In this document: positions 1 through 64,000 of the stretch, piece by piece
Numbering within the stretch: position 1 is the stretch's first letter
Layout: every line of letters starts with the position of its first letter
DNA from: Pseudobutyrivibrio ruminis
GTDB taxonomy: Bacteria > Bacillota > Clostridia > Lachnospirales > Lachnospiraceae
Length of the DNA: 64,000 nt
Assembly (NCBI GenBank): GCA_015057305.1
Contig: SVES01000003.1
Span: 62,001 to 126,000, forward strand
Reading direction: 5' to 3'
Position numbers and translations under genes: made by a program
The notes under the pieces: generated by a model
The model's input: the letters and a program-made list of their open reading frames with translations, nothing else
What the model was told of the DNA's origin: nothing
Databases searched by the model: none

Positions 1-393
1 GCTAATGTATCGGGAATTCCTTTAAATGATTTCTGCGAAATGCGTGGACATTTTAATCATGAAGCTTCAGAAAAGGCGATTGCAGAAAGAGTAAAAAATG
101 CTGCATATGAGATTATTAAAAGAAAGCATGCAACCTACTATGGTGTTGCAGTTGCAGTAAAACGAATATGCGAGGTAATAGTTAGAGATGAAAGGTCTAT
201 CCTTTCAGTTTCATCTATGATGCATGGGGAATATGGAATTGACGGCATATGTCTTTCAATGCCTGCAATTGTTGGTAAGAATGGACTGGAATCAAAGGTT
301 CCAATTTCTCTTGATGAAGATGAAATAAAGGCTTTGCAGGAATCTGCACGTACTTTAAAGGAAGTAGTAGATACGATAGATTTTAATATTTAA
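1..393 (+). CDS. ldh: L-lactate dehydrogenase, C-terminal part (5' end outside window)
   Basis: Reads open from base 1, so the N-terminal NAD-binding half and the catalytic GEHGDS histidine region lie upstream of the window. The visible 130 residues match the C-terminal half of NAD-dependent L-lactate dehydrogenases: ANVSGIPLNDF, the KNAAYEIIKRKHATYYGVA stretch whose Thr shapes the pyruvate pocket, then SVSSMMHGEYG and the late helix ending FNI. The enzyme reduces pyruvate to L-lactate and regenerates NAD+ in the cytoplasm, which suits a sugar fermenter. An intrinsic terminator follows at 452-496, so it is not co-transcribed with the glycoside hydrolase operon. Malate dehydrogenase is the alternative family, but the ATYYG motif favours lactate dehydrogenase. 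Confidence 0.9.
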   Translation, partial: ANVSGIPLNDFCEMRGHFNHEASEKAIAERVKNAAYEIIKRKHATYYGVAVAVKRICEVIVRDERSILSVSSMMHGEYGIDGICLSMPAIVGKNGLESKVPISLDEDEIKALQESARTLKEVVDTIDFNI

Positions 394-451
394 ATAATTG
401 CTTTAAAGTGCCTATAAACTCGGCAGAAATAAAAAAAGAGGGAAACCACAT

Positions 452-502
452 AAAAAATGACGGCTTATTTTGTTGAATAAGCCGTCATTTTTTTTGCATA
501 AT
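452..502 (+). terminator. Intrinsic terminator with embedded promoter (copy 1)
   Basis: A perfect 14-bp stem (456-469 with 476-489, core TGACGGCTTATT) closes a TTGTTG loop. It is flanked by an A-run on the left and a T-run on the right, so it can terminate on both strands. The right arm contains TTGAAT (473-478), followed 18 bases later by CATAAT (497-502), a plausible -35/-10 pair reading into the GH2 gene at 544. Near-copies with the same layout lie at 16835-16883 and 46381-46431. Confidence 0.8.
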
Positions 503-543
503 TAAAGTGCAACTTAAAGAAAATTTTAAATTTGGAGGCTTCT

Positions 544-2967
544 ATGATAAAGGAATTATGGAATAATGATTGGCTATTTTGGAACAGCAAGGATGCTTTT
601 GCCCTTGTGTGGGATATTCCTGAATGTGCCAGAAAAATAGATTTGCCACATGATGCTATGCTGGAAAATACAGCACATGCTGATTCATTGAATGGCGGAA
701 ATACGGGCTTTTATGATGGAGGCTCATATACTTATGTAAAAATGTATGAGTCTAAGCCTCAGGATAAAAATAAGAATATAGTGCTACGTTTTGACGGTGT
801 ATATATGAATACATTTGTATATGTCAACGGGCAGCTTGCAACAAATCGTCCATATGGATACTCCCAGTTTTACGCACCTATTTCTCACCTATTAAAGGCG
901 GAAGGCGCAAATGAAATCCGTATTCAGGTTAGAAACGGAACAATGGGAAATAGCCGCTGGTATTCTGGAAGTGGCATTTATCGGGATGTGTATTTGATGA
1001 CCTCAGGCAAGACATATATTAAGGAAAATGGTCCTAAGGTATTAACAGAGGCTTGCAATGAAGATGAAGCTACATTAAAGCTTTCTGCAACTGTTGTAAA
1101 TAAGGATTTTGCAGCAAAGGAATTAACTCTTCGGTTTGAAATATATGATAAAGATAATAAATTGGTTGCTCATGAAGACTGTGAGCTTTTTGCAAAGGGT
1201 AATGATGAATTTAATTGCTTTGCAAGGGTTCATTTGGAAAATCCAGCCCTTTGGTCTGATGAGACACCAAATCTGTATACAGTCAAAGCGATTTTGTTAG
1301 AGTCAGAAAAGGAAATTGACTCTGATGAAAGCAGCTTTGGTATTAGAAAGCTTTCCTTAGATGCCAGAAATGGACTTAGAGTAAATGGAAAATCGGTAAA
1401 ACTTAGAGGTGCATGCATTCACCATGACAGCGGTATCCTTGGCGCAAAGACTTATTACGAAGCCGAGTATAGAAGGGTAAAAATCCTAAAGGATGCAGGC
1501 TTCAATGCTCTTAGAATTTCGCATCAGCCTGCGGCACCTGCTTTGCTTAAAGCCTGCGATGAGCTTGGTATGTATGTGATGGATGAGACCTTCGACATGT
1601 GGACAAGAGCAAAAACAGACTATGATTATAATCTTTTCTTTACTGATTGGTGGAAGAAGGATGTAGAGTCCATGATTGAAAAGGATTATAACCATCCAGC
1701 AGTAATTTTATATTCTATCGGAAATGAAATTCCGGAGATTGGTACAAATGAGGGCTCAAGACTGGCTGCAGATATTAGTGCTCTTTGCCATGAGCTTGAT
1801 GATAGTAGATACACTCTTGCTTCAATAAATGGTGTATTCGCCGCTGGAGATGCTGTACCAAAAATCACAGCTGATATTGTGGGAGAGGTTAAAGATCAGG
1901 ACGATTCTGTTAATGTAAATGATTTCATGACTATCATGGATAAATACATGGATAAGATTGTTGTCCATCCTGAGATTACTTCTAGATTAAAGAAGGCATG
2001 CTCTGCTACAGATATTGCTGGATACAATTATATGACTGCCCGCTATCAATTGGATGCAAAGGAAGAACCAAATAGAATTATGGTTGGCTCAGAAACTTAT
2101 CCACCTGAAATTGCAATCAATTGGAGAGAGGTAATGAAATACCCACAGGTCATTGGTGATTTCACATGGACAGGCTGGGATTATCTTGGTGAAGCCGGAG
2201 TAGGAATTCCTGCATATAACTGGGGTGAAGGCGGCTTTGGAGCACATTTCCCAGCAAAGCTTGCTTACACAGGAGATATAGATATTACTGGAAATAGAAG
2301 ACCACTTTCATATTATCGTGAAATTGTGTTTGGACTTAGAAAGGCGCCATATATTGCAGTACAAAACCCTGCTCATTACGGTGAAAATTTGATAAAGACA
2401 CCATGGGTTATGAGTGATGCTATTTCAAGCTGGAACTATGAAGGATATGAAAATAAGCCGGTAGTTATTGAGGTATATGCCACAGGAGATGAGGTAGAGC
2501 TTTTCTTAAATGATGAATCATTAGGAAGAAAGCCTATTACCCCTCAGGATGTAAATAGAGTTACTTTTGAAGCTAAATATGCACTAGGTTCATTAAAGGC
2601 AATAGCTTATGAAAACGGAAAAACTATTGGTGAATATATTTTGAAAACAGCAGGCGAGTCTAATCTTACAGTGGAAGTAGATGAAAATACTCCAGTTGAA
2701 TCAAGGATTAAATACATAAATATAGCTGTAAAAGACGAAAATGGAATACTTAAAACTGACAAGGATGAAAAAATTACTATTGAACTAGAGGGTGATGCCA
2801 CATTGTTAGGATTTGGTTCTGGCAATCCTAAGGCGCAGGATTCATACCTTTCAAATGTGACAAGTACTTGGAATGGATTAGCCACTGCTGTTGTATTAAA
2901 AGGTAATAGTGATGCATCGATTAAAGTTACTTCTGAAGGTGGTAAAAAAACAGAAATAATTATTTAA
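544..2967 (+). CDS. GH2 family glycoside hydrolase (beta-galactosidase-like)
   Basis: A cytoplasmic 807-residue retaining glycosidase of GH2. It has the usual order: N-terminal jelly-roll sugar-binding domain (FDGVYMNTFVYVNG, NSRWYSGSGIYRDV), Ig-like domain, TIM barrel, then C-terminal beta-sandwich domains. In the barrel the acid/base is Glu395 in SIGNEIPE and the nucleophile Glu517 in VGSETYPPE. There is no signal peptide. The ATG at 544 is chosen over a TTG at 532 because GGAGG at 534-538 is correctly spaced only for 544. It heads an operon with a GPH symporter and a GH3, so it probably cuts what the symporter imports. GH2 also covers beta-glucuronidases, beta-mannosidases and arabinopyranosidases, so the sugar is uncertain. 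A second GH2 of the same build lies at 27578. Confidence 0.88.
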   Translation: MIKELWNNDWLFWNSKDAFALVWDIPECARKIDLPHDAMLENTAHADSLNGGNTGFYDGGSYTYVKMYESKPQDKNKNIVLRFDGVYMNTFVYVNGQLATNRPYGYSQFYAPISHLLKAEGANEIRIQVRNGTMGNSRWYSGSGIYRDVYLMTSGKTYIKENGPKVLTEACNEDEATLKLSATVVNKDFAAKELTLRFEIYDKDNKLVAHEDCELFAKGNDEFNCFARVHLENPALWSDETPNLYTVKAILLESEKEIDSDESSFGIRKLSLDARNGLRVNGKSVKLRGACIHHDSGILGAKTYYEAEYRRVKILKDAGFNALRISHQPAAPALLKACDELGMYVMDETFDMWTRAKTDYDYNLFFTDWWKKDVESMIEKDYNHPAVILYSIGNEIPEIGTNEGSRLAADISALCHELDDSRYTLASINGVFAAGDAVPKITADIVGEVKDQDDSVNVNDFMTIMDKYMDKIVVHPEITSRLKKACSATDIAGYNYMTARYQLDAKEEPNRIMVGSETYPPEIAINWREVMKYPQVIGDFTWTGWDYLGEAGVGIPAYNWGEGGFGAHFPAKLAYTGDIDITGNRRPLSYYREIVFGLRKAPYIAVQNPAHYGENLIKTPWVMSDAISSWNYEGYENKPVVIEVYATGDEVELFLNDESLGRKPITPQDVNRVTFEAKYALGSLKAIAYENGKTIGEYILKTAGESNLTVEVDENTPVESRIKYINIAVKDENGILKTDKDEKITIELEGDATLLGFGSGNPKAQDSYLSNVTSTWNGLATAVVLKGNSDASIKVTSEGGKKTEIII

Positions 2968-3072
2968 ATATTAAAAAATGTCGGTTTTGATAAAAGAATT
3001 TACATGGTTAGGGCGTGAAACGCAGGGTATTATAGTTTTAACAAATAAAGTTTCATTCAAAGGAGAAGAACA

Positions 3073-4458
3073 ATGGAGAATAACTCAGTAACAAAAAAAT
3101 CTGAAGTTAGCACAGCCTTTAAGTGGTTCCATGCTACATCAGTCAGCGGTAGTGCTATGATGATAGCAGCTGTATTGGCCAGCTATTTGTCAGTGTACAT
3201 GACAGATACTTTGCAGATTCCAGCAGCTACTGCATCGTTGATTATGTTTATAGCTACATTATGGGATGCAATTAATGATCCTATGATGGGTGTTATTGCT
3301 GATAATACCCATACAAAGTGGGGTAGATACCGCCCATACTTTGTTGTAGCTCCTATACTTTTAACATTTTTCGGAACTATGGTTTGGGTTGATTGGGGAT
3401 TTGCTACAAGTACAGCAAAGGCAATCTACATTTTAATTATGTATATTGGTTATGGAATGACAGTTACAATGTACACAATGCCACAGATGGCTATTCTTCC
3501 AGCAGCAGTTAAGAAGGATAAAGAGAGAAATCTTATTATTACTATGGGCGCTGGATGTACAGCAACAGCTTTTACAATTGGTAACACATTTACTCCAAAC
3601 ATTACAGCGTTCTTTGAGGCTCATGGCTTCTCAAATGGATACGTTCCATATATGCTTATTGCAGGAGCACTTGCATTTGTTTCATTCTGGGGACTTTTTG
3701 CAGTTTCAAAGGGACAGGAAAAATACTTAACAGAGCCTGAAAAGAATCCTTTTAAGGGAATTGGAATGGTTCTTCGTCACAAAGAAGTATATCCAAATAT
3801 CGTTGCATGGATTTGTGCATCAATGGGATATGGCTTGATGTTCTCATCATCAGTTTATTATATGATGTATTATTATGAGAGACCTGATTTAATCGGTGCA
3901 TACATGGGTGTTATTTCAATCGGTGCCCTTGTTTCCATGGTAGTTGCTATGCCAATTTTCTTGAAAATATTTAAGACAGGACAGAGAGCTCTTTGTGTAT
4001 CACAGATTACATCAATTGTTTTATACATAATCTTGTTCTTCTTTGGAAAGACAAATTTTGTATTCTTATGTGTATTGACATTTATTTCATCAGTGACAAG
4101 TGCAATGCAAAACGCTCTTGTAAACATCTTAGTAAATGACACAATCGACTTTGTAATGTACAAAGAAGGTAAGACAGCAAACGGTTTAGTATCAGCAATC
4201 AAGGGCTTTGCTCAGAAGTGCGGTAATACAGTAACATCTTCTGGTATTCTTGCAATTCTTGCTATTTCAGGATATGTAGCAGGAGCAATTGGACAGCAGC
4301 CAGAGTCTGCAATGTTTGCTTTGAACTTTATCAAATTTGGTGCACCTTCAGTAACTGGAATTATTGTTATCCTTTGTGTAGTATTTGGACCTATTAAGCA
4401 TTACAAGGCTGAAATAGAAGAAATGAAAGCAAAGATGCATAATGAAGAGGGTCATTAA
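3073..4458 (+). CDS. GPH-family sugar:cation symporter (MFS fold)
   Basis: A 461-residue membrane protein with about 12 hydrophobic segments. The glycoside-pentoside-hexuronide:cation symporter family is recognised from the N-terminal loop WDAINDPMMGVIADNTHTKW followed by GRYRPYF, which matches the MelB/XynB/UidB signature. It imports a glycoside by Na+ or H+ symport. AAAGGAGAA precedes the ATG. It stands 105 bases after the GH2 stop and its stop codon directly abuts the ATG of the GH3 gene, so the three are one operon. A motif GTCGGTTTTGATA at 2980-2992 resembles the repeated motif at 54962. A second GPH symporter lies at 20571. Confidence 0.9.
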   Translation: MENNSVTKKSEVSTAFKWFHATSVSGSAMMIAAVLASYLSVYMTDTLQIPAATASLIMFIATLWDAINDPMMGVIADNTHTKWGRYRPYFVVAPILLTFFGTMVWVDWGFATSTAKAIYILIMYIGYGMTVTMYTMPQMAILPAAVKKDKERNLIITMGAGCTATAFTIGNTFTPNITAFFEAHGFSNGYVPYMLIAGALAFVSFWGLFAVSKGQEKYLTEPEKNPFKGIGMVLRHKEVYPNIVAWICASMGYGLMFSSSVYYMMYYYERPDLIGAYMGVISIGALVSMVVAMPIFLKIFKTGQRALCVSQITSIVLYIILFFFGKTNFVFLCVLTFISSVTSAMQNALVNILVNDTIDFVMYKEGKTANGLVSAIKGFAQKCGNTVTSSGILAILAISGYVAGAIGQQPESAMFALNFIKFGAPSVTGIIVILCVVFGPIKHYKAEIEEMKAKMHNEEGH

Positions 4459-6177
4459 ATGTTAAATTACGAGATTTTAGAAAAATCACCATTTTGCCTG
4501 GGCCAGTCCCAGGTAAAATGGGTTAAAGAGACAATTGAAAATATGACAGAGGAGCAGAAAATCGGTCAGATTTTTTGCCCTATATGCGGCGAAACTGAGC
4601 CAGAAAAAATAGAGGCATTTGTTGATGAATTCAAGCCTGCAGGAGTGTTATATAGGCCAATGCCTGCTGAGGTTGTTCAAAATTGTCATAGGATTTTTCA
4701 ACAACATTCTGAAATTCCAATGCTTCTTGCTGCAAACCTTGAATCTGGCGGTGTAGGTATAGCAACCAATGGAACATATTTTGCAAGACCAATGGGAGCA
4801 GCTGCAACAAAGAACAAGGAAAATGGCTATCGTCTAGGATATATCTCTGGAAAGGAAGCCAAGGCTGTAGGCTGCAACTGGTCCTTTGCTCCAATTTGTG
4901 ATTTGGATAAAAACTATATGAATCCAATCATGAATGTACGTACATACGGAGATAACGTAAATACGGTAATTGACTTTGTAAAGGAACAGCTTAGGGGCTT
5001 GGACGAAAATGAAGTGGCAGCTGCCGCAAAACATTTTCCTGGAGATGGAGTTGATTTTAGAGACCAGCATCTTGTGGCTTCTGTGAATAGTCTAAGTGTA
5101 GAAGAATATGATGAAAGTTATGGAAAAATCTGGAAAGAGGTTGTAGATACCGGCATACTTTCTATAATGGTTGGACATATTTTACAACCTGCTTACAGCA
5201 AATATTTTAATCCAGATTTGAAGGATGAAGATATAATGCCAGCAACATTATCTAAGGAAATTCTTGGTGGATTGCTTAGAGAAAAGCTTGGTTTCAACGG
5301 AGTCATAGTAACTGATGCCACACCAATGGTTGGCTTTACAGCTGCAATGAGTCGTAAGGACTCTCTTGCTGCCAGCATTATGGCAGGCTGTGATATGATT
5401 TTGTTTAACAAGGACATTAGAGAGGACTATCAGTATATTAGAGATGCCCTTAAGGATGGAAGACTTACTAAAGAGCGCTTGGATGAGGCAGTTCTTAGAA
5501 TACTTGCAATGAAGGCTGCTATGAAGCTTCCTGAAAAAAAGGCAGATGGTACAATAGTTCCAGATGCTTCAGCGCTTTCGGTTGTTGGCTGCAAGGAGCA
5601 TAAGCAGTGGTCAAAGGAATGTGCTGACGAGGCAGTTACTCTTGTAAAGGATACCCAAAAGCTACTTCCTATATCACCTGCCAAGTATAAGAAAATCAGA
5701 CTTTATTATATTGAAGATAGAGCTGGTTTAGGCTTCAAGGATGGTGAAAGCGAGATTGCAGTATTCAAGGATTTACTGGAAAAAGAAGGCTTTGAAGTGA
5801 ATGTTTATGATTATAGTAAGCCTGATTTTTACGAAATGTTTGAAACAGGAGTAGGCTATGCCAAAGATAAATTTGATTTGGCTATCTATGTGGCATGCAT
5901 TGATACAGCCAGCAATCAGTCGGTTCGCAGAATTGACTGGGTTCATCTGATGGCCGCTGATGCACCATGGTTTGTCAATGAAATCCCTACAATGTTTATA
6001 TCTGTGGCAAATCCATACCACCTTGTGGATGCGCCTATGGTAAAAACTTTTATCAACGCTTACACACCAACAAAAGAAGTTTGTGAGCAAGTGGTAGAAA
6101 AAATAATGGGCCGCTCGAGCTTCAAGGGTGAAAGCCCAATTGACCCATTCTGTGGTATTTGGGGTAGTAAATTTTAA
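4459..6177 (+). CDS. GH3 family glycosidase, NagZ-type active site
   Basis: A 572-residue protein with the GH3 N-terminal TIM barrel plus a shortened alpha/beta sandwich, and no signal peptide. The barrel has KHFPGDG (K191-H192), a loop with the spaced pair Asp202/His204 (DQH), and the nucleophile Asp286 in VIVTDATPMVGF. A His on this loop is the mark of NagZ-type GH3 enzymes, where an Asp-His dyad supplies acid/base chemistry. Beta-glucosidases place the acid/base Glu elsewhere. Known relatives remove beta-N-acetylglucosamine or act as phosphorylases, but pectin or glycoside specificity fits the neighbours better. The ATG touches the stop codon of the symporter gene. A close paralogue at 53253 shares the C-terminal SPIDPFCG motif. 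Confidence 0.85.
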   Translation: MLNYEILEKSPFCLGQSQVKWVKETIENMTEEQKIGQIFCPICGETEPEKIEAFVDEFKPAGVLYRPMPAEVVQNCHRIFQQHSEIPMLLAANLESGGVGIATNGTYFARPMGAAATKNKENGYRLGYISGKEAKAVGCNWSFAPICDLDKNYMNPIMNVRTYGDNVNTVIDFVKEQLRGLDENEVAAAAKHFPGDGVDFRDQHLVASVNSLSVEEYDESYGKIWKEVVDTGILSIMVGHILQPAYSKYFNPDLKDEDIMPATLSKEILGGLLREKLGFNGVIVTDATPMVGFTAAMSRKDSLAASIMAGCDMILFNKDIREDYQYIRDALKDGRLTKERLDEAVLRILAMKAAMKLPEKKADGTIVPDASALSVVGCKEHKQWSKECADEAVTLVKDTQKLLPISPAKYKKIRLYYIEDRAGLGFKDGESEIAVFKDLLEKEGFEVNVYDYSKPDFYEMFETGVGYAKDKFDLAIYVACIDTASNQSVRRIDWVHLMAADAPWFVNEIPTMFISVANPYHLVDAPMVKTFINAYTPTKEVCEQVVEKIMGRSSFKGESPIDPFCGIWGSKF

Positions 6178-6187
6178 ATAGAAATGC

Positions 6188-7324
6188 TTAAGCTTCTTCC
6201 TCCTGTTCCGTGGAGAATGGGATGAAGGGGCTTTCATTTTTGTTGTTCTTTCGGTATTCCGCAGGAGAGCATTTGTATGTTTGTCTGAAAACTCTAGAAA
6301 AATGATCTGCAGAATTGTAACCTATCTGCTCTGCAATTTCGTTTATCTTTAAATCAGTATTTATAAGGTAATTAATGGCATCCTTTAGTCGCAATTTCTT
6401 AATTAAGTCTGTAAAGTTTTCCCCGGTGTTTTGTTTAATTAGAGTGCATAGATGTGGCTCACTATAATGGAAAAATTCTGCCAGAGAGGATAATGTCAAG
6501 GTGCGATAATTATGCTGGATGTATTGCAGCACAAGGGAAAAATCTGAACCGATTTCATAATTATAAAAAGCCATAGTTTTGCTATAATTTCTGAGCATAT
6601 TGCAGAAGAGCAAATTAATAATACTTATACAGCAACCATTGCTGTATTCATCCTTGTTGGATGATTCAATGAGTAGCTTTCTAAGTAAAATTCTACATTC
6701 CATGTTGTTTCCAGTGAAAAGCATAAGATAATTTGAATGATTATCATTTCTCAGTATCTGCCTAAAAAAGCCAGAAAGTAAATCTTGATGGCTCATGGTT
6801 GATGAAAACACGCTGTCGAAGGTACTTCGTCGAATGCATATCGTATATACGATACTAGAAGCATCGTTAATAAGAAAATCATGTTTAGAACCAGGAGCGA
6901 TAATATTGATTTCTCCTGCATGCATAGTATGGGCCTCTTCTTCAAAATAAAATACAGCTTCCCCTTTGACTACAAAATTAAGCTCAAAATAATTATGAGT
7001 GTGGGAAAAATGCCTAGTGAACCTAGGATGCCGAATGGTAAATACATCATAGAATTTGGGAATCATGCGCTCTTCCACAACTTCTGAATTCATTCCATTT
7101 TGCATGGAAAAAGTTATAGGGATAGTATCTACAACCTTATCAAAATCCTCGTCACTGATTAACATGGCATCTTCAGGAATATGCATTCTTGTAGGCACAG
7201 AATCCATTAGACCTTTTTCCTGCATTCGCGCCATCATTTCTGTGAACTGGAGCTTTAGACCGGTACGAGCATAGTGGTCATTCATCTCATTTTGAAATTT
7301 GCCATATGTAGTATAAACATTCAT
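6188..7324 (-). CDS. AraC-family transcriptional regulator with N-terminal cupin
   Basis: A 378-residue regulator. A cupin-like sensor (RHFSHTHNYFELNFVVKG, then GEINIIAPGSKHD) occupies roughly residues 95-160, and the last 100 residues form the two-helix-turn-helix AraC domain (LSSLAEFFHYSEPHLCTLIK and INEIAEQIGYNSADHFSRVF). Start: an ATG at 7336 overlaps its own ribosome binding site, and the in-frame ATG at 7324, seven bases after GGAG, is better. It converges on the GH3 gene and diverges from the esterase at 7597, and probably responds to a sugar and controls one or both neighbours. Its 5' leader contains a large nested hairpin (7346-7421). Confidence 0.88.
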   Translation of the reverse strand: MNVYTTYGKFQNEMNDHYARTGLKLQFTEMMARMQEKGLMDSVPTRMHIPEDAMLISDEDFDKVVDTIPITFSMQNGMNSEVVEERMIPKFYDVFTIRHPRFTRHFSHTHNYFELNFVVKGEAVFYFEEEAHTMHAGEINIIAPGSKHDFLINDASSIVYTICIRRSTFDSVFSSTMSHQDLLSGFFRQILRNDNHSNYLMLFTGNNMECRILLRKLLIESSNKDEYSNGCCISIINLLFCNMLRNYSKTMAFYNYEIGSDFSLVLQYIQHNYRTLTLSSLAEFFHYSEPHLCTLIKQNTGENFTDLIKKLRLKDAINYLINTDLKINEIAEQIGYNSADHFSRVFRQTYKCSPAEYRKNNKNESPFIPFSTEQEEEA

Positions 7325-7345
7325 AGTAATCTCCATATAGTAGTG

Positions 7346-7421
7346 AACAATCTTTAGGATATCAAGGAATCCTCCCGCAAGCGGGTCCCTCCTTGATATA
7401 TTTATTATTACAAAGATTGTT
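7346..7421 (-). repeat. Nested inverted repeat in AraC leader
   Basis: Three stems are nested. AACAATCTTT (7346-7355) pairs with AAAGATTGTT (7412-7421), ATATCAAGGA (7359-7368) pairs with TCCTTGATAT (7390-7399), and CCCGC/GCGGG (7374-7378/7381-7385) forms the tip. The element ends about 20 bases before the AraC start at 7324 and lies within the 272-base divergent region 7325-7596. There is no clean T-run on either side, so a simple terminator is unlikely; an RNA leader structure or operator cluster is possible. The rest of the region contains AT-rich promoter-like DNA (TATAAT near 7545) and AAGGAGG before 7597. Confidence 0.7.
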
Positions 7422-7596
7422 GAAAAGATAAAGAGAAAATTTGCTGTGTAAAATAGTAAGACAATGGCAAAAACCAGAATTACTGCATTAAATTATAATG
7501 GGATTATCTGAAAAAATGACGGGTACAAAATGGTGATGCGGATATATAATATATATTGTAATTAGTTCGGAACCGGAATATATTAAGGAGGTTTTT

Positions 7597-8526
7597 ATGA
7601 GAATAGAAACAATTAAGCTATGGGAAGGCAGAGATGATGTGGAACTTACAATGTTTTTAAATTTGGATGACCCATTTCTTAAAATCAAAAGAAAAAGACC
7701 GGCCATAATAGCAGTACCAGGCGGTGCATATCAGACATGTCCTAGACATGGACATGAAGGAGACCCAGTGGCAATGGCATTTGCAATTGATGGATATCAG
7801 GGATTTGTTCTTGAATACTCTAATTCCACAAAAGCGCCAGAGGGAAAGGCGTTATTTCCAGCACAAACAATTGACATGGCAAAAGCAGTGTTGACAATTA
7901 AAGAGCATGCCGACGAATGGGATATTGACCCAAATCAAATTTCTGTAGTGGGATTCTCGGCAGGAAGTCATGTGACTGCCATGTATGCCACCACATATAA
8001 TACATCAAATAAAGAAATGTTACTTGAAAAGCTAGGATGTAAAATTGATGATTTAGATATTATGGCAGCTCTTTGTATTTATGGTCTTCATGATTACGTA
8101 CTTCAAGAAGATTTTAATGCAAAACATCAGAACTTTATGTCAGATGGAAAAGGTAACGAACCAATTTTTGGAAGTGCACATCCTGATGAGGAAACATTAA
8201 AGAAGTATAGTCCTGTGGAAAATGCTACAACAAATATGCCACCAATGTTTCTAGCTCACGCAACAAACGATGCACTTGTGCCCGCTATGCACACCATTAG
8301 GATGGCAGAAAAGCTCCAGTCTATAGGCGTGCCATATGAGTGTCATTTGTTCCAATATGGTGACCATGGATTTGCTCTTGGTCGAAATGTATTTGAGCCT
8401 TTCAAGGATAGCTTAACCCATGATGCGGCAGCATGGGTTCCAATGGCGAAGACATTTTTACAGCATATGATTGATGAGACTACGCTAGAGAAGGAGAAGA
8501 ATCCTTTCTTGGAAATGCCATTTTAA
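7597..8526 (+). CDS. Alpha/beta hydrolase, acetyl-esterase type
   Basis: A 309-residue cytoplasmic esterase of the BD-FAE/acetylesterase group (often annotated as endo-xylanase or esterase). It has an oxyanion-hole segment AVPGGAYQ, nucleophile Ser121 in GFSAGSH, Asp225 in HATNDALVP and His257 in GDHGF, so the triad is complete. AAGGAGG stands seven bases before the ATG. The likely role is removing acetyl or other acyl groups from imported plant oligosaccharides. It is transcribed alone, divergently from the AraC regulator and convergently with the LacI gene, which starts nine bases beyond its stop. The exact acyl group is not visible. Confidence 0.85.
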   Translation: MRIETIKLWEGRDDVELTMFLNLDDPFLKIKRKRPAIIAVPGGAYQTCPRHGHEGDPVAMAFAIDGYQGFVLEYSNSTKAPEGKALFPAQTIDMAKAVLTIKEHADEWDIDPNQISVVGFSAGSHVTAMYATTYNTSNKEMLLEKLGCKIDDLDIMAALCIYGLHDYVLQEDFNAKHQNFMSDGKGNEPIFGSAHPDEETLKKYSPVENATTNMPPMFLAHATNDALVPAMHTIRMAEKLQSIGVPYECHLFQYGDHGFALGRNVFEPFKDSLTHDAAAWVPMAKTFLQHMIDETTLEKEKNPFLEMPF

Positions 8527-8534
8527 TAGTGCTT

Positions 8535-9548
8535 CTACAAACAATGAGAAAGTCTTTTAATCATTTTTGTATTAATTTCAATTTTGCTTGCATGGTATGT
8601 TTTTGTTGATAATTGGCTGATTAATTGTCTGGCGGCTGTTTGTCCAATATATGTACGTGGAACATCCATTGTAGTAAGACTAGGCTCGATAATGCGGCTT
8701 TCCGAAATATTATCAAAGCCAATAATAGCTATGTCATCAGGGACTTTATAACCTCTTAGTTTGAAGGCTTTGATGGCGCCAATGGCTATCATATCATTAT
8801 CAGCAAAATATGAAGGAGCAATATCAGTACCTTCATCAAGTATTTCAAGCATATCAGCCATTGCGTCTTCAATGGAAGGCGCAAGGCGATGAATTATAGA
8901 ACGGGATTTTGACATCCCGTTCTCTTTTATTGCTTTAAAATAGCCTTCCTGTCTTGCTTCGAAGTTGTAAATGTTATAGCTGGACTGTAAATAGCCTGGT
9001 TGCTTGCCTGTGATGCCGATTAAATAGCTTGTGGCAACGTAAGCCCCCTGGGAATTATTTATAAGAACGCTGTTGCAGTCCAAGGATTCAAAATAAGAGT
9101 CAAGTAATGTAAGAGGAATATTAAGATTAATAAATTTTTGGCAGGTGTCCTTTGATATTTCTGTACCAACAAGCACAATTCCAATGCAGTCATTTAGTCT
9201 CAGTTCTTCAAAAAGTTCATTTAAATCATCTGTTTTTTCATTAAATTGAACAAGTCTTGTTCCGATTTTATTTTTTTGACATTCGCTTTTTACCCCTTCA
9301 TACAGTTCATCGAAAATAGGAGTGTAGGAAAGTATGGCATTACTAGCCTTATAAAAAATCACGTAAATAATACCAGAAATGGATTCTGAGGTTTTAATTT
9401 TTGTAAAGTCGAAGCCTGCTTCCTCTGCGGCTCTTATTACCATTTGCCTGGTTTCAGTGCTGACCCCTGCTTTATTATTTAGTGCCATTGATACGGCAGT
9501 AGCACTTAATCCTAATTGCTTTGCAAGCTCTTTTGCAGTAATAGACAT
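8535..9548 (-). CDS. LacI-family transcriptional repressor
   Basis: A 337-residue LacI/GalR protein. The N-terminal helix-turn-helix and hinge are clear (TAKELAKQLGLSATAVSMAL, then NNKAGVSTETRQ), followed by a periplasmic-binding-protein-like sensor with FADNDMIAIGAIKAF and IIGFDNISESRI. GGAGG precedes the ATG on the minus strand. It is divergent from the 9693-16813 operon. A near-palindrome at 9601-9625 overlaps the predicted -35 of that operon, so it most likely represses the operon until its sugar arrives. Confidence 0.93.
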   Translation of the reverse strand: MSITAKELAKQLGLSATAVSMALNNKAGVSTETRQMVIRAAEEAGFDFTKIKTSESISGIIYVIFYKASNAILSYTPIFDELYEGVKSECQKNKIGTRLVQFNEKTDDLNELFEELRLNDCIGIVLVGTEISKDTCQKFINLNIPLTLLDSYFESLDCNSVLINNSQGAYVATSYLIGITGKQPGYLQSSYNIYNFEARQEGYFKAIKENGMSKSRSIIHRLAPSIEDAMADMLEILDEGTDIAPSYFADNDMIAIGAIKAFKLRGYKVPDDIAIIGFDNISESRIIEPSLTTMDVPRTYIGQTAARQLISQLSTKTYHASKIEINTKMIKRLSHCL

Positions 9549-9600
9549 AAATCCTCCAAAAAGATAAAGAATGAAATAAAGTAAAAATAAAGTTGATAAA

Positions 9601-9642
9601 ACTTTATATTCCGTTGGAATAAAGTATAAATCAAGCTATATT
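9601..9642 (+). promoter_or_regulatory. Promoter with overlapping LacI-type operator
   Basis: ACTTTATATTCC and GGAATAAAGT form an imperfect palindrome (9601-9625) around a GTT centre. TTGGAA (9614-9619) and TATATT (9637-9642) are separated by exactly 17 bases and make a credible sigma-A promoter for the operon starting at 9693. The operator covers the -35, a standard repression geometry. Assignment to the adjacent LacI gene is inference. Confidence 0.6.
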
Positions 9643-9692
9643 TAAAATCAAGAAGTAGAAATGCACTAAGGCATTATTAAAGGAGGATAACT

Positions 9693-11093
9693 ATGGCAAC
9701 AATAAAACTTGGTTTTGCACCTACAAGACGAAGCATTTTCAGTGCACCTGCAGCAGTAGAATATGCGAATTATACAAGAGATAAATTAAAAGCGATGGGG
9801 GTAGAGTTTGTAGATATTACAGATATTGCAGAGGATGGTCTACTCCATGATGAAGCTGATAGATTAAAAATAGAAGAAAAGTTTAGAAAAGAGGGAGTAG
9901 ACGGATTATTTTTCCCACATGGAAATTTTGGCACCGAATATGAGGTGGCAAGACTTGCAAAAAGCATGAATTTGCCTGTTCTTCTATGGGGCCCTCGTGA
10001 TGAGAGACCTGATGAAAAGGGTGTCAGACTAAGAGATAGCCAGTGCGGAATATTTGCAACTGGAAAGGTTCTTAGAAGATTCAAAGTTCCATTTACATAT
10101 CTTACAAATTGTAATTTAGAGGATGAAGCATTTGAGAAAGGAGTTAAGCAGTTCCTTAGAATTTGCAATGTAGTAAAAGCCTTTAGAAATATAAGAATAC
10201 TACAGATTGGACCTAGACCATTTGATTTTTGGTCAACAATGTGCAATGAAGGAGAGCTTCTTGAAAAGTTCAATATTCAACTAGCGCCAATTCCTCTTCC
10301 AGAATTAACAGCAGAAATCAAAGCAGCTAAGGAAGAAGGCACAAAGGTAGCAAAGACTATTGAGTATTGTAAGGAAAATTTCAACATTCAGATTAATGAT
10401 GAACAGCTTGAAAATGTTGCAGCTCTAAAGGTGGCTATGAGAAATCTAGCAGATAAATATGGTTGCACAGCAGGAGCTATTCAATGCTGGAATGCCCTTC
10501 AATCAGAAATTGGCATTATGCCATGTGCAGCAAACTCTCTATTAAACGAAGAAGGCTTCCCTGTTGTCTGCGAGACAGATATTCACGGAGCTATTACAGC
10601 ATTAATGGTTGAGGCTGCCGGTATGGATGAAAGCAGAAGCTTTTTTGCAGATTGGACTGTAAGACATCCTGACAATGACAATGGCGAGCTTTTGCAGCAC
10701 TGTGGACCATGGCCAATATCATGTGCAGGCTGTAAGCCAACAATTGGCTATCCACTTGCCTTTGACCATCCGGGGGCTGTGGAAGCAGAAGCAAAGCATG
10801 GTCTTTTAACCTTAGCTCGCTTTGATGGAGACGAAGGGGAATACTCACTACTTTTAGGAAATGCCAAGGGAATAGATGGACCTTACACAAAGGGAACTTA
10901 TCTATGGGTTGAGGTTGAAAATTGGCCACGACTTGAAGCAAAAATCGTAGAAGGACCGTACATTCATCACTGCGTGGGCATTCACCAGGATGTTGTGCCT
11001 GTGCTCTATGAAGCATGCAAATACATAGGAATCAAGCCAGACCTTTACGATGACGTAGAGCAGGAGGTGCTGGATAAAATTCACTGTATCTAA
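9693..11093 (+). CDS. L-fucose/L-arabinose isomerase-family protein (candidate sugar isomerase)
   Basis: A 466-residue cytoplasmic protein that resembles the fucose/arabinose isomerase fold family. N-terminal Rossmann-like domains (VDGLFFPHGNFGTEYEVARL, PVLLWGPRDE) are followed by the metal-site region VVCETDIHGAITALM and SCAGCKPTIGYP. Such enzymes interconvert aldoses and ketoses with Mn2+. It is first in the operon with an FGGY kinase and a split transketolase, the place expected for an aldose-to-ketulose step. AAAGGAGG precedes the ATG. In this context it is the best candidate for converting D-apiose to D-apulose, although a fucose, arabinose or other pentose substrate cannot be excluded. 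Confidence 0.75.
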   Translation: MATIKLGFAPTRRSIFSAPAAVEYANYTRDKLKAMGVEFVDITDIAEDGLLHDEADRLKIEEKFRKEGVDGLFFPHGNFGTEYEVARLAKSMNLPVLLWGPRDERPDEKGVRLRDSQCGIFATGKVLRRFKVPFTYLTNCNLEDEAFEKGVKQFLRICNVVKAFRNIRILQIGPRPFDFWSTMCNEGELLEKFNIQLAPIPLPELTAEIKAAKEEGTKVAKTIEYCKENFNIQINDEQLENVAALKVAMRNLADKYGCTAGAIQCWNALQSEIGIMPCAANSLLNEEGFPVVCETDIHGAITALMVEAAGMDESRSFFADWTVRHPDNDNGELLQHCGPWPISCAGCKPTIGYPLAFDHPGAVEAEAKHGLLTLARFDGDEGEYSLLLGNAKGIDGPYTKGTYLWVEVENWPRLEAKIVEGPYIHHCVGIHQDVVPVLYEACKYIGIKPDLYDDVEQEVLDKIHCI

Positions 11094-11100
11094 GATTTGC

Positions 11101-11185
11101 GCTCTGTTACGTTGACAAGCATAATGATTTCTTTGTTCGACAACATGTCTCACAAAGAAATATTATAGCTTGTCAACTACAGAGC
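11101..11185 (+). repeat. Long intra-operon hairpin A
   Basis: An 85-nt near-perfect hairpin in the 232-base gap between the isomerase-like gene and the transketolase genes. GCTCTGT pairs with ACAGAGC, GTTGACAAGC with GCTTGTCAAC, ATAAT with ATTAT and ATTTCTTTG with CAAAGAAAT, leaving a loop that can itself fold (GACA/TGTC). About 31 base pairs form with small bulges. No T-run follows, so it is not a simple terminator. Possible roles are mRNA processing or protection, attenuation, or a small mobile palindromic element. Confidence 0.8.
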
Positions 11186-11223
11186 TTAGGTTGAGGTGTA
11201 ACAGCACCGTATTATTTAGATGA

Positions 11224-11307
11224 GCTCGTAGCAAACAAGCTCTGATAATTCTCAAGCGAAACGTGTTGTTGAGCGGAGAATTCATCAGGCTTGTTGGCGT
11301 AACGAGC
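11224..11307 (+). repeat. Long intra-operon hairpin B
   Basis: A second hairpin of 84 nt, starting 39 bases after hairpin A. GCTCGT pairs with ACGAGC, AACAAGC with GCTTGTT, and CTGATAATTCTC with GAGAATT-c-ATCAG. The tip contains GCGAAACG. It ends 18 bases before the ATG at 11326, just ahead of the GAGGT ribosome binding site. Its sequence differs from hairpin A although size and build are similar. No open reading frame of note lies in the gap. Confidence 0.8.
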
Positions 11308-11325
11308 GGATTGGCGAGGTAGATT

Positions 11326-12165
11326 ATGAATGAAAAGGAATTGACTTTGAAGGCCTTGGATTTACGCAAGGTTGTAGTGGATATGATTATGAAATCAGGT
11401 GGAGGTCACATCGGCGGAGATTTTTCGGTGATGGAAACACTTGTTACATTGTATTTTGACCAGATGAATATAAGCCCTGAAAACAAGGATGATTTAAATA
11501 GAGACTATTTTATTATGAGTAAGGGCCATTCAGTTGAAAGCTATTACGCAGTGCTGGCAGATAAAGGCTTCTTTGATACGAAGGAATTGGTGGATACCTT
11601 CTCTCAATTTGGCTCCAAGTTTATAGGACATCCAAATAATGAAATCGATGGTATTGAAATGAACTCTGGCTCCCTAGGGCATGGACTTCCAGTATCTGTA
11701 GGAATTGCACTTGCATGTAAAAAGGATAATCGTCCGAGCCGTGTTTACACAGTTATGGGGGATGGAGAGCTTGCAGAGGGTTCCGTATGGGAAGGCTTTA
11801 TGGCTGCTGGACATTATAAATTGGATAATCTGTGCGCAGTTGTTGATAGAAATCATTTGCAGATATCTGGAAGCACGGAAGATGTTATGACTCATGAAAA
11901 TCTAAAGGCTCAGGTGAGAAGCTTTGGATGGAATGTAATAGAAGCAAACGGTAATAGTATAAAAGCCATGCATGACGCCTTTGAGGCAGCCAAAACTGTG
12001 AAGGATAAACCTACATGCATTATCGCAAATACCATAAAGGGCTTTGGCGGTGGAGAAGTTATGGAAAATAAAGCAAGCTGGCATCATCATGTTCCAAATC
12101 AAGAGGAATATCAGCAAATCATAGATGCCATCAATGCTAGAAGGGAGGCGGTCATAAGTGAATAA
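11326..12165 (+). CDS. Transketolase, N-terminal subunit (thiamine-PP-binding half)
   Basis: A 279-residue protein that is only the first half of a transketolase. It has KSGGGHIGGDFSVMETLVTL, the SKGHSVESYYAVL segment, and the thiamine pyrophosphate motif MGDGELAEGSVWEG ending in DRNHLQISG. The pyrimidine-binding half is encoded by the next gene, which overlaps it by 8 bases. Split transketolases occur in several bacteria and archaea; AptA/AptB of the D-apiose pathway (apulose-4-phosphate transketolase) and the sulfoquinovose transketolase are specialised examples. The flanking isomerase-like gene and FGGY kinase suggest the apulose-type reaction, transferring a ketol unit to glyceraldehyde 3-phosphate. 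An ordinary pentose phosphate role is the alternative. Confidence 0.9.
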   Translation: MNEKELTLKALDLRKVVVDMIMKSGGGHIGGDFSVMETLVTLYFDQMNISPENKDDLNRDYFIMSKGHSVESYYAVLADKGFFDTKELVDTFSQFGSKFIGHPNNEIDGIEMNSGSLGHGLPVSVGIALACKKDNRPSRVYTVMGDGELAEGSVWEGFMAAGHYKLDNLCAVVDRNHLQISGSTEDVMTHENLKAQVRSFGWNVIEANGNSIKAMHDAFEAAKTVKDKPTCIIANTIKGFGGGEVMENKASWHHHVPNQEEYQQIIDAINARREAVISE

Positions 12166-13099
12166 GATACCAAATAGACAAGCAATTTGCGAGACCTTAA
12201 TGGCTCACGCAAAGAATGATAGAGATATAATTGCACTTTGCTCTGATTCTAGAGGTTCTGCATCAATGACCCCATTTTTCAATGAGTTTCCAGAGCAATC
12301 TGTAGAGGTAGGAATTGCAGAGCAGAATTTAGTAAGCATCGCAGCTGGTATGGCTCATGTTGGAAAGAAGCCTTATTGTTTTTCTCCTGCATGCTTTATC
12401 AGTACACGTTCCTATGAGCAGGCAAAGGTAGATGTAGCCTATTCCAACACGAACGTAAAGCTTATAGGTATTAGTGGCGGTATCAGCTATGGCGAGCTTG
12501 GTATGAGCCATCATAGTGCACAGGATATTGCTGCAATGACGGCTATTCCGAATATGAGAGTATATCTGCCTAGTGATAGATTCCAGACTGGAAAGCTTAT
12601 TGAGGAATTGCTCAAGGATGAGAAACCAGCGTATGTGCGAGTAGGTAGGAATCCAGTTGAGGATATATATTCTGAGGATAACATTCCATTTGAAATGGAT
12701 AAAGCTACCGTACATAAGTATGGGGTGGATAATGAAGATAAAGTGGTTATTGTTGCATGTGGCGAAATGGTACGTCCAGCAGTTGATGCAGCTAAAATAT
12801 TGGAGGACAGGGGAATAGCAGCTACTGTTATTGATATGTATTGTCTGAAACCATTTGATGAGAAAACTCTGGTTCAATCTCTGGAGGGGGCAAGACTTGT
12901 TATATCCATTGAAGAACATGCACCATTTGGCGGACTTGGTTCCCAGGTTGCGTCTGTTGTAAGTGCCAATAGACCAATAAAGGTAAAGCAAATGGCTTTG
13001 CCGGATGACCATGTTATTACGGGAAAATCAAAGGATGTATTTAACTACTATGGTTTGAATGCGGAGGGTATCGTAAATGCGGTATGTAATCTCGATTGA
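12158..13099 (+). CDS. Transketolase, C-terminal subunit
   Basis: A 313-residue second half of the split transketolase. It carries the pyrimidine-binding domain with the cofactor-activating Glu region VEVGIAEQNLVSIAAGMA, the HHSAQDIAAMTAIPNM loop and the C-terminal domain (EEHAPFGGLGSQVASV). Translation starts at GTG (12158) inside the end of the N-subunit gene, with GGGAGG upstream, so the two are translationally coupled. The active enzyme should be an alpha2beta2 complex with thiamine diphosphate. The next gene, the kinase, overlaps its last 23 bases in another frame. This tight coupling shows that kinase and transketolase act in one pathway. Confidence 0.92.
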   Translation: MNKIPNRQAICETLMAHAKNDRDIIALCSDSRGSASMTPFFNEFPEQSVEVGIAEQNLVSIAAGMAHVGKKPYCFSPACFISTRSYEQAKVDVAYSNTNVKLIGISGGISYGELGMSHHSAQDIAAMTAIPNMRVYLPSDRFQTGKLIEELLKDEKPAYVRVGRNPVEDIYSEDNIPFEMDKATVHKYGVDNEDKVVIVACGEMVRPAVDAAKILEDRGIAATVIDMYCLKPFDEKTLVQSLEGARLVISIEEHAPFGGLGSQVASVVSANRPIKVKQMALPDDHVITGKSKDVFNYYGLNAEGIVNAVCNLD

Positions 13100-14549
13100 T
13101 CAAAGTACCCAGGGGACAAAAGCTCTATTGTTCGATGGAAATGGCACCTTAATGTGCCGAGTCGACGCGCCTCATAAGCAAATAGTAAATGACAAGGGCT
13201 GGGTGAGTCACGACCCAGAGGAAATATACGAGAATGTAATAAAGGTTACTAGAGGCGTTTTATCAAAGGCTAATGTTAGTCCTGAACAAGTAGTTGGGGT
13301 TGGAATTAGCAACCAAAGAGAAACCAGCGTAATCTGGGATAAAAATACTGGACTTTCATTGAATAATGCAATTGTCTGGCAATGCGCCAGAGCAACAGAA
13401 ATCTGTGAAAGGCCTGCAATTAAGGCAGCTGCAGATATTGTGTTCGAAAAAACAGGCCTAAAGCTTTCGCCTTATTTTCCAGCAGCAAAGCTGGCATGGT
13501 TAATAGAAAATACTAAAGGTGTCAGGGAAAAACAAAAAAAGCATGAAATATGCCACGGTACTGTGGACAGTTACCTTGTGTATAGATTGACAAAGGGCGA
13601 ATGTTATGGAACAGATTATTCCAACGCCAGCAGAACAGAACTTTTTGATATATTCCGACTAAAGTGGGATGAGGAAATATGCAGCTTGTTTGGAATTGTT
13701 CCAGAAGATATGCCACGTGTTTTAGATTCCAATGCATGCTTTGGTTATTCGGACTTTGAGGGACTATTTTCAGAACCTATTCCTATTCATGGAGTTTTAG
13801 GAGACAGTCATGGAGCTTTATATGGACAGGATTGTAGAAAGGCTGGAATGGCAAAAGCTACTTACGGAACTGGCTCGTCTATTATGATGAATATTGGTAA
13901 TAAACCCCTTCTAAGCAAAAACGGTTTGGTCACATCCCTTGCATGGGGAATAGATGGCAAAGTGGATTATGTCTTGGAAGGAAATCTGAATTACACTGGG
14001 GCAGTAATCACATGGCTGAAGGATGATTTAGAATTAATTGAAAGTGCTGGAGATACAGAAAGTCTGGCTCTAAAGGCTAATAAGGAAGATAATCTCTATT
14101 TGGTGCCAGCCTTTACAGGACTTGGCGCACCTTATTGGAATTCTAATGCAAAGGCTTCGATAGTTGGAATGGATAGAACCACTAGAAAGCCAGAGATTGT
14201 CAGAGCAGCTTTGGAGTGCATAGCTTATCAAATTACTGATATAATAAATTCTATGAAGGAAGATGCAGGTCTGGTTTTATCTGAGCTTAGAGTTGATGGT
14301 GGCCCAACAAAAAATGGCTATTTAATGCAATTCCAAAGTGATATTGCAGGCTGCAATGTACGTGTGCCTAATCAAGAGGAGCTTTCTGGAATAGGTGCAG
14401 CTTATATAGCAGGAGTGGCGCTGGGGATATGGAACGAAGACATCTTTGGAAAAATGAAACGAAATGTATTTAAACCAATGATGGATTCGGCAAAAAGAGC
14501 AGCTAAATATAAAGGCTGGAAAGAAGCAGTCAATTGTACATTAAGGTGA
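13077..14549 (+). CDS. FGGY-family carbohydrate kinase
   Basis: A 490-residue cytoplasmic kinase of the xylulokinase/glycerol kinase family. The N-terminal phosphate loop is ISIDQSTQGTKALLFD. Further motifs are GVGISNQRETSVIWD, the mid-protein GTGSSIMMNIG adenosine region and the C-terminal DGGPTKNGYLMQFQSD signature. It overlaps the transketolase C-subunit gene by 23 bases, so it belongs to the same pathway. In the D-apiose route the corresponding enzyme phosphorylates D-apulose at O4 before the transketolase step. Glycerol, xylulose and other keto-sugars are alternative substrates that sequence alone does not exclude. Confidence 0.9.
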   Translation: MRYVISIDQSTQGTKALLFDGNGTLMCRVDAPHKQIVNDKGWVSHDPEEIYENVIKVTRGVLSKANVSPEQVVGVGISNQRETSVIWDKNTGLSLNNAIVWQCARATEICERPAIKAAADIVFEKTGLKLSPYFPAAKLAWLIENTKGVREKQKKHEICHGTVDSYLVYRLTKGECYGTDYSNASRTELFDIFRLKWDEEICSLFGIVPEDMPRVLDSNACFGYSDFEGLFSEPIPIHGVLGDSHGALYGQDCRKAGMAKATYGTGSSIMMNIGNKPLLSKNGLVTSLAWGIDGKVDYVLEGNLNYTGAVITWLKDDLELIESAGDTESLALKANKEDNLYLVPAFTGLGAPYWNSNAKASIVGMDRTTRKPEIVRAALECIAYQITDIINSMKEDAGLVLSELRVDGGPTKNGYLMQFQSDIAGCNVRVPNQEELSGIGAAYIAGVALGIWNEDIFGKMKRNVFKPMMDSAKRAAKYKGWKEAVNCTLR

Positions 14550-14559
14550 TGGAGGGCTC

Positions 14560-15489
14560 ATGGGAAAACTAGCATACGAGGTACCGGAAGGTAAAAAAGT
14601 AAGATATATTATACATACAGATTGCAAGAATGAGGCTGATGACCAGTATACGGTGGCACATTGCTTGATGACTCCACTGTTGGATATAAAAGGAATTATA
14701 GCAGCTCATTTTGATAAATCATATGGAAGATATCCAGCTGGAGCTACGGCTAAAGCAAGCTATGATGAAATAATGACCGTACTTGATAACATGGATTTAA
14801 CAGGAAAATACCCTGTTAAATGCGGTGCAGCAGTTGCAATGTCAGATGAAAACACCCCTGTAGATAGCGATGGCGCCAGATTAATTATCGAGGAAGCTAT
14901 GAAGGATGATAAAAGGCCTTTATATATTGGCTTGCAGGGGTCAATCACAGATCTTGCCAGTGCAATTTTGCTTGAGCCTAAAATCTGTGACAGGATGACA
15001 GCCATATGGATTGGCGGCGGTGAGTATCCAAAGGGAGGAACAGAGTTTAACCTTTCACAGGATATTGCAGCGGCAAATGTGGTTATGAATTCAAGCATGC
15101 CGTTGTGGCAGGTGCCATCAAATATATATAAGAATTTTGCAGTGTCTCTTGCAGAGCTTCAAGTTAAGGTAAAGCCTTGCGGAAAAATTGGAGAATATTT
15201 ATTTAAAGAGCTTACAGAGCTAAATATGCAGCTTGGAAATGCTATGCCTGAATTTGATTGGCCTCACGGGGAGCTATGGGGACTTGGTGACGAAGGTGTA
15301 ATTGCAGCTCTTATGCATGAAGGACAACGCAGGGATATGTATCATGAAATTCCAGCACCTACTTTTGATTATGAGACAATGGAATACAACCTGGATACAA
15401 GTAACAGAAAAATACGTATTTACGATATGATGGATTATAGATTAACTCTTGAGGATTTATTTGCTAAACTAAAAATCTTTTCAGAGTAG
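14560..15489 (+). CDS. Nucleoside-hydrolase-like protein
   Basis: A 309-residue protein with the inosine/uridine-preferring nucleoside hydrolase fold. The N-terminal metal site is HTDCKNEADDQYT rather than the textbook DTDPGxDDA, closer to the divergent DUF1593-type branch. Later it has a GLQGSITDLASAI helix, IGGGEYPKGGTEFNLSQDI and IRIYDMMDYRLTLEDL. Nucleoside hydrolases use Ca2+ to cut the N-glycosidic bond of ribosides. This branch has no firm function that I can name. It sits between an FGGY kinase and an apiosidase-like hydrolase, so it may act on an unusual pentosyl or apiosyl conjugate. GGAGG lies seven bases before the ATG. Confidence 0.75.
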   Translation: MGKLAYEVPEGKKVRYIIHTDCKNEADDQYTVAHCLMTPLLDIKGIIAAHFDKSYGRYPAGATAKASYDEIMTVLDNMDLTGKYPVKCGAAVAMSDENTPVDSDGARLIIEEAMKDDKRPLYIGLQGSITDLASAILLEPKICDRMTAIWIGGGEYPKGGTEFNLSQDIAAANVVMNSSMPLWQVPSNIYKNFAVSLAELQVKVKPCGKIGEYLFKELTELNMQLGNAMPEFDWPHGELWGLGDEGVIAALMHEGQRRDMYHEIPAPTFDYETMEYNLDTSNRKIRIYDMMDYRLTLEDLFAKLKIFSE

Positions 15490-15514
15490 AGATTGTATAA
15501 GGAGAAGAAATAGT

Positions 15515-16813
15515 ATGAGTAAACATGGAATGGTAAAAGCAGTTGATTCCCATTTTGAATATGAGGATGGAACTTTCTTTTATCCTTTTGGAACAACAAT
15601 TTATGCACTTGCACATCAGACACCAGAGCTTATGGAGCAGACCTTTGAAACGCTTAAAAATGCACCATTTAATAAGGTGAGAATGTGTGTATTTCCAAAG
15701 CACTATCAGTACAATAACAATGAGCCAAGATTTTATCCTTTTGAGAAAAGAGAAGATGGCTCTTGGAATCCAGAGAAGCCTGTAAAAGAATATTGGGACA
15801 ATCTTGAAAATGTCATCAAAAGATTAGATGAAATGGAAATTCAGGCCGATTTAGTTTTGTTCCATTCATATGACAACTGGGGCTTTGCGACTATGCCTCA
15901 GGAGGATAATCTAAAGTATCTTGAATATTGTTTAAAGAGGCTTGGGGATTTAGATAATGTATGGTGGTCTCTTGCCAATGAGTATGATTTGCTACTCTCA
16001 GAAATTACCATGGAGGAATGGTATGAAATCGAAGAATTTGTAGCTTCACATAATCCGCGAGGACACCTTATCTCAAATCACAATTGCTTTAAGACATGGG
16101 ATATTGGTAGAAAAAATATAACCCATGGTTCATACCAGATAAAAAATATGTGCTATGTGGCAGATAGAATCGAGGAATTCGGTAAACCTATTTGTGTGGA
16201 TGAATGCTGTTATGAAGGAAATCTCCCAGAAGCTTGGGGTAATCTATCCGCAGAGGAAATGACGGCAAGATTCTGGATGTCAATAGCAAGTGGAGCATAT
16301 TGCACCCACGGTGAGACATTCCTAGATGAAAATGACATCGTATGGTGGGCAAAGGGCGGTAAGCTAAAGGGAAAGTCCCCTGAGAGAATCAAGTTTTTGA
16401 GAGATATTGTGGAAAGCTTGCCAGCACCTTTAAAGGCATACAAAGAAGCCCCATTCGAATTCATGGATAATCTTCCAGATGAGGTAAAAGAGACCTTTAC
16501 AAAATCTCCTGCAGGTAGAAGCTTCCAAATGGCTATGGCCATGGCTGATCCAATGGAAATGACAGTACTAAATACCTTTGAACATGAGTATAAGGCATGC
16601 ACTGAAGGAAAAGAAGTTATTCTCAATTATCTGTACCAGCGGTGCGAGGGCATTCATAGGTTGTTGCTTCCAAAGGATAAAAATTATAGGGTCGAGGTAA
16701 TAGATACCTGGAATATGACAAGAACTGTAGCTTGTGAAAATGTGTCAGGAATGATAAATATAGATTTACCAGGAAAGCCATATATGGCTATTCTTGCTAT
16801 CGCAAATAAATAA
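15515..16813 (+). CDS. Clan GH-A glycoside hydrolase, apiosidase-like (GH140/DUF4038/DUF5605 type)
   Basis: A 432-residue cytoplasmic TIM-barrel hydrolase. The N-terminal FYPFGTTIYALAHQTPELME and the FNKVRMCVFPKHY strand match the DUF4038/apiosidase-like group. Clan-A catalytic residues are visible: acid/base Glu156 in WWSLANEYD and nucleophile Glu230 in ICVDECCYE. A C-terminal beta domain of about 100 residues resembles DUF5605. GH140 enzymes release D-apiose from rhamnogalacturonan II. Being last in an operon with an isomerase-like enzyme, FGGY kinase and split transketolase, release of apiose or another pentose from a small glycoside is the natural reading. There is no signal peptide, so the substrate must be imported. 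Other GH-A families cannot be excluded by eye. Confidence 0.72.
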   Translation: MSKHGMVKAVDSHFEYEDGTFFYPFGTTIYALAHQTPELMEQTFETLKNAPFNKVRMCVFPKHYQYNNNEPRFYPFEKREDGSWNPEKPVKEYWDNLENVIKRLDEMEIQADLVLFHSYDNWGFATMPQEDNLKYLEYCLKRLGDLDNVWWSLANEYDLLLSEITMEEWYEIEEFVASHNPRGHLISNHNCFKTWDIGRKNITHGSYQIKNMCYVADRIEEFGKPICVDECCYEGNLPEAWGNLSAEEMTARFWMSIASGAYCTHGETFLDENDIVWWAKGGKLKGKSPERIKFLRDIVESLPAPLKAYKEAPFEFMDNLPDEVKETFTKSPAGRSFQMAMAMADPMEMTVLNTFEHEYKACTEGKEVILNYLYQRCEGIHRLLLPKDKNYRVEVIDTWNMTRTVACENVSGMINIDLPGKPYMAILAIANK

Positions 16814-16834
16814 ATAATGTCGGAAAACATAAAA

Positions 16835-16883
16835 AATAATGGCGGCTTTTGCAATTGCGGAAGTCGTCTTTTTTTCGCATAAT
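16835..16883 (+). terminator. Intrinsic terminator with embedded promoter (copy 2)
   Basis: GGCGGCTTTTGC pairs with GCGGAAGTCGTC (16841-16868) around AATT, with several G-U pairs, followed by seven Ts. TTGCGG (16855-16860) and CATAAT (16878-16883) are 17 bases apart and could start transcription of the hydrolase gene at 16919. Layout and bases parallel the copies at 452 and 46381. Confidence 0.75.
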
Positions 16884-16918
16884 GATAATACTTTAAGGCG
16901 AACAAAGGAGGTATTATT

Positions 16919-17770
16919 ATGGGAATGGAACCATCTTTAGAAGAAATTTTCGGCAGCTATATGCCTTATAAAATTACAGATGATACATGGGTGCTTAGCT
17001 TTATGAATGGCAGCGAGTACATGTATTTGTTAGAGGGAAATGAGAAGGCACTTCTTATTGATACAGGCTATGGTGTGGGAAATCTGAAAAAATGTGTGGA
17101 AAAACTTACAGATAAGCCAATACTTGTTGTTAATACACACTTTCACCCAGATCATTCTGCTGGAAATGGGGAATTTGAAGAGGTTATGGTTGCAGCAGGC
17201 TGGGAAGTGGATGCACCATCTGTTAGCTTTCCTGAGCAGATACCATTTGATATCTCAAAGCTTCCTCATCCAGATTACAAAAAGGTAATAATAGGTGAGG
17301 GAGATGTTATTGATTTAGGTGGACGCAAGATTAAGGTCATGGACGTAGCTCCAGCACATTGCAATTCTAGCTTGTTTTTCTATGACGAAGAAAATGGCAT
17401 GATTTTTGTGGGGGACGAAATAGAGGCGGCTCAGGTAAATATGTTTGATAATTCTTGTAACCTTGATGCACCATATGAAGTTAACCAACGCTTGCAGAAT
17501 ATGAAGGCAAATTGTGAGAGAGTGAAGGCATTAAAACCACAATTCATTTTTCCAAACCACAATGGAACACCAATAGCTTCAAGCTATGTGGATGATTTCA
17601 TTGGTCTCATTGATGGCATATATGAAGGAAAAGCCACAATAGAAGATAAGCTCAATCATAAATATATTGAAATGGACCCTAAGGCACCTACTCTTTGTCG
17701 GGTAAGATATGGTAAGGCTAGTATTTTCATTAAGAAGGATTTGGTAATGAGTGTGTATGGAAGTAACTAA
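16919..17770 (+). CDS. Metallo-beta-lactamase-fold hydrolase
   Basis: A 283-residue cytoplasmic protein with the MBL metal motif NTHFHPDHSAGN (HxHxDH), the third-ligand region APAHCNSSLFFY, the bridging Asp in IFVGDEIEAAQ and a late IFPNHNGTP histidine. The fold hosts thiolesterases, lactonases and other hydrolases, so the substrate is not predictable. It stands alone between an embedded promoter upstream and a terminator-like structure downstream. A second MBL hydrolase at 21941 sits with a GPH symporter, and the two may act on related glycoside-derived esters or lactones. GGAGG lies before the ATG. Confidence 0.85.
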   Translation: MGMEPSLEEIFGSYMPYKITDDTWVLSFMNGSEYMYLLEGNEKALLIDTGYGVGNLKKCVEKLTDKPILVVNTHFHPDHSAGNGEFEEVMVAAGWEVDAPSVSFPEQIPFDISKLPHPDYKKVIIGEGDVIDLGGRKIKVMDVAPAHCNSSLFFYDEENGMIFVGDEIEAAQVNMFDNSCNLDAPYEVNQRLQNMKANCERVKALKPQFIFPNHNGTPIASSYVDDFIGLIDGIYEGKATIEDKLNHKYIEMDPKAPTLCRVRYGKASIFIKKDLVMSVYGSN

Positions 17771-17780
17771 TGAACTCTAT

Positions 17781-17880
17781 ATTCGGTGGCACCCATCCAG
17801 GTGAGGAAACCTCAATTGATTTATTGACCTGATAATGATACATTTTAGGCAGTAATTACATTGAGGTTTTTTCTTTTTAT
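17781..17880 (+). promoter_or_regulatory. Terminator or structured leader before AraC-GH39 gene
   Basis: AAACCTCAAT (17807-17816) pairs perfectly with ATTGAGGTTT (17860-17869), followed by a T-rich run, which looks like an intrinsic terminator with a long 43-base loop. A competing hairpin TGAGG-AAA-CCTCA (17802-17814) uses the same left arm, and CAGGT/ACCTG could also pair. These mutually exclusive pairings resemble an attenuator. It may simply end the 16919 transcript, or it may control the gene at 17909. Confidence 0.5.
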
Positions 17881-17908
17881 TTATAGAATTATAGTTTGGT
17901 GTGCGACA

Positions 17909-20395
17909 ATGGCTAAAGATAATATTAGTAATTTCTATAATATTAAATATGATTATGACAATACAGAAGAAGGTATTCAGATTCATGATTACCTTGAAAT
18001 ATTATATGTGCTGTCAGGGAGACTAGCTATATTTTATGATGGCAAGAACTATGTTTTGCAGCAAGAAGATTTTGTAGTATTAAATCCATTTGTTAGCCAT
18101 GAGACCTACAAAGAAAAAGGGTGTCATACAATTTCTTTCTACATAAGTAGTAGTCTTTTAGAAGCCCATAAAATACCTAGTGTAGAATGTAACAGCAGAG
18201 TTAATAGCAAAAGTGGGGTTATGTTTAGCGTCAGAAAACAGTTGGCGTTGTTGCTTGAGGACTTAATTAAAAATGATGTAAGCAAGGAGATATTTGTAGA
18301 AAGCAAATTGTTAAATTTATTAGGAACTTTGGCGGTAAATTTTGCAAAAGACAACACAAATGAGGAAAGTACAGCTGAAATAAAAGCTGATAAAATGAGA
18401 GAGATTTTGTTATATATACACTCTCATTATCAAGAAAAATGTAGTTCATCTGAAATTGCAAGTAAATTCTATATTTCCCAGGGATACTTTTCTAAGTTGT
18501 TTGAAAAAAACATGGGAGTCAGCTATTCAAACTATGTAAGGAGTTTGAGATTGGCTCACGGTGAAAAGCTGCTTTTGACAAGCAATAAGCAGGTGGTAGA
18601 AATATCAGAGGAATGTGGCTTTGAAAATGTAAATACCTTTATTGAAAATTTTAAAGCTAAGTATAAAGAGACTCCCAGTCAATATAGGAAAAAGAATGGA
18701 TTGGTCGATAGCATTAAAAGGGAAGCAATTTCGGACAAAAAGGACAGAACACTGTTATATGCCTTACTAAAATATGCTTCATCATCTCCGGATGAATATA
18801 ATCAAAGTAATGTTTTTGAAAAAACTATTTCTTTAGATGTGGATGCTAATGAAATAAATGAAGAAGCCTGTAGTTCATTGTTTAAAACTCTGAATATGGG
18901 CTATGCAATAAATATGATTAATCCTAAGGTGCAAGGAATTGTAAAAAAAGCCAAGGAAAAGTTTGATTTTCGCTATTTGTATGTGCAAGGTATTTTTGAT
19001 GAAGACATGTCTGTTTTTGTGAAAGATAAAGCGGATGAGTTGGTTCCAAATTGCAAATTGATTAATCAGATTGTAGATATAATTTTATCCTGTAATATGC
19101 TTCCGTGGATTGAATTATCAAGAATACCAAGCGAGCTAATTAATGCCCCTAAAAACAGATTTCATAACGGGTATGTACAATTGCCAGATAATATGCAAGA
19201 TTGGTTGCAATTAGTTCACAATGTGATAGTTAATTTTGTGGAAAAATATGGCAGGGAAAATGTGTCTAGGTGGAGAATCAGTATTCTCCCAGGGCTTTAT
19301 ATTTCCTATGATGTTTTTTCCTTCCATGAGTACATGGATTTTTACACTAGAACAGTTGAAGTTATAAGAGCGGTTATTCCTGAACTGAAAATATGTGGAG
19401 GAATATTTGATATTAGGTTATTGCAGGCAAAATGGAATAAACGTGATGCTGATTTATTTACAAGGTTCTTGGTGGAAGCAAAAAAACGAAAAGTCCTACC
19501 AGATATATTAGGGGTTCAATGCTTTTCCGTAGACTATAGTAGTAGAGATGCCAAGGAAACAGAAGAAAGGATAGTGACATCAGCAGGAGGAAATGATCCT
19601 GTTAGTCCGACGGCAGATGCAGATAGTTTGATGCATGACAATAGTTTACTGAAATCATATATTTTGGCAGCTAATGTAGATATTCCTGTAGCTTATATTT
19701 CATGGAACAGTAGTATATGGTACCAGGATTTAGGAAATGATACCTGTTTCAAGAGTGCATATTTAGTCAAGAATGCCTTAGAAAATGCCAGAGATTTAGA
19801 CAGCCTTTGTTATGGTATTTTTTATGATGAAGAAGGAGACGGAGTCTTGTTTAGCGGAGGGTATGGCCTTGTGACAGAAAAACTAATCCCTAAGGCTGAT
19901 TATTATGGGCTTTGTATTCTGAAGGAAGTGGAGAATAAAAATGTAATTGCCCAGGGAAAGGGCTATTGCTTTTTGAAAAATGCCACATTTGACGAATATT
20001 ATTTGGTGCTTTATCACTATTGTCATTATGATTTGGATTTACGAATAGGTGAATTAATTCCAAGAGAAGAGCAAAGGTCAATTGATAGATACTATGCTTT
20101 TGTTAATGATGGCTTATGGAATATGCACATCAAAATTAACAATTTGCCAGAAGGAATATGGGATAGAGAAGATACAGTTGTTGGACGAGCAAGTGGTTCT
20201 AGTTACGATAAATGGATGGAGATGGGGTCTCCTAATTATATAAATGATTATCAACGTGATTACTTGATAAGTGCCTCTAAGCCTAAGCTTATTCTTAGAG
20301 AAGAAAAAGTTGGTGATGATGGTGAATTAGATATTAATGTAATGCTTGAACCCCACGAAATCAATTTGATTAAGCTTAAAATGAGACAATCATGA
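17909..20395 (+). CDS. AraC-family regulator fused to a degenerate GH39 domain
   Basis: An 828-residue protein. A cupin (roughly 25-100) is followed by an AraC double helix-turn-helix (roughly 155-265; SSEIASKFYISQGYFSKLFE, VVEISEECGFENVNTFIENF). After a linker, about 530 residues align with GH39 beta-xylosidases. Both catalytic glutamates appear lost: the WNEP acid/base segment reads SILPG (about residues 458-462), and the TEWNSS nucleophile segment reads ISWNSS (Ser598), while surrounding residues such as DTCFKSAYLVKNALEN are well kept. The domain is therefore probably a sugar sensor, not an enzyme. The ATG at 17909 lacks a strong ribosome binding site; an upstream in-frame TTG at 17861 falls inside the terminator-like arm and is unlikely. 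It precedes a GPH symporter and MBL hydrolase that it may regulate. Confidence 0.85.
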   Translation: MAKDNISNFYNIKYDYDNTEEGIQIHDYLEILYVLSGRLAIFYDGKNYVLQQEDFVVLNPFVSHETYKEKGCHTISFYISSSLLEAHKIPSVECNSRVNSKSGVMFSVRKQLALLLEDLIKNDVSKEIFVESKLLNLLGTLAVNFAKDNTNEESTAEIKADKMREILLYIHSHYQEKCSSSEIASKFYISQGYFSKLFEKNMGVSYSNYVRSLRLAHGEKLLLTSNKQVVEISEECGFENVNTFIENFKAKYKETPSQYRKKNGLVDSIKREAISDKKDRTLLYALLKYASSSPDEYNQSNVFEKTISLDVDANEINEEACSSLFKTLNMGYAINMINPKVQGIVKKAKEKFDFRYLYVQGIFDEDMSVFVKDKADELVPNCKLINQIVDIILSCNMLPWIELSRIPSELINAPKNRFHNGYVQLPDNMQDWLQLVHNVIVNFVEKYGRENVSRWRISILPGLYISYDVFSFHEYMDFYTRTVEVIRAVIPELKICGGIFDIRLLQAKWNKRDADLFTRFLVEAKKRKVLPDILGVQCFSVDYSSRDAKETEERIVTSAGGNDPVSPTADADSLMHDNSLLKSYILAANVDIPVAYISWNSSIWYQDLGNDTCFKSAYLVKNALENARDLDSLCYGIFYDEEGDGVLFSGGYGLVTEKLIPKADYYGLCILKEVENKNVIAQGKGYCFLKNATFDEYYLVLYHYCHYDLDLRIGELIPREEQRSIDRYYAFVNDGLWNMHIKINNLPEGIWDREDTVVGRASGSSYDKWMEMGSPNYINDYQRDYLISASKPKLILREEKVGDDGELDINVMLEPHEINLIKLKMRQS

Positions 20396-20469
20396 ATAAT
20401 GGATATATAAATCCATAATATATTCCTAACAAGCGAAATTAAAAAATCAATTTATCACAAAAATGGAAT

Positions 20470-20514
20470 AAAAGGATTTTCTACTGACATGTTTTAGTAG
20501 AGAATCCTTTTTTT
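20470..20514 (+). terminator. Intrinsic terminator after AraC-GH39 gene
   Basis: AAAAGGATTTTCTACT (20470-20485) pairs with AGTAGAGAATCCTTTT (20496-20511), about 16 bp with one G-U pair, around a GACATGTTTT loop and followed by a T-run. It lies between the regulator gene and the symporter gene. A small palindrome ATGGAT-ATATAA-ATCCAT lies just after the regulator stop (20399-20416). Confidence 0.85.
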
Positions 20515-20570
20515 ATTTCTATTATTCTAAAAATAACTTAAGCAACAGCTGATACAAAGGAGGAATATTT

Positions 20571-21935
20571 ATGGATGTATCTTTTACAAGGGGAGCAAGG
20601 GAGAAAAGCATAAGCTCATCTCCTACTTTGAAGGAAAAAATTATATTTGGCGCAGGCGATGTGGGCTTAAATGCAATGTTTACCCTATTTTCATCATATG
20701 TAATGTTTTTTTATACAGATGTAATAGGAATGAACGCGGCTATTATTGGTATGACAATTATGTTTTGCAAAATATTTGATGGCATATCAGACATTATTGC
20801 GGGAACACTCATAGATAAGCATAAGGGGAAAGGCGGTCATTGTATTCCGGTTTTAGCTAAGTGGACAATACCAATGGCCCTCACTGTAATTCTTGTCTTT
20901 TTAGTTCCTAATGCAAGTGTTGTAATTCGGGTAGCATACATTTTTGTAACTTACAATTTGTTTAATACTATCATGTACACATATGTTGGGTTGGCTCATG
21001 CAACACTTCCTACCTATGTGACAAAAGATAGTGTTGAAAGTGGCCAGATGTTTGTGTTTAAAATGCTTTTTGCAGCTATAACTCAAACTATTATGGCAAT
21101 GGCTATATTGCCAATGGTTAATTTCTTTGGCGGACAAAATGACCAGTGGGCTTGGGTAAAATCCATTATGGTTTTTGCAGCAGTGGGTTGTGTTTTCCTA
21201 TACTTGAATGTCGCTTTCGTAAAGGAGCGTGTTGAAAACGAGAATCCTGCAGAAAATGTTTTAGCTGGTATCAAGTCAGCGTTTAAAAATAAGTACTGGA
21301 TATTAGCAACATTTGTATCATTGTTTACTAATTTTATTCTGACCTTCAATCTTTCAATTTCTGTATATTATCTAAATCAGGTTGTAGGAAATATGGGGTT
21401 GATGGGTACTTTTGTGCTTATGTGCAATTTGCCAGGCATAGTTGTAATGCTAATCATGCCTTCTATTATGCATAAAATCAGCAAGAGAAGACTTATTATA
21501 ATTGGAACAGCTCTTATGCTATTAGCGCAGATTGGATTTATAATTGCGCCAGTAGATAGTGTCCCTGCATTGATGATTACTGCATTAATTAGGGGAATTG
21601 GTTTTTCTTTCCCAATGGGTCTGTGTTCATCATTAGTAGGAGATAGTGTTGAATATGGGGAATTAAAAACAGGAGTTAGAGCTCAGGGCATCTTATTTTC
21701 CGCTGGTTCATTAACAGGCAAGATTGCTGGAGGTTTACTTACATCTATATTTGGCGTATTTTTAACAGCAGTTGGCTATGACGGACTTGCTCAGGTTCAA
21801 GCAGCTTCAGCAATTAGTGGAATTAATTGGTTTTTTAAATTATTACCACTTGCATTTATGCTTGGAATTATGATTATTATGCTTTTCTGGAATGTAGATA
21901 GAGACACTGAAAAGCTTAGAGAGGCAAAGGCATAA
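20571..21935 (+). CDS. GPH-family sugar:cation symporter
   Basis: A 454-residue protein with about 12 transmembrane segments. It has the N-terminal GPH pattern IIFGAGDVGLNAMF and the loop KIFDGISDIIAGTLIDKH. The next residues KGKGGHCIPVLAKW depart from the usual RWGRYRP, placing it in a different branch from the symporter at 3073. It imports a glycoside or oligosaccharide with Na+ or H+. AAAGGAGG precedes the ATG. The MBL hydrolase gene starts five bases after its stop, so transporter and hydrolase are a two-gene operon, probably controlled by the upstream AraC-GH39 protein. Confidence 0.88.
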   Translation: MDVSFTRGAREKSISSSPTLKEKIIFGAGDVGLNAMFTLFSSYVMFFYTDVIGMNAAIIGMTIMFCKIFDGISDIIAGTLIDKHKGKGGHCIPVLAKWTIPMALTVILVFLVPNASVVIRVAYIFVTYNLFNTIMYTYVGLAHATLPTYVTKDSVESGQMFVFKMLFAAITQTIMAMAILPMVNFFGGQNDQWAWVKSIMVFAAVGCVFLYLNVAFVKERVENENPAENVLAGIKSAFKNKYWILATFVSLFTNFILTFNLSISVYYLNQVVGNMGLMGTFVLMCNLPGIVVMLIMPSIMHKISKRRLIIIGTALMLLAQIGFIIAPVDSVPALMITALIRGIGFSFPMGLCSSLVGDSVEYGELKTGVRAQGILFSAGSLTGKIAGGLLTSIFGVFLTAVGYDGLAQVQAASAISGINWFFKLLPLAFMLGIMIIMLFWNVDRDTEKLREAKA

Positions 21936-21940
21936 GATAT

Positions 21941-22765
21941 ATGGGAATTGAGTTTTTTGAAAAGGAAAAAATAACAGATAATATCATAGCAATAAAGGAT
22001 ATTACTGGTGTATTTATGTATTTGGTAATAGGCAATGAAAAAGCCATTTTGATAGATACAGGCACAGGAGCTGGTAACCTATTTGAATACGTTAAAGGCC
22101 TTACGGATTTGCCAATTGAAGTAATACTGACACACGGACATTGTGATCATGCTGGTGGCGCGAAGTACTTTGAAAAGGTATATCTACCAGAGGAAGATTT
22201 TGAGCTTGTAAAAATCCATTCATCAATGGAAAGAAAGATTGAATATATACATTTTTCTGGTGGAGAAAATGTACCTGATAACGAAATTGTAGGGGAGAGA
22301 AACGACGGTTACCTTAAGCTTAAAGACGGACAGATTTTTGATTTGGGAAATGAGCAGTTGGAAATGATTAAATTGCCTGGTCACACCAAAGGAATGACAT
22401 GCGTTTTATTTAAGAAAGCAAGAATTATTCTCATGGGGGATGGATGTAATCCAGCAACATTTGTGTGGGATGATGAATCTCTTACAGTTAAGGCTTTTTT
22501 GGATAATCTTTATAATCTAAAAAAGAGGGAAGCCGATTATGACACAGTTTTGGTATCACACGGAAATCCAATATGTGATAAGCAGATACTAGATGGGGTT
22601 ATAGATGTTTGCAAAGAGGTATTAGCTAAAAATGATGATGCCATACCATATCATTTTATGGATTATGAAGGCTTAAAAATGGCAAAGGAAATAAATCCTA
22701 AAACCTTCCAAAGGGTTGACGGAGGGATAGGGAATATTGTCTATAATGTAAAAAAGATTTCCTGA
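21941..22765 (+). CDS. Metallo-beta-lactamase-fold hydrolase
   Basis: A 274-residue cytoplasmic MBL-fold protein with the metal motif LTHGHCDHAGGAKYF, LPGHTKGMTCVLF for the third ligand and ILMGDGCNPATFVW for the bridging Asp, plus a late VSHGNPICD. It is similar in layout to the protein at 16919 but clearly distinct in sequence. The weak ribosome binding site and five-base spacing to the symporter suggest translational coupling. The substrate is unknown; an ester, thioester or lactone derived from the imported compound is plausible. Confidence 0.85.
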   Translation: MGIEFFEKEKITDNIIAIKDITGVFMYLVIGNEKAILIDTGTGAGNLFEYVKGLTDLPIEVILTHGHCDHAGGAKYFEKVYLPEEDFELVKIHSSMERKIEYIHFSGGENVPDNEIVGERNDGYLKLKDGQIFDLGNEQLEMIKLPGHTKGMTCVLFKKARIILMGDGCNPATFVWDDESLTVKAFLDNLYNLKKREADYDTVLVSHGNPICDKQILDGVIDVCKEVLAKNDDAIPYHFMDYEGLKMAKEINPKTFQRVDGGIGNIVYNVKKIS

Positions 22766-22772
22766 TTATAGC

Positions 22773-23768
22773 TCAATAAACCCTCGCTAACATAGGCCAC
22801 ACGAAGACATTTTGGTTATAAATATTTGTAAACTGAGAAATAGGTACTGGGTTCCTGGTGCCTATTTCTATTGTTACGCTTGGAGCTGCTTCCACAGTTC
22901 CGAAATAATCCGCAAAGCTTCCGATTGCATTTCCGCAATACTCTTTGCGATAACCATTTATAGAACTGACAAAGTTGGCCATGTAAGCACAACCATTAGC
23001 GACATCAGGGGAATTTGTGCTTGCTCCGTAGTAGATTACATTTCCCATAGAATGATAGTTAATGCATGTCAGAAAAGTGTTTTCATTTAGCAAATCTCCC
23101 ATTGCACAAGTCTCTATTTCAGAAAAAGGCGTGATACCAGAATAGTAGCTCAAACTTGGAATGGCTGAATTCCGTGTCCCCTGATTAAAACCAATCGGAA
23201 AATTTCTATTTAAATCAACTCCATTTGCATTTGATTTAATTTGTGTGAGATTTTGTCCGCTATTCATGCATGTAAAGAGCCAGCTTTTTGTTAATTCTTG
23301 GGTTGCACCATCTATACCGAACTGGCTGATAGCCACTCCATCGGGATTTATCATTGGTAGAATATAGAAGCATACAGAATCAAAATCCTGTCGATAAGAG
23401 CCTCCGTCTGAGCGGGGTAAATCGAAATTCAAAACATATTCTTCTAACATTCTCATTACAAGCTGCGATGTCATATATTCTCTAGCATGAATAGATGCAG
23501 TAATAAGAATCTTATTATCTGCATTTAAATTGCCAAAACGAATCAGATAAATATTTCTGCCCTGCCCAGTCGTTGCAAGGCTTTCGTAAGACATAATATC
23601 CTCGTGCCCGGAAGATAATTGCATTATATCCTCTACCATTGCCTCATAAGTGTAAAGCTGCTCTGATGTGTTAACATACGTGTATTCTGTGGCATGGCTT
23701 GTAAATGGTGTCCATAGGAGTGATACAGTAATTATTAAATTCAGTATATGAAATAATTTTTTACTCAT
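22773..23768 (-). CDS. Secreted M14 zinc carboxypeptidase
   Basis: A 331-residue exported peptidase. It begins with a signal peptide (KK, then a hydrophobic stretch ending near SHA at about residue 26). The carboxypeptidase A-type site is intact: zinc ligands His and Glu in SIHAREYMTSQ, the third ligand His in INYHSMGNVIYY, substrate binding in GVDLNRNFPIG and the catalytic Glu in VTIEIGT. M14 enzymes of Firmicutes trim peptides or, in the gamma-D-glutamyl branch, peptidoglycan stems. It is the only clearly secreted enzyme in the window. It lies 45 bases after the LysR gene on the same strand and may be co-transcribed with it. Confidence 0.9.
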   Translation of the reverse strand: MSKKLFHILNLIITVSLLWTPFTSHATEYTYVNTSEQLYTYEAMVEDIMQLSSGHEDIMSYESLATTGQGRNIYLIRFGNLNADNKILITASIHAREYMTSQLVMRMLEEYVLNFDLPRSDGGSYRQDFDSVCFYILPMINPDGVAISQFGIDGATQELTKSWLFTCMNSGQNLTQIKSNANGVDLNRNFPIGFNQGTRNSAIPSLSYYSGITPFSEIETCAMGDLLNENTFLTCINYHSMGNVIYYGASTNSPDVANGCAYMANFVSSINGYRKEYCGNAIGSFADYFGTVEAAPSVTIEIGTRNPVPISQFTNIYNQNVFVWPMLARVY

Positions 23769-23813
23769 GTTGTGAATTATAGAGGAAAAATGTGAAGAAA
23801 ATGTTGTAAAGTA

Positions 23814-24719
23814 TTAGGTACTAATTTTCATATTCTTAAAATCATTATACAGCTCCAAACAAGCCCCAGACAAAGTTTTCCCCTTGGCACAGGCAAGATA
23901 AACTGTTCGCTTAGGGATTGGAGTGGTTTTAACAATTCTTAAAGTTCCATTATGGATATCATCCTTGGCATAGGCGTAAGGTAACACCCCTATGCCAAAA
24001 TTTTTTTTAGTAAATGAGAGAACTTGATTCATGTTTTCTAGAGTGTATGTGGGCTGGAAAACTAGTCCTTTTTCTTGAAAAAATGTGTCAAGATTCTCTC
24101 TGAAATTATTTATTTCAGAAACGGAAATAGTGGGTTTTGAGAGTAATTCCTGCAATGAGTAATCTCTCTTAAAATCAATATCCATGTCCTTTGATGCAAT
24201 AAATACATCCTGTATTTGAAAACATTTTTCCAATTTAATGTCTTGATTTCCACGGGCTAAAGCATCTGAAATTATGATGAGTGCAAAGTCGATTTTATCT
24301 TCACGTAGATAAGTAAACATTTCTGGTGTAGTGTTTCCAGATATGGAAAGATGTACTTCAGGGTGATTATTTTTAAATTTTTCCAAGCAATCTAAAAAGC
24401 CGTATCTAAGGCTTGTCTCAGTTATTCCCACAGAAATATTATTATGTGCAATGGATTCATAGTTTTTGATTTCAAGCTCTGCCTGTTGAAATTCATTAAA
24501 TGCAATCTTAACTCGTTCAAATAGCAGCTCCCCAGCCGCTGTTAGATTGATATGTTGCCCTTTTCTTACAAAAAGAGTTGTACCTAATTCCGCCTCAAGT
24601 TTTTTAATAGTCTGGCTCACTGCTGACTGAGAGACGAACAGAGCTTTTGATGCATCAGAAAAGGATGAGTATGTTGCCACATAAAAGAATGTCTTGTAAT
24701 AGTCTAAATTTGAAATCAT
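23814..24719 (-). CDS. LysR-family transcriptional regulator
   Basis: A 301-residue regulator. The N-terminal winged helix-turn-helix is textbook (FSDASKALFVSQSAVSQTIK, KLEAELGTTLFVRKG), followed by a type 2 periplasmic-binding effector domain. It is divergent from the gene at 24852, and a palindrome at 24763-24785 lies between them, the usual arrangement for LysR control of a divergent target. Since the target at 24852 is a transporter-esterase remnant, its current regulon may be the downstream genes (GDSL esterase, MATE, GH2) or the peptidase behind it. Confidence 0.92.
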   Translation of the reverse strand: MISNLDYYKTFFYVATYSSFSDASKALFVSQSAVSQTIKKLEAELGTTLFVRKGQHINLTAAGELLFERVKIAFNEFQQAELEIKNYESIAHNNISVGITETSLRYGFLDCLEKFKNNHPEVHLSISGNTTPEMFTYLREDKIDFALIIISDALARGNQDIKLEKCFQIQDVFIASKDMDIDFKRDYSLQELLSKPTISVSEINNFRENLDTFFQEKGLVFQPTYTLENMNQVLSFTKKNFGIGVLPYAYAKDDIHNGTLRIVKTTPIPKRTVYLACAKGKTLSGACLELYNDFKNMKIST

Positions 24720-24762
24720 GATTACCTCAAAAATTCAATGTTTACCCTTAGGGGATGTGTTG

Positions 24763-24785
24763 GATAAGTATTAGAAAAACTTATC
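24763..24785. promoter_or_regulatory. Candidate LysR operator
   Basis: GATAAGT-9-ACTTATC is a perfect 7-9-7 inverted repeat in the 132-base LysR/24852 divergent region. A further ATAAGT half-site follows near 24806, inside an AT-rich ATAATATAATTATAAGT stretch that may also hold the -10 elements. The half-site spacing fits LysR-type dyads. Binding by the adjacent LysR protein is inference. Confidence 0.45.
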
Positions 24786-24851
24786 ATAATATAATTATAA
24801 GTAATTAGATTAATGATTAAAAGGGGCATATAATGAAAATGGAGGTAGAAA

Positions 24852-25445
24852 ATGCTTAATGTATTGTATTTGCAGATAGCCATTGTACTCTTAATAGTAG
24901 TAGGAATTGTATTAAAGAAGATTAAAATAATATCAGAACAAGGCAAAAAAGAATTAACAAATCTTGTAATTTATCTAATTCTTCCATGCAACATCCTAAA
25001 GGCCTTTATGGTGGACTTTCAGGCTGGCATGGGAGCGGATTTTGTGAAAATAGAATTTGAAATGCATATGTTTAAAGGTTTAGGACATGGATTATCACTT
25101 GGAACATCATATACCTGTGCTGGTTTTGCAGATGATGTCAAGCCTAGGTATGCAAAATGGTTTGAAATGAGTGTAGAGTGGCTTGAAGAGGTATTTGGAG
25201 ATTTTAAATTGTATGGTGTGAATGATGGTCGCGACAGTAAGTATAATATAGATAGGAACCTTCAATTTCTGTTTGGTAATCAGCAGGCAAAGGAATTATG
25301 TATTGAAAAAATGCCAGTTCTTGCGGGATTTACAAATGAAAAGCAAATGATCGAAATGACACCACGAAAGATAAACGGATTTATGAAGACAATTAGTAAA
25401 GAAGAACTGATTATGCTCGATGAAGAATTAAGCACAATTCAATAG
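24852..25445 (+). pseudogene. Chimeric remnant: AEC transporter N-terminus fused to esterase C-terminus
   Basis: An intact 197-codon frame that joins parts of two unrelated families. Residues 1 to about 57 are the start of an auxin-efflux-carrier (AEC) permease, with two hydrophobic segments (IAIVLLIVVGIVLKK; TNLVIYLILPCNILKAFM). From about residue 62 it continues as the C-terminal end of an alpha/beta hydrolase (EMHMFKGLGHGLSLGTS, the catalytic His region, then WFEMSVEWLEEVFG), with a further 70-residue tail. No complete domain remains: the AEC part lacks most of its membrane segments and the hydrolase part lacks its nucleophile. The simplest explanation is an in-frame deletion between neighbouring genes. 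GGAGG before the ATG suggests it is still translated. Confidence 0.7.
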
Positions 25446-25468
25446 AAAAAAGCAGGAGGATAAGTAGA

Positions 25469-26134
25469 ATGAAACAAGAAGAAATTATAATGGGATTTTT
25501 TCAGAAGGAGAAAAGGGACAAATTAGAAAGGTATCGTCATTTAAATAAGTACGTAAAAAAGGGGCAAATTCTTTTTACTGGTTCCTCATTAATGGAACAG
25601 TTTCCAATAAATGAAATAATGCTTAATCATGGTATGAATCAAATTATCTATAATCGCGGAATAGGAGGCTACACAATTCCAGAAATGCTAGATGCTATGG
25701 ACGAACAAATTCTTGCCCTAGAGCCTTCTAAGATTTTCATCAATATAGGCACAAATGATATTAGTAAGCCAGAGGAAACTACAGAAAAACTCATAACGGA
25801 CTATCGAAAGGTGTTAACTCAGATTAAAGAAAGACTGCCTCAGGCCAAGGTATATATGATGGCATATTATCCTGTAAATGTAAGGGTGGCAGCAAAACAG
25901 CCGTGGCCTAACGCAGATGCAGCAGCAAAGCTGCGTTTAGAAAGATTAGGGGAGTGCAATAATGCAGTAGAAAAGCTGGCAGAAGAATTTGGTTATAGAT
26001 ATATTGATGTTAATCAGGGTCTTACAGATGTTGATGGACAAACAAAGGAAGAATATTCTATAGACGGCATTCACATGTGGTGTGATGCATATGAAATAGT
26101 ATTTGAGAATATGAAAGAATATATTTTGGAATAG
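25469..26134 (+). CDS. SGNH/GDSL-family esterase
   Basis: A 221-residue cytoplasmic hydrolase of the SGNH superfamily. Block I is ILFTGSSLMEQFP (nucleophile Ser40), the oxyanion Gly is in YNRGIGGYTIPE, the Asn block is FINIGTNDIS, and the catalytic Asp199/His202 lie in DGIHMWCDAYE. Such enzymes in polysaccharide loci remove acetyl groups from pectin or xylan oligomers. AGGAGG stands nine bases upstream of the ATG. It lies 23 bases after the chimeric gene and before the MATE exporter, in a run of collinear genes leading to a GH2 and two-component pair. Confidence 0.85.
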   Translation: MKQEEIIMGFFQKEKRDKLERYRHLNKYVKKGQILFTGSSLMEQFPINEIMLNHGMNQIIYNRGIGGYTIPEMLDAMDEQILALEPSKIFINIGTNDISKPEETTEKLITDYRKVLTQIKERLPQAKVYMMAYYPVNVRVAAKQPWPNADAAAKLRLERLGECNNAVEKLAEEFGYRYIDVNQGLTDVDGQTKEEYSIDGIHMWCDAYEIVFENMKEYILE

Positions 26135-26155
26135 CAGATAGAAATGGATGGTTAG

Positions 26156-27547
26156 ATGCGACAGGTTGATTTTGAAAAAGGAAAAACACTAAATAATATT
26201 ATTGCTACAGCACTGCCAATGTTAGTAGCGCAAATATTAAATCTTCTATATAACATAGTGGATAGAATATATATTGCAAGAATTCCTGTAATTGGAACAA
26301 CTGCCCTGGGGGCAGTGGGACTTTGCTTTCCAATTGTGATTTTGATTACAGGTTTTACCAATATGTATGGAAGTGGTGGTGCTCCCTTATTTTCTATTGC
26401 AAGAGGCCAGAAAAATACTGATGAAGCAAAGGCTATACAAAACACTTCATTTTTCTTGTTGGTGACCACAGGAATTGTTTTGATATTCATAGGAGAAGCT
26501 TTGGGGCAGCCTATACTAAAAATATTCGGCACCTCAGAAGATTCTATGACATACGCCCTACCGTATTTACGTATTTATTTATTGGGTACATTATTCTCTA
26601 TGATTGCCACAGGAATGAATCCATTTATTACGGCCCAGGGATTTGCTTTTGTTGGGATGACTACAGTAGTAGTGGGCGCCGCAGCTAATATCATCCTAGA
26701 TCCAATATTTATATTTGCATTAGGCATGGGAATCCAAGGAGCCGCAATTGCTACAGTTATTTCTCAGGCATTATCTGCCATATATGTAATGAGCTTCTTG
26801 CTAAGAAAAGATAGTGAATACAAGCTTCATTTTCTTAGTTTAAAGGAGATAAAACATTGTGGCTATAGGGCAAAAAAAATAATTGGTCTTGGTACAGCTG
26901 CTTTTATCATGCAGTTTACTAATGCAGTTGTTCAGATTTCCTGCAACAATGTGCTTGCTGATGTGGGCGGAGATATATACGTCTCAATCATGACTATTGT
27001 AAACAGTGCAAGGCAGATGATGGAGACACCACTTCTAGCCATCACAGAAGGAACATCTCCTATAATCAGCTACAACTATGGGGCAAAAAGATATGAGAAA
27101 ATTAAGCAGGCTATTGCCATAATGTTTACCCTTGATATAGTATACGCCCTAATTATCTGGGGCTTCATTCGCTTGTTCCCTGCTACAATCATTGGCATAT
27201 TTAGCAATGATAAGACCATACTTGCGGATGCTATTCCAGCCTTTAATCTATATTTTTCTACATTTATTTTTATGACCTTCCAGCATACAGGGCAAGTTAC
27301 ATTTAAGTCATTAGGCTTGAAAGGAAAGGCTATTTTCTTCTCTTTGTTTAGAAAGGTTATTATTGTAGTACCCCTCACCTACATGCTCCCATACTTATTC
27401 AACTTGGGTACAGCTGGAGTTTTTGCAGCAGAGCCAATCAGTAACGTAGTTGGCGGCTTAGCTTGTTTCATAACAATGCTGTTCACTATTAGAGGTCTTT
27501 TTTTGGATAATAAATGTCGGGTAAATACAAAAGGCATAGTGTTATAA
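26156..27547 (+). CDS. MATE-family efflux transporter
   Basis: A 463-residue membrane protein with about 12 transmembrane segments. It has the MATE N-terminal pattern TALPMLVAQILNLLYNIVDRI, the GAVGLCFPIVILITGFTNM helix, the repeat-related second half starting near KIIGLGTAAFIMQFTNAVVQ, and ISYNYGAKRYEK. MATE proteins export cationic drugs or metabolites by Na+/H+ antiport. Its place between an esterase and a GH2 suggests export of a toxic aglycone or phenolic acid released by glycoside hydrolysis, but this is inference. The ribosome binding site is weak. Confidence 0.9.
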   Translation: MRQVDFEKGKTLNNIIATALPMLVAQILNLLYNIVDRIYIARIPVIGTTALGAVGLCFPIVILITGFTNMYGSGGAPLFSIARGQKNTDEAKAIQNTSFFLLVTTGIVLIFIGEALGQPILKIFGTSEDSMTYALPYLRIYLLGTLFSMIATGMNPFITAQGFAFVGMTTVVVGAAANIILDPIFIFALGMGIQGAAIATVISQALSAIYVMSFLLRKDSEYKLHFLSLKEIKHCGYRAKKIIGLGTAAFIMQFTNAVVQISCNNVLADVGGDIYVSIMTIVNSARQMMETPLLAITEGTSPIISYNYGAKRYEKIKQAIAIMFTLDIVYALIIWGFIRLFPATIIGIFSNDKTILADAIPAFNLYFSTFIFMTFQHTGQVTFKSLGLKGKAIFFSLFRKVIIVVPLTYMLPYLFNLGTAGVFAAEPISNVVGGLACFITMLFTIRGLFLDNKCRVNTKGIVL

Positions 27548-27577
27548 TGATTTAGAGATTTATATTGGGAGGGGCTT

Positions 27578-30103
27578 ATGCGTAAAATTAACATAGATAG
27601 CGAGTGGCGATTTAACCATGGCATGTATGGAGGCATGGCAGCAGTTTTAGGGCAGGACGATTCTAGAATTGTTAATTTGCCTCATGACTATATGATAGAA
27701 AGTGATGTGACTAAAGAGGCACCGGCTGGTCCAGCATCAGGGTATTACACAGCAGGCGTAGCCCATTATACAAAAAAGTTGGATATTCCAGCAGACTGGA
27801 GCACAGAAGAAGTATATCTGCACTTTGATGGTGTGATGATGAACGCCACAGTGGATATCAATGGATGCAAGGTGGCCTTACAGCATTATGGCTACGTGCC
27901 ATTTTCTGTAGATATAACTCCTTATGTATATTTTGGAAAAGCTAATAGAGTAACTGTTACAGTAAATCCAAGTATGCAGCCTAACTGCAGATGGTATTCT
28001 GGGGCAGGTATTTATAGAAGCGTGGAACTTTTACATGGTCCTAAGCTTCACATAGCAAATGATGGAATCTACGTATATACGAAGTCTGTGGAGGATTTCA
28101 ATGGCACAAAAACTGCCTATTTAAAATCGGAGATAGAAGTAGTAAACAAAACCTTAGAAAACAAAATGGCATTGGTTGAGGTTTGGCTTACAGAGGATGG
28201 AAAAGAGGAGATAAAAGTCCATCGTAAAAGTAAAATACAAATCAATCCAAATAGCACAGAGGTTGCATATATTCCAATCACTATAGATAATCCAATGCTT
28301 TGGGACGTTGATAATCCAAATCTCTATAGGGTTCACGCAAGAGTAACCGATTTGGGAGAGTATCGAACTCATCACATTGAGATAGCAGATGGTAGTGTGG
28401 ACGAGGATAACACCATATTTGGTATTAGGACCATTTCGGCTGATTCAAGGCAAGGCCTTAGGATTAACGGAAATAGGGTAAAGCTAAAGGGTGGATGCTT
28501 GCATCACGATAACGGAATCATTGGTGCAGTATCCTTGTATGATGCAGAATATAGAAAGCTTGAAAAATTAAAAAAGCAGGGCTTTAACGCGGTGAGAACC
28601 ACTCACAATCCACCATCAGCGTTGTTTATGGAAGCCTGTGATAGGCTAGGAATGTATGTATTTGACGAGGCTTTTGACGCTTGGGGAATTATGAAGCAGC
28701 CAGGGGACTATAATATGTTCTTTGACACAGACTGGAAAAAGGACTTGACAGCCTTTATCAAGCGAGACAGAAGCCATCCTTCCGTAATCATATGGTCTAC
28801 AGGAAATGAGATTCCTGAAAGAGGAGGCTTAAATAACGGATATACCCTAGCCACTAAGCTGATAAACCATGTGCGCAGGCTTGATGCCAGCAGACCTATT
28901 TCAAATGGTATCTGTTCTTTCTGGAGCGGCTTGGATGATGAGCTAACCGAAGAAGATTTAAAAAAGATGAAAAAGCTCATGAGTGGAGAGGCAACCGGGG
29001 TTCAGAATGTAGATTTTGGAGCAGAAGATTTGTCATGGGAGACATATTCAGAAGCCTTTACAAATGGGTTGGATATTGTGGGATATAATTATATGGAGGA
29101 TAAATATCCTAGGGACCATGAGCTGTACCCTGAAAGAGTAATACTTGGCTCGGAAAATTATCCTAAGGAAATCGGAAAGCGCTGGCCAATGGTTGAAAGC
29201 ACAGATTATGTAATTGGTGATTTCACATGGACAGCCTACGATTATATTGGAGAAGCAGGCATAGGCAAGACTGTTTTCGTAGAGGATTCAGACCCAAGGC
29301 TTAAGGCTGGTCCATTTGCACTGATGTCACATTCATCAGAATATCCATGGCGTCTTGCAAATGATGCAGATATAGATATCAATGGAAATGTTCTTCCTCA
29401 GGGCTGCTATCGAAGTGTTGTGTGGGGATCAGATGCTACATTTCTTTATTCCTATGACCCTAAAAATTATGGAAAAACAGAGATAGTTAGCATGTGGGGC
29501 TTTACAGATGTTTCTACCAAATGGAACTGGGATGGTTTTCAGGGAAAACAGATAAAGCTGGTAGTATTCAGTCAAGCTGACGAGGTAGAACTTTTGATAA
29601 ATGAAAAGTCCTATGGTAGAAAGAAGGCAGGCGAGAGCTTGGCAGTTGAAAATCTACCATTTAGCTTTGTGTTTGATGCTGTATATGAAATGGGTCAGGC
29701 TACTGCAATAAGCTATAAAAATGGAGTAGAGATTTCTCGAGCAGTTATTTGCACTACGGATAATATTGCAAAGCTAAGGCTTAGCCCTGAAGTATCAGAA
29801 ATCAAATCCGACGGACATAGTTTGGCTTATGTTGACATTGAGCTTTTAGATTCTAACGGAAATGTAGTACAATTTGATGATAGAAAAATTAATGTGAGAG
29901 TGGAAGGGGCTGGAGAATTATTAGGCTTTGGTTCCGCAAATCCGATTACAGATGATAACTACTCATCTGGTAGCTGCACAACCTACAGAGGAAAAGCTCT
30001 TGCTATAATTCGAAGCAAAAATGAACCAGGTGAAATAAAAATTTTGGCGGAAGCTAGCCAGGAGAAAGATATAAAAGATTGCTGTGTTGTAAAGAGTCTA
30101 TGA
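27578..30103 (+). CDS. GH2 family glycoside hydrolase (beta-galactosidase-like)
   Basis: An 841-residue cytoplasmic GH2 enzyme, homologous to that at 544. A jelly-roll domain (CRWYSGAGIYRSVELL), an Ig-like domain, a TIM barrel with acid/base Glu411 in STGNEIPERGG and nucleophile Glu526 in LGSENYPKEIG, and two C-terminal beta domains ending in the LGFGSANP motif are visible. GGGAGGGG precedes the ATG. Its stop codon overlaps the start of the histidine kinase gene (ATGA), so enzyme and sensor are translated together, unusual for a glycosidase. Beta-galactosidase, beta-glucuronidase or arabinopyranosidase activities are all possible. Confidence 0.88.
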   Translation: MRKINIDSEWRFNHGMYGGMAAVLGQDDSRIVNLPHDYMIESDVTKEAPAGPASGYYTAGVAHYTKKLDIPADWSTEEVYLHFDGVMMNATVDINGCKVALQHYGYVPFSVDITPYVYFGKANRVTVTVNPSMQPNCRWYSGAGIYRSVELLHGPKLHIANDGIYVYTKSVEDFNGTKTAYLKSEIEVVNKTLENKMALVEVWLTEDGKEEIKVHRKSKIQINPNSTEVAYIPITIDNPMLWDVDNPNLYRVHARVTDLGEYRTHHIEIADGSVDEDNTIFGIRTISADSRQGLRINGNRVKLKGGCLHHDNGIIGAVSLYDAEYRKLEKLKKQGFNAVRTTHNPPSALFMEACDRLGMYVFDEAFDAWGIMKQPGDYNMFFDTDWKKDLTAFIKRDRSHPSVIIWSTGNEIPERGGLNNGYTLATKLINHVRRLDASRPISNGICSFWSGLDDELTEEDLKKMKKLMSGEATGVQNVDFGAEDLSWETYSEAFTNGLDIVGYNYMEDKYPRDHELYPERVILGSENYPKEIGKRWPMVESTDYVIGDFTWTAYDYIGEAGIGKTVFVEDSDPRLKAGPFALMSHSSEYPWRLANDADIDINGNVLPQGCYRSVVWGSDATFLYSYDPKNYGKTEIVSMWGFTDVSTKWNWDGFQGKQIKLVVFSQADEVELLINEKSYGRKKAGESLAVENLPFSFVFDAVYEMGQATAISYKNGVEISRAVICTTDNIAKLRLSPEVSEIKSDGHSLAYVDIELLDSNGNVVQFDDRKINVRVEGAGELLGFGSANPITDDNYSSGSCTTYRGKALAIIRSKNEPGEIKILAEASQEKDIKDCCVVKSL

Positions 30104-31743
30104 AAAAAGTATCACTTCAAAAGGTTTTAAAGATGGCTGTTATTACCGTTTCTACGGTAATAATAGTCTTTCTTGCTATCTTGAGCGGATATTCATTTGT
30201 TCAGTATCAAAACACCATAAAAAGTAAGGTTAATAGTTATTTGTATGAAAGCGCGGATACCTTAGCCGACAGTCTTGCCAGGATAAATTCCCAAATGTAT
30301 GATATCTATTCCTATGATGCTAATTATGAGTATCTGCAATACTCCAGTGGGATAGATAGTATGGAGAGTATTTACACCTTAAATGAACGTTTGTTGACCC
30401 TACAAAAGATGCAGCAAAATACAGTTGGCTATATTATTTTTTACGACAATTTTGAGCAGAAAAAATATTATTTTAATCAGGAGATATTTGACAATGAGGA
30501 TGTGGAGACTATAAAGGATATAGCCCAAAGCATTGCAAGCGAAAATCTTTCTAATAGATCATGGTACTACACAAGTATAAATGAATCTGATTATGGTATT
30601 TGCGTATATCGTTCAGGCAACATTGCTTTATGTCAGTTTTATAGACTGACTGATAGATTAAATGAAATGCTTGAGGGGATAGACATACAAGGGACAAAAG
30701 CATTTTTACTTGATGATGAAGAAATCATAGGAGATAATGAAATACCTGAAAGGGGTTACAATATTTACAAAAGACCTGTAGCAGGTAGCCCACTTGAATT
30801 AGTTGTGGCTGTTCCAATTAATTTTTGGACACTTACCAATATCAATTTGATAGTGCTTGTGATTATGACAATCAGTGTTATTATTGCCGCACTTGTTTTA
30901 TACCGGCAGCTTAGATTGCAATTGCTATTTCCATTGTCGCAGTTGATTAGTGATATGAACAACATTAGCCAAGGAAATATTGATGCAAAAATTCTTTCCA
31001 AATCAAAATTCGTGGAGATACAAACAGTTATTGATACCACAGACACCATGATAGATGAAATCGAAAAGCAAAAGCTTGTGGCATATGAAAGGCAGTTGGA
31101 TTCCCAACGGGCGAAGATGCAGTATCTAGCATTACAATTAAAGCCCCATTTCTTTTTAAATGGTCTAAAGACTTTAAATGTTATGGCAATGAATGGGGAT
31201 ACTGGAAAAATACAGGATGTAATAATGCATTTTTCCACCCATTTACGATATCTTCTAACACTAGAGCGGCAAATGGTTCCACTGGATTCAGAAATAGATT
31301 ATGTTAATAACTATGTTGCCCTTCAAAGGGAAATGACCGATAGACCAATCAAGCTTGAATGGCAGGTGAATGTTCCAAGAAAGGATTGGCTGGTTCCTTG
31401 CCTTTGTATACAAACCTTTATAGAAAACAGCTTCAAGTATGCAAAATTAGGAAGCTCCACAGCTCAATTAATTATTTACATTTCAATAAATGAGCTGGAC
31501 GGGGAAGATAAGCCATTGCTGGATTTGTACATTAGAGACAATGGGGAGGGGTATCCCGAGGAATTTTTGGACCCACTAAATAGCGAGCCTGCTGAGGGAA
31601 GTAGACATGTGGGAATCAATAATTTGCTAAGGCGCTGCCGGCTTGTTTATGGCACAGATTTTGAGTGGATATTTGCCAATGATAATGGTGCTGTAAGTAA
31701 TTTATTTTTACCGTTTATTAATGAGGAGTCAAAGGAACGCTAA
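30100..31743 (+). CDS. Sensor histidine kinase, YesM/LytS type
   Basis: A 547-residue membrane sensor. One transmembrane helix lies near residues 10-35 (ITVSTVIIVFLAILSGYSF), then an extracellular sensor of about 200 residues, a second helix (LIVLVIMTISVIIAALVLY), a HAMP linker and the His_kinase domain. The phosphorylated His lies in LKPHFFLNGLKTL, a variant of the usual INPHFLYNTL. The N-box is FIENSFKYAKLG and the G-box IRDNGEGYPEE. The ATG at 30100 overlaps the GH2 stop codon; a TTG at 30079 inside the GH2 frame is unlikely. It pairs with the response regulator that starts on its last base. Confidence 0.9.
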   Translation: MKKVSLQKVLKMAVITVSTVIIVFLAILSGYSFVQYQNTIKSKVNSYLYESADTLADSLARINSQMYDIYSYDANYEYLQYSSGIDSMESIYTLNERLLTLQKMQQNTVGYIIFYDNFEQKKYYFNQEIFDNEDVETIKDIAQSIASENLSNRSWYYTSINESDYGICVYRSGNIALCQFYRLTDRLNEMLEGIDIQGTKAFLLDDEEIIGDNEIPERGYNIYKRPVAGSPLELVVAVPINFWTLTNINLIVLVIMTISVIIAALVLYRQLRLQLLFPLSQLISDMNNISQGNIDAKILSKSKFVEIQTVIDTTDTMIDEIEKQKLVAYERQLDSQRAKMQYLALQLKPHFFLNGLKTLNVMAMNGDTGKIQDVIMHFSTHLRYLLTLERQMVPLDSEIDYVNNYVALQREMTDRPIKLEWQVNVPRKDWLVPCLCIQTFIENSFKYAKLGSSTAQLIIYISINELDGEDKPLLDLYIRDNGEGYPEEFLDPLNSEPAEGSRHVGINNLLRRCRLVYGTDFEWIFANDNGAVSNLFLPFINEESKER

Positions 31744-32999
31744 TGAATATATTGGTAGTGGACGACCAAAGAGCAGTTGCAGATAGTATTGCAAATGGTA
31801 TTGCTTATAAGGAAATAGGAATTGATGAAGTATACACCGCCTACAGTGCCATGGAGGCTAGACTGGTGATGTTGAATTTCGATATTGATATTTTGCTGAC
31901 AGATATCGAAATGCCAGAGGAGGACGGTTTATCCTTGTTTAGATGGATGCGAGAAAAGTTTCCAAGTACTGTCGGGATTTTTCTAACCAGTCATGCTGAT
32001 TTTGCTTATGCTAGAGAAGCTATTCAAATGGGCGGCTTTGATTATATCTTACAGCCGGCCAGATATGAGGACATTAAAGCTGTGCTGGAGAGGGCTGTGA
32101 AAGAGGCTCACAAAAAGGACAGGGAAAAAAGGCTTGAAAAGGCTTCAGAAATCATAGAGGATCAGAGAGATTCTCTCATGGAGCTTTTTATGTTAAAGGT
32201 TACAGATGGAGAGTATGAGGAGGCTAAAAATCTCTATGACAGAATGAGAAATACTTTCTTTGCAAATTTTGAGAAACCAGTTTTTCATCCTGTACTAATA
32301 AACATCTTGAAATATGAAAGCAAAGCTAATAAATGGAATGAAGGCCTAATTAAGCTTGTGTTTAGAAATGTATTAGAGGAGCTTTTTGAGGACTTTAATC
32401 TTAAGGTAATGTTGACAAAATTTGATATGCAAAACTATATTGCTATCGCTGTAACAGAGGCAAATGCAATCCCAGTTGACGCATGGTGTGCAGGTGTAGA
32501 GAATTTCACCAAATTTATAAATACACGAATGGATTTTTCTGTTGCTGTATATCCTAAGAAGCATGAACTTGATGAATACAGTGATGAAAGCTTTAATGAG
32601 CTAAAAAGAAGAAAGAATCTAAATGCAACTGGAAGTCCAGGAATATATTGGGAAGTGGCTCCAGAGGACTTTGGTGTAGTGGATAATGTGGAACGAATAA
32701 GAAAGGCAGAGGACTATATCAGGGCTAACATTACAAATGGAATTACTAGAACAGAGGTGGCAGAGTATGTTCACCTAAACGAAGATTATTTTACTAGAGA
32801 ATTTAAAAAGTATACTGGTTATACCTATAAGGACTATGAAGTAATGATTAGAATGGAAATGGCAAAGACAACTCTTGCTAAAACCAAGCTACCAGTTAGT
32901 ATTGTGGCATCCAAGGTTGGCTATGATAATTTCTCACATTTTTCTAAAGCCTTTAAAAAGTATACTGGCATGACACCACAGGAATTTAGAAAGTCGTAA
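31743..32999 (+). CDS. Response regulator, YesN type (receiver + AraC HTH)
   Basis: A 418-residue partner of the kinase at 30100. The receiver has the acidic pair Asp7/Asp8, phospho-acceptor Asp54 in LLTDIEMPEEDG and switch Ser in FLTSHADFAY. The near-invariant receiver lysine is replaced by Gln104 (DYILQPARY), which may weaken phosphorylation-driven switching. A middle region of about 180 residues leads to a C-terminal AraC domain (RTEVAEYVHLNEDYFTREFK; VSIVASKVGYDNFSHFSKAF). Start overlaps the kinase stop (TAATG). It probably activates the ABC importer and GH43 genes beginning at 33120. Confidence 0.92.
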   Translation: MNILVVDDQRAVADSIANGIAYKEIGIDEVYTAYSAMEARLVMLNFDIDILLTDIEMPEEDGLSLFRWMREKFPSTVGIFLTSHADFAYAREAIQMGGFDYILQPARYEDIKAVLERAVKEAHKKDREKRLEKASEIIEDQRDSLMELFMLKVTDGEYEEAKNLYDRMRNTFFANFEKPVFHPVLINILKYESKANKWNEGLIKLVFRNVLEELFEDFNLKVMLTKFDMQNYIAIAVTEANAIPVDAWCAGVENFTKFINTRMDFSVAVYPKKHELDEYSDESFNELKRRKNLNATGSPGIYWEVAPEDFGVVDNVERIRKAEDYIRANITNGITRTEVAEYVHLNEDYFTREFKKYTGYTYKDYEVMIRMEMAKTTLAKTKLPVSIVASKVGYDNFSHFSKAFKKYTGMTPQEFRKS

Positions 33000-33034
33000 A
33001 ATTACCAAGTCGGAAAATGACAAATCAAAATCAG

Positions 33035-33064
33035 AAAAGGGGCAGAGACATCTGCCTCTTTTTA
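33035..33064 (+). terminator. Intrinsic terminator after two-component genes
   Basis: AAAAGGGGCAGA pairs with TCTGCCTCTTTT around GACA (33035-33062), followed by Ts. TATAAT at 33070-33075 just after it could be the -10 of the ABC importer operon, whose start is at 33120. No good -35 is seen. Confidence 0.8.
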
Positions 33065-33119
33065 GTTATTATAATTCTCACAAGGAGCAAGGAAGAAATG
33101 CTTGGTTGGGAGGTTATTT

Positions 33120-34037
33120 ATGAACGTTGGTTTGAAAAAAGTAAAAAGATACTTGCCACTGTATCTAATGTTTTTACCTGGCGGATTGTATTTACTGATT
33201 AACAATTATATTCCAATGGCAGGTATTGTGGTGGCATTTAAACAATACAATGTAAGGGACGGTTTGTTTGGAAGTGCATGGATAGGACTTAAGAATTTCA
33301 AGTTTTTATTTGCCACTCCAGATGCATTTATAATTACAAGAAACACAATATTATACAATGTGGTGTTTATAATTCTTAACACTGTGCTTGGCATTATATT
33401 TGCAATGTTTATATGCGATGCCATTAATAAAAAGCTAAAAAAAATGTATCAAAGTGCTATACTTTTTCCTTATTTAATGAGTGCTGTTATTTTGGGATAT
33501 ATCGTATTTGCGTATTGCAGTCAATCAAATGGTATTTTAAACAACACTATTTTACCTTCACTTGGAATTGATCCGGTAAGTTGGTATTCGGACCCAAAGG
33601 TTTGGCCGGTAATTTTGATTTTTGTTAATACCTGGAAGGGCGTAGGTTATGGCTGCTTGATTTATATATCAGCTATAAATGGTATAGACCCATCACTTTA
33701 TGAAGCGGCATCATTAGACGGGGCAACAAAATGGCAGCAAATCAAAGCAATTACATTGCCATCTCTGGTGCCAACAATTATCACTCTTACCCTTATGAGC
33801 ATTGGAAGAATTTTCTACTCTGATTTTGGATTGTTCTATCAGGTGCCAAGAAATTCTGGAGCAGTATATGCAACAACAAATGTAATTGATACCTATGTGT
33901 ACAGAGGTCTTATGGAGCAGTCAAACATTGGTATGTCAGCAGCTGCAGGCTTCTACCAGTCAATTATCGGTTTTATACTGGTTATCGTTGCTAACTGGGT
34001 TGTGCGTAAAATAAGCGAAGAAAATGCTTTGTTCTAA
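33120..34037 (+). CDS. Sugar ABC transporter permease, LplB type
   Basis: A 305-residue membrane protein with six predicted helices and the permease EAA loop YEAASLDGATKWQQIKAITLP, which contacts the ATPase. The N-terminus (FLPGGLYLLINNYIPMAGIV) is typical of LplB/YteP permeases of oligosaccharide importers. ATG at 33120 has GGGAGG upstream; an in-frame TTG at 33102 lies before that site. It is followed by a second permease, a binding protein and GH43, with no ATPase in the operon, so a shared MsmX-like ATPase elsewhere in the genome is expected. Closely similar to the permease at 43191. Confidence 0.93.
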   Translation: MNVGLKKVKRYLPLYLMFLPGGLYLLINNYIPMAGIVVAFKQYNVRDGLFGSAWIGLKNFKFLFATPDAFIITRNTILYNVVFIILNTVLGIIFAMFICDAINKKLKKMYQSAILFPYLMSAVILGYIVFAYCSQSNGILNNTILPSLGIDPVSWYSDPKVWPVILIFVNTWKGVGYGCLIYISAINGIDPSLYEAASLDGATKWQQIKAITLPSLVPTIITLTLMSIGRIFYSDFGLFYQVPRNSGAVYATTNVIDTYVYRGLMEQSNIGMSAAAGFYQSIIGFILVIVANWVVRKISEENALF

Positions 34038-34049
34038 GGGGGAAATGAA

Positions 34050-34937
34050 ATGCGAGAAAAACCTTTTTCAAGATATCAGGTGCTATCAAATGGGGTAATG
34101 ATTATTTGGACTGTACTTATCATTCTTCCGTTTTTGTTGCTTTTGATGTCTTCAATAACAGATGAAAATACATTGGTTGCAAATGGATATTCATATTTTC
34201 CAAAGAAATTTTCCCTTGCAGCTTATGGATATATCATTCAGTCAGGTCAGAAAATATTAAAAGCATATGGCGTTAGTATTATAGTTACAGCCATAGGAAC
34301 AATTGTGAATGTTTTTTTATCAGCCATGATGGCATACACTTTATCGGTAAAAAAGATTCCTGGAAGAAAAGCACTTAACTTTTTTGTTTTCTTTACAATG
34401 CTGTTCAATGGTGGAATAGTTCCTTCGTATTTGCTATGGTCTTCACTTGGGGTAAAGGATACCCTTTGGGCACAGCTATTGCCAAACTTCCTGGTAAGTG
34501 CATGGAATGTAATGATGATTCGAACCTATTTTACTACAAGTATCCCAGAATCCTTGTATGAGGCTGCGGAGATAGATGGGGCAACTCAATTTGAAATATT
34601 TAGAAAGATTGTACTACCTCTAGGCAAGCCAATACTTGTTACAATGGGAACCTTTGCAGGACTTACATATTGGAATGATTGGACAAATGGCTTGTACTAT
34701 ATAACAAGAAATAAGGATTTGTACAATGTACAAAACTTATTAAATCAGATGGTAAGCAACATTCAATATTTGGCGTCAAGCACCAACTCAAATGTTACCA
34801 GTGCAGCATCAGCTATTCCATCTACAGCAATCCAAATGGCAATCGCTTTTGTTGCAATTTTACCTATTATGTTAATATTCCCATTCTTCCAAAAGTATTA
34901 CTCAAAGGGGTTAACACTTGGTGGAGTGAAAGGGTAA
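34050..34937 (+). CDS. Sugar ABC transporter permease, YtcP/LplC type
   Basis: A 295-residue permease with six predicted helices and the EAA loop YEAAEIDGATQFEIFRKIVLPL. Residues FFTMLFNGGIVPSYLLW and the final GLTLGGVKG are hallmarks of the YtcP/CUT1-type second permease. It pairs with the LplB-like permease 12 bases upstream to form the membrane channel of an oligosaccharide importer. A structured intergenic segment (34941-35012) separates it from the binding-protein gene. Confidence 0.93.
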   Translation: MREKPFSRYQVLSNGVMIIWTVLIILPFLLLLMSSITDENTLVANGYSYFPKKFSLAAYGYIIQSGQKILKAYGVSIIVTAIGTIVNVFLSAMMAYTLSVKKIPGRKALNFFVFFTMLFNGGIVPSYLLWSSLGVKDTLWAQLLPNFLVSAWNVMMIRTYFTTSIPESLYEAAEIDGATQFEIFRKIVLPLGKPILVTMGTFAGLTYWNDWTNGLYYITRNKDLYNVQNLLNQMVSNIQYLASSTNSNVTSAASAIPSTAIQMAIAFVAILPIMLIFPFFQKYYSKGLTLGGVKG

Positions 34938-34940
34938 AAA

Positions 34941-35012
34941 ATGAATGCGAGCAAATGAATGCGAGCAGATTTCTGCAAGAAATCTCGCAGCGTTCTAGTA
35001 AGCGAAGCTTAC
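34941..35012 (+). repeat. Tandem repeat and two hairpins before binding-protein gene
   Basis: ATGAATGCGAGCA occurs twice (34941-34953 and 34955-34967). The second copy forms a 12-bp stem with a 3-base bulge, TGCGA-gca-GATTTCT with AGAAATCTCGCA (34960-34989). GTAAGC-GAA-GCTTAC (34998-35012) is a second small hairpin. They stand before the AGGAGG of the abundant binding-protein gene, where a hairpin can stabilise its mRNA segment or lower read-through. The role is inference. Confidence 0.65.
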
Positions 35013-35046
35013 AATATATATATACTTAAGATTAGGAGGAGAAAAA

Positions 35047-36657
35047 ATGAAAAGAAAGTTAATCAGCGCAATTCTTTGTGCATCCATGGCAGCTGGGCTT
35101 TTAGTTGGCTGTGGAAGTAAGGGTTCAGGCTCAGGCGGAGCAACCACAGGTGCGGTAAGTGGAGATGGGGTTACCACTACTTCATATGGAGAGTACACAA
35201 CAGAAAATCCATATCACCTTGTTTTTGAGTTTATCGAATTTTATGAGCAGGATGATAATGCTCGTGCGGCAGTACAGGATGCATTAAATGATTATATGAT
35301 TGAAAACTATCAGATTGAGGTGGAATTTTTACCGGTATCCTACGCTGACTATCAGACAACTACACAGCTTATGCTTTCAGGTGGAGATGAGCTTGACGTT
35401 ATACCAGTATTTTATAGCTATGCACCTAGCTGGGTAAATATGGGTGGAATCTATGACATGACAGATTTACTTGCTACCGAGGATGGACAAAAAATTATAG
35501 ATGCTCTTGGAAGTGAGGAAACAGCAAAGGTTGGTAGTGTAAACGGAGTACTTTTCGGTTTCCCAGCAAACAAGGAATCAGTTGAGCTTGGCGGTCTTTG
35601 CATGAGAGCAGATATCTGTGATGAGCTCGGCCTTACAGAAAAATATAATCTTGATGCACCAAATTCAGACACATACACAGGCACATCTATTAGATGGGAA
35701 GAAGCAGAAGAAATTTTTGCAGCAGTAAAGGAGGCACATCCAGAGATGTATCCACTTTACCTTTACAATTCATCTCAATATAATAGATTTACAGAGTTTG
35801 ATACTCTTGTAGACAGCTTTGGTGTAATCGACCTTTCAGAGGACAGGGAAAACACAAATGTTGTAAATATGTTTGAGACAGACCAGTACAAGGAATATGT
35901 AACTATGATTGCAGACTGGTATGACAAGGGATATATTTATCCAGATGCTGCAACAGATACTCAGGGTACAGCAACAATGATGAAGGCTGGTAATACATTC
36001 TCATATGCAACAGCTATCAAGCCAGGATTCTTGGCAGAGGCTAATTCTGCTAATGGTTGCGAGTGCTATTGCTTATATATCAATCCATCAGATGAAGGAT
36101 ATTTATCTACAACAAATATTTCATTCTTCGATACAGGTATTGCAAACAATTCTAAGGATCCTGAAATGGCATTCAAGTTTATTTCGGCATTGTATTCTGA
36201 TCCTACTGTTTACAATATGTGGCAGTATGGTATTGAAGGTACAAACTATCAGGTTCTTGATGATGGCACAGCATACTTTGTAGATGGTGAGGATGGAAGC
36301 AACTATGCATATCACCAGAATTCAGGTTGGTGCTTAGGTAACCAGTTCCAGTCATACGTATGGAATGATGGAACAAAGGATGCAGATTACTGGACACTTC
36401 TTCAGTCTCACAATGATTGGGCTTATTATCCAACAACCTATGGCTTCATGTGGGATAGCTCAGATTATTCAACAGAGATTACAGCATTGACTAATGCATA
36501 CGAAACTTACAGAGCTACACTAGAGACAGGTGCAGCAGGTAGTGCAGGTGTACAGGAGACTCTTGACAAAATGAATGAGGCACTCTATGCAGCTGGTCTT
36601 GAAGATGTAATGAAAGCAAAGCAGGAACAGCTAGACGAGTGGCTTGCTACAAAATAG
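35047..36657 (+). CDS. ABC transporter substrate-binding lipoprotein, LplA type
   Basis: A 536-residue extracellular lipoprotein. The signal peptide ends in the lipobox LLVGC (Cys at about residue 22), followed by a Gly/Ser-rich linker (GSKGSGSGGATTGAVSG). The large binding domain is of the family 1, long-chain LplA/YtcQ type (about 500 residues), seen in importers of pectin, xylan and host oligosaccharides. ATTAGGAGG precedes the ATG. Together with the two permeases at 33120 and 34050 it forms an importer; the GH43 gene after it suggests arabinose- or xylose-containing oligomers. A homologue is at 41603. Confidence 0.93.
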   Translation: MKRKLISAILCASMAAGLLVGCGSKGSGSGGATTGAVSGDGVTTTSYGEYTTENPYHLVFEFIEFYEQDDNARAAVQDALNDYMIENYQIEVEFLPVSYADYQTTTQLMLSGGDELDVIPVFYSYAPSWVNMGGIYDMTDLLATEDGQKIIDALGSEETAKVGSVNGVLFGFPANKESVELGGLCMRADICDELGLTEKYNLDAPNSDTYTGTSIRWEEAEEIFAAVKEAHPEMYPLYLYNSSQYNRFTEFDTLVDSFGVIDLSEDRENTNVVNMFETDQYKEYVTMIADWYDKGYIYPDAATDTQGTATMMKAGNTFSYATAIKPGFLAEANSANGCECYCLYINPSDEGYLSTTNISFFDTGIANNSKDPEMAFKFISALYSDPTVYNMWQYGIEGTNYQVLDDGTAYFVDGEDGSNYAYHQNSGWCLGNQFQSYVWNDGTKDADYWTLLQSHNDWAYYPTTYGFMWDSSDYSTEITALTNAYETYRATLETGAAGSAGVQETLDKMNEALYAAGLEDVMKAKQEQLDEWLATK

Positions 36658-36670
36658 GAGGAATAATGAA

Positions 36671-38158
36671 ATGGAGCAGGTTTTCAATCCGTATTTACCA
36701 CTGACAGAATATGTGCCGGACGGAGAGCCACACGTATTTGACGGACGAATTTATATATACGGAAGTCACGACAAATCTAAGGGCAAGGCATATTGTGAGG
36801 AAGATTATGTTACATGGTCAGCCCCTGTAGACAATCCAAAGGATTGGAGATATGAAGGGGTAATTTATAGAAAGAATCAGGACCCATCAAATCCAGATGG
36901 CGCCATGCAGCTATGGGCACCAGATGTTACTAAAGGGCCAGATGGTAGGTACTACTTATACTATTGCTTTTCATTCTATCCAGAGATTGGTGTGGCTGTC
37001 AGTGACAGCCCTGCTGGTCCATTTGAGTACTACGGCCATGTGAAATATCCTGATAATTTATATGGTGGAAAAACACTTAACGACCATATGCCTTTTGACC
37101 CAGCAGTGCTTACAGATGATGATGGAAGGGTATATTTATATTGGGGATTTGCTCCAGCTTGCGAAAAGGAAATGGAATTGCCAAAGCTTTCTGATGATGA
37201 GATAGCAAAGCTGCCACCTACAATTCAAAAGATGATGAATGTTTTAAAGAATGTGAAGTTTGAAATAAACTCTCAGGTGGCAGAGCTAGAGCCTGATATG
37301 ATTACCATGAAAGAGGAGCCACGTCCATTGATTCCAAGTGGAAAGACCTCTGAGGGAACAGGCTTTGAAGGACATGCATTTTTCGAGGCTTCATCAATTC
37401 GCAAGATAAATGGAAAATACTATTTTGTCTATAGCAGTCATAAGAGCCATGAGCTGTGTTATGCCATTTCAGATAAGCCAGACAGAGATTTCAAGTATGG
37501 TGGAACTATCATTTCAAATGGAAATATTGGCTTAGATGGAAATGAAAAACCTACCTATACATTGAGCAACAATCATGGTGGAATTGCCAAGCTCTCTGAT
37601 GGATATTATATTTTTTATCATCGTTGCACAGATGGAAATGAGTTTTCAAGACAAGGCTGCGCTGATAAAATCCAGATCGAAGCAGATGGTAGCATTAAGC
37701 AGATAGCCATGACAAGCTGTGGTTTAAACGGCGGTGCCTTAGTTGGCAGCGGCACATATCCAGCTGGAATTGCTTGTCATATTACTTCAGCAACTACTAT
37801 GGCACATATCGATTTTAATGATCCAATTATGGCAAAGCAGACCAGAATGACTCAAGAACAGAATGTCACCTTTATTACTTCTGTAGAGGATGGTACTGTT
37901 CTTGGTTACAAATACTTTGACTTTGATAACAAGACTTTAGAGCTTCTTGTGGAGGTCAGAGGAAAGTTTGGTGGTGTCATAGAAGCTACCGGTGATTTAG
38001 AGAATAAAGAGCTTTACGGCAAAGCATCAATTAACGTAAATACGAATTCATGGCAATTGGTAAGTATTCCTGTGGATATTTCAGGCAAAGAAAAAGCTCT
38101 TTATCTAAGCTTTACAGGAAACGGAAGCTTAGATGTAAAGAGCATAGGCTTTAAGTAA
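36671..38158 (+). CDS. GH43 family glycosidase with C-terminal beta-sandwich module
   Basis: A 495-residue cytoplasmic inverting glycosidase. The five-bladed propeller shows a catalytic base region EYVPDGEPHVFDGRIY (probably Asp17), the pKa-modulating Asp in FDPAVLTDDDG and the acid Glu in GHAFFEASSIRKING. A C-terminal domain from about residue 370 resembles a CBM6/CBM35-like sandwich. GH43 enzymes are alpha-L-arabinofuranosidases, beta-xylosidases or galactan hydrolases. The ATG at 36671 is preceded by AGGAGG at 36656-36661; a TTG at 36644 within the binding-protein frame is rejected. It ends three bases before the stop of the convergent response regulator. Confidence 0.88.
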   Translation: MEQVFNPYLPLTEYVPDGEPHVFDGRIYIYGSHDKSKGKAYCEEDYVTWSAPVDNPKDWRYEGVIYRKNQDPSNPDGAMQLWAPDVTKGPDGRYYLYYCFSFYPEIGVAVSDSPAGPFEYYGHVKYPDNLYGGKTLNDHMPFDPAVLTDDDGRVYLYWGFAPACEKEMELPKLSDDEIAKLPPTIQKMMNVLKNVKFEINSQVAELEPDMITMKEEPRPLIPSGKTSEGTGFEGHAFFEASSIRKINGKYYFVYSSHKSHELCYAISDKPDRDFKYGGTIISNGNIGLDGNEKPTYTLSNNHGGIAKLSDGYYIFYHRCTDGNEFSRQGCADKIQIEADGSIKQIAMTSCGLNGGALVGSGTYPAGIACHITSATTMAHIDFNDPIMAKQTRMTQEQNVTFITSVEDGTVLGYKYFDFDNKTLELLVEVRGKFGGVIEATGDLENKELYGKASINVNTNSWQLVSIPVDISGKEKALYLSFTGNGSLDVKSIGFK

Positions 38159-38160
38159 TA

Positions 38161-39702
38161 TTAGGATTTGCTTGTCCTATATTCATTAGGAGTCATTCCT
38201 ACAAACTTTTTAAACTGCTTATGAAAATAAGAAACATTTGAAAATCCGCATTTTTCAGCGATTTCTGATGAAGAGGCTTTGGAACTAAGTAATAGTTTCT
38301 GAGCCTCTTTTATTCGTGCTGAAGAAATATATGTAGACAGAACAACCCCAGATTCCTTGTGGAATATATAAGAAAGGTAATCCTGAGACACATGGACTGC
38401 ATCTGCAATAGCAGCTCTGTCTAAATCTGGATTTGAAATATTAACCTGAATATATTTCTGAGCCATTATAACAGCTGATTCATCACTGTTTTCTTTATGC
38501 ATAATATTGCAAGTGGAATTAAGGAATGAGCGAGCCCACTCATACAATGCGTCTGGAGAATATAGGTTGTTTTTTGGATATGAAAAGGTATTCATATCAT
38601 TTGCAATCTCTGTAGACAGGCAATCCTTTTGGGCCAGTACTGAAAATGAAACAGATAGCAAGCCGTAGTAAATTGTAGGAATGATTTTCAAAATATATGT
38701 ATCCTCAGTGTGTGCAAGGATAGCTTTAACATTCATAAGGATATCTGATATTTTTTCTTGTAGAAGCAGCTGTTCCCAAGCCTCTAGAGGTAATTTTACA
38801 TTATAGTTTTTGGCTTCCTCAATAAGAGTGCTGGTATTTGGATCATTTATGGAAATTACAGATTTATTTGTAGTAGGTACACTCTGAGCATAATGCTCTA
38901 AAAGCTCTAGAGCATATGGGGCAGCAGTCATAGGTGCTTCTGAAAACAAAAATAGCTTAAAGTTAGTATTGGGAAAGGTTCTATCAAGATTTGCAATAGC
39001 ATCCTTGAATGCAGAAGTGTCCTTTAGGTCAGGGCTATTCCACTCACAGGCAAGCATATATCTTCCATTACTTATGTGGGTGACGTAACAATTCTCGCCT
39101 AAATATTCTGAAACAGCAGCCTTTATATCTGTGATAGCTAAAAAGCTGTTTGCTGATTGTGTAATGAGATAGGCATAAAAATATGGAACCTCAAGAATAC
39201 TGTCAGGAATATTATAGGCCTTGGCAAATTTTGAAACCTCAGTTAATTCAGGGAGTATTGACTTATCGTAAAGACGATACCAAAGAATATTAGTATTGTT
39301 GATAATACGGCTTTTGGTTTCAGCGTGATTTTTTTGACATAGCTTTACAGCCTTATCAATAACAGGAGATAAGGTAGAAGCGTCTACTGGCTTTAGAACA
39401 TAATCAAGAATTTGAAGGCGAATACCCTCTGTGGCGTAACTAAAATTACTGTGTCCAGTTAATAAAATATTAATGGAATTGTACCCATTGTCACGAACCC
39501 ATTTGATTAATTCCAGACCGTTTTCCCTAGGCATTTCAATATCTGAGATAAGTATATCGATTTGATTATCTAGAAAAATATCCTTTGCCTGGTTTGTGCT
39601 ATAGGCAGTAAAAACTGAATCTATACCAAAGGATTTCCAGTCTACTGAGTTTTTCACACCTTCTACCAGATAGTATTCATCATCTACTATTAATACGTTC
39701 AT
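38161..39702 (-). CDS. Response regulator, YesN type (receiver + AraC HTH)
   Basis: A 513-residue regulator with receiver acidic pair Asp7/Asp8, phospho-acceptor Asp54 (LISDIEMPRENG), LLTGHSNFSY and the conserved Lys in DYVLKPVD. A long middle section of about 280 residues follows, then the AraC domain (RAAIADAVHVSQDYLSYIFH; SSEIAEKCGFSNVSYFHKQF). Unlike the paralogue at 31743 its switch lysine is kept. It lies 19 bases downstream of its kinase gene on the minus strand and probably activates the divergent importer at 41603. Confidence 0.92.
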   Translation of the reverse strand: MNVLIVDDEYYLVEGVKNSVDWKSFGIDSVFTAYSTNQAKDIFLDNQIDILISDIEMPRENGLELIKWVRDNGYNSINILLTGHSNFSYATEGIRLQILDYVLKPVDASTLSPVIDKAVKLCQKNHAETKSRIINNTNILWYRLYDKSILPELTEVSKFAKAYNIPDSILEVPYFYAYLITQSANSFLAITDIKAAVSEYLGENCYVTHISNGRYMLACEWNSPDLKDTSAFKDAIANLDRTFPNTNFKLFLFSEAPMTAAPYALELLEHYAQSVPTTNKSVISINDPNTSTLIEEAKNYNVKLPLEAWEQLLLQEKISDILMNVKAILAHTEDTYILKIIPTIYYGLLSVSFSVLAQKDCLSTEIANDMNTFSYPKNNLYSPDALYEWARSFLNSTCNIMHKENSDESAVIMAQKYIQVNISNPDLDRAAIADAVHVSQDYLSYIFHKESGVVLSTYISSARIKEAQKLLLSSKASSSEIAEKCGFSNVSYFHKQFKKFVGMTPNEYRTSKS

Positions 39703-39721
39703 AAAAGCTCTCCCAATACTT

Positions 39722-41488
39722 TTATTTATATTTTATATATGGAATATCGATATCCGTCCTTGCACCCATACCTTCTTCATTAGATAGCTTCATATAAGCA
39801 CTATCATCATAGTATAATTTTAGTCTGTTTTCTACATTTTTAATGCCGATGCGTTCGCTGTCAGTTATCTTGTCATTGTAAAAATCCTCAAGAAAATCAT
39901 CGCTATAGCCTTCACCAGAGTCGATAATTGTAAAGTGAAGGCGCTCCTCGCCATTTTCCTGATAGCGCTTAGATATACATTTAATTATGAGACTCTCACC
40001 CATAATAAGATTATGCTTGAAAGCATTTTCCACAAAGCCGATTAAAAGGATAGGAAAGACACCTGCATCCATGGCGGCGTCGTCAAATTCAGTTTCGTAG
40101 GTAATGCAGTTTGGAAAGCGGAGCTTGGTTAATTCCACATAGTTGTTTAAGTATTCAATCTCTTGGTACAGAGGAACATTGTCCTTGGTAGTCAGGGTAT
40201 ATCTAAGGTGTCCTGAAAGGGTTGTAATCATTGTCTTAAGTATTTTAGTATTTTCCTCAGTTCCATCTGCTAAATAAGAAATCATGTTAAGGCAGTTAAT
40301 AAGAAAGTGTGGCGCAATCTGAGATTTCAAAAAATACAGCTGAAAGTTTTTCTTTTGGATACGTTCCTCATATACATCCAGTTTTAGCTTTTGTATATTA
40401 TCCAGCATGCTGTTATAGCTTTCTGCAACCTTGCGAATTTCTATACAATTTTCATTGGAAGCATCAATACGTTCTTCCAAATGACCTGCAATGACAGAAT
40501 CACTCATAGAATCTAGCATGGCAATAGTTCTATTTACAAAATGATTGAACAGCACAATTATTATAGAAAAACAAATTATGGCAATTGCCATAATGGCAAA
40601 AGCAAATTTCCAAAAGTTAACCAAAGAATGATTTATGGTAGTCATTGGAACAAGGGCAGAAATATAATAATCACAATAACTAAGCTTTGATGTTGTGATT
40701 AGGTATTTAACTCCATCAATTGAAACAGTAGTAGATCTATTCAAGGAAGATTCTATTGGCAAAACAATGGATGTATAGTCGGAAAGGATATCTGAATATC
40801 GACTATCCTTTACGGTACTTTTGGCGTGAATTGTATTGCCCTTGGCATCAGAAAAAAATATGAGGGCATCCATTTCATCTAGAGCATCCAAAGAGGAAGA
40901 AAGTACATCCAGATTTGTCCAGGCTCCAACAATACTGTTATCATATTTGAAGGCTTTTACAAGATAGGTTTCATCCTCATACGTATAGGGAAGCCATCTT
41001 AGCCCATTTACATCTTCAACATCCTTTAGAATTTCCCCAGAATGAAATTGATTTTTTAGAGCCTCCTGATATTCTCGTCTGGATTCAGAGCTGCCACTAT
41101 ATGCAATCCAGGTATCACTTCTTGGAAAATAGGCATACATACCAGAGATGCTTTGGAATGACCTGAGATTAAATTCAAAAAGATTGGAAATGCGGATTAT
41201 ATTTGCATAATTGTGGCTAACATCATATAAGACCGACACGCTGGAAATATCCTGGCTGTAGCTGTTAATCTCCATTAGATAATAATCCACATTTTTTAAA
41301 TCTTGGCTAGTACCCTCATTGTAAAGGGACAGTAGTTGGTTTATATCTGAATAGGTGCGTTGGCGTAATGAGTATGAAAAATACCCTGAAAAAATAATCA
41401 TTCCTAACATAGTAAGTGCAAAAAATAGATAAAAGAATGAACGCAGTCTGTTTTTGAATGAGTAAGTTTTGTACAATAATTTTTTCAT
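39722..41488 (-). CDS. Sensor histidine kinase, YesM type
   Basis: A 588-residue membrane kinase. The N-terminal helix (FFYLFFALTMLGMIIFSGYF) is followed by a large extracellular sensor of about 250 residues, a second helix (FAFAIMAIAIICFSIIIVLF), HAMP, then the His_kinase domain with LKSQIAPHFLINCLNMI carrying the phospho-His, N-box FVENAFKHNLIM and G-box IIDSGEGYSDD. First gene of the minus-strand kinase-regulator pair, divergent from the ABC importer by 114 bases. The extracellular domain presumably senses the imported sugar or the loaded binding protein. Confidence 0.9.
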   Translation of the reverse strand: MKKLLYKTYSFKNRLRSFFYLFFALTMLGMIIFSGYFSYSLRQRTYSDINQLLSLYNEGTSQDLKNVDYYLMEINSYSQDISSVSVLYDVSHNYANIIRISNLFEFNLRSFQSISGMYAYFPRSDTWIAYSGSSESRREYQEALKNQFHSGEILKDVEDVNGLRWLPYTYEDETYLVKAFKYDNSIVGAWTNLDVLSSSLDALDEMDALIFFSDAKGNTIHAKSTVKDSRYSDILSDYTSIVLPIESSLNRSTTVSIDGVKYLITTSKLSYCDYYISALVPMTTINHSLVNFWKFAFAIMAIAIICFSIIIVLFNHFVNRTIAMLDSMSDSVIAGHLEERIDASNENCIEIRKVAESYNSMLDNIQKLKLDVYEERIQKKNFQLYFLKSQIAPHFLINCLNMISYLADGTEENTKILKTMITTLSGHLRYTLTTKDNVPLYQEIEYLNNYVELTKLRFPNCITYETEFDDAAMDAGVFPILLIGFVENAFKHNLIMGESLIIKCISKRYQENGEERLHFTIIDSGEGYSDDFLEDFYNDKITDSERIGIKNVENRLKLYYDDSAYMKLSNEEGMGARTDIDIPYIKYK

Positions 41489-41602
41489 AATCTAAGAATA
41501 TTACATAAACAACTAATAAAAGTTCAATTAATAGGGAACAGAAGTATTATATAATTTTACTATGTTAAAAGCCAATACATATATGGAAAGGGAGGTTATT
41601 TA

Positions 41603-43180
41603 ATGAAGAGAAGGATTATGTCACTAGTGTTAGCAGGAGCAATGACCTGTGGTTTGTTTGTGGGGTGCGGAAGCTCAGGGTCATCCTCTAGTAGTGCAGG
41701 AGATTACGATTCACCAGAGGAAGCTGCGCAGGCGGCAATTCAGGAGAGAAAGGAATCAGGGGAGTATCCTACAGTAGTTATCGGTTATATGAATTTTGCA
41801 GGTTCTCCAGCTGGTTTAGATAGAATTTCAGAAAAGCTTTCTGAAATTACTGAGGAAAAGCTTGGAGTAGATGTAGAGCTGATGATTATGGATGCAGCTT
41901 CATATTCACAAAACATGAATTTGATGCTTGCCTCAGGGGAGCAGGTAGATTTATTTAATGCAGTTTCAGTTGGATATATGCCATGTGTAAACAAAGGCTA
42001 CACATTAGATTTGGAAGAGGACGATTTGCTCCAGACATATGGACAGGGAATCCTTGATACATTTACAGAGACAGAAATTGATGGCTGCCGCGTAGGAGGA
42101 ACTCTTTACGGACTTCCAGTTAAAAAGGATGATGCGGCTGGAAAATTTGGTATTTCTATAGCAGCTCAGTATCTTGATGGTATTGGATTTGATTATGAAT
42201 CAATGTATGAAGATGGGGAAGAGATTATATATACCGATTTTGATACTATTGATGATATTTTTGCTCAGCTCCATGAAAAATATCCAGATAAGACAGTTTT
42301 CTATATGGATGTAAGCTCAGTAGTTTCACAGTGTTTACCTATTGATATTCCATCAGATAACTTTGGTGTTTTATTAAATCCAACAGAGAGCTTAGTTATC
42401 GAGGATTTATTCTCAAGCGATCAATATATGGAATTATGCCAGAGAATGTACAAGTGGAATCAGGCTGGATACATTTCACCAGATGCTATTACAGAGACAT
42501 CAGCTACCACAGTACAGGTAAAGGCTGGTAGCCTTATGGCTTACAAGACAGCAACAAAGCCAGGAATTCTTCAGCAGGAGACAAACCTTTGCGGTCAGCC
42601 TGTAGTTATTTTCCAGACAGGTCCTGATTTCAAGGGCTCAAATGCTTACAACACAATGCCTTGGTGCATCAATCAGAATACAGAGGATCCTGTAGCAGCA
42701 ATGCAGGTACTTAATTTACTTTATACAGACCCTGAGGCTTCAACAATTCTCTGCTGGGGCGAGGAAGGTGTTGAATGGCAGGAAACATCAGATGGACACA
42801 TCACATATGCAGATGGTGTAGATGCAGAAAACTCTGAGTACTTCAACAATGTTAACTGGGAAATGCCAAATCAGTTTATAGCAAAGATTTGGGAAGGTAA
42901 TGACCTTGACATTTGGGAAAGAATGCAGGAATTCAATGATAGTGCTACAACAAGTAAGGCAATGGGATTTACATTTGATAACAGTGCTGTTTCAGCAGAA
43001 TACACAGCTTTGACTAACGTATATACGGAGTATCAGGCACAGCTTGAGCTTGGATTTATTGATCCAGAAAAAGGAATTCCAGAGCTTGTAGAAAGACTTA
43101 ATGAAGCAGGTCTTCAAGAGTATATGGCTGCAAAGCAGGAAGCACTTGATGAGTGGGCTAAGGAAAACGGAGTAAACTAG
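41603..43180 (+). CDS. ABC transporter substrate-binding lipoprotein, LplA type
   Basis: A 525-residue extracellular lipoprotein with signal peptide and lipobox GLFVGC (Cys at about 22), then a Ser-rich linker (GSSGSSSSSAG). The binding domain is homologous to that at 35047 (shared TNxYxxYxAxLExG region near the end). AAGGGAGG precedes the ATG. A TATAAT-like -10 near 41553 lies in the divergent region shared with the kinase gene. It feeds the permeases at 43191 and 44156. Confidence 0.93.
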   Translation: MKRRIMSLVLAGAMTCGLFVGCGSSGSSSSSAGDYDSPEEAAQAAIQERKESGEYPTVVIGYMNFAGSPAGLDRISEKLSEITEEKLGVDVELMIMDAASYSQNMNLMLASGEQVDLFNAVSVGYMPCVNKGYTLDLEEDDLLQTYGQGILDTFTETEIDGCRVGGTLYGLPVKKDDAAGKFGISIAAQYLDGIGFDYESMYEDGEEIIYTDFDTIDDIFAQLHEKYPDKTVFYMDVSSVVSQCLPIDIPSDNFGVLLNPTESLVIEDLFSSDQYMELCQRMYKWNQAGYISPDAITETSATTVQVKAGSLMAYKTATKPGILQQETNLCGQPVVIFQTGPDFKGSNAYNTMPWCINQNTEDPVAAMQVLNLLYTDPEASTILCWGEEGVEWQETSDGHITYADGVDAENSEYFNNVNWEMPNQFIAKIWEGNDLDIWERMQEFNDSATTSKAMGFTFDNSAVSAEYTALTNVYTEYQAQLELGFIDPEKGIPELVERLNEAGLQEYMAAKQEALDEWAKENGVN

Positions 43181-43190
43181 GGAGTAGATT

Positions 43191-44141
43191 ATGGCTAGAG
43201 TTAAAACGCAAAAACAGCCAATGTCTAAGGAGAAGCGTAAGGCTCTCCTTAGACGCTCAATACCAATTTATTTAATGGCATTGCCAGGGCTTATCTATTT
43301 ATTTATTAACAATTATATGCCAATGCCAGGAATTATCCTTGCATTTAAGAATTATAAAGCAAAGGATGGAATTTATGGTTCGGCGTGGGCTGGCTTGAAA
43401 AATTTTAAATATCTTTTTTCAACTCAGGACGCATTTATTATCACAAGAAATACAATTTGCTATAACCTGGTATTCATTTTGGTAAATACCGTATTTGCGA
43501 TATTTATTGCAATTATATTGTCAGAACTGACACATAAGATAAAAAAGGTTTACCAGTCAGTTATACTGCTACCATATTTATTATCTGCAGTTATCATCAG
43601 CTACCTGGTGTTTGCATTCCTTTCAGCAGAAAATGGATTTATAAATAACACAATTTTAGGTGCCCTTGGAATTGACCCTATCAGTTGGTATCAGGAGAAA
43701 CAATATTGGCCTTTTATATTGGTATTTGTGAATCTTTGGAAGGGTATTGGATATAACTGTATTATTTATCTTTCAACTATCATTGGATTTGATAGAAGCT
43801 ATTATGAGGCTGCCGCAATTGATGGAGCCACAAAATGGCAGCAAATTAAGAGTATTACAATTCCGTTGCTTAAGCCAACAATTATAATGCTTACACTTAT
43901 GGCTGTAGGACGAATCTTTTACTCTGATTTTGGTTTATTCTATCAAGTGCCACAGAATTCAGGAGCATTGCTTTCTGTGACAAATACAATTGATACCTAT
44001 GTATACCGTGGATTAATAGAGCTTGGTGACATTACAATGTCAGCAGCAGCTGGTGTTTACCAGTCCTTAGTAGGCTTTGTACTTGTTATGACAGCAAACT
44101 TTGTTGTGCGTAAGGTTGATAGAGAAAGCGCACTATTCTAG
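43191..44141 (+). CDS. Sugar ABC transporter permease, LplB type
   Basis: A 316-residue permease with six helices and the EAA loop YEAAAIDGATKWQQIKSITIP. It is strikingly similar to the permease at 33120 along its whole length (for example GRIFYSDFGLFYQVPQNSGA), so the two importers derive from a duplication or a recent common source. It begins ten bases after the binding-protein stop. No ATPase gene is present nearby. Confidence 0.93.
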   Translation: MARVKTQKQPMSKEKRKALLRRSIPIYLMALPGLIYLFINNYMPMPGIILAFKNYKAKDGIYGSAWAGLKNFKYLFSTQDAFIITRNTICYNLVFILVNTVFAIFIAIILSELTHKIKKVYQSVILLPYLLSAVIISYLVFAFLSAENGFINNTILGALGIDPISWYQEKQYWPFILVFVNLWKGIGYNCIIYLSTIIGFDRSYYEAAAIDGATKWQQIKSITIPLLKPTIIMLTLMAVGRIFYSDFGLFYQVPQNSGALLSVTNTIDTYVYRGLIELGDITMSAAAGVYQSLVGFVLVMTANFVVRKVDRESALF

Positions 44142-44155
44142 AAAGGAGGAGGCAA

Positions 44156-45046
44156 ATGAAACAAGAAAAGAGATTTCAGATTTTCGGCCATATTGTAATG
44201 ATTATAGTTACACTTTGCGCCATAATACCACTAGTGCTTCTTGTAATTTCTTCCTTCACGGATAATGATGTGCTAGTTAGAAATGGTTATTCTTTCACAC
44301 CTGAAAAGTGGAGCCTTGAAGCCTATAAATATATTTTTACAAGCAGTGACTCCGTTGTACATGCTTATATGATTTCTGTTCTATTAACTTTATTAGGAAC
44401 CACTTGTGGACTGACAATTACAACGCTTTTGGGTTACGCCCTGTCAAAACAGTTTTTGCCAGGCAAGAATTTAATTACTTTCCTAGTGTTTTTCACAATG
44501 CTATTTAACGGAGGATTGGTTCCAACCTATATCAATTACACCAATACCTTTGGACTTAAGAATACATTTTTAGCACTGCTTGTGCCAGGACTTATGATGA
44601 ATGCATTTAATGTGCTACTGATGAAATCATATTTTGTTACTGGTGTGCCAAATGAAATACTTGAGGCAGCTTATATTGATGGCGCCACAGAGTTTCAAAC
44701 ATTTATAAGAATTGCACTTCCTTTGGCAAAACCTATTGTAGCAACTATTGGTTTGTTTATTGGTATTGCATACTGGAATGACTGGATGAATGGCTACATT
44801 TATTTGACCAAGAGAACTGATTTGTATTCAATTCAAAATCTGTTAAATAGAATGATTCAAAATATCCAGTTTTTAACACAAAACTCTGGAAACATTGCAA
44901 ATGCCAGTCAGGGACTAGCATCTATTCCTAGCGTAGCAGTCCGTATGGCTATGGCAGTGGTTGGCGTATTGCCAATTATTATCGTATATCCGTTTATTCA
45001 AAATAACTTTGTAAAGGGAATTACTCTAGGTGGTGTAAAGGGATAA
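44156..45046 (+). CDS. Sugar ABC transporter permease, YtcP/LplC type
   Basis: A 296-residue permease with six helices, EAA loop LEAAYIDGATEFQTFIRIALPL, and the family's FFTMLFNGGLVPTYINY and final GITLGGVKG motifs. AAAGGAGGAGG precedes the ATG. It is the partner of the permease 14 bases upstream. The esterase gene starts two bases after its stop codon, so import and de-esterification are coupled in one transcript. Confidence 0.93.
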   Translation: MKQEKRFQIFGHIVMIIVTLCAIIPLVLLVISSFTDNDVLVRNGYSFTPEKWSLEAYKYIFTSSDSVVHAYMISVLLTLLGTTCGLTITTLLGYALSKQFLPGKNLITFLVFFTMLFNGGLVPTYINYTNTFGLKNTFLALLVPGLMMNAFNVLLMKSYFVTGVPNEILEAAYIDGATEFQTFIRIALPLAKPIVATIGLFIGIAYWNDWMNGYIYLTKRTDLYSIQNLLNRMIQNIQFLTQNSGNIANASQGLASIPSVAVRMAMAVVGVLPIIIVYPFIQNNFVKGITLGGVKG

Positions 45047-45048
45047 TT

Positions 45049-46347
45049 ATGGGAAGATTGTATTATCAGTTTATTAGGACTACAGACTTTGGACCTTATG
45101 TGACAAAGCTAATTCTAGCCATGCCAAGAGCGGTGGAAAATAGGGAGCTGGGAGTAGAAAAGTTTAGCGTTTATGTGGAAATAAAAGATAGAAATGGAGA
45201 TGTTGTAAAGCTTCCAAAATCTTTTATTGAAAGAGATGAGTTTGTGCCAAGTGTGGGATATAGAAAAATACTAATGGCGTACACTAGTGACAGGCAGGGA
45301 ATAGCCTGCGACATGGCTAGTAGATATGTCACCTTGGAGCTGGCTTACGGACCTACATACAAATGCTCATCAGCTCTTGCGGCAGATTTTACAAATATTA
45401 ACGGGCATGAGAATTTTACAATTAATGATTATGTTATCACCCAAACACAGGACATAGGTGAGGGGGATAATGTGATACGAGGCTTGGTGTTTGATTCTTG
45501 TGCCGGCATAAAGCATCCTCAGCGGGAGAGATTTATTGATGTGGATTCTGAGGATGAGACAAAGCTGCTTAGATATGGATATTACACTCCAGATTTAAAT
45601 ACTGGCAAGCGACCACTTATTGTGTGGCTTCACGGAGCTGGAGAAGGCGGTGATGAAACAGCCATTGCATATGCTGGTAATAAAGTCACAGAGCTTACAG
45701 AGGACTGGATACAGAAAAAGTTTGATGGAGCCTTTGTGCTTGTACCACAATGTCCAACTATGTGGCTTGATGATGGAAGTGGTCAATATGGCGATTCGGG
45801 AAAATCTAAATATGTAAAGGTGTTGAAGGCTACAATTGACAGCTTTATTGCCAGATTTTCAGATGTGATTGATACAGATAAAATCTACATAGGTGGTGAT
45901 TCCAATGGTGGGTTCATGACTATGAGGATGATAATAGATTATCCCCAATTTTTTGCAGCAGCATTTCCAATCTGTGAAGCGTTAATAGATTCTGCAATAT
46001 CAGATGCTGATATTGAGGCTATAAAAAATATTCCAATTTGGTTTACCCATGCAAAAAATGACCCTATAGTGCCACCTGAAAATTATGTGGTGCCAACCTA
46101 TGAAAGATTGGTAAAAGCAGGAGCTTCAGATTTACATTTTACATACTGGGATAAGATTGTAGATAGAAAATCCTACTGTGATAAATACGAAGGTTTTCTG
46201 GATGAGGCGGGAAATCCTTTTGAATATTTAGGGCATTTTGCGTGGATTCCAATGCTTAATGATGACTGCAAGGTGGATTTTGATGGGAAGCCTGTGGTGG
46301 TTAATGGAAAAGAGGTCACATTGCTTGACTGGTTGGCCCTTCACTAA
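45049..46347 (+). CDS. Alpha/beta-hydrolase esterase (prolyl-oligopeptidase/CE1-like)
   Basis: A 432-residue cytoplasmic protein. An N-terminal beta-rich domain of about 140 residues precedes an alpha/beta hydrolase domain with IVWLHGAGEGGDE (oxyanion hole), nucleophile Ser in IGGDSNGGFMTMR, Asp in HAKNDPIVPPE and a late His in GHFAWI. This layout is seen in carbohydrate esterases of the CE1/feruloyl or acetyl type and in predicted peptidases. Co-transcribed with an oligosaccharide importer, it most likely removes acyl decorations from imported sugars. The ribosome binding site is weak, suggesting coupling to the permease. Confidence 0.8.
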   Translation: MGRLYYQFIRTTDFGPYVTKLILAMPRAVENRELGVEKFSVYVEIKDRNGDVVKLPKSFIERDEFVPSVGYRKILMAYTSDRQGIACDMASRYVTLELAYGPTYKCSSALAADFTNINGHENFTINDYVITQTQDIGEGDNVIRGLVFDSCAGIKHPQRERFIDVDSEDETKLLRYGYYTPDLNTGKRPLIVWLHGAGEGGDETAIAYAGNKVTELTEDWIQKKFDGAFVLVPQCPTMWLDDGSGQYGDSGKSKYVKVLKATIDSFIARFSDVIDTDKIYIGGDSNGGFMTMRMIIDYPQFFAAAFPICEALIDSAISDADIEAIKNIPIWFTHAKNDPIVPPENYVVPTYERLVKAGASDLHFTYWDKIVDRKSYCDKYEGFLDEAGNPFEYLGHFAWIPMLNDDCKVDFDGKPVVVNGKEVTLLDWLALH

Positions 46348-46380
46348 TAAGCATTTCTGAAAATAATGAGAAATTAGAAT

Positions 46381-46431
46381 AAAAAAAGGCGGTTTATTTT
46401 GTTGAATAAATCGTCTTTTTTTTTGTATAAT
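46381..46431 (+). terminator. Intrinsic terminator with embedded promoter (copy 3)
   Basis: GGCGGTTTATT (46388-46398) pairs with AATAAATCGTC (46405-46415) around TTGTTG, between A- and T-runs. TTGAAT (46402-46407) and TATAAT (46426-46431), 18 bases apart, form a good promoter for pgmB at 46478. Loop and flanks are nearly identical to copy 1 at 452. Confidence 0.85.
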
Positions 46432-46477
46432 CATAAATAATCTTGTTTGTGATATACGATTTAGGAGGAAAATTATT

Positions 46478-47110
46478 ATGAAGGCAGTTATTTTTGATCT
46501 AGATGGAGTTATTTGCTTTACAGATAAATATCATTACATTGCATGGAAAAAGCTTGCTGATAAAGAGGGAATATATTTTGACGAGGAAATAAACAATAGA
46601 CTTAGAGGGGTTTCTCGAATGGACAGCCTTGAAATCATTTTGGAAAGGGCTGACAAGCAGTACACTGATACAGAGAAGGAAGCAATGGCTGCAGAAAAGA
46701 ATGCAACCTATGTAGAGCTTTTAAAGGAAATGAGTCCAAAGGATTTGTCCGATGAAGTAAAGAGCACTCTAGAGGAGCTTAGAGCACGAGGCTACAAGCT
46801 GGCAATTGGTTCTTCCAGCAAGAATACAAAAATGATTTTAGGACAGATTGGCCTTGGTGATTTCTTTGATGCTATTTCTGATGGAACCAATATTACAAAA
46901 TCAAAGCCAGACCCAGAGGTATTTTTAAAGGCTGCTGAATTTATAGGGGAAGCACCAGCTGATTGCCTAGTTGTGGAGGATGCTAAGGCTGGTATCCAGG
47001 CAGCATATGATGGAGGCTTTAAGAGTGCAGGCCTTGGAGAAGCCACAGAGCATCCTAATGTTACTTACAAAATGAACGGGTTTAAGGATTTGCTAGAAAT
47101 TTGTAAATAG
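46478..47110 (+). CDS. pgmB: Beta-phosphoglucomutase-like HAD phosphatase
   Basis: A 210-residue HAD-superfamily enzyme. The catalytic pair Asp7/Asp9 lies in VIFDLDGVICFTDKYHYIAW, and the beta-PGM cap signature is RLRGVSRMDSLEII. Later motifs are GSSSKNTKMIL, the Lys in ITKSKPDPEVF and VVEDAKAGIQAA. Beta-PGM converts beta-glucose 1-phosphate to glucose 6-phosphate, normally after a GH65-type phosphorylase, yet no GH65 gene is in the window. It has its own promoter and faces the AraC gene, whose stop codon abuts its own. Confidence 0.88.
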   Translation: MKAVIFDLDGVICFTDKYHYIAWKKLADKEGIYFDEEINNRLRGVSRMDSLEIILERADKQYTDTEKEAMAAEKNATYVELLKEMSPKDLSDEVKSTLEELRARGYKLAIGSSSKNTKMILGQIGLGDFFDAISDGTNITKSKPDPEVFLKAAEFIGEAPADCLVVEDAKAGIQAAYDGGFKSAGLGEATEHPNVTYKMNGFKDLLEICK

Positions 47111-48337
47111 TCATTGTCTGAGACTTTTTCTGTAAGCAGAAGGGCTAATTCCCTTCTGCTTTTTAAATGCTCTCGTAAAATAATTTGCATCATTAAAACC
47201 ACATGCTGATGCAATATCAGACATAGATATATCAGTAGTGTTAAGCAATAGTAGGGAATGTTGGATTCTAGTATGATTAATATAATCGGTAAGAGTCATA
47301 TCTACCTGATCATGGAACAAGGCTGAAAGGTAATTTTTGGTAACACTAAATTTATCAGCGAAAAAGCTCAATGATAAATCCTCTTGGTAATGTACATCTA
47401 TATAATTTAAAGTGCCACGGACGATACTATGATAATTGGCTCTTGAATAGGTTTGTACCAACATACAGTAGCGCCTGATTATATTTGAGTTTACAGAAAA
47501 TACCTGAGAAACACTGGTACAGGCTTCAATATCTGCGGTAAGCTTTGCATTAAGGTCGTCTATATACAATGGGGCAACATAAGCTGCTTCTGCGGCCTTT
47601 CTAAGCAACGTGTTTACAGCAATGACATTATCTTTGGCATCTCTAAGAGGGTCTGCTATTCTTGCAGACATCTTAAATTTCATAAATTCATTTGTTGTAT
47701 TAAGTGCTTTTGAAGTCTCTCCAGCCTTTACAGCTTCAATTAGCCTGTGTTCTACGGCGTATCTTTCTTCCATTTCTGCAAATTTTGCCATGGAATCAGG
47801 AATAGCATTTATTTTTTCTGAATTAACTTTGGTTGAAAGTGATGTAGGAGAATATTTTCTATACTGGATAGAGACATCGACTCCATAATATCGTTGTAGT
47901 AATCTGATAATGAGAGTGTGCCACTGCTGAACATCTTGGATTACTGGACAACGGTTATAAAAGGAGATGGTATCTTCTAGCATGGAAAAAGGAACACCGT
48001 TATCTTCAAGATATTGTGTGATGGTAGACTGGCTAGGGGCCTCAGTATTGTAGGCCCCTAGTATGGTGAATTTTTCCTCTGCACTTTGAGGTAGCTTCTC
48101 TTTGAAAATCAAATAATTTATCCCAAAGCTGTCCAAATATGAAATTGGGGAGGTATCCTCTATATCTTTTATCATATCGTTAAATAAAAGATTATAATCG
48201 AAATCTCCATATATGAAATTCCTAAAGCCGTGATCTAAGAAGAAAAGGTCTGAGGTTTCTTTTGTAACATGATTTATATCAATTCTATAGGCCTTGGCCA
48301 TATCCTCTATTATGGAATCTAGTTCATATCTATACAT
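47111..48337 (-). CDS. AraC-family transcriptional regulator
   Basis: A 408-residue regulator. The C-terminal 100 residues are an AraC domain (LSLSFFADKFSVTKNYLSAL; MSDIASACGFNDANYFTRAF). The N-terminal 300 residues are a ligand or signal domain that I do not recognise; it is mostly helical with no cupin motif. It is divergent from the RbsABC-like importer operon at 48527 and probably regulates it. A 14-bp stem-forming palindrome sits upstream of its start. The ribosome binding site on the minus strand is AGAGGG, modest. Confidence 0.88.
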   Translation of the reverse strand: MYRYELDSIIEDMAKAYRIDINHVTKETSDLFFLDHGFRNFIYGDFDYNLLFNDMIKDIEDTSPISYLDSFGINYLIFKEKLPQSAEEKFTILGAYNTEAPSQSTITQYLEDNGVPFSMLEDTISFYNRCPVIQDVQQWHTLIIRLLQRYYGVDVSIQYRKYSPTSLSTKVNSEKINAIPDSMAKFAEMEERYAVEHRLIEAVKAGETSKALNTTNEFMKFKMSARIADPLRDAKDNVIAVNTLLRKAAEAAYVAPLYIDDLNAKLTADIEACTSVSQVFSVNSNIIRRYCMLVQTYSRANYHSIVRGTLNYIDVHYQEDLSLSFFADKFSVTKNYLSALFHDQVDMTLTDYINHTRIQHSLLLLNTTDISMSDIASACGFNDANYFTRAFKKQKGISPSAYRKSLRQ

Positions 48338-48368
48338 ATCAAGCCCTCTTAAAAAATTAGCAATACCA

Positions 48369-48405
48369 TTTAAGCTTCATTTTATGTATTAAATGATAGC
48401 TTAAA
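48369..48405. promoter_or_regulatory. Palindrome in AraC / importer divergent region
   Basis: TTTAAGCTTCATTT pairs with AAATGA-T-AGCTTAAA around an eight-base centre: 14 bp with one bulged base. It lies 32 bases upstream of the AraC start, in the 189-base region shared with the importer at 48527. It could be an operator or a leader hairpin of the AraC mRNA. The rest of the region is AT-rich with repeated AATAAAAAT and no other clear structure. Confidence 0.5.
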
Positions 48406-48526
48406 ATTAATAAAAATCAATAAAAATATTAATATTGTGCTAATTCTCATTAATAATTGTCTAGAGGGATTATGCCATGAACAATATCATAATAAATAGA
48501 TTTTAACAGGAAAGGCAAGGAAGATA

Positions 48527-50026
48527 ATGGAAGCAGTTATTGAAGTAAAACATATTCATAAAGCTTTTGGTCCAACTGTTGCCCTAAAGGATGTGGATAT
48601 TAAATTCTATCCAGGGGAAATCAGAGGGCTTGTTGGTGAAAATGGTTCTGGTAAATCTACCGTCACATCTATAATAGCTGGAATGCAGGAGCCAACATCT
48701 GGTGAAATGTATTATCAGGGGAAACCTTGGGCACCAGGGAGCATGATAGAAGCACAGCGAGCAGGAATTTCCATGATTTTGCAGGAGGCAAATACAATTT
48801 CTCATGTGACCGTTGCTCAAAATATTTTTGCAGGTAGAGAAGCGGAATTTTCTCATTTTGGAATTATCAACATGGCAAAAATGAATGCTGCTGCCGATGA
48901 ACTGCTTGGCAAATTCGGTTTAGGCCATATAAAGGCAAAGCATCCAATCGACATGTACAATTTTGAAGATAGAAAGCTAATCGAAATTGTTAGATGTGTA
49001 GATGATAACACCAAGGTTCTTGTTGTTGATGAAACTACCACAGCCCTTTCTTTGGAGGGACGAGAAATATTATACAAGCTAATCCATAAAATGGCTGAAA
49101 ATGGAAAGACTGTAATATTTATCTCCCATGACATGGAGGAAATCTTAGAGCATTGTACAGTACTTACTGTTCTTAGAGACGGTGATATTGTTGGAGAATT
49201 AAACGGCCAAGAGATTAAGGCTTTAGGTGCAGTAAAAAATATTCGCTATCTGATGGTGGGTCGTGAAATAGGTGAAAAATATTACAGAGAAGATTTTGAT
49301 ACAAGTCATAGCGATGAAGTTGCTCTGGAATTAGAGGATGTTAGCTTTAATGAGATTAAGCACTTCAATCTGAAGGTTCATAAAGGTGAAATCGTAGGAT
49401 TTGGTGGCCTGTCTGGATGTGGTATGCACGATATTGGACGAATCTGTTATGGCATAGAGAAGCTTGACGGAGGTCGAGTATTGAGAAATGGTAAAGAGAT
49501 TAAAACACCACTTCAGGCTATTGAAAGCGGAATCGGCTACATATCTAAAAACAGAGATTCAGAGGCGTTGATTTTAGACGGTTCCATTCAGGATAACATT
49601 GTTCTTCCATCTCTAACTGCATTGGAGAGAAAATCATTTATCAGTCCAAAGGCAGAAAAGGAAATGGCTAACAAGGAAATAGAAGCCTTTAGAATAAAAT
49701 GCAACAATGGCAAACAGTGGGTTGGAACATTATCAGGCGGTAATAAACAAAAGGTATCATTCGCAAAATGGACTGCAAAGGGTTCTGATGTAATCATTAT
49801 GGACTGTCCGACACGTGGAGTTGATATAGGCGTTAAGCAATCTATGTATTCTTTAATTGAGTATATGAAACAACAGGGAAAGGCAATCATTATGATTTCT
49901 GAAGAATTATCGGAGCTGGTTGGTATGGCTGACAAGATAATCATAATGAAGGATTTCAAGGTTACAAAGGAATTTGAAAGAAGTCCTAAGCTGCAACAGA
50001 CAGATATTATTGAGTACATGATTTAA
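48527..50026 (+). CDS. Sugar ABC transporter ATP-binding protein, RbsA/MglA type
   Basis: A 499-residue protein with two fused nucleotide-binding domains. The first has Walker A GENGSGKSTV and Walker B VLVVDETTTAL. The second has a degenerate Walker A (GGLSGCGMHDIG, no Lys), normal for this family, with signature LSGGNKQKVSFAKW and Walker B VIIMDCPTRGVD. The first domain's signature reads YNFEDRKLIEI instead of a canonical LSVGxxQ, an odd departure. It energises monosaccharide or small glycoside import by the CUT2 system encoded after it. Confidence 0.92.
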   Translation: MEAVIEVKHIHKAFGPTVALKDVDIKFYPGEIRGLVGENGSGKSTVTSIIAGMQEPTSGEMYYQGKPWAPGSMIEAQRAGISMILQEANTISHVTVAQNIFAGREAEFSHFGIINMAKMNAAADELLGKFGLGHIKAKHPIDMYNFEDRKLIEIVRCVDDNTKVLVVDETTTALSLEGREILYKLIHKMAENGKTVIFISHDMEEILEHCTVLTVLRDGDIVGELNGQEIKALGAVKNIRYLMVGREIGEKYYREDFDTSHSDEVALELEDVSFNEIKHFNLKVHKGEIVGFGGLSGCGMHDIGRICYGIEKLDGGRVLRNGKEIKTPLQAIESGIGYISKNRDSEALILDGSIQDNIVLPSLTALERKSFISPKAEKEMANKEIEAFRIKCNNGKQWVGTLSGGNKQKVSFAKWTAKGSDVIIMDCPTRGVDIGVKQSMYSLIEYMKQQGKAIIMISEELSELVGMADKIIIMKDFKVTKEFERSPKLQQTDIIEYMI

Positions 50027-50036
50027 GGGGTTCGTA

Positions 50037-51017
50037 ATGGAAGAAAAAAGAAAATTAGATATAAAACAATTTTTGCAAGAGCATGTTAATGATATCGCAT
50101 CATATGGTGGATTGCTATTTTGTATTATCGTATTTACGATAGTACCTCCGATTTTTGGAGAAAGCATTTGGAGCCAAGCCAAGCTTGCCAATATTATTTC
50201 AAACGTTATTGTAACAGCATTACTTTCTGTTGGCGCTGTGTTTGTATATTCTTTGGGCAATATGGATATCAGTATTGGCGCACAGATAAGGGTATATGCA
50301 ATGCTGATTGTATTGCTTGGTAATACAACCGGATCATTACTGCCTGGAATATTGATATCACTAGTGATTGCAGTGGTAATTGCTATAGTAAATGGTGGCG
50401 CTGGTCAGGTGTTAAAGGTTCATCCAATTATTCCATCGCTGGTGTTTATGATGATTTTACAAGGAGTAAGCTCTATCGCATATGCGAAGATAGGCAGTAG
50501 AAATATAACACTTAGATCAGTTGATTTTTCAGCATTTAAAAGTACGGGACTTATGGTTGCTGTTCTTATAGTAGAGACTATTGTTGTATCTTATCTTTTC
50601 TATTACACAAAATATGGAAAGAGTGCTAGAGCCATTGGTGCCAACGGAGTAGCGGCAGAACAAAGCGGTATTAACCTATTAAAATTTAAGGTTATTAGTT
50701 ATGTAATTATGGGTGTGATGGTAGTTGTGGCTGCTATTTTCCAAATGGGTTACACAGGTTCTGCATCAGATTCCACAGGAACTGGTTTCGAAATGAATGT
50801 AATGATTGCTCTGATTTTAGGCGGAATGCCTCTTTCAGGCGGAATGCGTTCAAAGGTTAGCTGTGCTGTGATTGGTTCATTTACATATTCAATATTAGCA
50901 GTAGGATTACCACTCATAGGAGTTCCTACAAATATGACATTCTTAGTTAAATCGGTAATATTTATCGTCGTTGTGCTATTTACATGTAGAAAAGAAAACG
51001 GCGTATTACCTAGATAA
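50037..51017 (+). CDS. Sugar ABC transporter permease, RbsC type (first)
   Basis: A 326-residue membrane protein with eight to ten predicted helices of the BPD_transp_2 (RbsC) family, with motifs VYSLGNMDISIGAQIRVYAM, HPIIPSLVFMMILQGVSSI and ALILGGMPLSGGMRSKV. It begins ten bases after the ATPase gene. A second, different RbsC-type permease follows the binding protein, so the channel is probably a heterodimer rather than the usual homodimer. Confidence 0.9.
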   Translation: MEEKRKLDIKQFLQEHVNDIASYGGLLFCIIVFTIVPPIFGESIWSQAKLANIISNVIVTALLSVGAVFVYSLGNMDISIGAQIRVYAMLIVLLGNTTGSLLPGILISLVIAVVIAIVNGGAGQVLKVHPIIPSLVFMMILQGVSSIAYAKIGSRNITLRSVDFSAFKSTGLMVAVLIVETIVVSYLFYYTKYGKSARAIGANGVAAEQSGINLLKFKVISYVIMGVMVVVAAIFQMGYTGSASDSTGTGFEMNVMIALILGGMPLSGGMRSKVSCAVIGSFTYSILAVGLPLIGVPTNMTFLVKSVIFIVVVLFTCRKENGVLPR

Positions 51018-51043
51018 ATCAAATTATAGGAGGATTAAGATTT

Positions 51044-52222
51044 ATGAAAGCAAAGTTATTTAAGAGGGTTTTAGCAATGACAGCTGCAACAGTTTTATCA
51101 GTTGCAACATTGGTAGGATGCGGTAGTGCATCAGAAAGTGCTAGTGGGGAAGCAGCTTCAAACGTGACAGCAACAGATGGTGGCACAATTCTTTGGATGT
51201 CAAATCTTTCATCTGGTGCCCAGTATGATGCCATGGTAGCTTATGGCACAAAGCTATGTGAGCAAATGGGATACAATTTGAAAATTGTTTACGGTGATGG
51301 CTTTAATGATCCAGATGGAAATTTAACAGCAGTAAAAAATGGAATGACAAGTGACGTTAAAGGTATTCTTGTAAGTCAGGATGGTGGTATCCAGGCAATC
51401 ATGGATGAATATCCAGACATTCCAGTTGCTGCTTTCAATACAGATATGAATTCAGTTTTTTCAGAAGATGCTAATATAGCATCAAATGCAGCAGTCAAGG
51501 ACTATCCTAATTTCTTAGGAACAATTGCTGATGGACATATTGATGGTGCAGACACAGCAAAGCAGAATTTTGAGTTTGTTAAGGAACAGGGCTATGACAA
51601 AATTGGTGTAGTTACATTCCCAGGCTATGCATATCCAAATCTTCAGGTTGCAGCAGATACAATGGTTTCTCTTTGCGACGAGGCAGGTGTTGAAATTGTT
51701 GGTGGAGTAGTTACACTTGAGTTCCAGCCACTAGATGAATCATATTTCCAGGAAGCTGGTAGAGATGATTTAGACTGTATTGTAGCACTTTGCGCAGGAA
51801 CAACATTTGTATATCCAACAATGGTGCAGGCTAAGGCAGATGGTCTTTGCTCAGCAGATACTAAGCTTGTAACATCTGGCTTTGATAATGACCCATCACT
51901 TATCGCAGATATTGGCGAGGAGGGGACAATTGGTTATCTTACAATTTCTCCATGTGAGAACATCGGATATGGTCTTACATTACTTGACAAGGCAATCAAG
52001 GGTGAGATGTATGATGATTTTGTATGCGAGAGAATCGATTCTGCAGAGTATGTAATTGATAGCAAGGAAGATATCGATAATGTAATGTCTAAATCAGTTT
52101 TAGCTAACAATGATTACAATGATGCGCAGATTAGCTATGAAGATTTACAGGCATGCGCAAGCTTTGCAGATTTACAGGCATTATTCCACTCTGAGCAGAT
52201 TATGGTGGATGCATTAAAGTAA
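51044..52222 (+). CDS. Sugar-binding lipoprotein (Peripla_BP_4/RbsB type)
   Basis: A 392-residue extracellular lipoprotein with signal peptide and lipobox ATLVGC (Cys at about 26), a short Ser/Ala linker, then a type 1 periplasmic-binding domain (ILVSQDGGIQAIMDEYPDIP, FVKEQGYDKIGVVTFPGYAY, TSGFDNDPSLIADIGEEG). Such proteins bind pentoses, hexoses or small glycosides; known D-apiose importers belong to this general class. AGGAGG precedes the ATG. It lies between two permease genes. Confidence 0.9.
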   Translation: MKAKLFKRVLAMTAATVLSVATLVGCGSASESASGEAASNVTATDGGTILWMSNLSSGAQYDAMVAYGTKLCEQMGYNLKIVYGDGFNDPDGNLTAVKNGMTSDVKGILVSQDGGIQAIMDEYPDIPVAAFNTDMNSVFSEDANIASNAAVKDYPNFLGTIADGHIDGADTAKQNFEFVKEQGYDKIGVVTFPGYAYPNLQVAADTMVSLCDEAGVEIVGGVVTLEFQPLDESYFQEAGRDDLDCIVALCAGTTFVYPTMVQAKADGLCSADTKLVTSGFDNDPSLIADIGEEGTIGYLTISPCENIGYGLTLLDKAIKGEMYDDFVCERIDSAEYVIDSKEDIDNVMSKSVLANNDYNDAQISYEDLQACASFADLQALFHSEQIMVDALK

Positions 52223-52239
52223 TATAAAGGTGACTTCTT

Positions 52240-53244
52240 ATGAAACAAATGAATTTAGCAAAAAGAATAGGCGGAACAATAATGCTTCCACTTGCAATGT
52301 TTATAGTTATGTTTATAGTTTGTTATGCAAATGGCAAAACATATTTTGGAACATTACCAATGTGGCGCATAGTTTTATCAGACACAGCTGTTGCAACCTG
52401 CTGTGCCTTAGGGATTGGGTTGCAATTTAAAAGTGGTCGATTTGATTTTTCTGGCGGAGCAATAATGCTTTTGACTGCAATTATTGCAGGTCATGTGGCT
52501 CAAGATATGGCAGGTAATAATATAACAGTCTTTATGATACTTTGTTTACTAGTTAGTGTGGTGCTTTCTATTATAGTGTCTCTGGTTTATGTATTTGGAA
52601 GGCTGCCAATTGTTATTGCAACAATCGGAATGGCTCTTTTATATGAATCAATAACATGTATTGTGTTTAATGGAGCAGGCGCCAAGTATGTGTCTAATAT
52701 GACACTTAATGTATTTGCATCATTTCCAAAGGCATTAATTCCTTTAGTTGCCTGCGTTTTGATTTACGCAATCTATAGCTATGGAACTGTAACTGGAAAA
52801 GAAGCCCAGTTATTAGCAAATAATCAACAGTCGGCAGTAAATATTGGTATAAATGAAAAGAAGAATGTAATTGTTTCGTATATTTTTTCTGGATTAATAT
52901 TTGGCTTTGCCACCATGATTTATGCAGCAAAGGCACCCCATGATGCTAGCTTTACATCACTTTCGACTGCAGGGGAATTGTTTTCAAATATTCTTCCAGT
53001 ATTCATTGGTTTGATGTTAGCTGGCTTCTGCGGAGATTTAATAGGAACATTTATAGGGGCACTTACACTTAGTCTACTTTCTTATTCACTTTCAGCAGTA
53101 TTTACAGCAGAAATGGGAAGTGCAATTTCAACAGTAATTACAGGCTTGTTTATTCTTCTGCTTAATGTGGTGGCAGGACAAGGAGCTGTATGGATTGCTG
53201 GTATAAAAAAAGTATTAAAAAATAGCTCAAGGGCGATGGCATAG
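52240..53244 (+). CDS. Sugar ABC transporter permease, RbsC type (second)
   Basis: A 334-residue RbsC-family permease with eight to ten helices; typical parts are CCALGIGLQFKSGRFDFSGG, FGRLPIVIATIGMALLYESI and LPVFIGLMLAGFCGDLIGTF. It is only distantly similar to the permease at 50037. It is followed nine bases later by the GH3 gene, tying import to intracellular hydrolysis. AAAGGTG precedes the ATG. Confidence 0.88.
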   Translation: MKQMNLAKRIGGTIMLPLAMFIVMFIVCYANGKTYFGTLPMWRIVLSDTAVATCCALGIGLQFKSGRFDFSGGAIMLLTAIIAGHVAQDMAGNNITVFMILCLLVSVVLSIIVSLVYVFGRLPIVIATIGMALLYESITCIVFNGAGAKYVSNMTLNVFASFPKALIPLVACVLIYAIYSYGTVTGKEAQLLANNQQSAVNIGINEKKNVIVSYIFSGLIFGFATMIYAAKAPHDASFTSLSTAGELFSNILPVFIGLMLAGFCGDLIGTFIGALTLSLLSYSLSAVFTAEMGSAISTVITGLFILLLNVVAGQGAVWIAGIKKVLKNSSRAMA

Positions 53245-53252
53245 GTGGAATA

Positions 53253-54959
53253 ATGGCAAATATAGATTTAAAGGCTCGTCCATTTTATCTTTCTGATGAA
53301 GATATTAAATGGGTAGAGGATACAAAAAATAATATGACTCAGGAGGAAAAGATAGGTCAGCTATTTTTTCCGCTGGGCGTTACTACAGACGAGGGATATC
53401 TAAGGCATGTGATTTTGAATAATCATGTAGGTGGATTGATGTTTCGTACTGGTAAAGCTAAGGAGCTAGTTGATACATATAGGTATTTACAAAATAACAC
53501 TAAGATTCCTATGCTGACGGCAGCAAATTTAGAGGCTGGTGGCGACGGAATTATTGAAGAGGGAACTGCTTTTGGAAAACAGATGCAAATAGCAGCTACA
53601 AAAGATCCAAAGCAGGCCTACAGATTGGGAAAGATAAGCTGTAGTGAAGCACAGGCAGTTGGTTGTAATTATGCCTTTGCGCCAGTGGTGGATATCGATT
53701 TGAACTACCACAACCCAATTACAAATGTCCGTACATATGGCTCTGACCCAGAAATGGTAAAGCAGTGCGGCTTGGAATATATGAAGGCTGCAAAGGAATG
53801 TGGCTCTATAGTTTCAATAAAACATTTCCCAGGAGACGGAGTTGATGAAGTGGATCAGCATATATTGATATCAGTCAATTCCATGAGCTGTGATGATTGG
53901 GACAGGACATATGGTGATATTTATAAGACTCTTATAGACAATGATGCACCAACAGTTATGGTGGGACATATAGCATTGCCATCATATCAGCATAAATTAA
54001 ATCCTAATCATCCAAAGAAGCTTGTTCCAGCAACTCAGTCCAAGGAACTTCTTCAGGGGCTTTTAAGAGAAAAGCTGGGATTTAATGGCATGATTATAAC
54101 AGATGCATCTCCAATGGTGGGATTTTTGGCTGCCATGGATAGAAGACAGGCTGTGCCATATTGCATTGAAGCTGGCTGTGATATGCTTTTGTTCAACAAG
54201 GATTTGGATGAAGATATTATGTATATGACAGAAGGTCTGAAAAGCGGAATCCTTTCAGAGGAAAGATTAGATGAAGCGGTAACACGAATTCTTGCAACTA
54301 AGGCAATGATTGGACTTCATAAAAAGCAGGCTGAAGGGACATTGGCACCAAGTGATGATGGTCTAAGCAAGTTGGATAGAGATTTATTTAAAGAATGGGC
54401 TAAGGATTGTGCTGATAAGGCAGTAACTCTTGTTAAGGATACACAAAATTTATTACCATTAGATAGTAAAAAGCATAAGAGAGTGCTGTATGAGCTTATG
54501 GGTGGATTTAAATCAGATGCAAGGGTTGAAGCAAAATTTGTTTCAGAAATGGAAAAGCTTGGTTTTGAAATGATTCCTTATGAAAAGGAAGTGTACGATT
54601 GGAGCAAGCCAGTTCATTTTGAAACAGTTGAAGAATTTAGAAGCAAGTATGATTTGGTAATATATATAGGAAATATTGAAAACGCATCTAATCAAACTAC
54701 AGCTAGATTAAATTGGCATACAGAGTTTGGAGCAGGGAATAATATTCCATGGTTTGTAGAAGTAGTTCCTACATTATTTATTTCACTTGCAAATCCTTAT
54801 CATTTATTAGATGTTCCAATGATTAAAACATATATTAATTGTTATTCAAATCATGATGTAATGATTGAGACAGTAATAGATAAAATCATGGGTAAGAGTG
54901 AATTTAAGGGTAAGAGTCCAATTGATCCATTCTGCGGCAAAGACTATCTATCATATTAA
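53253..54959 (+). CDS. GH3 family glycosidase, NagZ-type active site
   Basis: A 568-residue cytoplasmic GH3 enzyme paralogous to that at 4459. It has KHFPGDG (K190-H191), the loop Asp201/His203 of a NagZ-type dyad, and nucleophile Asp284 in MIITDASPMVGF. It ends with GKSPIDPFCG like its paralogue. It is last in the RbsABC-like operon, so its substrate probably enters by that importer, which favours a disaccharide or aryl glycoside over a long oligomer. N-acetylhexosaminidase or glycoside phosphorylase activity is also possible for this active-site type. Confidence 0.85.
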   Translation: MANIDLKARPFYLSDEDIKWVEDTKNNMTQEEKIGQLFFPLGVTTDEGYLRHVILNNHVGGLMFRTGKAKELVDTYRYLQNNTKIPMLTAANLEAGGDGIIEEGTAFGKQMQIAATKDPKQAYRLGKISCSEAQAVGCNYAFAPVVDIDLNYHNPITNVRTYGSDPEMVKQCGLEYMKAAKECGSIVSIKHFPGDGVDEVDQHILISVNSMSCDDWDRTYGDIYKTLIDNDAPTVMVGHIALPSYQHKLNPNHPKKLVPATQSKELLQGLLREKLGFNGMIITDASPMVGFLAAMDRRQAVPYCIEAGCDMLLFNKDLDEDIMYMTEGLKSGILSEERLDEAVTRILATKAMIGLHKKQAEGTLAPSDDGLSKLDRDLFKEWAKDCADKAVTLVKDTQNLLPLDSKKHKRVLYELMGGFKSDARVEAKFVSEMEKLGFEMIPYEKEVYDWSKPVHFETVEEFRSKYDLVIYIGNIENASNQTTARLNWHTEFGAGNNIPWFVEVVPTLFISLANPYHLLDVPMIKTYINCYSNHDVMIETVIDKIMGKSEFKGKSPIDPFCGKDYLSY

Positions 54960-54961
54960 AT

Positions 54962-54996
54962 GTCGTATTTTGACAAAAAGAGGTCGTGTTTTGGTA
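54962..54996 (+). promoter_or_regulatory. 21-bp-spaced direct repeat upstream of GH78 gene
   Basis: GTCGTATTTTGACA (54962-54975) and GTCGTGTTTTGGTA (54983-54996) are direct repeats offset by 21 bases, two helical turns, the spacing used by AraC-family activators. They lie upstream of the GH78 start. A related single copy, GTCGGTTTTGATA, precedes the symporter gene at 3073. Binding by one of the window's AraC or YesN proteins is inference. Confidence 0.5.
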
Positions 54997-55069
54997 CGTG
55001 AATGTGACGAGTATTCATGGTATAGTGACAACATGAAACCATGATCAAGATGGAGGAGTGACTAATATT

Positions 55070-57871
55070 ATGAAGATAACAAGATTAAAGCTGAATGGAA
55101 TAGTTAATCCAATAGGCTATGAATTTGCAAATATAATTGCATCTTGGAACGTTGAAGCTACCAATGCAAAGACTTTGAATAAGGGCCTTTTGGAAGTGGC
55201 GAGGGATATCGCATTTACGGATATTATATATAAGAAGGAATCCGCTGATTTAGACCAGACAGGGGAAGTAATTGACATCAAGCTAAATCCTAGAACCAGA
55301 TATTTTTGGAGAGTAGCACTTACTGGAGATAACGGAGAAAGTGCTACAAGTGATGTGCAGTTTTTTGAAACTGGCAAGATGGATGAACCATGGACTGGTA
55401 AATGGATTGCAGCAGACGGTGAAGAAAAGCTGCAGCCACTTTTTTCTAAGAAGCTTTCTCTCGAAAAAACGGTTAAAGAGGCAAGACTGTATGTTAGCTG
55501 CTTAGGCGTTTTTGAAGCATATATTGATGATGAAAAGGTTGGAGATGAAATCCTTACACCTTATATCAACGATTATGAGACTGGTATGCAAATCATCACA
55601 TTTGATGTATCAAATCAGCTAAAGCAAGATAGCAAGCTTGATATACAAGTGGCAAATGGTTGGTATAGATCAAACTTTGGTCTTGACGGTGGTATCAATT
55701 TTGGTGACACTCTTGAAGCCATAGCAGAGCTACATGTTACCTACGAGGATGATAGTACAGAAGTAATCGGAACAGATTCTAGCTGGGAGGTTTATGCCTC
55801 TGATTTGATAGAATCGGGTATCTATTATGGAGAGGATTTAGATAGAACAGCAGGCATTACCCTAAAGGGAAATGCCATTGAGGTAGCTGCAGAAAGAAAT
55901 CTCTTGGATAGATATAGTATTCCAGTAATTGTCAAGGAAGTAATCCCTGCAAAGGAGATAATAAAGACACCTGCTGGTGAGACAGTTATTGACTTTGGTC
56001 AGAATCATGCTGGCGTTATGGAGTTTGATGCAGATTTTCCAGCAGGAACAGTTATTACAATTGACTGTGGCGAGGTATTGCAGCAGGGCAATTTCTACAA
56101 TGACAATTATCGTGAGGCCAGATCGAGATTTGTATATACATCAGATGGAAGAAAAGAAACAGTTCATCCTAGATTTACCTTCTTTGGCTATAGATATATC
56201 AGAATTCAGGGATGGCCTGAGGCCTCAGAGCTTACCTTGGATAAGGTCCGTTCAAATGTAATATATTCTGATATGGAGCGCACTGGTTTTATTGAGACCA
56301 GCAATTCAAAGATTAATAGATTATACGAAAACTGTATCTGGGGTCAGAAGTCTAATTTCTTAGATATGCCAACAGACTGTCCACAGCGAAACGAAAGACT
56401 TGGTTGGACAGGCGATGCCCAGGTATTCTCTCAGACAGCCAGCTACAATATGGATACAAGAGCTTTCTACAGAAAGTTTTTGCGAGACCTAAACCTTGAT
56501 GCTAAAAGACATGAGGGAGCAGTGGCAAGCTATCTACCTTCAAATGCTGGAGCAAATCTTGCTGGTACAGCAAGCATTTGGGGTGATGTAAGTACATTTG
56601 TACCTGAAGTAGTTTTCAATACCTTTGGAAATCTTACAGATGTTGAAGAACATTATGAGATGATGAAAAACTGGGTAGAATACATGCACCGTAATGACGT
56701 GGAGCATGGTGATAGAGGATATTTTATTCTTCCATTCCAGTTTGGAGATTGGCTTGGTCTTGATGGTATCACAGAGCAAAGCTTTAAGGGTGGTACAGAT
56801 GACAATTATTTAGGCTCTGTTTACTATTATCGTTCTACAGTTATTACTGCTGAGATGGCTGCTAGGCTTGGCAAAACAGAGGACCAGAAAAAATATGAAG
56901 CCCTTGCTGCAAAAGTGAGAAAGGCTATATTGGATGAGTATTTCACTCCAAATGGTAGACTTTCATGCGATACCCAGGCAGCTTATATAGTCGCCCTTGC
57001 ATTTGATATTTATGTAGACAGACAAAAGCTTCTTGAGCAGTTTTTAGATAAGTTAAATAGAGATTGCTTCCAGATTAAATGTGGATTTGTTGGTGCACCA
57101 CTATTGTGTACCACACTTGCAAAATGCGGACGCATTGATTTGGCATATCAGTTCTTATTTAACGAAGGCTTTCCTAGTTGGTTGTACTGTGTCAACTTGG
57201 GCGCCACAACCATATGGGAAAGATGGAATTCCCTTCTTGAGGATGGTTCTATCTCAGGCACAGGAATGAATTCCTTGAATCATTATTCATATGGAACAAT
57301 CGTACAGTTTATGTATGAATATATCGGCGGACTTACACCAGCTGTACCAGGCTTTAAGGTTGCTAATATTGCCCCACAGCCATCAATGAAATTTAGACAT
57401 TTTAATTCTTCAATGACTACTGCTTCTGGTAAGTATGTATCAAACTGGAAGATTGCAGAGGATGGAACAGTTACTATCGAGGTGGAGGTTCCATTTAATG
57501 GAAAGGCAAATGTTACTTTGCCAAGGTTTTCTAGAAATGGCTTAAGGGTAATTGGCTGTGATGGTGCAGAGATATCTGATGAAGGAAAGGTTACCGTGCC
57601 AGCTGGACATTATGAATTCTCATACACTCCTTCTGAGGATTATAGATGCGTGTATACTCCAAAGACTAGATTACTAGAGCTAGAGGCAGACGAAGAAGTA
57701 ATGTCATTATTGCAAAAGGAACTGCCAGCTGCATTTGGTGTTATCAAGTCTCACGACAAAGAAATGGGCAATCACACATTAGGAGAGATGCCATACCTAT
57801 TCTTTATGGGCTTCACACCAGAGCTTGTAAATCCTATTAATGAAAAGATTTTTGCTATGAGAAGATGGTAA
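55070..57871 (+). CDS. GH78 family alpha-L-rhamnosidase
   Basis: A 933-residue cytoplasmic inverting glycosidase. It has N-terminal beta domains (FWRVALTGDNGES; LYVSCLGVFEAYIDDEKVG; NGWYRSNFG), then the (alpha/alpha)6 barrel with the signature MPTDCPQRNERLGWTGDAQ and GATTIWERWNSLLEDGS, both carrying conserved acidic residues, and a C-terminal beta domain with a short helical tail. It removes terminal alpha-L-rhamnose from pectin side chains or plant glycosides. The ATG at 55070 is taken; a GTG at 55058 is only one base from GGAGG. It is followed by GH127, a likely functional partner. The absence of a signal peptide implies imported substrates. Confidence 0.92.
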   Translation: MKITRLKLNGIVNPIGYEFANIIASWNVEATNAKTLNKGLLEVARDIAFTDIIYKKESADLDQTGEVIDIKLNPRTRYFWRVALTGDNGESATSDVQFFETGKMDEPWTGKWIAADGEEKLQPLFSKKLSLEKTVKEARLYVSCLGVFEAYIDDEKVGDEILTPYINDYETGMQIITFDVSNQLKQDSKLDIQVANGWYRSNFGLDGGINFGDTLEAIAELHVTYEDDSTEVIGTDSSWEVYASDLIESGIYYGEDLDRTAGITLKGNAIEVAAERNLLDRYSIPVIVKEVIPAKEIIKTPAGETVIDFGQNHAGVMEFDADFPAGTVITIDCGEVLQQGNFYNDNYREARSRFVYTSDGRKETVHPRFTFFGYRYIRIQGWPEASELTLDKVRSNVIYSDMERTGFIETSNSKINRLYENCIWGQKSNFLDMPTDCPQRNERLGWTGDAQVFSQTASYNMDTRAFYRKFLRDLNLDAKRHEGAVASYLPSNAGANLAGTASIWGDVSTFVPEVVFNTFGNLTDVEEHYEMMKNWVEYMHRNDVEHGDRGYFILPFQFGDWLGLDGITEQSFKGGTDDNYLGSVYYYRSTVITAEMAARLGKTEDQKKYEALAAKVRKAILDEYFTPNGRLSCDTQAAYIVALAFDIYVDRQKLLEQFLDKLNRDCFQIKCGFVGAPLLCTTLAKCGRIDLAYQFLFNEGFPSWLYCVNLGATTIWERWNSLLEDGSISGTGMNSLNHYSYGTIVQFMYEYIGGLTPAVPGFKVANIAPQPSMKFRHFNSSMTTASGKYVSNWKIAEDGTVTIEVEVPFNGKANVTLPRFSRNGLRVIGCDGAEISDEGKVTVPAGHYEFSYTPSEDYRCVYTPKTRLLELEADEEVMSLLQKELPAAFGVIKSHDKEMGNHTLGEMPYLFFMGFTPELVNPINEKIFAMRRW

Positions 57872-57901
57872 TATGACTTTTCATGTGAAAAAGCAATGAA
57901 T

Positions 57902-57945
57902 AAAGGACATCAAAATACATTTATAGTGTATTTTGATGTCCTTTT
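57902..57945 (+). terminator. Intrinsic terminator after GH78 gene
   Basis: AAAGGACATCAAAATACA pairs perfectly (18 bp) with TGTATTTTGATGTCCTTT around a seven-base loop and is followed by TTTTG. It is the strongest terminator in the window. TATACT at 57950 may be a -10 for the GH127 gene. Confidence 0.92.
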
Positions 57946-58011
57946 GTTATATACTAATTAGTAGGAAAAAGTGTAATATTTTAGATTTATTTAAAATAAA
58001 GGAGAATAAGT

Positions 58012-59964
58012 ATGGGAAATAGGGTTAATATTACATCAGAATTTTGGGCTAGATATAGAAATCTGGTTCGAACAGAAATGATTCCATTTCAGTGGAATGT
58101 TTTAAACGATATTGCGGGCATAAAAATCGAAAAGGAACGCTTAAATGATGAGGGAATCCCTAACGAGAAAAGTCACGCAATAGAAAATTTTAAAATTGCT
58201 GCAGGCAGAACAAAGGGCACACACTATGGATGGACTTTTCAGGACAGTGATGTTTATAAATGGCTAGAGGCGGTAGCGTACTCCTTAAGAGAAAAAATGG
58301 ATCCTGAGCTGGAAAAGAAATCATTGGAGGTTATAGATTTGATTGCCGATGCCCAGGAGGAGGATGGTTATTTGGATACCTTCTATTCTATCCTTGGAAT
58401 TGATTACAGATATCAGAGCCTGGCAGGCAGTCATGAGCTTTATTGCATGGGACATTTTATAGAAGCTGCAGTTGCATACTATGATGCTACAGGAAATGAA
58501 AAGGTATTAAATGTGGCAAAAAAAGCAGCAGATAATATCTATGACAATTTTGGTCCAGAGGAAGGAAAAATACATGGCTTCGATGGCCACGAAGAAATTG
58601 AAATTGGCTTACTGAGACTATATCACGTAACAAAAGAAGCTAGATATTTGGATTTGGCAAAGTATTTCCTTATGGAAAGGGGAAAGAATCCAAATTTCTT
58701 TAGAGAGCAGGCGGCAAAGTATGAAGGGCCAAATGCCCTTGGTGGAATTGAAAAAATGCCTGACACATATTTTCAAAATCACAAGCCTATTTTAGAGCAG
58801 GAAACTGCAGAAGGTCATGCGGTGCGTGTAGTGTATATGTGTACAGCCCTGGCTGATTTGGCAGCAACTACAGGTGATAAAGAAATATTTGAGGCTTGCA
58901 AAAGACTTTGGGAGGATATCACAAAGCGTAGAATGTATGTAACTGGAGGAATTGGCTCTACCGTTAATGGTGAATCCTTTACCCTGGATTATGATTTGCC
59001 AAACGATACAATGTATTGCGAAACCTGTGCAGCAATAGGACTTATATTTTTCGCCAAGCAAATGCTTAGAATAGAGCCTAAGGCTGAGTATGCTTTAGTT
59101 ATGGAAAGAGCACTATACAATTGCGCTTTGGCTGGAATGGCTCTTGATGGAAAGCATTTCTTTTATGTAAATCCGTTGGAGGTAAATCCCCTAAAGTCAT
59201 TGAGGGATCCAGGCAAAAGCCATGTAAAGCCAGTTCGACCATCCTGGCTAGGATGTGCATGCTGCCCACCTAATCTGGCACGTATGATTACATCTCTAGA
59301 TGACTACGTATATACGATATTCCAGGATACTGTGTTGATTAACCAATATATCGATTCCGATGCTAAATTGGCGCTTACAGATGGAAAAGTAGAAATTGTT
59401 CAAAGGACAAATTTTCCATGGGATGAGCAGGTAGCTTTTGAGATAAAAAATAATTCTAAGTCTCAGGCGAAAATTGGTATTAGACTTCCAGGGTGGTCTG
59501 CGGAAGTTGAAATTAGTATAAATGGCGCTCCAGTGGAGCTTGTGTCAGAAAAGGGATATCACTATATTACTGTGGACGCTGGGGCTTCTGTAGAGGCCAA
59601 GCTTACTTTTTCGATGCCTATTTTGAGAAACTATTGCAATCCATTAGTTTCAGAGGATATAGGCAAGGTGGCAATATCTCGAGGACCATTTGTATATTGC
59701 CTTGAAGGTGTGGACAATGGAACAGAATTAAATTGCTTACGTCTGCCAGATGATTCAGAGCTAAATTATGAGTACGATTCTTCGCTACTTAGTGGCATGG
59801 GAGTTATTAGTGGCAAGGGGTATAGGCTCCAGGCCTCTGAATCAAAGGATTCTCTCTACACAAATAGCAAGCCAGTAGAAAAAGAAGCTAAGCTTAAATT
59901 CATTCCATATTTTGCCTGGGCAAACCGCGGGGAAAATGAAATGGAGGTATGGGTGAGAGAGTAG
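58012..59964 (+). CDS. GH127 family beta-L-arabinofuranosidase
   Basis: A 650-residue cytoplasmic enzyme with the (alpha/alpha)6 barrel of GH127 (formerly DUF1680). The zinc-cysteine site is complete: Glu337 and Cys339 in MYCETCAAIG, and Cys417-Cys418 in GCACCPPN, with Cys417 the expected nucleophile. Glu321 (NGESFTLD) matches the acid/base Glu of the Bifidobacterium enzyme HypBA1. It removes beta-L-arabinofuranose, known from rhamnogalacturonan II side chains and hydroxyproline-linked arabinans. It directly follows the GH78 gene but has its own upstream terminator and AAAGGAG site, so it is probably transcribed separately. Confidence 0.93.
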   Translation: MGNRVNITSEFWARYRNLVRTEMIPFQWNVLNDIAGIKIEKERLNDEGIPNEKSHAIENFKIAAGRTKGTHYGWTFQDSDVYKWLEAVAYSLREKMDPELEKKSLEVIDLIADAQEEDGYLDTFYSILGIDYRYQSLAGSHELYCMGHFIEAAVAYYDATGNEKVLNVAKKAADNIYDNFGPEEGKIHGFDGHEEIEIGLLRLYHVTKEARYLDLAKYFLMERGKNPNFFREQAAKYEGPNALGGIEKMPDTYFQNHKPILEQETAEGHAVRVVYMCTALADLAATTGDKEIFEACKRLWEDITKRRMYVTGGIGSTVNGESFTLDYDLPNDTMYCETCAAIGLIFFAKQMLRIEPKAEYALVMERALYNCALAGMALDGKHFFYVNPLEVNPLKSLRDPGKSHVKPVRPSWLGCACCPPNLARMITSLDDYVYTIFQDTVLINQYIDSDAKLALTDGKVEIVQRTNFPWDEQVAFEIKNNSKSQAKIGIRLPGWSAEVEISINGAPVELVSEKGYHYITVDAGASVEAKLTFSMPILRNYCNPLVSEDIGKVAISRGPFVYCLEGVDNGTELNCLRLPDDSELNYEYDSSLLSGMGVISGKGYRLQASESKDSLYTNSKPVEKEAKLKFIPYFAWANRGENEMEVWVRE

Positions 59965-60140
59965 GATTGATTCGATGCATACTGACATTGGGCGATTTCA
60001 GGCTAAAATCTATTGAGAGATGTTATGATTTTAGGTTTCTGGTTTTAAAGAAGGGCTAGAATTTAATAGTAAAACCATTTTCGGCTAAAAAGAGGAGGAT
60101 TTTTCATATTATGGTTTTAAAAAAAGCTTAATTTATAATT

Positions 60141-60172
60141 CTACAACCAAATTTTGAAAATTTTGGTTGTAG
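60141..60172 (+). repeat. Hairpin in GH127 / acc intergenic region
   Basis: The 471-base gap 59965-60435 holds little coding potential. CTACAACCAAA (60141-60151) pairs with TTTGGTTGTAG (60162-60172), with AT-rich DNA on both sides, possibly a bidirectional terminator of GH127. Just upstream AGGAGG (60093-60098) precedes a six-codon frame at 60111-60131 (MVLKKA), too short to call. Motifs TTTCAGGCTAAAA and TTTCGGCTAAAA occur near 60000 and 60080. Confidence 0.55.
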
Positions 60173-60267
60173 TTTATAAAAAACTCACCATTCTAAAACT
60201 GTGTAGCTTTTACCAGTTATGATTGATAATCTGAGTGTGCTTAAATTTAAATGGATACGTATATTTC

Positions 60268-60301
60268 AGCAGTGGATTAGAAATAGTCCGCTGCTTTTTT
60301 T
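60268..60301 (+). terminator. Intrinsic terminator upstream of acc operon
   Basis: AGCAGTGGATTA pairs with TAGTCCGCTGCT (13-base-scale stem with two G-U pairs) around a GAAA loop, followed by seven Ts. It separates the sugar locus from the fatty acid genes. Confidence 0.8.
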
Positions 60302-60336
60302 GAGAAAAATTATCTAAAATATTTTTATTAAAAATC

Positions 60337-60397
60337 TTGACATTTATTATGGAATGATTATTATAATGTCGTAGTTAGGTTAAAAGATTTTAACTAA
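60337..60397 (+). promoter_or_regulatory. Promoter and candidate operator of the acpP-acc operon
   Basis: TTGACA (60337-60342) and TATAAT (60362-60367) are consensus hexamers, although 19 bases apart (18 if TTATAA is used). Directly downstream, GTTAAAA-GA-TTTTAAC (60379-60394) is a perfect inverted repeat within TTAGGTTAAAAGATTTTAAC, followed by further AACTA repeats. Position over the transcription start suits a repressor of fatty acid synthesis such as FapR or FabT, though the sequence is not a clear match to either known box. Confidence 0.6.
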
Positions 60398-60435
60398 TAG
60401 TATTTAACTAAAAAATTTGAAAAAGGAGAAAAATT

Positions 60436-60660
60436 ATGTTTGATATTGTAAAGGAAGTAATAATTGATACTCTCAGCTGTGCTGCTGACAAAGTAACTAT
60501 GGAGGCTAATTTATTTGACGATTTAGGAGCAGATTCTCTTGATGCAGTTGAGCTTTCGCTTGCTGTTGAGGAGAAGACAGGAATTACCATAGAAGAGGAT
60601 GCAATGGCTGAAATTAAGACGGTTGCAGATATTGTAAATTATCTTGAGGCTCACAAATAA
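60436..60660 (+). CDS. acpP: Acyl carrier protein
   Basis: A 74-residue acidic protein with the phosphopantetheine site Ser34 in DDLGADSLDAVELSLAVEE. It carries growing acyl chains in type II fatty acid synthesis. First gene of the operon, with AAAAGGAG before the ATG, and only two bases from accB. Its place next to acetyl-CoA carboxylase argues for the fatty-acid ACP rather than a polyketide or D-alanyl carrier. Confidence 0.94.
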   Translation: MFDIVKEVIIDTLSCAADKVTMEANLFDDLGADSLDAVELSLAVEEKTGITIEEDAMAEIKTVADIVNYLEAHK

Positions 60661-60662
60661 TC

Positions 60663-61121
60663 ATGGAAATCAAAGAAGTTAAAGAACTGTTAAAGGCATT
60701 TGATGAAAGTGAAAGCACTTACCTTTCTATAGAGCAGGAGGGTGTCAAAATCAAGCTGAAAAAGCAATCTGAAATGCCAAGGCTTTCATATGTTGAAAGT
60801 TCTGTTTTGCCACAGATTGAAATTCCTCAGAATAAAGAAGATGTGGCATCAGCCACAAATGAGGCAAAAGAGGAGCCTGTTGATGGGCAGCAGGTTTTGG
60901 CTCCATTAGTGGGTATATTTTATGCAGCACCTTCTCCAGAGGCTAGTGCTTATGTGCAGGTTGGCGATAAGGTAAAGGCAGGTCAGATTTTATGCTTAAT
61001 TGAAGCGATGAAAATGATGAGCGAAATTACAGCTCCTAGGGATGGCATAATCAAAAAGATTTACGCAAAGAACCAGGATGTAGTTGAATATGAGCAGCCA
61101 TTATTTCTCATAGGAGATTAG
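60663..61121 (+). CDS. accB: Biotin carboxyl carrier protein of acetyl-CoA carboxylase
   Basis: A 152-residue carrier. The N-terminal part has ELLKAFDESESTYLSIEQEG and a Glu/Pro-rich linker (about 55-75). The C-terminal biotinyl domain carries the biotin lysine, Lys117, in CLIEAMKMMSEI, with the usual thumb-like insert before it. It moves carboxybiotin from AccC to the AccA/AccD transferase. The accC start lies two bases beyond its stop codon. Confidence 0.95.
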   Translation: MEIKEVKELLKAFDESESTYLSIEQEGVKIKLKKQSEMPRLSYVESSVLPQIEIPQNKEDVASATNEAKEEPVDGQQVLAPLVGIFYAAPSPEASAYVQVGDKVKAGQILCLIEAMKMMSEITAPRDGIIKKIYAKNQDVVEYEQPLFLIGD

Positions 61122-61122
61122 T

Positions 61123-62508
61123 ATGTTTAAGAGAATTTTAATTGCTAATCGAGGCGAAATAGCAGTTCGAATAATCAGAGCTTGCATGGAAATGAATATA
61201 GAAGCTGTTGCTATTTATTCAACAGCAGATAAGGATTCACTGCATGTAAAGCTTGCTACAAAAAGTATTTGTATAGGACCTGCCAGGGCGGCAGAGAGCT
61301 ATCTTAATATGGATGCCATAATTACAGCTGCACAGGTAACAGGCTGTGATGCCTTACATCCTGGCTTTGGATTTCTCTCAGAGAATTCGGAATTTGTTAG
61401 AAAATGTAATGAGGCTGGAATAGTTTTCATAGGACCAACACCTGAAGCAATGGACGCCCTTGGTAACAAAGCCGCTGCAAGAAAAATGATGATGAAAGCG
61501 GGAGTTCCAGTAGTACCTGGCTCAGATGGACCAGTAAGGGACTATAAGGAGCTGGAAAGAATTGCTAAAAAAATAGGCTATCCTGTTTTGATTAAGGCAA
61601 GTGCCGGTGGCGGCGGCCGAGGCATGCGAAGGGTGTACAAGAAAGAAGACCTGGAAAAGTTGTATGAGGAAGCAAAAGCGGAAACCATAGCTTGCTTCAA
61701 TGATGATGAAATGTATGTGGAAAAGTTGGTGCTGAACCCAAGGCATATTGAGTTTCAGATACTGGCAGATGAACATGGTAATGTGATTCATCTCGGGGAG
61801 CGCGACTGTTCGATTCAGCGAAAGAACCAAAAGCTGATTGAAGAAAGTCCATGTATGTTTATAGATGATGATTTGAGAAAATCCATGGGAAAGGCAGCTG
61901 TGGCTGCGGCAAAAGCTGCAGGCTACACAAATGCAGGAACCGTTGAATTTGTTTTAGATGAAAAGAACCACTTTTATTTCATCGAAATGAATACACGAAT
62001 CCAGGTTGAACACGGTGTTACAGAAGCTGTCACAGGCATTGATCTTATAAAGCAGCAGATTAGAATAGCCTTCCACGAGCCTCTTAGATTAAAGCAAAAG
62101 GATGTAAAGCTTCATGGTCATGCCATGGAATGTAGAATCAATGCGGAAAATCCAGCCAAGGGATTTATGGCAAACACAGGAAAAATAACATTTTTGAATA
62201 TACCTGGCGGTCCAGGGGTAAGGGTGGATACCCTTTTATATAATGGATATGAGACAAGTCCTTTTTATGATTCTATGATGGCAAAAATTATAGTTCATGC
62301 ACCAACAAGGCTTGAGGCAATTCGAAGAATGCGCAGGGCTTTGCTTGAGCTTGTTACAGAGGGAATCATAACAAATGGTGATTTCGATTATCTGTTGTTG
62401 CATCATCCTGATTTTGTAAAGGGTAATTACAATGTAAGCTTTATTGAAAACCATATAGAGGAAATTTTATCTTGGGATAAGGCGGCAAACCTATCAGAGG
62501 ATGAGTAG
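61123..62508 (+). CDS. accC: Biotin carboxylase subunit of acetyl-CoA carboxylase
   Basis: A 461-residue ATP-grasp enzyme. It has the N-terminal ANRGEIAVRIIRACMEM, HPGFGFLSENSEF, the ATP-binding Gly loop KASAGGGGRGMRR, ERDCSIQRKNQKLIEE and the catalytic FIEMNTRIQVEHGVTE (HG instead of the usual HP). It carboxylates biotin on AccB with ATP and bicarbonate. About ten residues longer than the E. coli protein, at the C-terminus. Confidence 0.95.
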   Translation: MFKRILIANRGEIAVRIIRACMEMNIEAVAIYSTADKDSLHVKLATKSICIGPARAAESYLNMDAIITAAQVTGCDALHPGFGFLSENSEFVRKCNEAGIVFIGPTPEAMDALGNKAAARKMMMKAGVPVVPGSDGPVRDYKELERIAKKIGYPVLIKASAGGGGRGMRRVYKKEDLEKLYEEAKAETIACFNDDEMYVEKLVLNPRHIEFQILADEHGNVIHLGERDCSIQRKNQKLIEESPCMFIDDDLRKSMGKAAVAAAKAAGYTNAGTVEFVLDEKNHFYFIEMNTRIQVEHGVTEAVTGIDLIKQQIRIAFHEPLRLKQKDVKLHGHAMECRINAENPAKGFMANTGKITFLNIPGGPGVRVDTLLYNGYETSPFYDSMMAKIIVHAPTRLEAIRRMRRALLELVTEGIITNGDFDYLLLHHPDFVKGNYNVSFIENHIEEILSWDKAANLSEDE

Positions 62509-62510
62509 TC

Positions 62511-63284
62511 ATGGTTAGTATTGTTGACGAGAGAAAAAATAAATTTAATAGATATAAGGATCTTAGAGAAAATCCTACGGAACTGCTGGAACCAGCTATT
62601 AAGCCTGTTAAGGAATATGATATATGGGACAGAATAAATGATATTGCAGATGAAGGTAGCTTTTTAAAGCTTGAGTTTGATTTTCCAGAGACAAATCCTT
62701 TGGATTTTGAGGGATATGTTGAAAAGAAGGAAGAACTTAGAGCAGAGGAAAAACTTCATGATGGAATAGTTGCGGGAGAATGTAAAATTAATGGATATCC
62801 TGCTGTGATTGCCGTTATGAACAAGAAATTTATGATGGCATCTATGGGCATGGAGCTGGGAGAAACAGTTTGTAGAACCTGCGAATATGCAAGGGAGAAA
62901 GAACTTCCGCTGATAATTTTCACAGCAAGCGGAGGCGCCAGGATGCAGGAGGGAATCATGAGCCTGATGCAAATGGCAAAAACAAGCGCTGTTATCCAGA
63001 AATACAAGGCTGAGGGTGGATTATATATAGCTGTTTTAACCCATCCTACAACAGGTGGGGTTAGTGCAAGCTTCGCCACACTTGGAGATATTACACTTGC
63101 AGAACCCAAGGCTCTGATAGGTTTCGCTGGACCTAGAGTTATTGAACAAACAATAGGGAAAAAGCTTCCAGAGGGCTTTCAGCGGGCAGAGTTTTTGGAA
63201 GAGCATGGTTTTATTGATGCAATAGTTAAGCGTGATGAAATGAAGGATGTTTTAGGAAGGCTATTGCTTTTGCATAGCAAATGA
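62511..63284 (+). CDS. accD: Acetyl-CoA carboxylase carboxyltransferase beta subunit, no zinc finger
   Basis: A 257-residue crotonase-fold subunit with [35 protein letters not shown] and [17 protein letters not shown]. The usual N-terminal C4 zinc ribbon (CPxC...CPxC) is missing: the only cysteines are one in AGECKING and two in VCRTCEY, well inside the catalytic domain. The protein is correspondingly about 30 residues short. The start at 62511 follows the accC stop by two bases, and the frame upstream belongs to accC's end, so the ribbon is not lost by a start error. AccD with AccA transfers the carboxyl group to acetyl-CoA. Confidence 0.93.
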
Positions 63285-63313
63285 CATCTGATGTTTCTAA
63301 AAAGGAGATTAAT

Positions 63314-64000
63314 ATGAGCGCAATTGAAAAGGTATTACAGGCGAGAGATATTAATAGACCTAAAATCACAGATTATATTGAAAATTTATTTACAGATTTT
63401 TTTGAGCAAAAGGGAGATTTCTTAGGTAAAGAGGATGCAAGTATATATGGCGGAATCGGAATGTTTAAAGGAAGACCAGTAACAGTTCTCGGGCACAGAA
63501 AGGGTCGTACTGCCGAGGAAAATGTTAAATGTAACTTTGGCATGCCTGGCCCTGAGGGGTACAGAAAAGCTCTTAGAATAATGAAGCAGGCGGAAAAATT
63601 TAATCGTCCAATCATCACTTTTGTTGATACGCCAGGGGCTTATCCAGGCTTAGAGGCAGAAATGTACGGACAAGCTCAGGCTATAGCAAATAATCTGGCT
63701 GAAATGAGTGGGCTAACGGTACCTGTGATTTCAATTGTAACTGGGGAAGGCTCCAGTGGTGGCGCCCTTGGTATTGCAGTTGCCAACAAGGTTTACATGC
63801 TGGAAAATGCAATATATTCTGTTCTTTCACCAGAGGGTTTTGCATCAATTTTGTGGCATGACAGTACAAAAAGAGATGAGGCAGCAGAGGTTATGAAGCT
63901 TACTGCTGATGATTTATATAGACTAGGTGTGATTGACGGAATTATTTCAGAAAAGGATATATATCGATCTGTTGAGAAGCAGATTATGCAGGCTTTAAAA
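63314..64000 (+). CDS. accA: Acetyl-CoA carboxylase carboxyltransferase alpha subunit (3' end outside window)
   Basis: Open to the last base of the window, 229 codons visible. ATG at 63314 follows AAAGGAG. It has [60 protein letters not shown] and [16 protein letters not shown], all AccA signatures. Where many AccA proteins have an EPLGGAH motif near the C-terminal end, this one reads [12 protein letters not shown]. It partners AccD to form malonyl-CoA. Confidence 0.93.

What the first reader, a model, noticed from the sequence alone, without database searches (positions are those of the whole stretch)
9601..16813. Candidate complete D-apiose (or related pentose) catabolic operon under LacI control
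Seen: LacI-type regulator and operator, fucose-isomerase-like protein, transketolase split in N and C subunits, FGGY kinase overlapping the transketolase gene, a nucleoside-hydrolase-like protein and a clan GH-A hydrolase resembling the apiosidase (GH140/DUF4038) group. Known: one described D-apiose route uses an isomerase to D-apulose, an FGGY apulose kinase and a split apulose-4-phosphate transketolase (AptA/AptB). Inference: this operon releases apiose inside the cell and feeds it into the pentose phosphate pool. The isomerase family and the nucleoside-hydrolase-like gene would be new elements of such a pathway.
Basis: partly seen in the sequence, partly recalled or inferred. Interest (0 to 1): 0.82.

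Follow-up and report, generated by a model that had tools for sequence, protein, structure and literature searches.

The report
Operon for using the sugar apiose
A bacterium related to Butyrivibrio carries a six-gene operon that very probably breaks down apiose, a branched sugar of plant cell walls, by a known route but with a different isomerase.

Summary
The kinase (13077-14549) and split transketolase (11326-13099) group with AplK and AptA/AptB of an Escherichia coli cluster whose carriers grow on D-apiose (PMC13001218, passages), apart from glycerol kinases and other split transketolases, although AU tests do not exclude other groupings. The kinase shares AplK's Gln-to-Ser change beside the catalytic aspartate: DS(H/N/Q/E) in 68 of 68 operon kinases, DSH in 4 of 4 AplK, DQQ in 34 of 34 glycerol-kinase-like sequences. 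The E. coli apiose-cluster transporter lies upstream of the isomerase in 14 of 80 relatives, in 0 of 36 control loci, but not in the window. The isomerase has the arabinose/fucose isomerase fold, the superfamily of the Enterobacterales cluster's isomerase, but forms a separate clade: probably a second, non-orthologous apiose isomerase. The same core is found in Listeria (lmo1031-1036), earlier called a glycerol-metabolism operon. The two hydrolases may release apiose inside the cell; their substrates are unproven. A new variant of a known pathway. The primary paper (Carter 2018) was not held, so clostridial cases may already be described there.

The parts
8535..9548 (-). LacI-family regulator, divergent from the operon
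   Evidence: PF13377, PF00532, PF00356; homologues beside the isomerase in many relatives
9587..9607 (.). operator-like palindrome ATAAAGTTGATAAAACTTTAT, about 100 bp upstream of the isomerase
   Evidence: core WAAGT-N7-ACTTW in 13 of 47 loci with divergent LacI, 0 of 66 without
9693..11093 (+). aldose-ketose isomerase of the L-fucose/L-arabinose isomerase superfamily; proposed D-apiose isomerase of a clade separate from ApsI
   Evidence: Foldseek top hits L-arabinose isomerases, query TM 0.77-0.83; 27% identity to the Enterobacterales isomerases; separate clade 99/94; E294, D320, H425, H426 conserved with them
11094..11325 (.). two inverted copies of a multi-copy palindromic repeat between isomerase and transketolase genes
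   Evidence: 36 matches in own genome, itself included; RNA fold z -9.5
11326..12165 (+). transketolase N subunit, AptA type
   Evidence: PF00456; 42% to E. coli AptA; trees
12158..13099 (+). transketolase C subunit, AptB type
   Evidence: PF02779/PF02780; 36% to E. coli AptB; trees
13077..14549 (+). FGGY kinase, proposed apulose kinase (AplK type)
   Evidence: 38% over full length to E. coli AplK; DSH motif; rooted tree
14560..15489 (+). nucleoside-hydrolase-fold protein, accessory; proposed furanoside hydrolase
   Evidence: PF01156 47.2 vs 34.2 bits, PF07632 37 vs 26.8; Foldseek nucleoside hydrolases, query TM 0.65-0.74; TDxKNExDD and E-N-D motif
15515..16813 (+). apiosidase-like clan GH-A hydrolase with DUF5605 tail, no signal peptide seen by eye
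   Evidence: PF13204 59.3 bits, PF18310 51.7 bits; 4n0r 245 bits; only PF13204 match found in the draft genome

Best explanation
The operon is a D-apiose catabolic operon of the transketolase type. Inferred mechanism: apiosides enter the cell; the apiosidase-like hydrolase (and perhaps the nucleoside-hydrolase-fold protein) frees apiose in the cytoplasm; the isomerase converts D-apiose to D-apulose; the AplK-type kinase phosphorylates one hydroxymethyl arm of apulose, which is in effect a glycerol carrying a hydroxyacetyl group on C2; the AptAB-type split transketolase moves that two-carbon group to glyceraldehyde 3-phosphate, giving xylulose 5-phosphate and dihydroxyacetone phosphate. A divergent LacI repressor probably controls the operon through a palindrome at about -100. 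Shown here: gene content, conserved synteny, grouping of kinase and transketolase with the E. coli apiose genes, shared kinase motif, apiose-cluster transporter in some relatives, isomerase fold. Inferred: all substrates, reactions and the regulation. Recalled, from no call: the pathway chemistry and enzyme order (Carter 2018).
For: E. coli SE15 aplK/aptA/aptB are named, and cluster-carrying E. coli and E. fergusonii strains are shown to grow on D-apiose, in PMC13001218 (passages); SE15 genes fetched. Full-length similarity 38/42/36%. Concatenated transketolase tree with the window's own row: operon + AptAB + two further rows one clade 100/99. Kinase tree with outgroup: operon + AplK + one further row one clade 99/99. 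Motif DSx in 68 of 68 operon kinases (64 DSH), DSH in 4 of 4 AplK, DQQ in 34 of 34 sequences at least 50% identical to E. coli GlpK; the first arginine of WQCRR is replaced in 67 of 68 operon kinases and 4 of 4 AplK, kept in 32 of the 34. Same gene set aptA-aptB-isomerase-aplK in 3 Enterobacterales plasmid records. Binding protein + ATPase + permease of the E. coli apiose cluster (about 36-52% identity) upstream of the isomerase in 14 of 80 relatives, all three together in 0 of 36 control loci. Best PDB hits of one such binding protein (L066) and of the E. coli one are both 5ibq/4ry0, well above ribose-binding proteins; that 5ibq holds apiose is recalled. Homologues of the window's hydrolase in 14 of 80 relatives; a Listeria protein matching PDB 'Apiosidase' 8t9w has homologues (24-43%) in 5 more of the 80 (L014, L015, L041, L057, L080). 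The genome keeps a separate GlpK-like kinase (44%) and a separate split transketolase (42%).
Against: The isomerase is not orthologous to the isomerase of the Enterobacterales clusters. AU tests do not exclude kinase + GlpK (p 0.298), operon + other split transketolases against AptAB (p 0.062; 0.078), or AptAB + other split transketolases (p 0.12; 0.011, so that rejection is not stable); AplK and AptAB sit on long branches. The window lacks the apiose ABC transporter: its only match is one ATPase at 30%. L017 and L020 have isomerase and hydrolase but no transketolase or kinase found within 10 kb downstream; L038, L044, L060, L078 and L079 have kinase without AptAB-type genes nearby (three of them with under 5 kb of contig left; L079 has a 39/32% transketolase pair on the other strand); L059 lacks the kinase. 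Isomerase relatives at 55-57% (L158-L160) sit beside other FGGY kinases, so the wider family probably serves other sugars. The hydrolase has no close characterised apiosidase relative.
Confidence: 0.82

Rival explanations
1. It is a glycerol or dihydroxyacetone operon: the kinase is a second glycerol kinase and the transketolase a spare housekeeping enzyme, as the Listeria counterpart was described.
For: Kinase passes NCBIfam NF000756 GlpK (582.9 vs 498) and its best PDB hits are glycerol kinases; the Listeria operon lmo1031-1036 was called 'responsible for glycerol metabolism' (PMC3091722, passages); AU test does not exclude kinase + GlpK.
Against: Misses TIGR01311 (572.2 vs 590.35); lacks the DQQ motif of 34 of 34 GlpK-like sequences; best tree places it with AplK; the genome has a separate GlpK-like kinase; an isomerase and apiose-type transporters do not fit glycerol.
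Confidence: 0.06
2. It degrades another sugar (another branched or rare pentose, tetrose or hexose) that yields a ketose cleaved by the same transketolase type.
For: Isomerase is a clade of its own; its relatives sit in loci with other kinases.
Against: Kinase, both transketolase halves and, in 14 of 80 relatives, the transporter all track the apiose cluster; apiosidase-like hydrolases recur.
Confidence: 0.09
3. Sulfoquinovose or another sulfosugar is degraded by a sulfo-transketolase route (SqvD/SqwGH type).
For: Best NCBIfam hit of the isomerase is sulfoquinovose isomerase NF048012, and the transketolase is split.
Against: 106.3 bits against a cut-off of 700; no gene typed in the window suggested a sulfosugar enzyme (not searched for by name). 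No SqwGH sequence was at hand for the trees.
Confidence: 0.01
4. Same pathway in another order: the transketolase acts on free apulose and the kinase phosphorylates the dihydroxyacetone released.
For: Kinase is glycerol-kinase-like; glycerol kinases can phosphorylate dihydroxyacetone (recalled).
Against: Grouping and motif shared with AplK, an apulose kinase as recalled; a Q-to-S change fits a substrate larger than dihydroxyacetone (inference).
Confidence: 0.05

Closest known systems
D-apiose degradation I (MetaCyc PWY-8089; ApsI, AplK, AptA/AptB), Pectobacterium and Escherichia clusters
   Same: AplK-type kinase, AptA/AptB-type split transketolase, isomerase of the same superfamily as the isomerase gene of the Enterobacterales clusters; in 14 of 80 relatives the same type of ABC transporter
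   Different: Isomerase from a separate clade (27-29% identity); LacI regulator instead of the 'sugar-binding transcriptional regulator'; intracellular-looking hydrolases in the operon; E. coli has two oxidoreductases that PMC13001218 hypothesises to replace the isomerase
Listeria monocytogenes lmo1031-1036 (annotated fucose/glycerol metabolism)
   Same: LacI, isomerase (70%), transketolase halves (56/53%), 'glycerol kinase', DUF4038 hydrolase
   Different: PTS beta-glucoside transporter; kinase on a long branch with DSE; DUF4038 protein matches solved apiosidases
GH140 / Pfam PF13204 apiosidases (PDB 8t9w, 5msy)
   Same: PF13204 domain, NE and HGE motifs shared with 4n0r
   Different: DUF5605 tail; no PDB sequence match to 8t9w or 5msy at E up to 10
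Inosine-uridine nucleoside hydrolases
   Same: Fold and Asp-cluster motif
   Different: 12-17% identity in the Foldseek hits listed, below the cut-off of each NCBIfam model it hit

Membership tests
D-apiose transketolase pathway | AptA/AptB-type split transketolase | tested here: met
   clade 100/99 with AptAB apart from 19 other split transketolases; AU tests do not exclude the alternatives (p 0.062 and 0.12)
D-apiose transketolase pathway | AplK-type FGGY kinase | tested here: met
   clade 99/99, DSH motif; AU for kinase + GlpK p 0.298, not excluded
D-apiose transketolase pathway | ApsI orthologue as D-apiose isomerase | tested here: not met
   same superfamily, separate clade 99/94. That the Enterobacterales isomerase gene is apsI is inferred from its place in the cluster
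D-apiose transketolase pathway | apiose ABC transporter beside the genes | tested here: not met
   not in the window (one 30% ATPase); present in 14 of 80 relatives
D-apiose transketolase pathway | activity on apiose, apulose and apulose 4-phosphate | not testable with these tools
   needs enzyme assays
Glycerol kinase GlpK (TIGR01311 equivalog) | model cut-off and DQQ motif | tested here: not met
   572.2 vs 590.35 bits; DSH instead of DQQ; the broader NF000756 cut-off is met
Sulfoquinovose isomerase SftI (NF048012) | model cut-off | tested here: not met
   106.3 vs 700 bits
GH140 apiosidase | PF13204 domain | tested here: met
   59.3 vs 26.5 bits
GH140 apiosidase | close relation to solved or characterised apiosidases | tested here: not met
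   among solved structures only 4n0r found convincingly, E up to 10
Nucleoside hydrolase | fold and calcium-site aspartates | tested here: met
   the role of the aspartates is recalled
Nucleoside hydrolase | hydrolysis of nucleosides | not testable with these tools
   needs assay

The most novel reading that the evidence does not exclude
Clostridia, Listeria, spirochaetes and synergistetes use a second, non-orthologous D-apiose isomerase, and the nucleoside-hydrolase-fold protein of this operon is a cytoplasmic O-apiofuranosidase: the fold that normally cleaves N-ribosides, recruited for a branched furanose with the same 2,3-cis-diol. That would be a new glycosidase class for apiosides.
Probability: 0.2. 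Interest if true: 0.68.

Novelty: new variant of a known kind. Interest (0 to 1): 0.5.

Why it matters
It assigns a common clostridial gene cluster (an isomerase relative at 70% identity or more in 33 of 200 sampled genomes of the window's family, own genome included) and the Listeria operon lmo1031-1036 to one plant-cell-wall sugar, and suggests that some 'glycerol kinases' (labelled so in the Listeria and Monoglobus records) are misnamed, with a short motif to tell them apart. It makes apiose use in gut and rumen bacteria directly testable and offers candidate intracellular apiosidases for apiose-containing glycans such as rhamnogalacturonan II (that polymer's make-up is recalled).

Tried and rejected
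Sulfosugar route: rejected, isomerase far below the SftI cut-off. Glycerol operon: judged unlikely on motif, best tree and separate GlpK-like kinase. Housekeeping transketolase: judged unlikely on the trees. A simple ORF caller on GC-rich relatives gave antisense ORFs; replaced by tblastn. An unrooted kinase tree could not place AplK; repeated with an outgroup. PDB search by sequence with the isomerase found nothing at E 0.01; replaced by a fold model. A palindrome search over upstream regions gave many chance palindromes before the specific pattern was counted.

Literature: searches for apulose (no paper), apiose with isomerase, kinase and catabolism (one listed), apiose in Clostridia (12 listed of 366, none of the 12 holding 'apiose'), apiosidase/GH140 with Lachnospiraceae (one listed), 5ibq (1) and apiose with solute-binding protein, isomerase or apionate (3). 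Among what was listed I judged only PMC13001218 directly relevant; PMC11747546, which mentions D-apiose, was not opened. PMC6302742 (passages) mentions other apiose routes; passages of PMC8112048 and PMC6668579 did not help. The ligand of 5ibq could not be confirmed from any call.

Rows dropped or thinned: the kinase motif count used 125 sequences of at least 440 residues; tree sets were thinned (24 of 68 operon kinases; 30 of 98 operon TKN rows). The window's own transketolase rows were missing from the trees, because identical copies had been merged under another locus id; one search repeats the concatenated tree with them. That repeat kept the clade (100/99) but raised the AU p of AptAB + other split transketolases from 0.011 to 0.12; confidence was lowered from 0.85 to 0.82 for that. 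The 19 comparison transketolases are the genome's own plus 18 of the 30 loci fetched as best AptA matches in 299 genomes of the phylum; I take them as housekeeping, but their neighbours were not examined.
Full report
What is there. The window lies in a 3.42-Mb draft genome (G000, 113 contigs). The closest named loci are metagenome-assembled Butyrivibrio, Pseudobutyrivibrio and other Lachnospiraceae, one of them titled water-deer rumen. TKN/TKC overlap by 8 nt, TKC/kinase by 23 nt; the last two genes follow at 10 and 25 nt. Neither hydrolase shows a signal peptide by eye.

Reference genes. A 2026 paper (PMC13001218; passages seen) names aplK, aptA and aptB in E. coli SE15 and shows that three E. 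coli strains and one E. fergusonii strain carrying the cluster grow on D-apiose while K-12 does not. I fetched the SE15 region. The window kinase is 38% identical to AplK over its length, TKN 42% to AptA, TKC 36% to AptB. The same gene set with an isomerase gene (annotated 'L-fucose/L-arabinose isomerase family' or 'fucose isomerase') between aptB and aplK is found in plasmid records of Klebsiella, Sodalis and Rahnella; I take that gene to be apsI from its place. The window isomerase is 27-29% identical to it.

Transketolase. In the concatenated tree with an outgroup and the window's own row, 21 operon enzymes, 4 Enterobacterales AptAB and 2 further rows form one clade (100/99) apart from 19 other split transketolases, the genome's own among them. 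AU tests do not exclude operon + those 19 against AptAB (p 0.062) nor AptAB + those 19 (p 0.12); an earlier run without the window's row gave 0.078 and 0.011, so only the clade support, not the rejection, is stable. Separate N and C trees agree in outline (window rows not included there).

Kinase. With an outgroup, 24 operon kinases, 4 AplK and one further row form one clade (99/99), and AplK is the sister of 22 of the operon kinases (87/90); 17 glycerol-kinase-like rows lie elsewhere; the AU test does not exclude kinase + GlpK (p 0.298). At the position of GlpK's DQQ (34 of 34 sequences at least 50% identical to E. coli GlpK), operon kinases read DS(H/N/Q/E) in 68 of 68 (64 DSH) and AplK DSH in 4 of 4. 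The first arginine of WQCRR is replaced in 67 of 68 operon kinases and 4 of 4 AplK and kept in 32 of the 34. Recalled: the residue after the catalytic aspartate touches glycerol in GlpK. Apulose is a glycerol with a hydroxyacetyl group on C2, so a smaller residue there makes sense (inference).

Isomerase. No PDB match by sequence at E 0.01; the model (pLDDT 83.8) matches L-arabinose isomerases at query TM 0.77-0.83 and L-fucose isomerases at 0.70-0.74. In the family tree the operon isomerases lie in a mostly clostridial group separate from the Enterobacterales isomerases and their Bacillota relatives (99/94, midpoint root). E294, D320, H425 and H426 are conserved in both; that such residues bind the metal is recalled. 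So the superfamily is shared with the known pathway but the enzyme is not an orthologue. PMC13001218 hypothesises that E. coli replaced apsI by two oxidoreductases, so this step may be exchangeable.

Neighbourhoods. Of 80 named relatives (best 80 kept of 101), 57 have isomerase, both transketolase halves and kinase within 8 kb; of the 23 others 15 have under 2.5 kb of contig downstream. The remaining eight are L017 and L020 (no transketolase or kinase found), L059 (no kinase), and L038, L044, L060, L078 and L079 (kinase but no AptAB-type genes nearby; L044, L060 and L078 have under 5 kb of contig left; L079 has a 39/32% transketolase pair on the other strand). The E. coli apiose-cluster transporter (binding protein, ATPase, permease, about 36-52%) stands upstream in 14 of 80; all three together in 0 of 36 control loci, though two controls had one or two parts at 33-36%. 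A gene cluster in 16 of 84 loci, one member typed as DUF2291, accompanies it, as in E. coli. Binding proteins of L066 and of E. coli both have 5ibq and 4ry0 as best PDB hits; that 5ibq was solved with apiose is recalled. Homologues of the window's hydrolase occur in 14 of 80 loci and Listeria-type DUF4038 homologues (24-43%) in 5 others of the 80. Neighbour clusters, each typed by one member: rhamnosidase 18, GH2 11, GH127 8, GH42 6, alpha-L-fucosidase 6 of 84 loci, some of these loci being near copies of each other. The window itself holds GH2, GH3, GH39, GH43, rhamnosidase and GH127 genes, a pectin-like setting. Rows labelled Synergistota and Spirochaetota are among the relatives.

Listeria. 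In Listeria record NZ_LR134403 a LacI gene is followed by isomerase (70%), transketolase halves (56/53%), 'glycerol kinase', PTS transporter and DUF4038 protein; the order fits lmo1031-lmo1036 in PMC2996996 (passages), the mapping being mine. PMC3091722 (passages) deleted lmo1031-1036 as an operon for glycerol metabolism, saw a modest reduction of intracellular replication, and called lmo1031 possibly fucose-related. The reading here is apiose. The DUF4038 protein matches PDB 'Apiosidase' 8t9w (92 bits).

Hydrolases. The window's PF13204 protein is the only match found in its draft genome and is closest to 4n0r, not to solved apiosidases; apiosidase activity is plausible, not shown. The nucleoside-hydrolase-fold protein (model pLDDT 83.0; query TM 0.65-0.74 to nucleoside hydrolases) keeps TDxKNExDD and the E-N-D motif. 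Its cluster is found near the isomerase in 5 of 84 loci; another cluster, one member typed as Sde182 nucleoside-hydrolase-like, in 5 different ones. It may cleave apiofuranosides; this is the boldest reading and untested.

Regulation. The palindrome at 9587-9607 shares its core with 12 other loci, all with a divergent LacI gene and some near-identical (13 of 47 against 0 of 66). Between isomerase and TKN lie two inverted copies of a multi-copy palindromic repeat.

Verdict. A D-apiose operon of the AplK/AptAB type with its own isomerase clade and local hydrolases: probability 0.82. Novelty is limited because the pathway is known and because PMC13001218 says, citing Carter 2018, that Clostridia degrade apiose; I could not read Carter 2018.

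Noticed in passing
window 11094-11325: Two inverted copies of a palindromic intergenic repeat of about 80-100 bp, with 36 matches in this genome (itself included), inside the operon; as RNA the stretch would form a very stable hairpin (z -9.5).
   Followed up: partly
window 17861-20395: An AraC-type regulator and a GH39 glycoside hydrolase domain in one 844-aa protein (PF12833 + PF01229).
   Followed up: no
window 16919-17770 and 21941-22765: Metallo-beta-lactamase-fold-like proteins (the first has sub-cut-off hits to SoxH-related and lactonase models; the second by eye only); a gene annotated N-acyl homoserine lactonase family also sits in the Monoglobus locus (L156).
   Followed up: no
L155 5296-13086: Listeria monocytogenes lmo1031-1036 counterpart: likely an apiose operon, although the papers seen filed it under glycerol or fucose metabolism.
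   Followed up: partly
window 55058-59964: Rhamnosidase (PF17389) and GH127 genes further along the window, families that also flank the core in relatives such as L032, L036 and L037.
   Followed up: no
L158-L160: Isomerase paralogues at 55-57% identity beside two other FGGY kinases: probably a different rare-sugar pathway.
   Followed up: no
L234, L235: Bacillota genomes with an ApsI-like isomerase (46-48%) and two different split transketolases within about 7 kb, one of them in the apiose clade.
   Followed up: no
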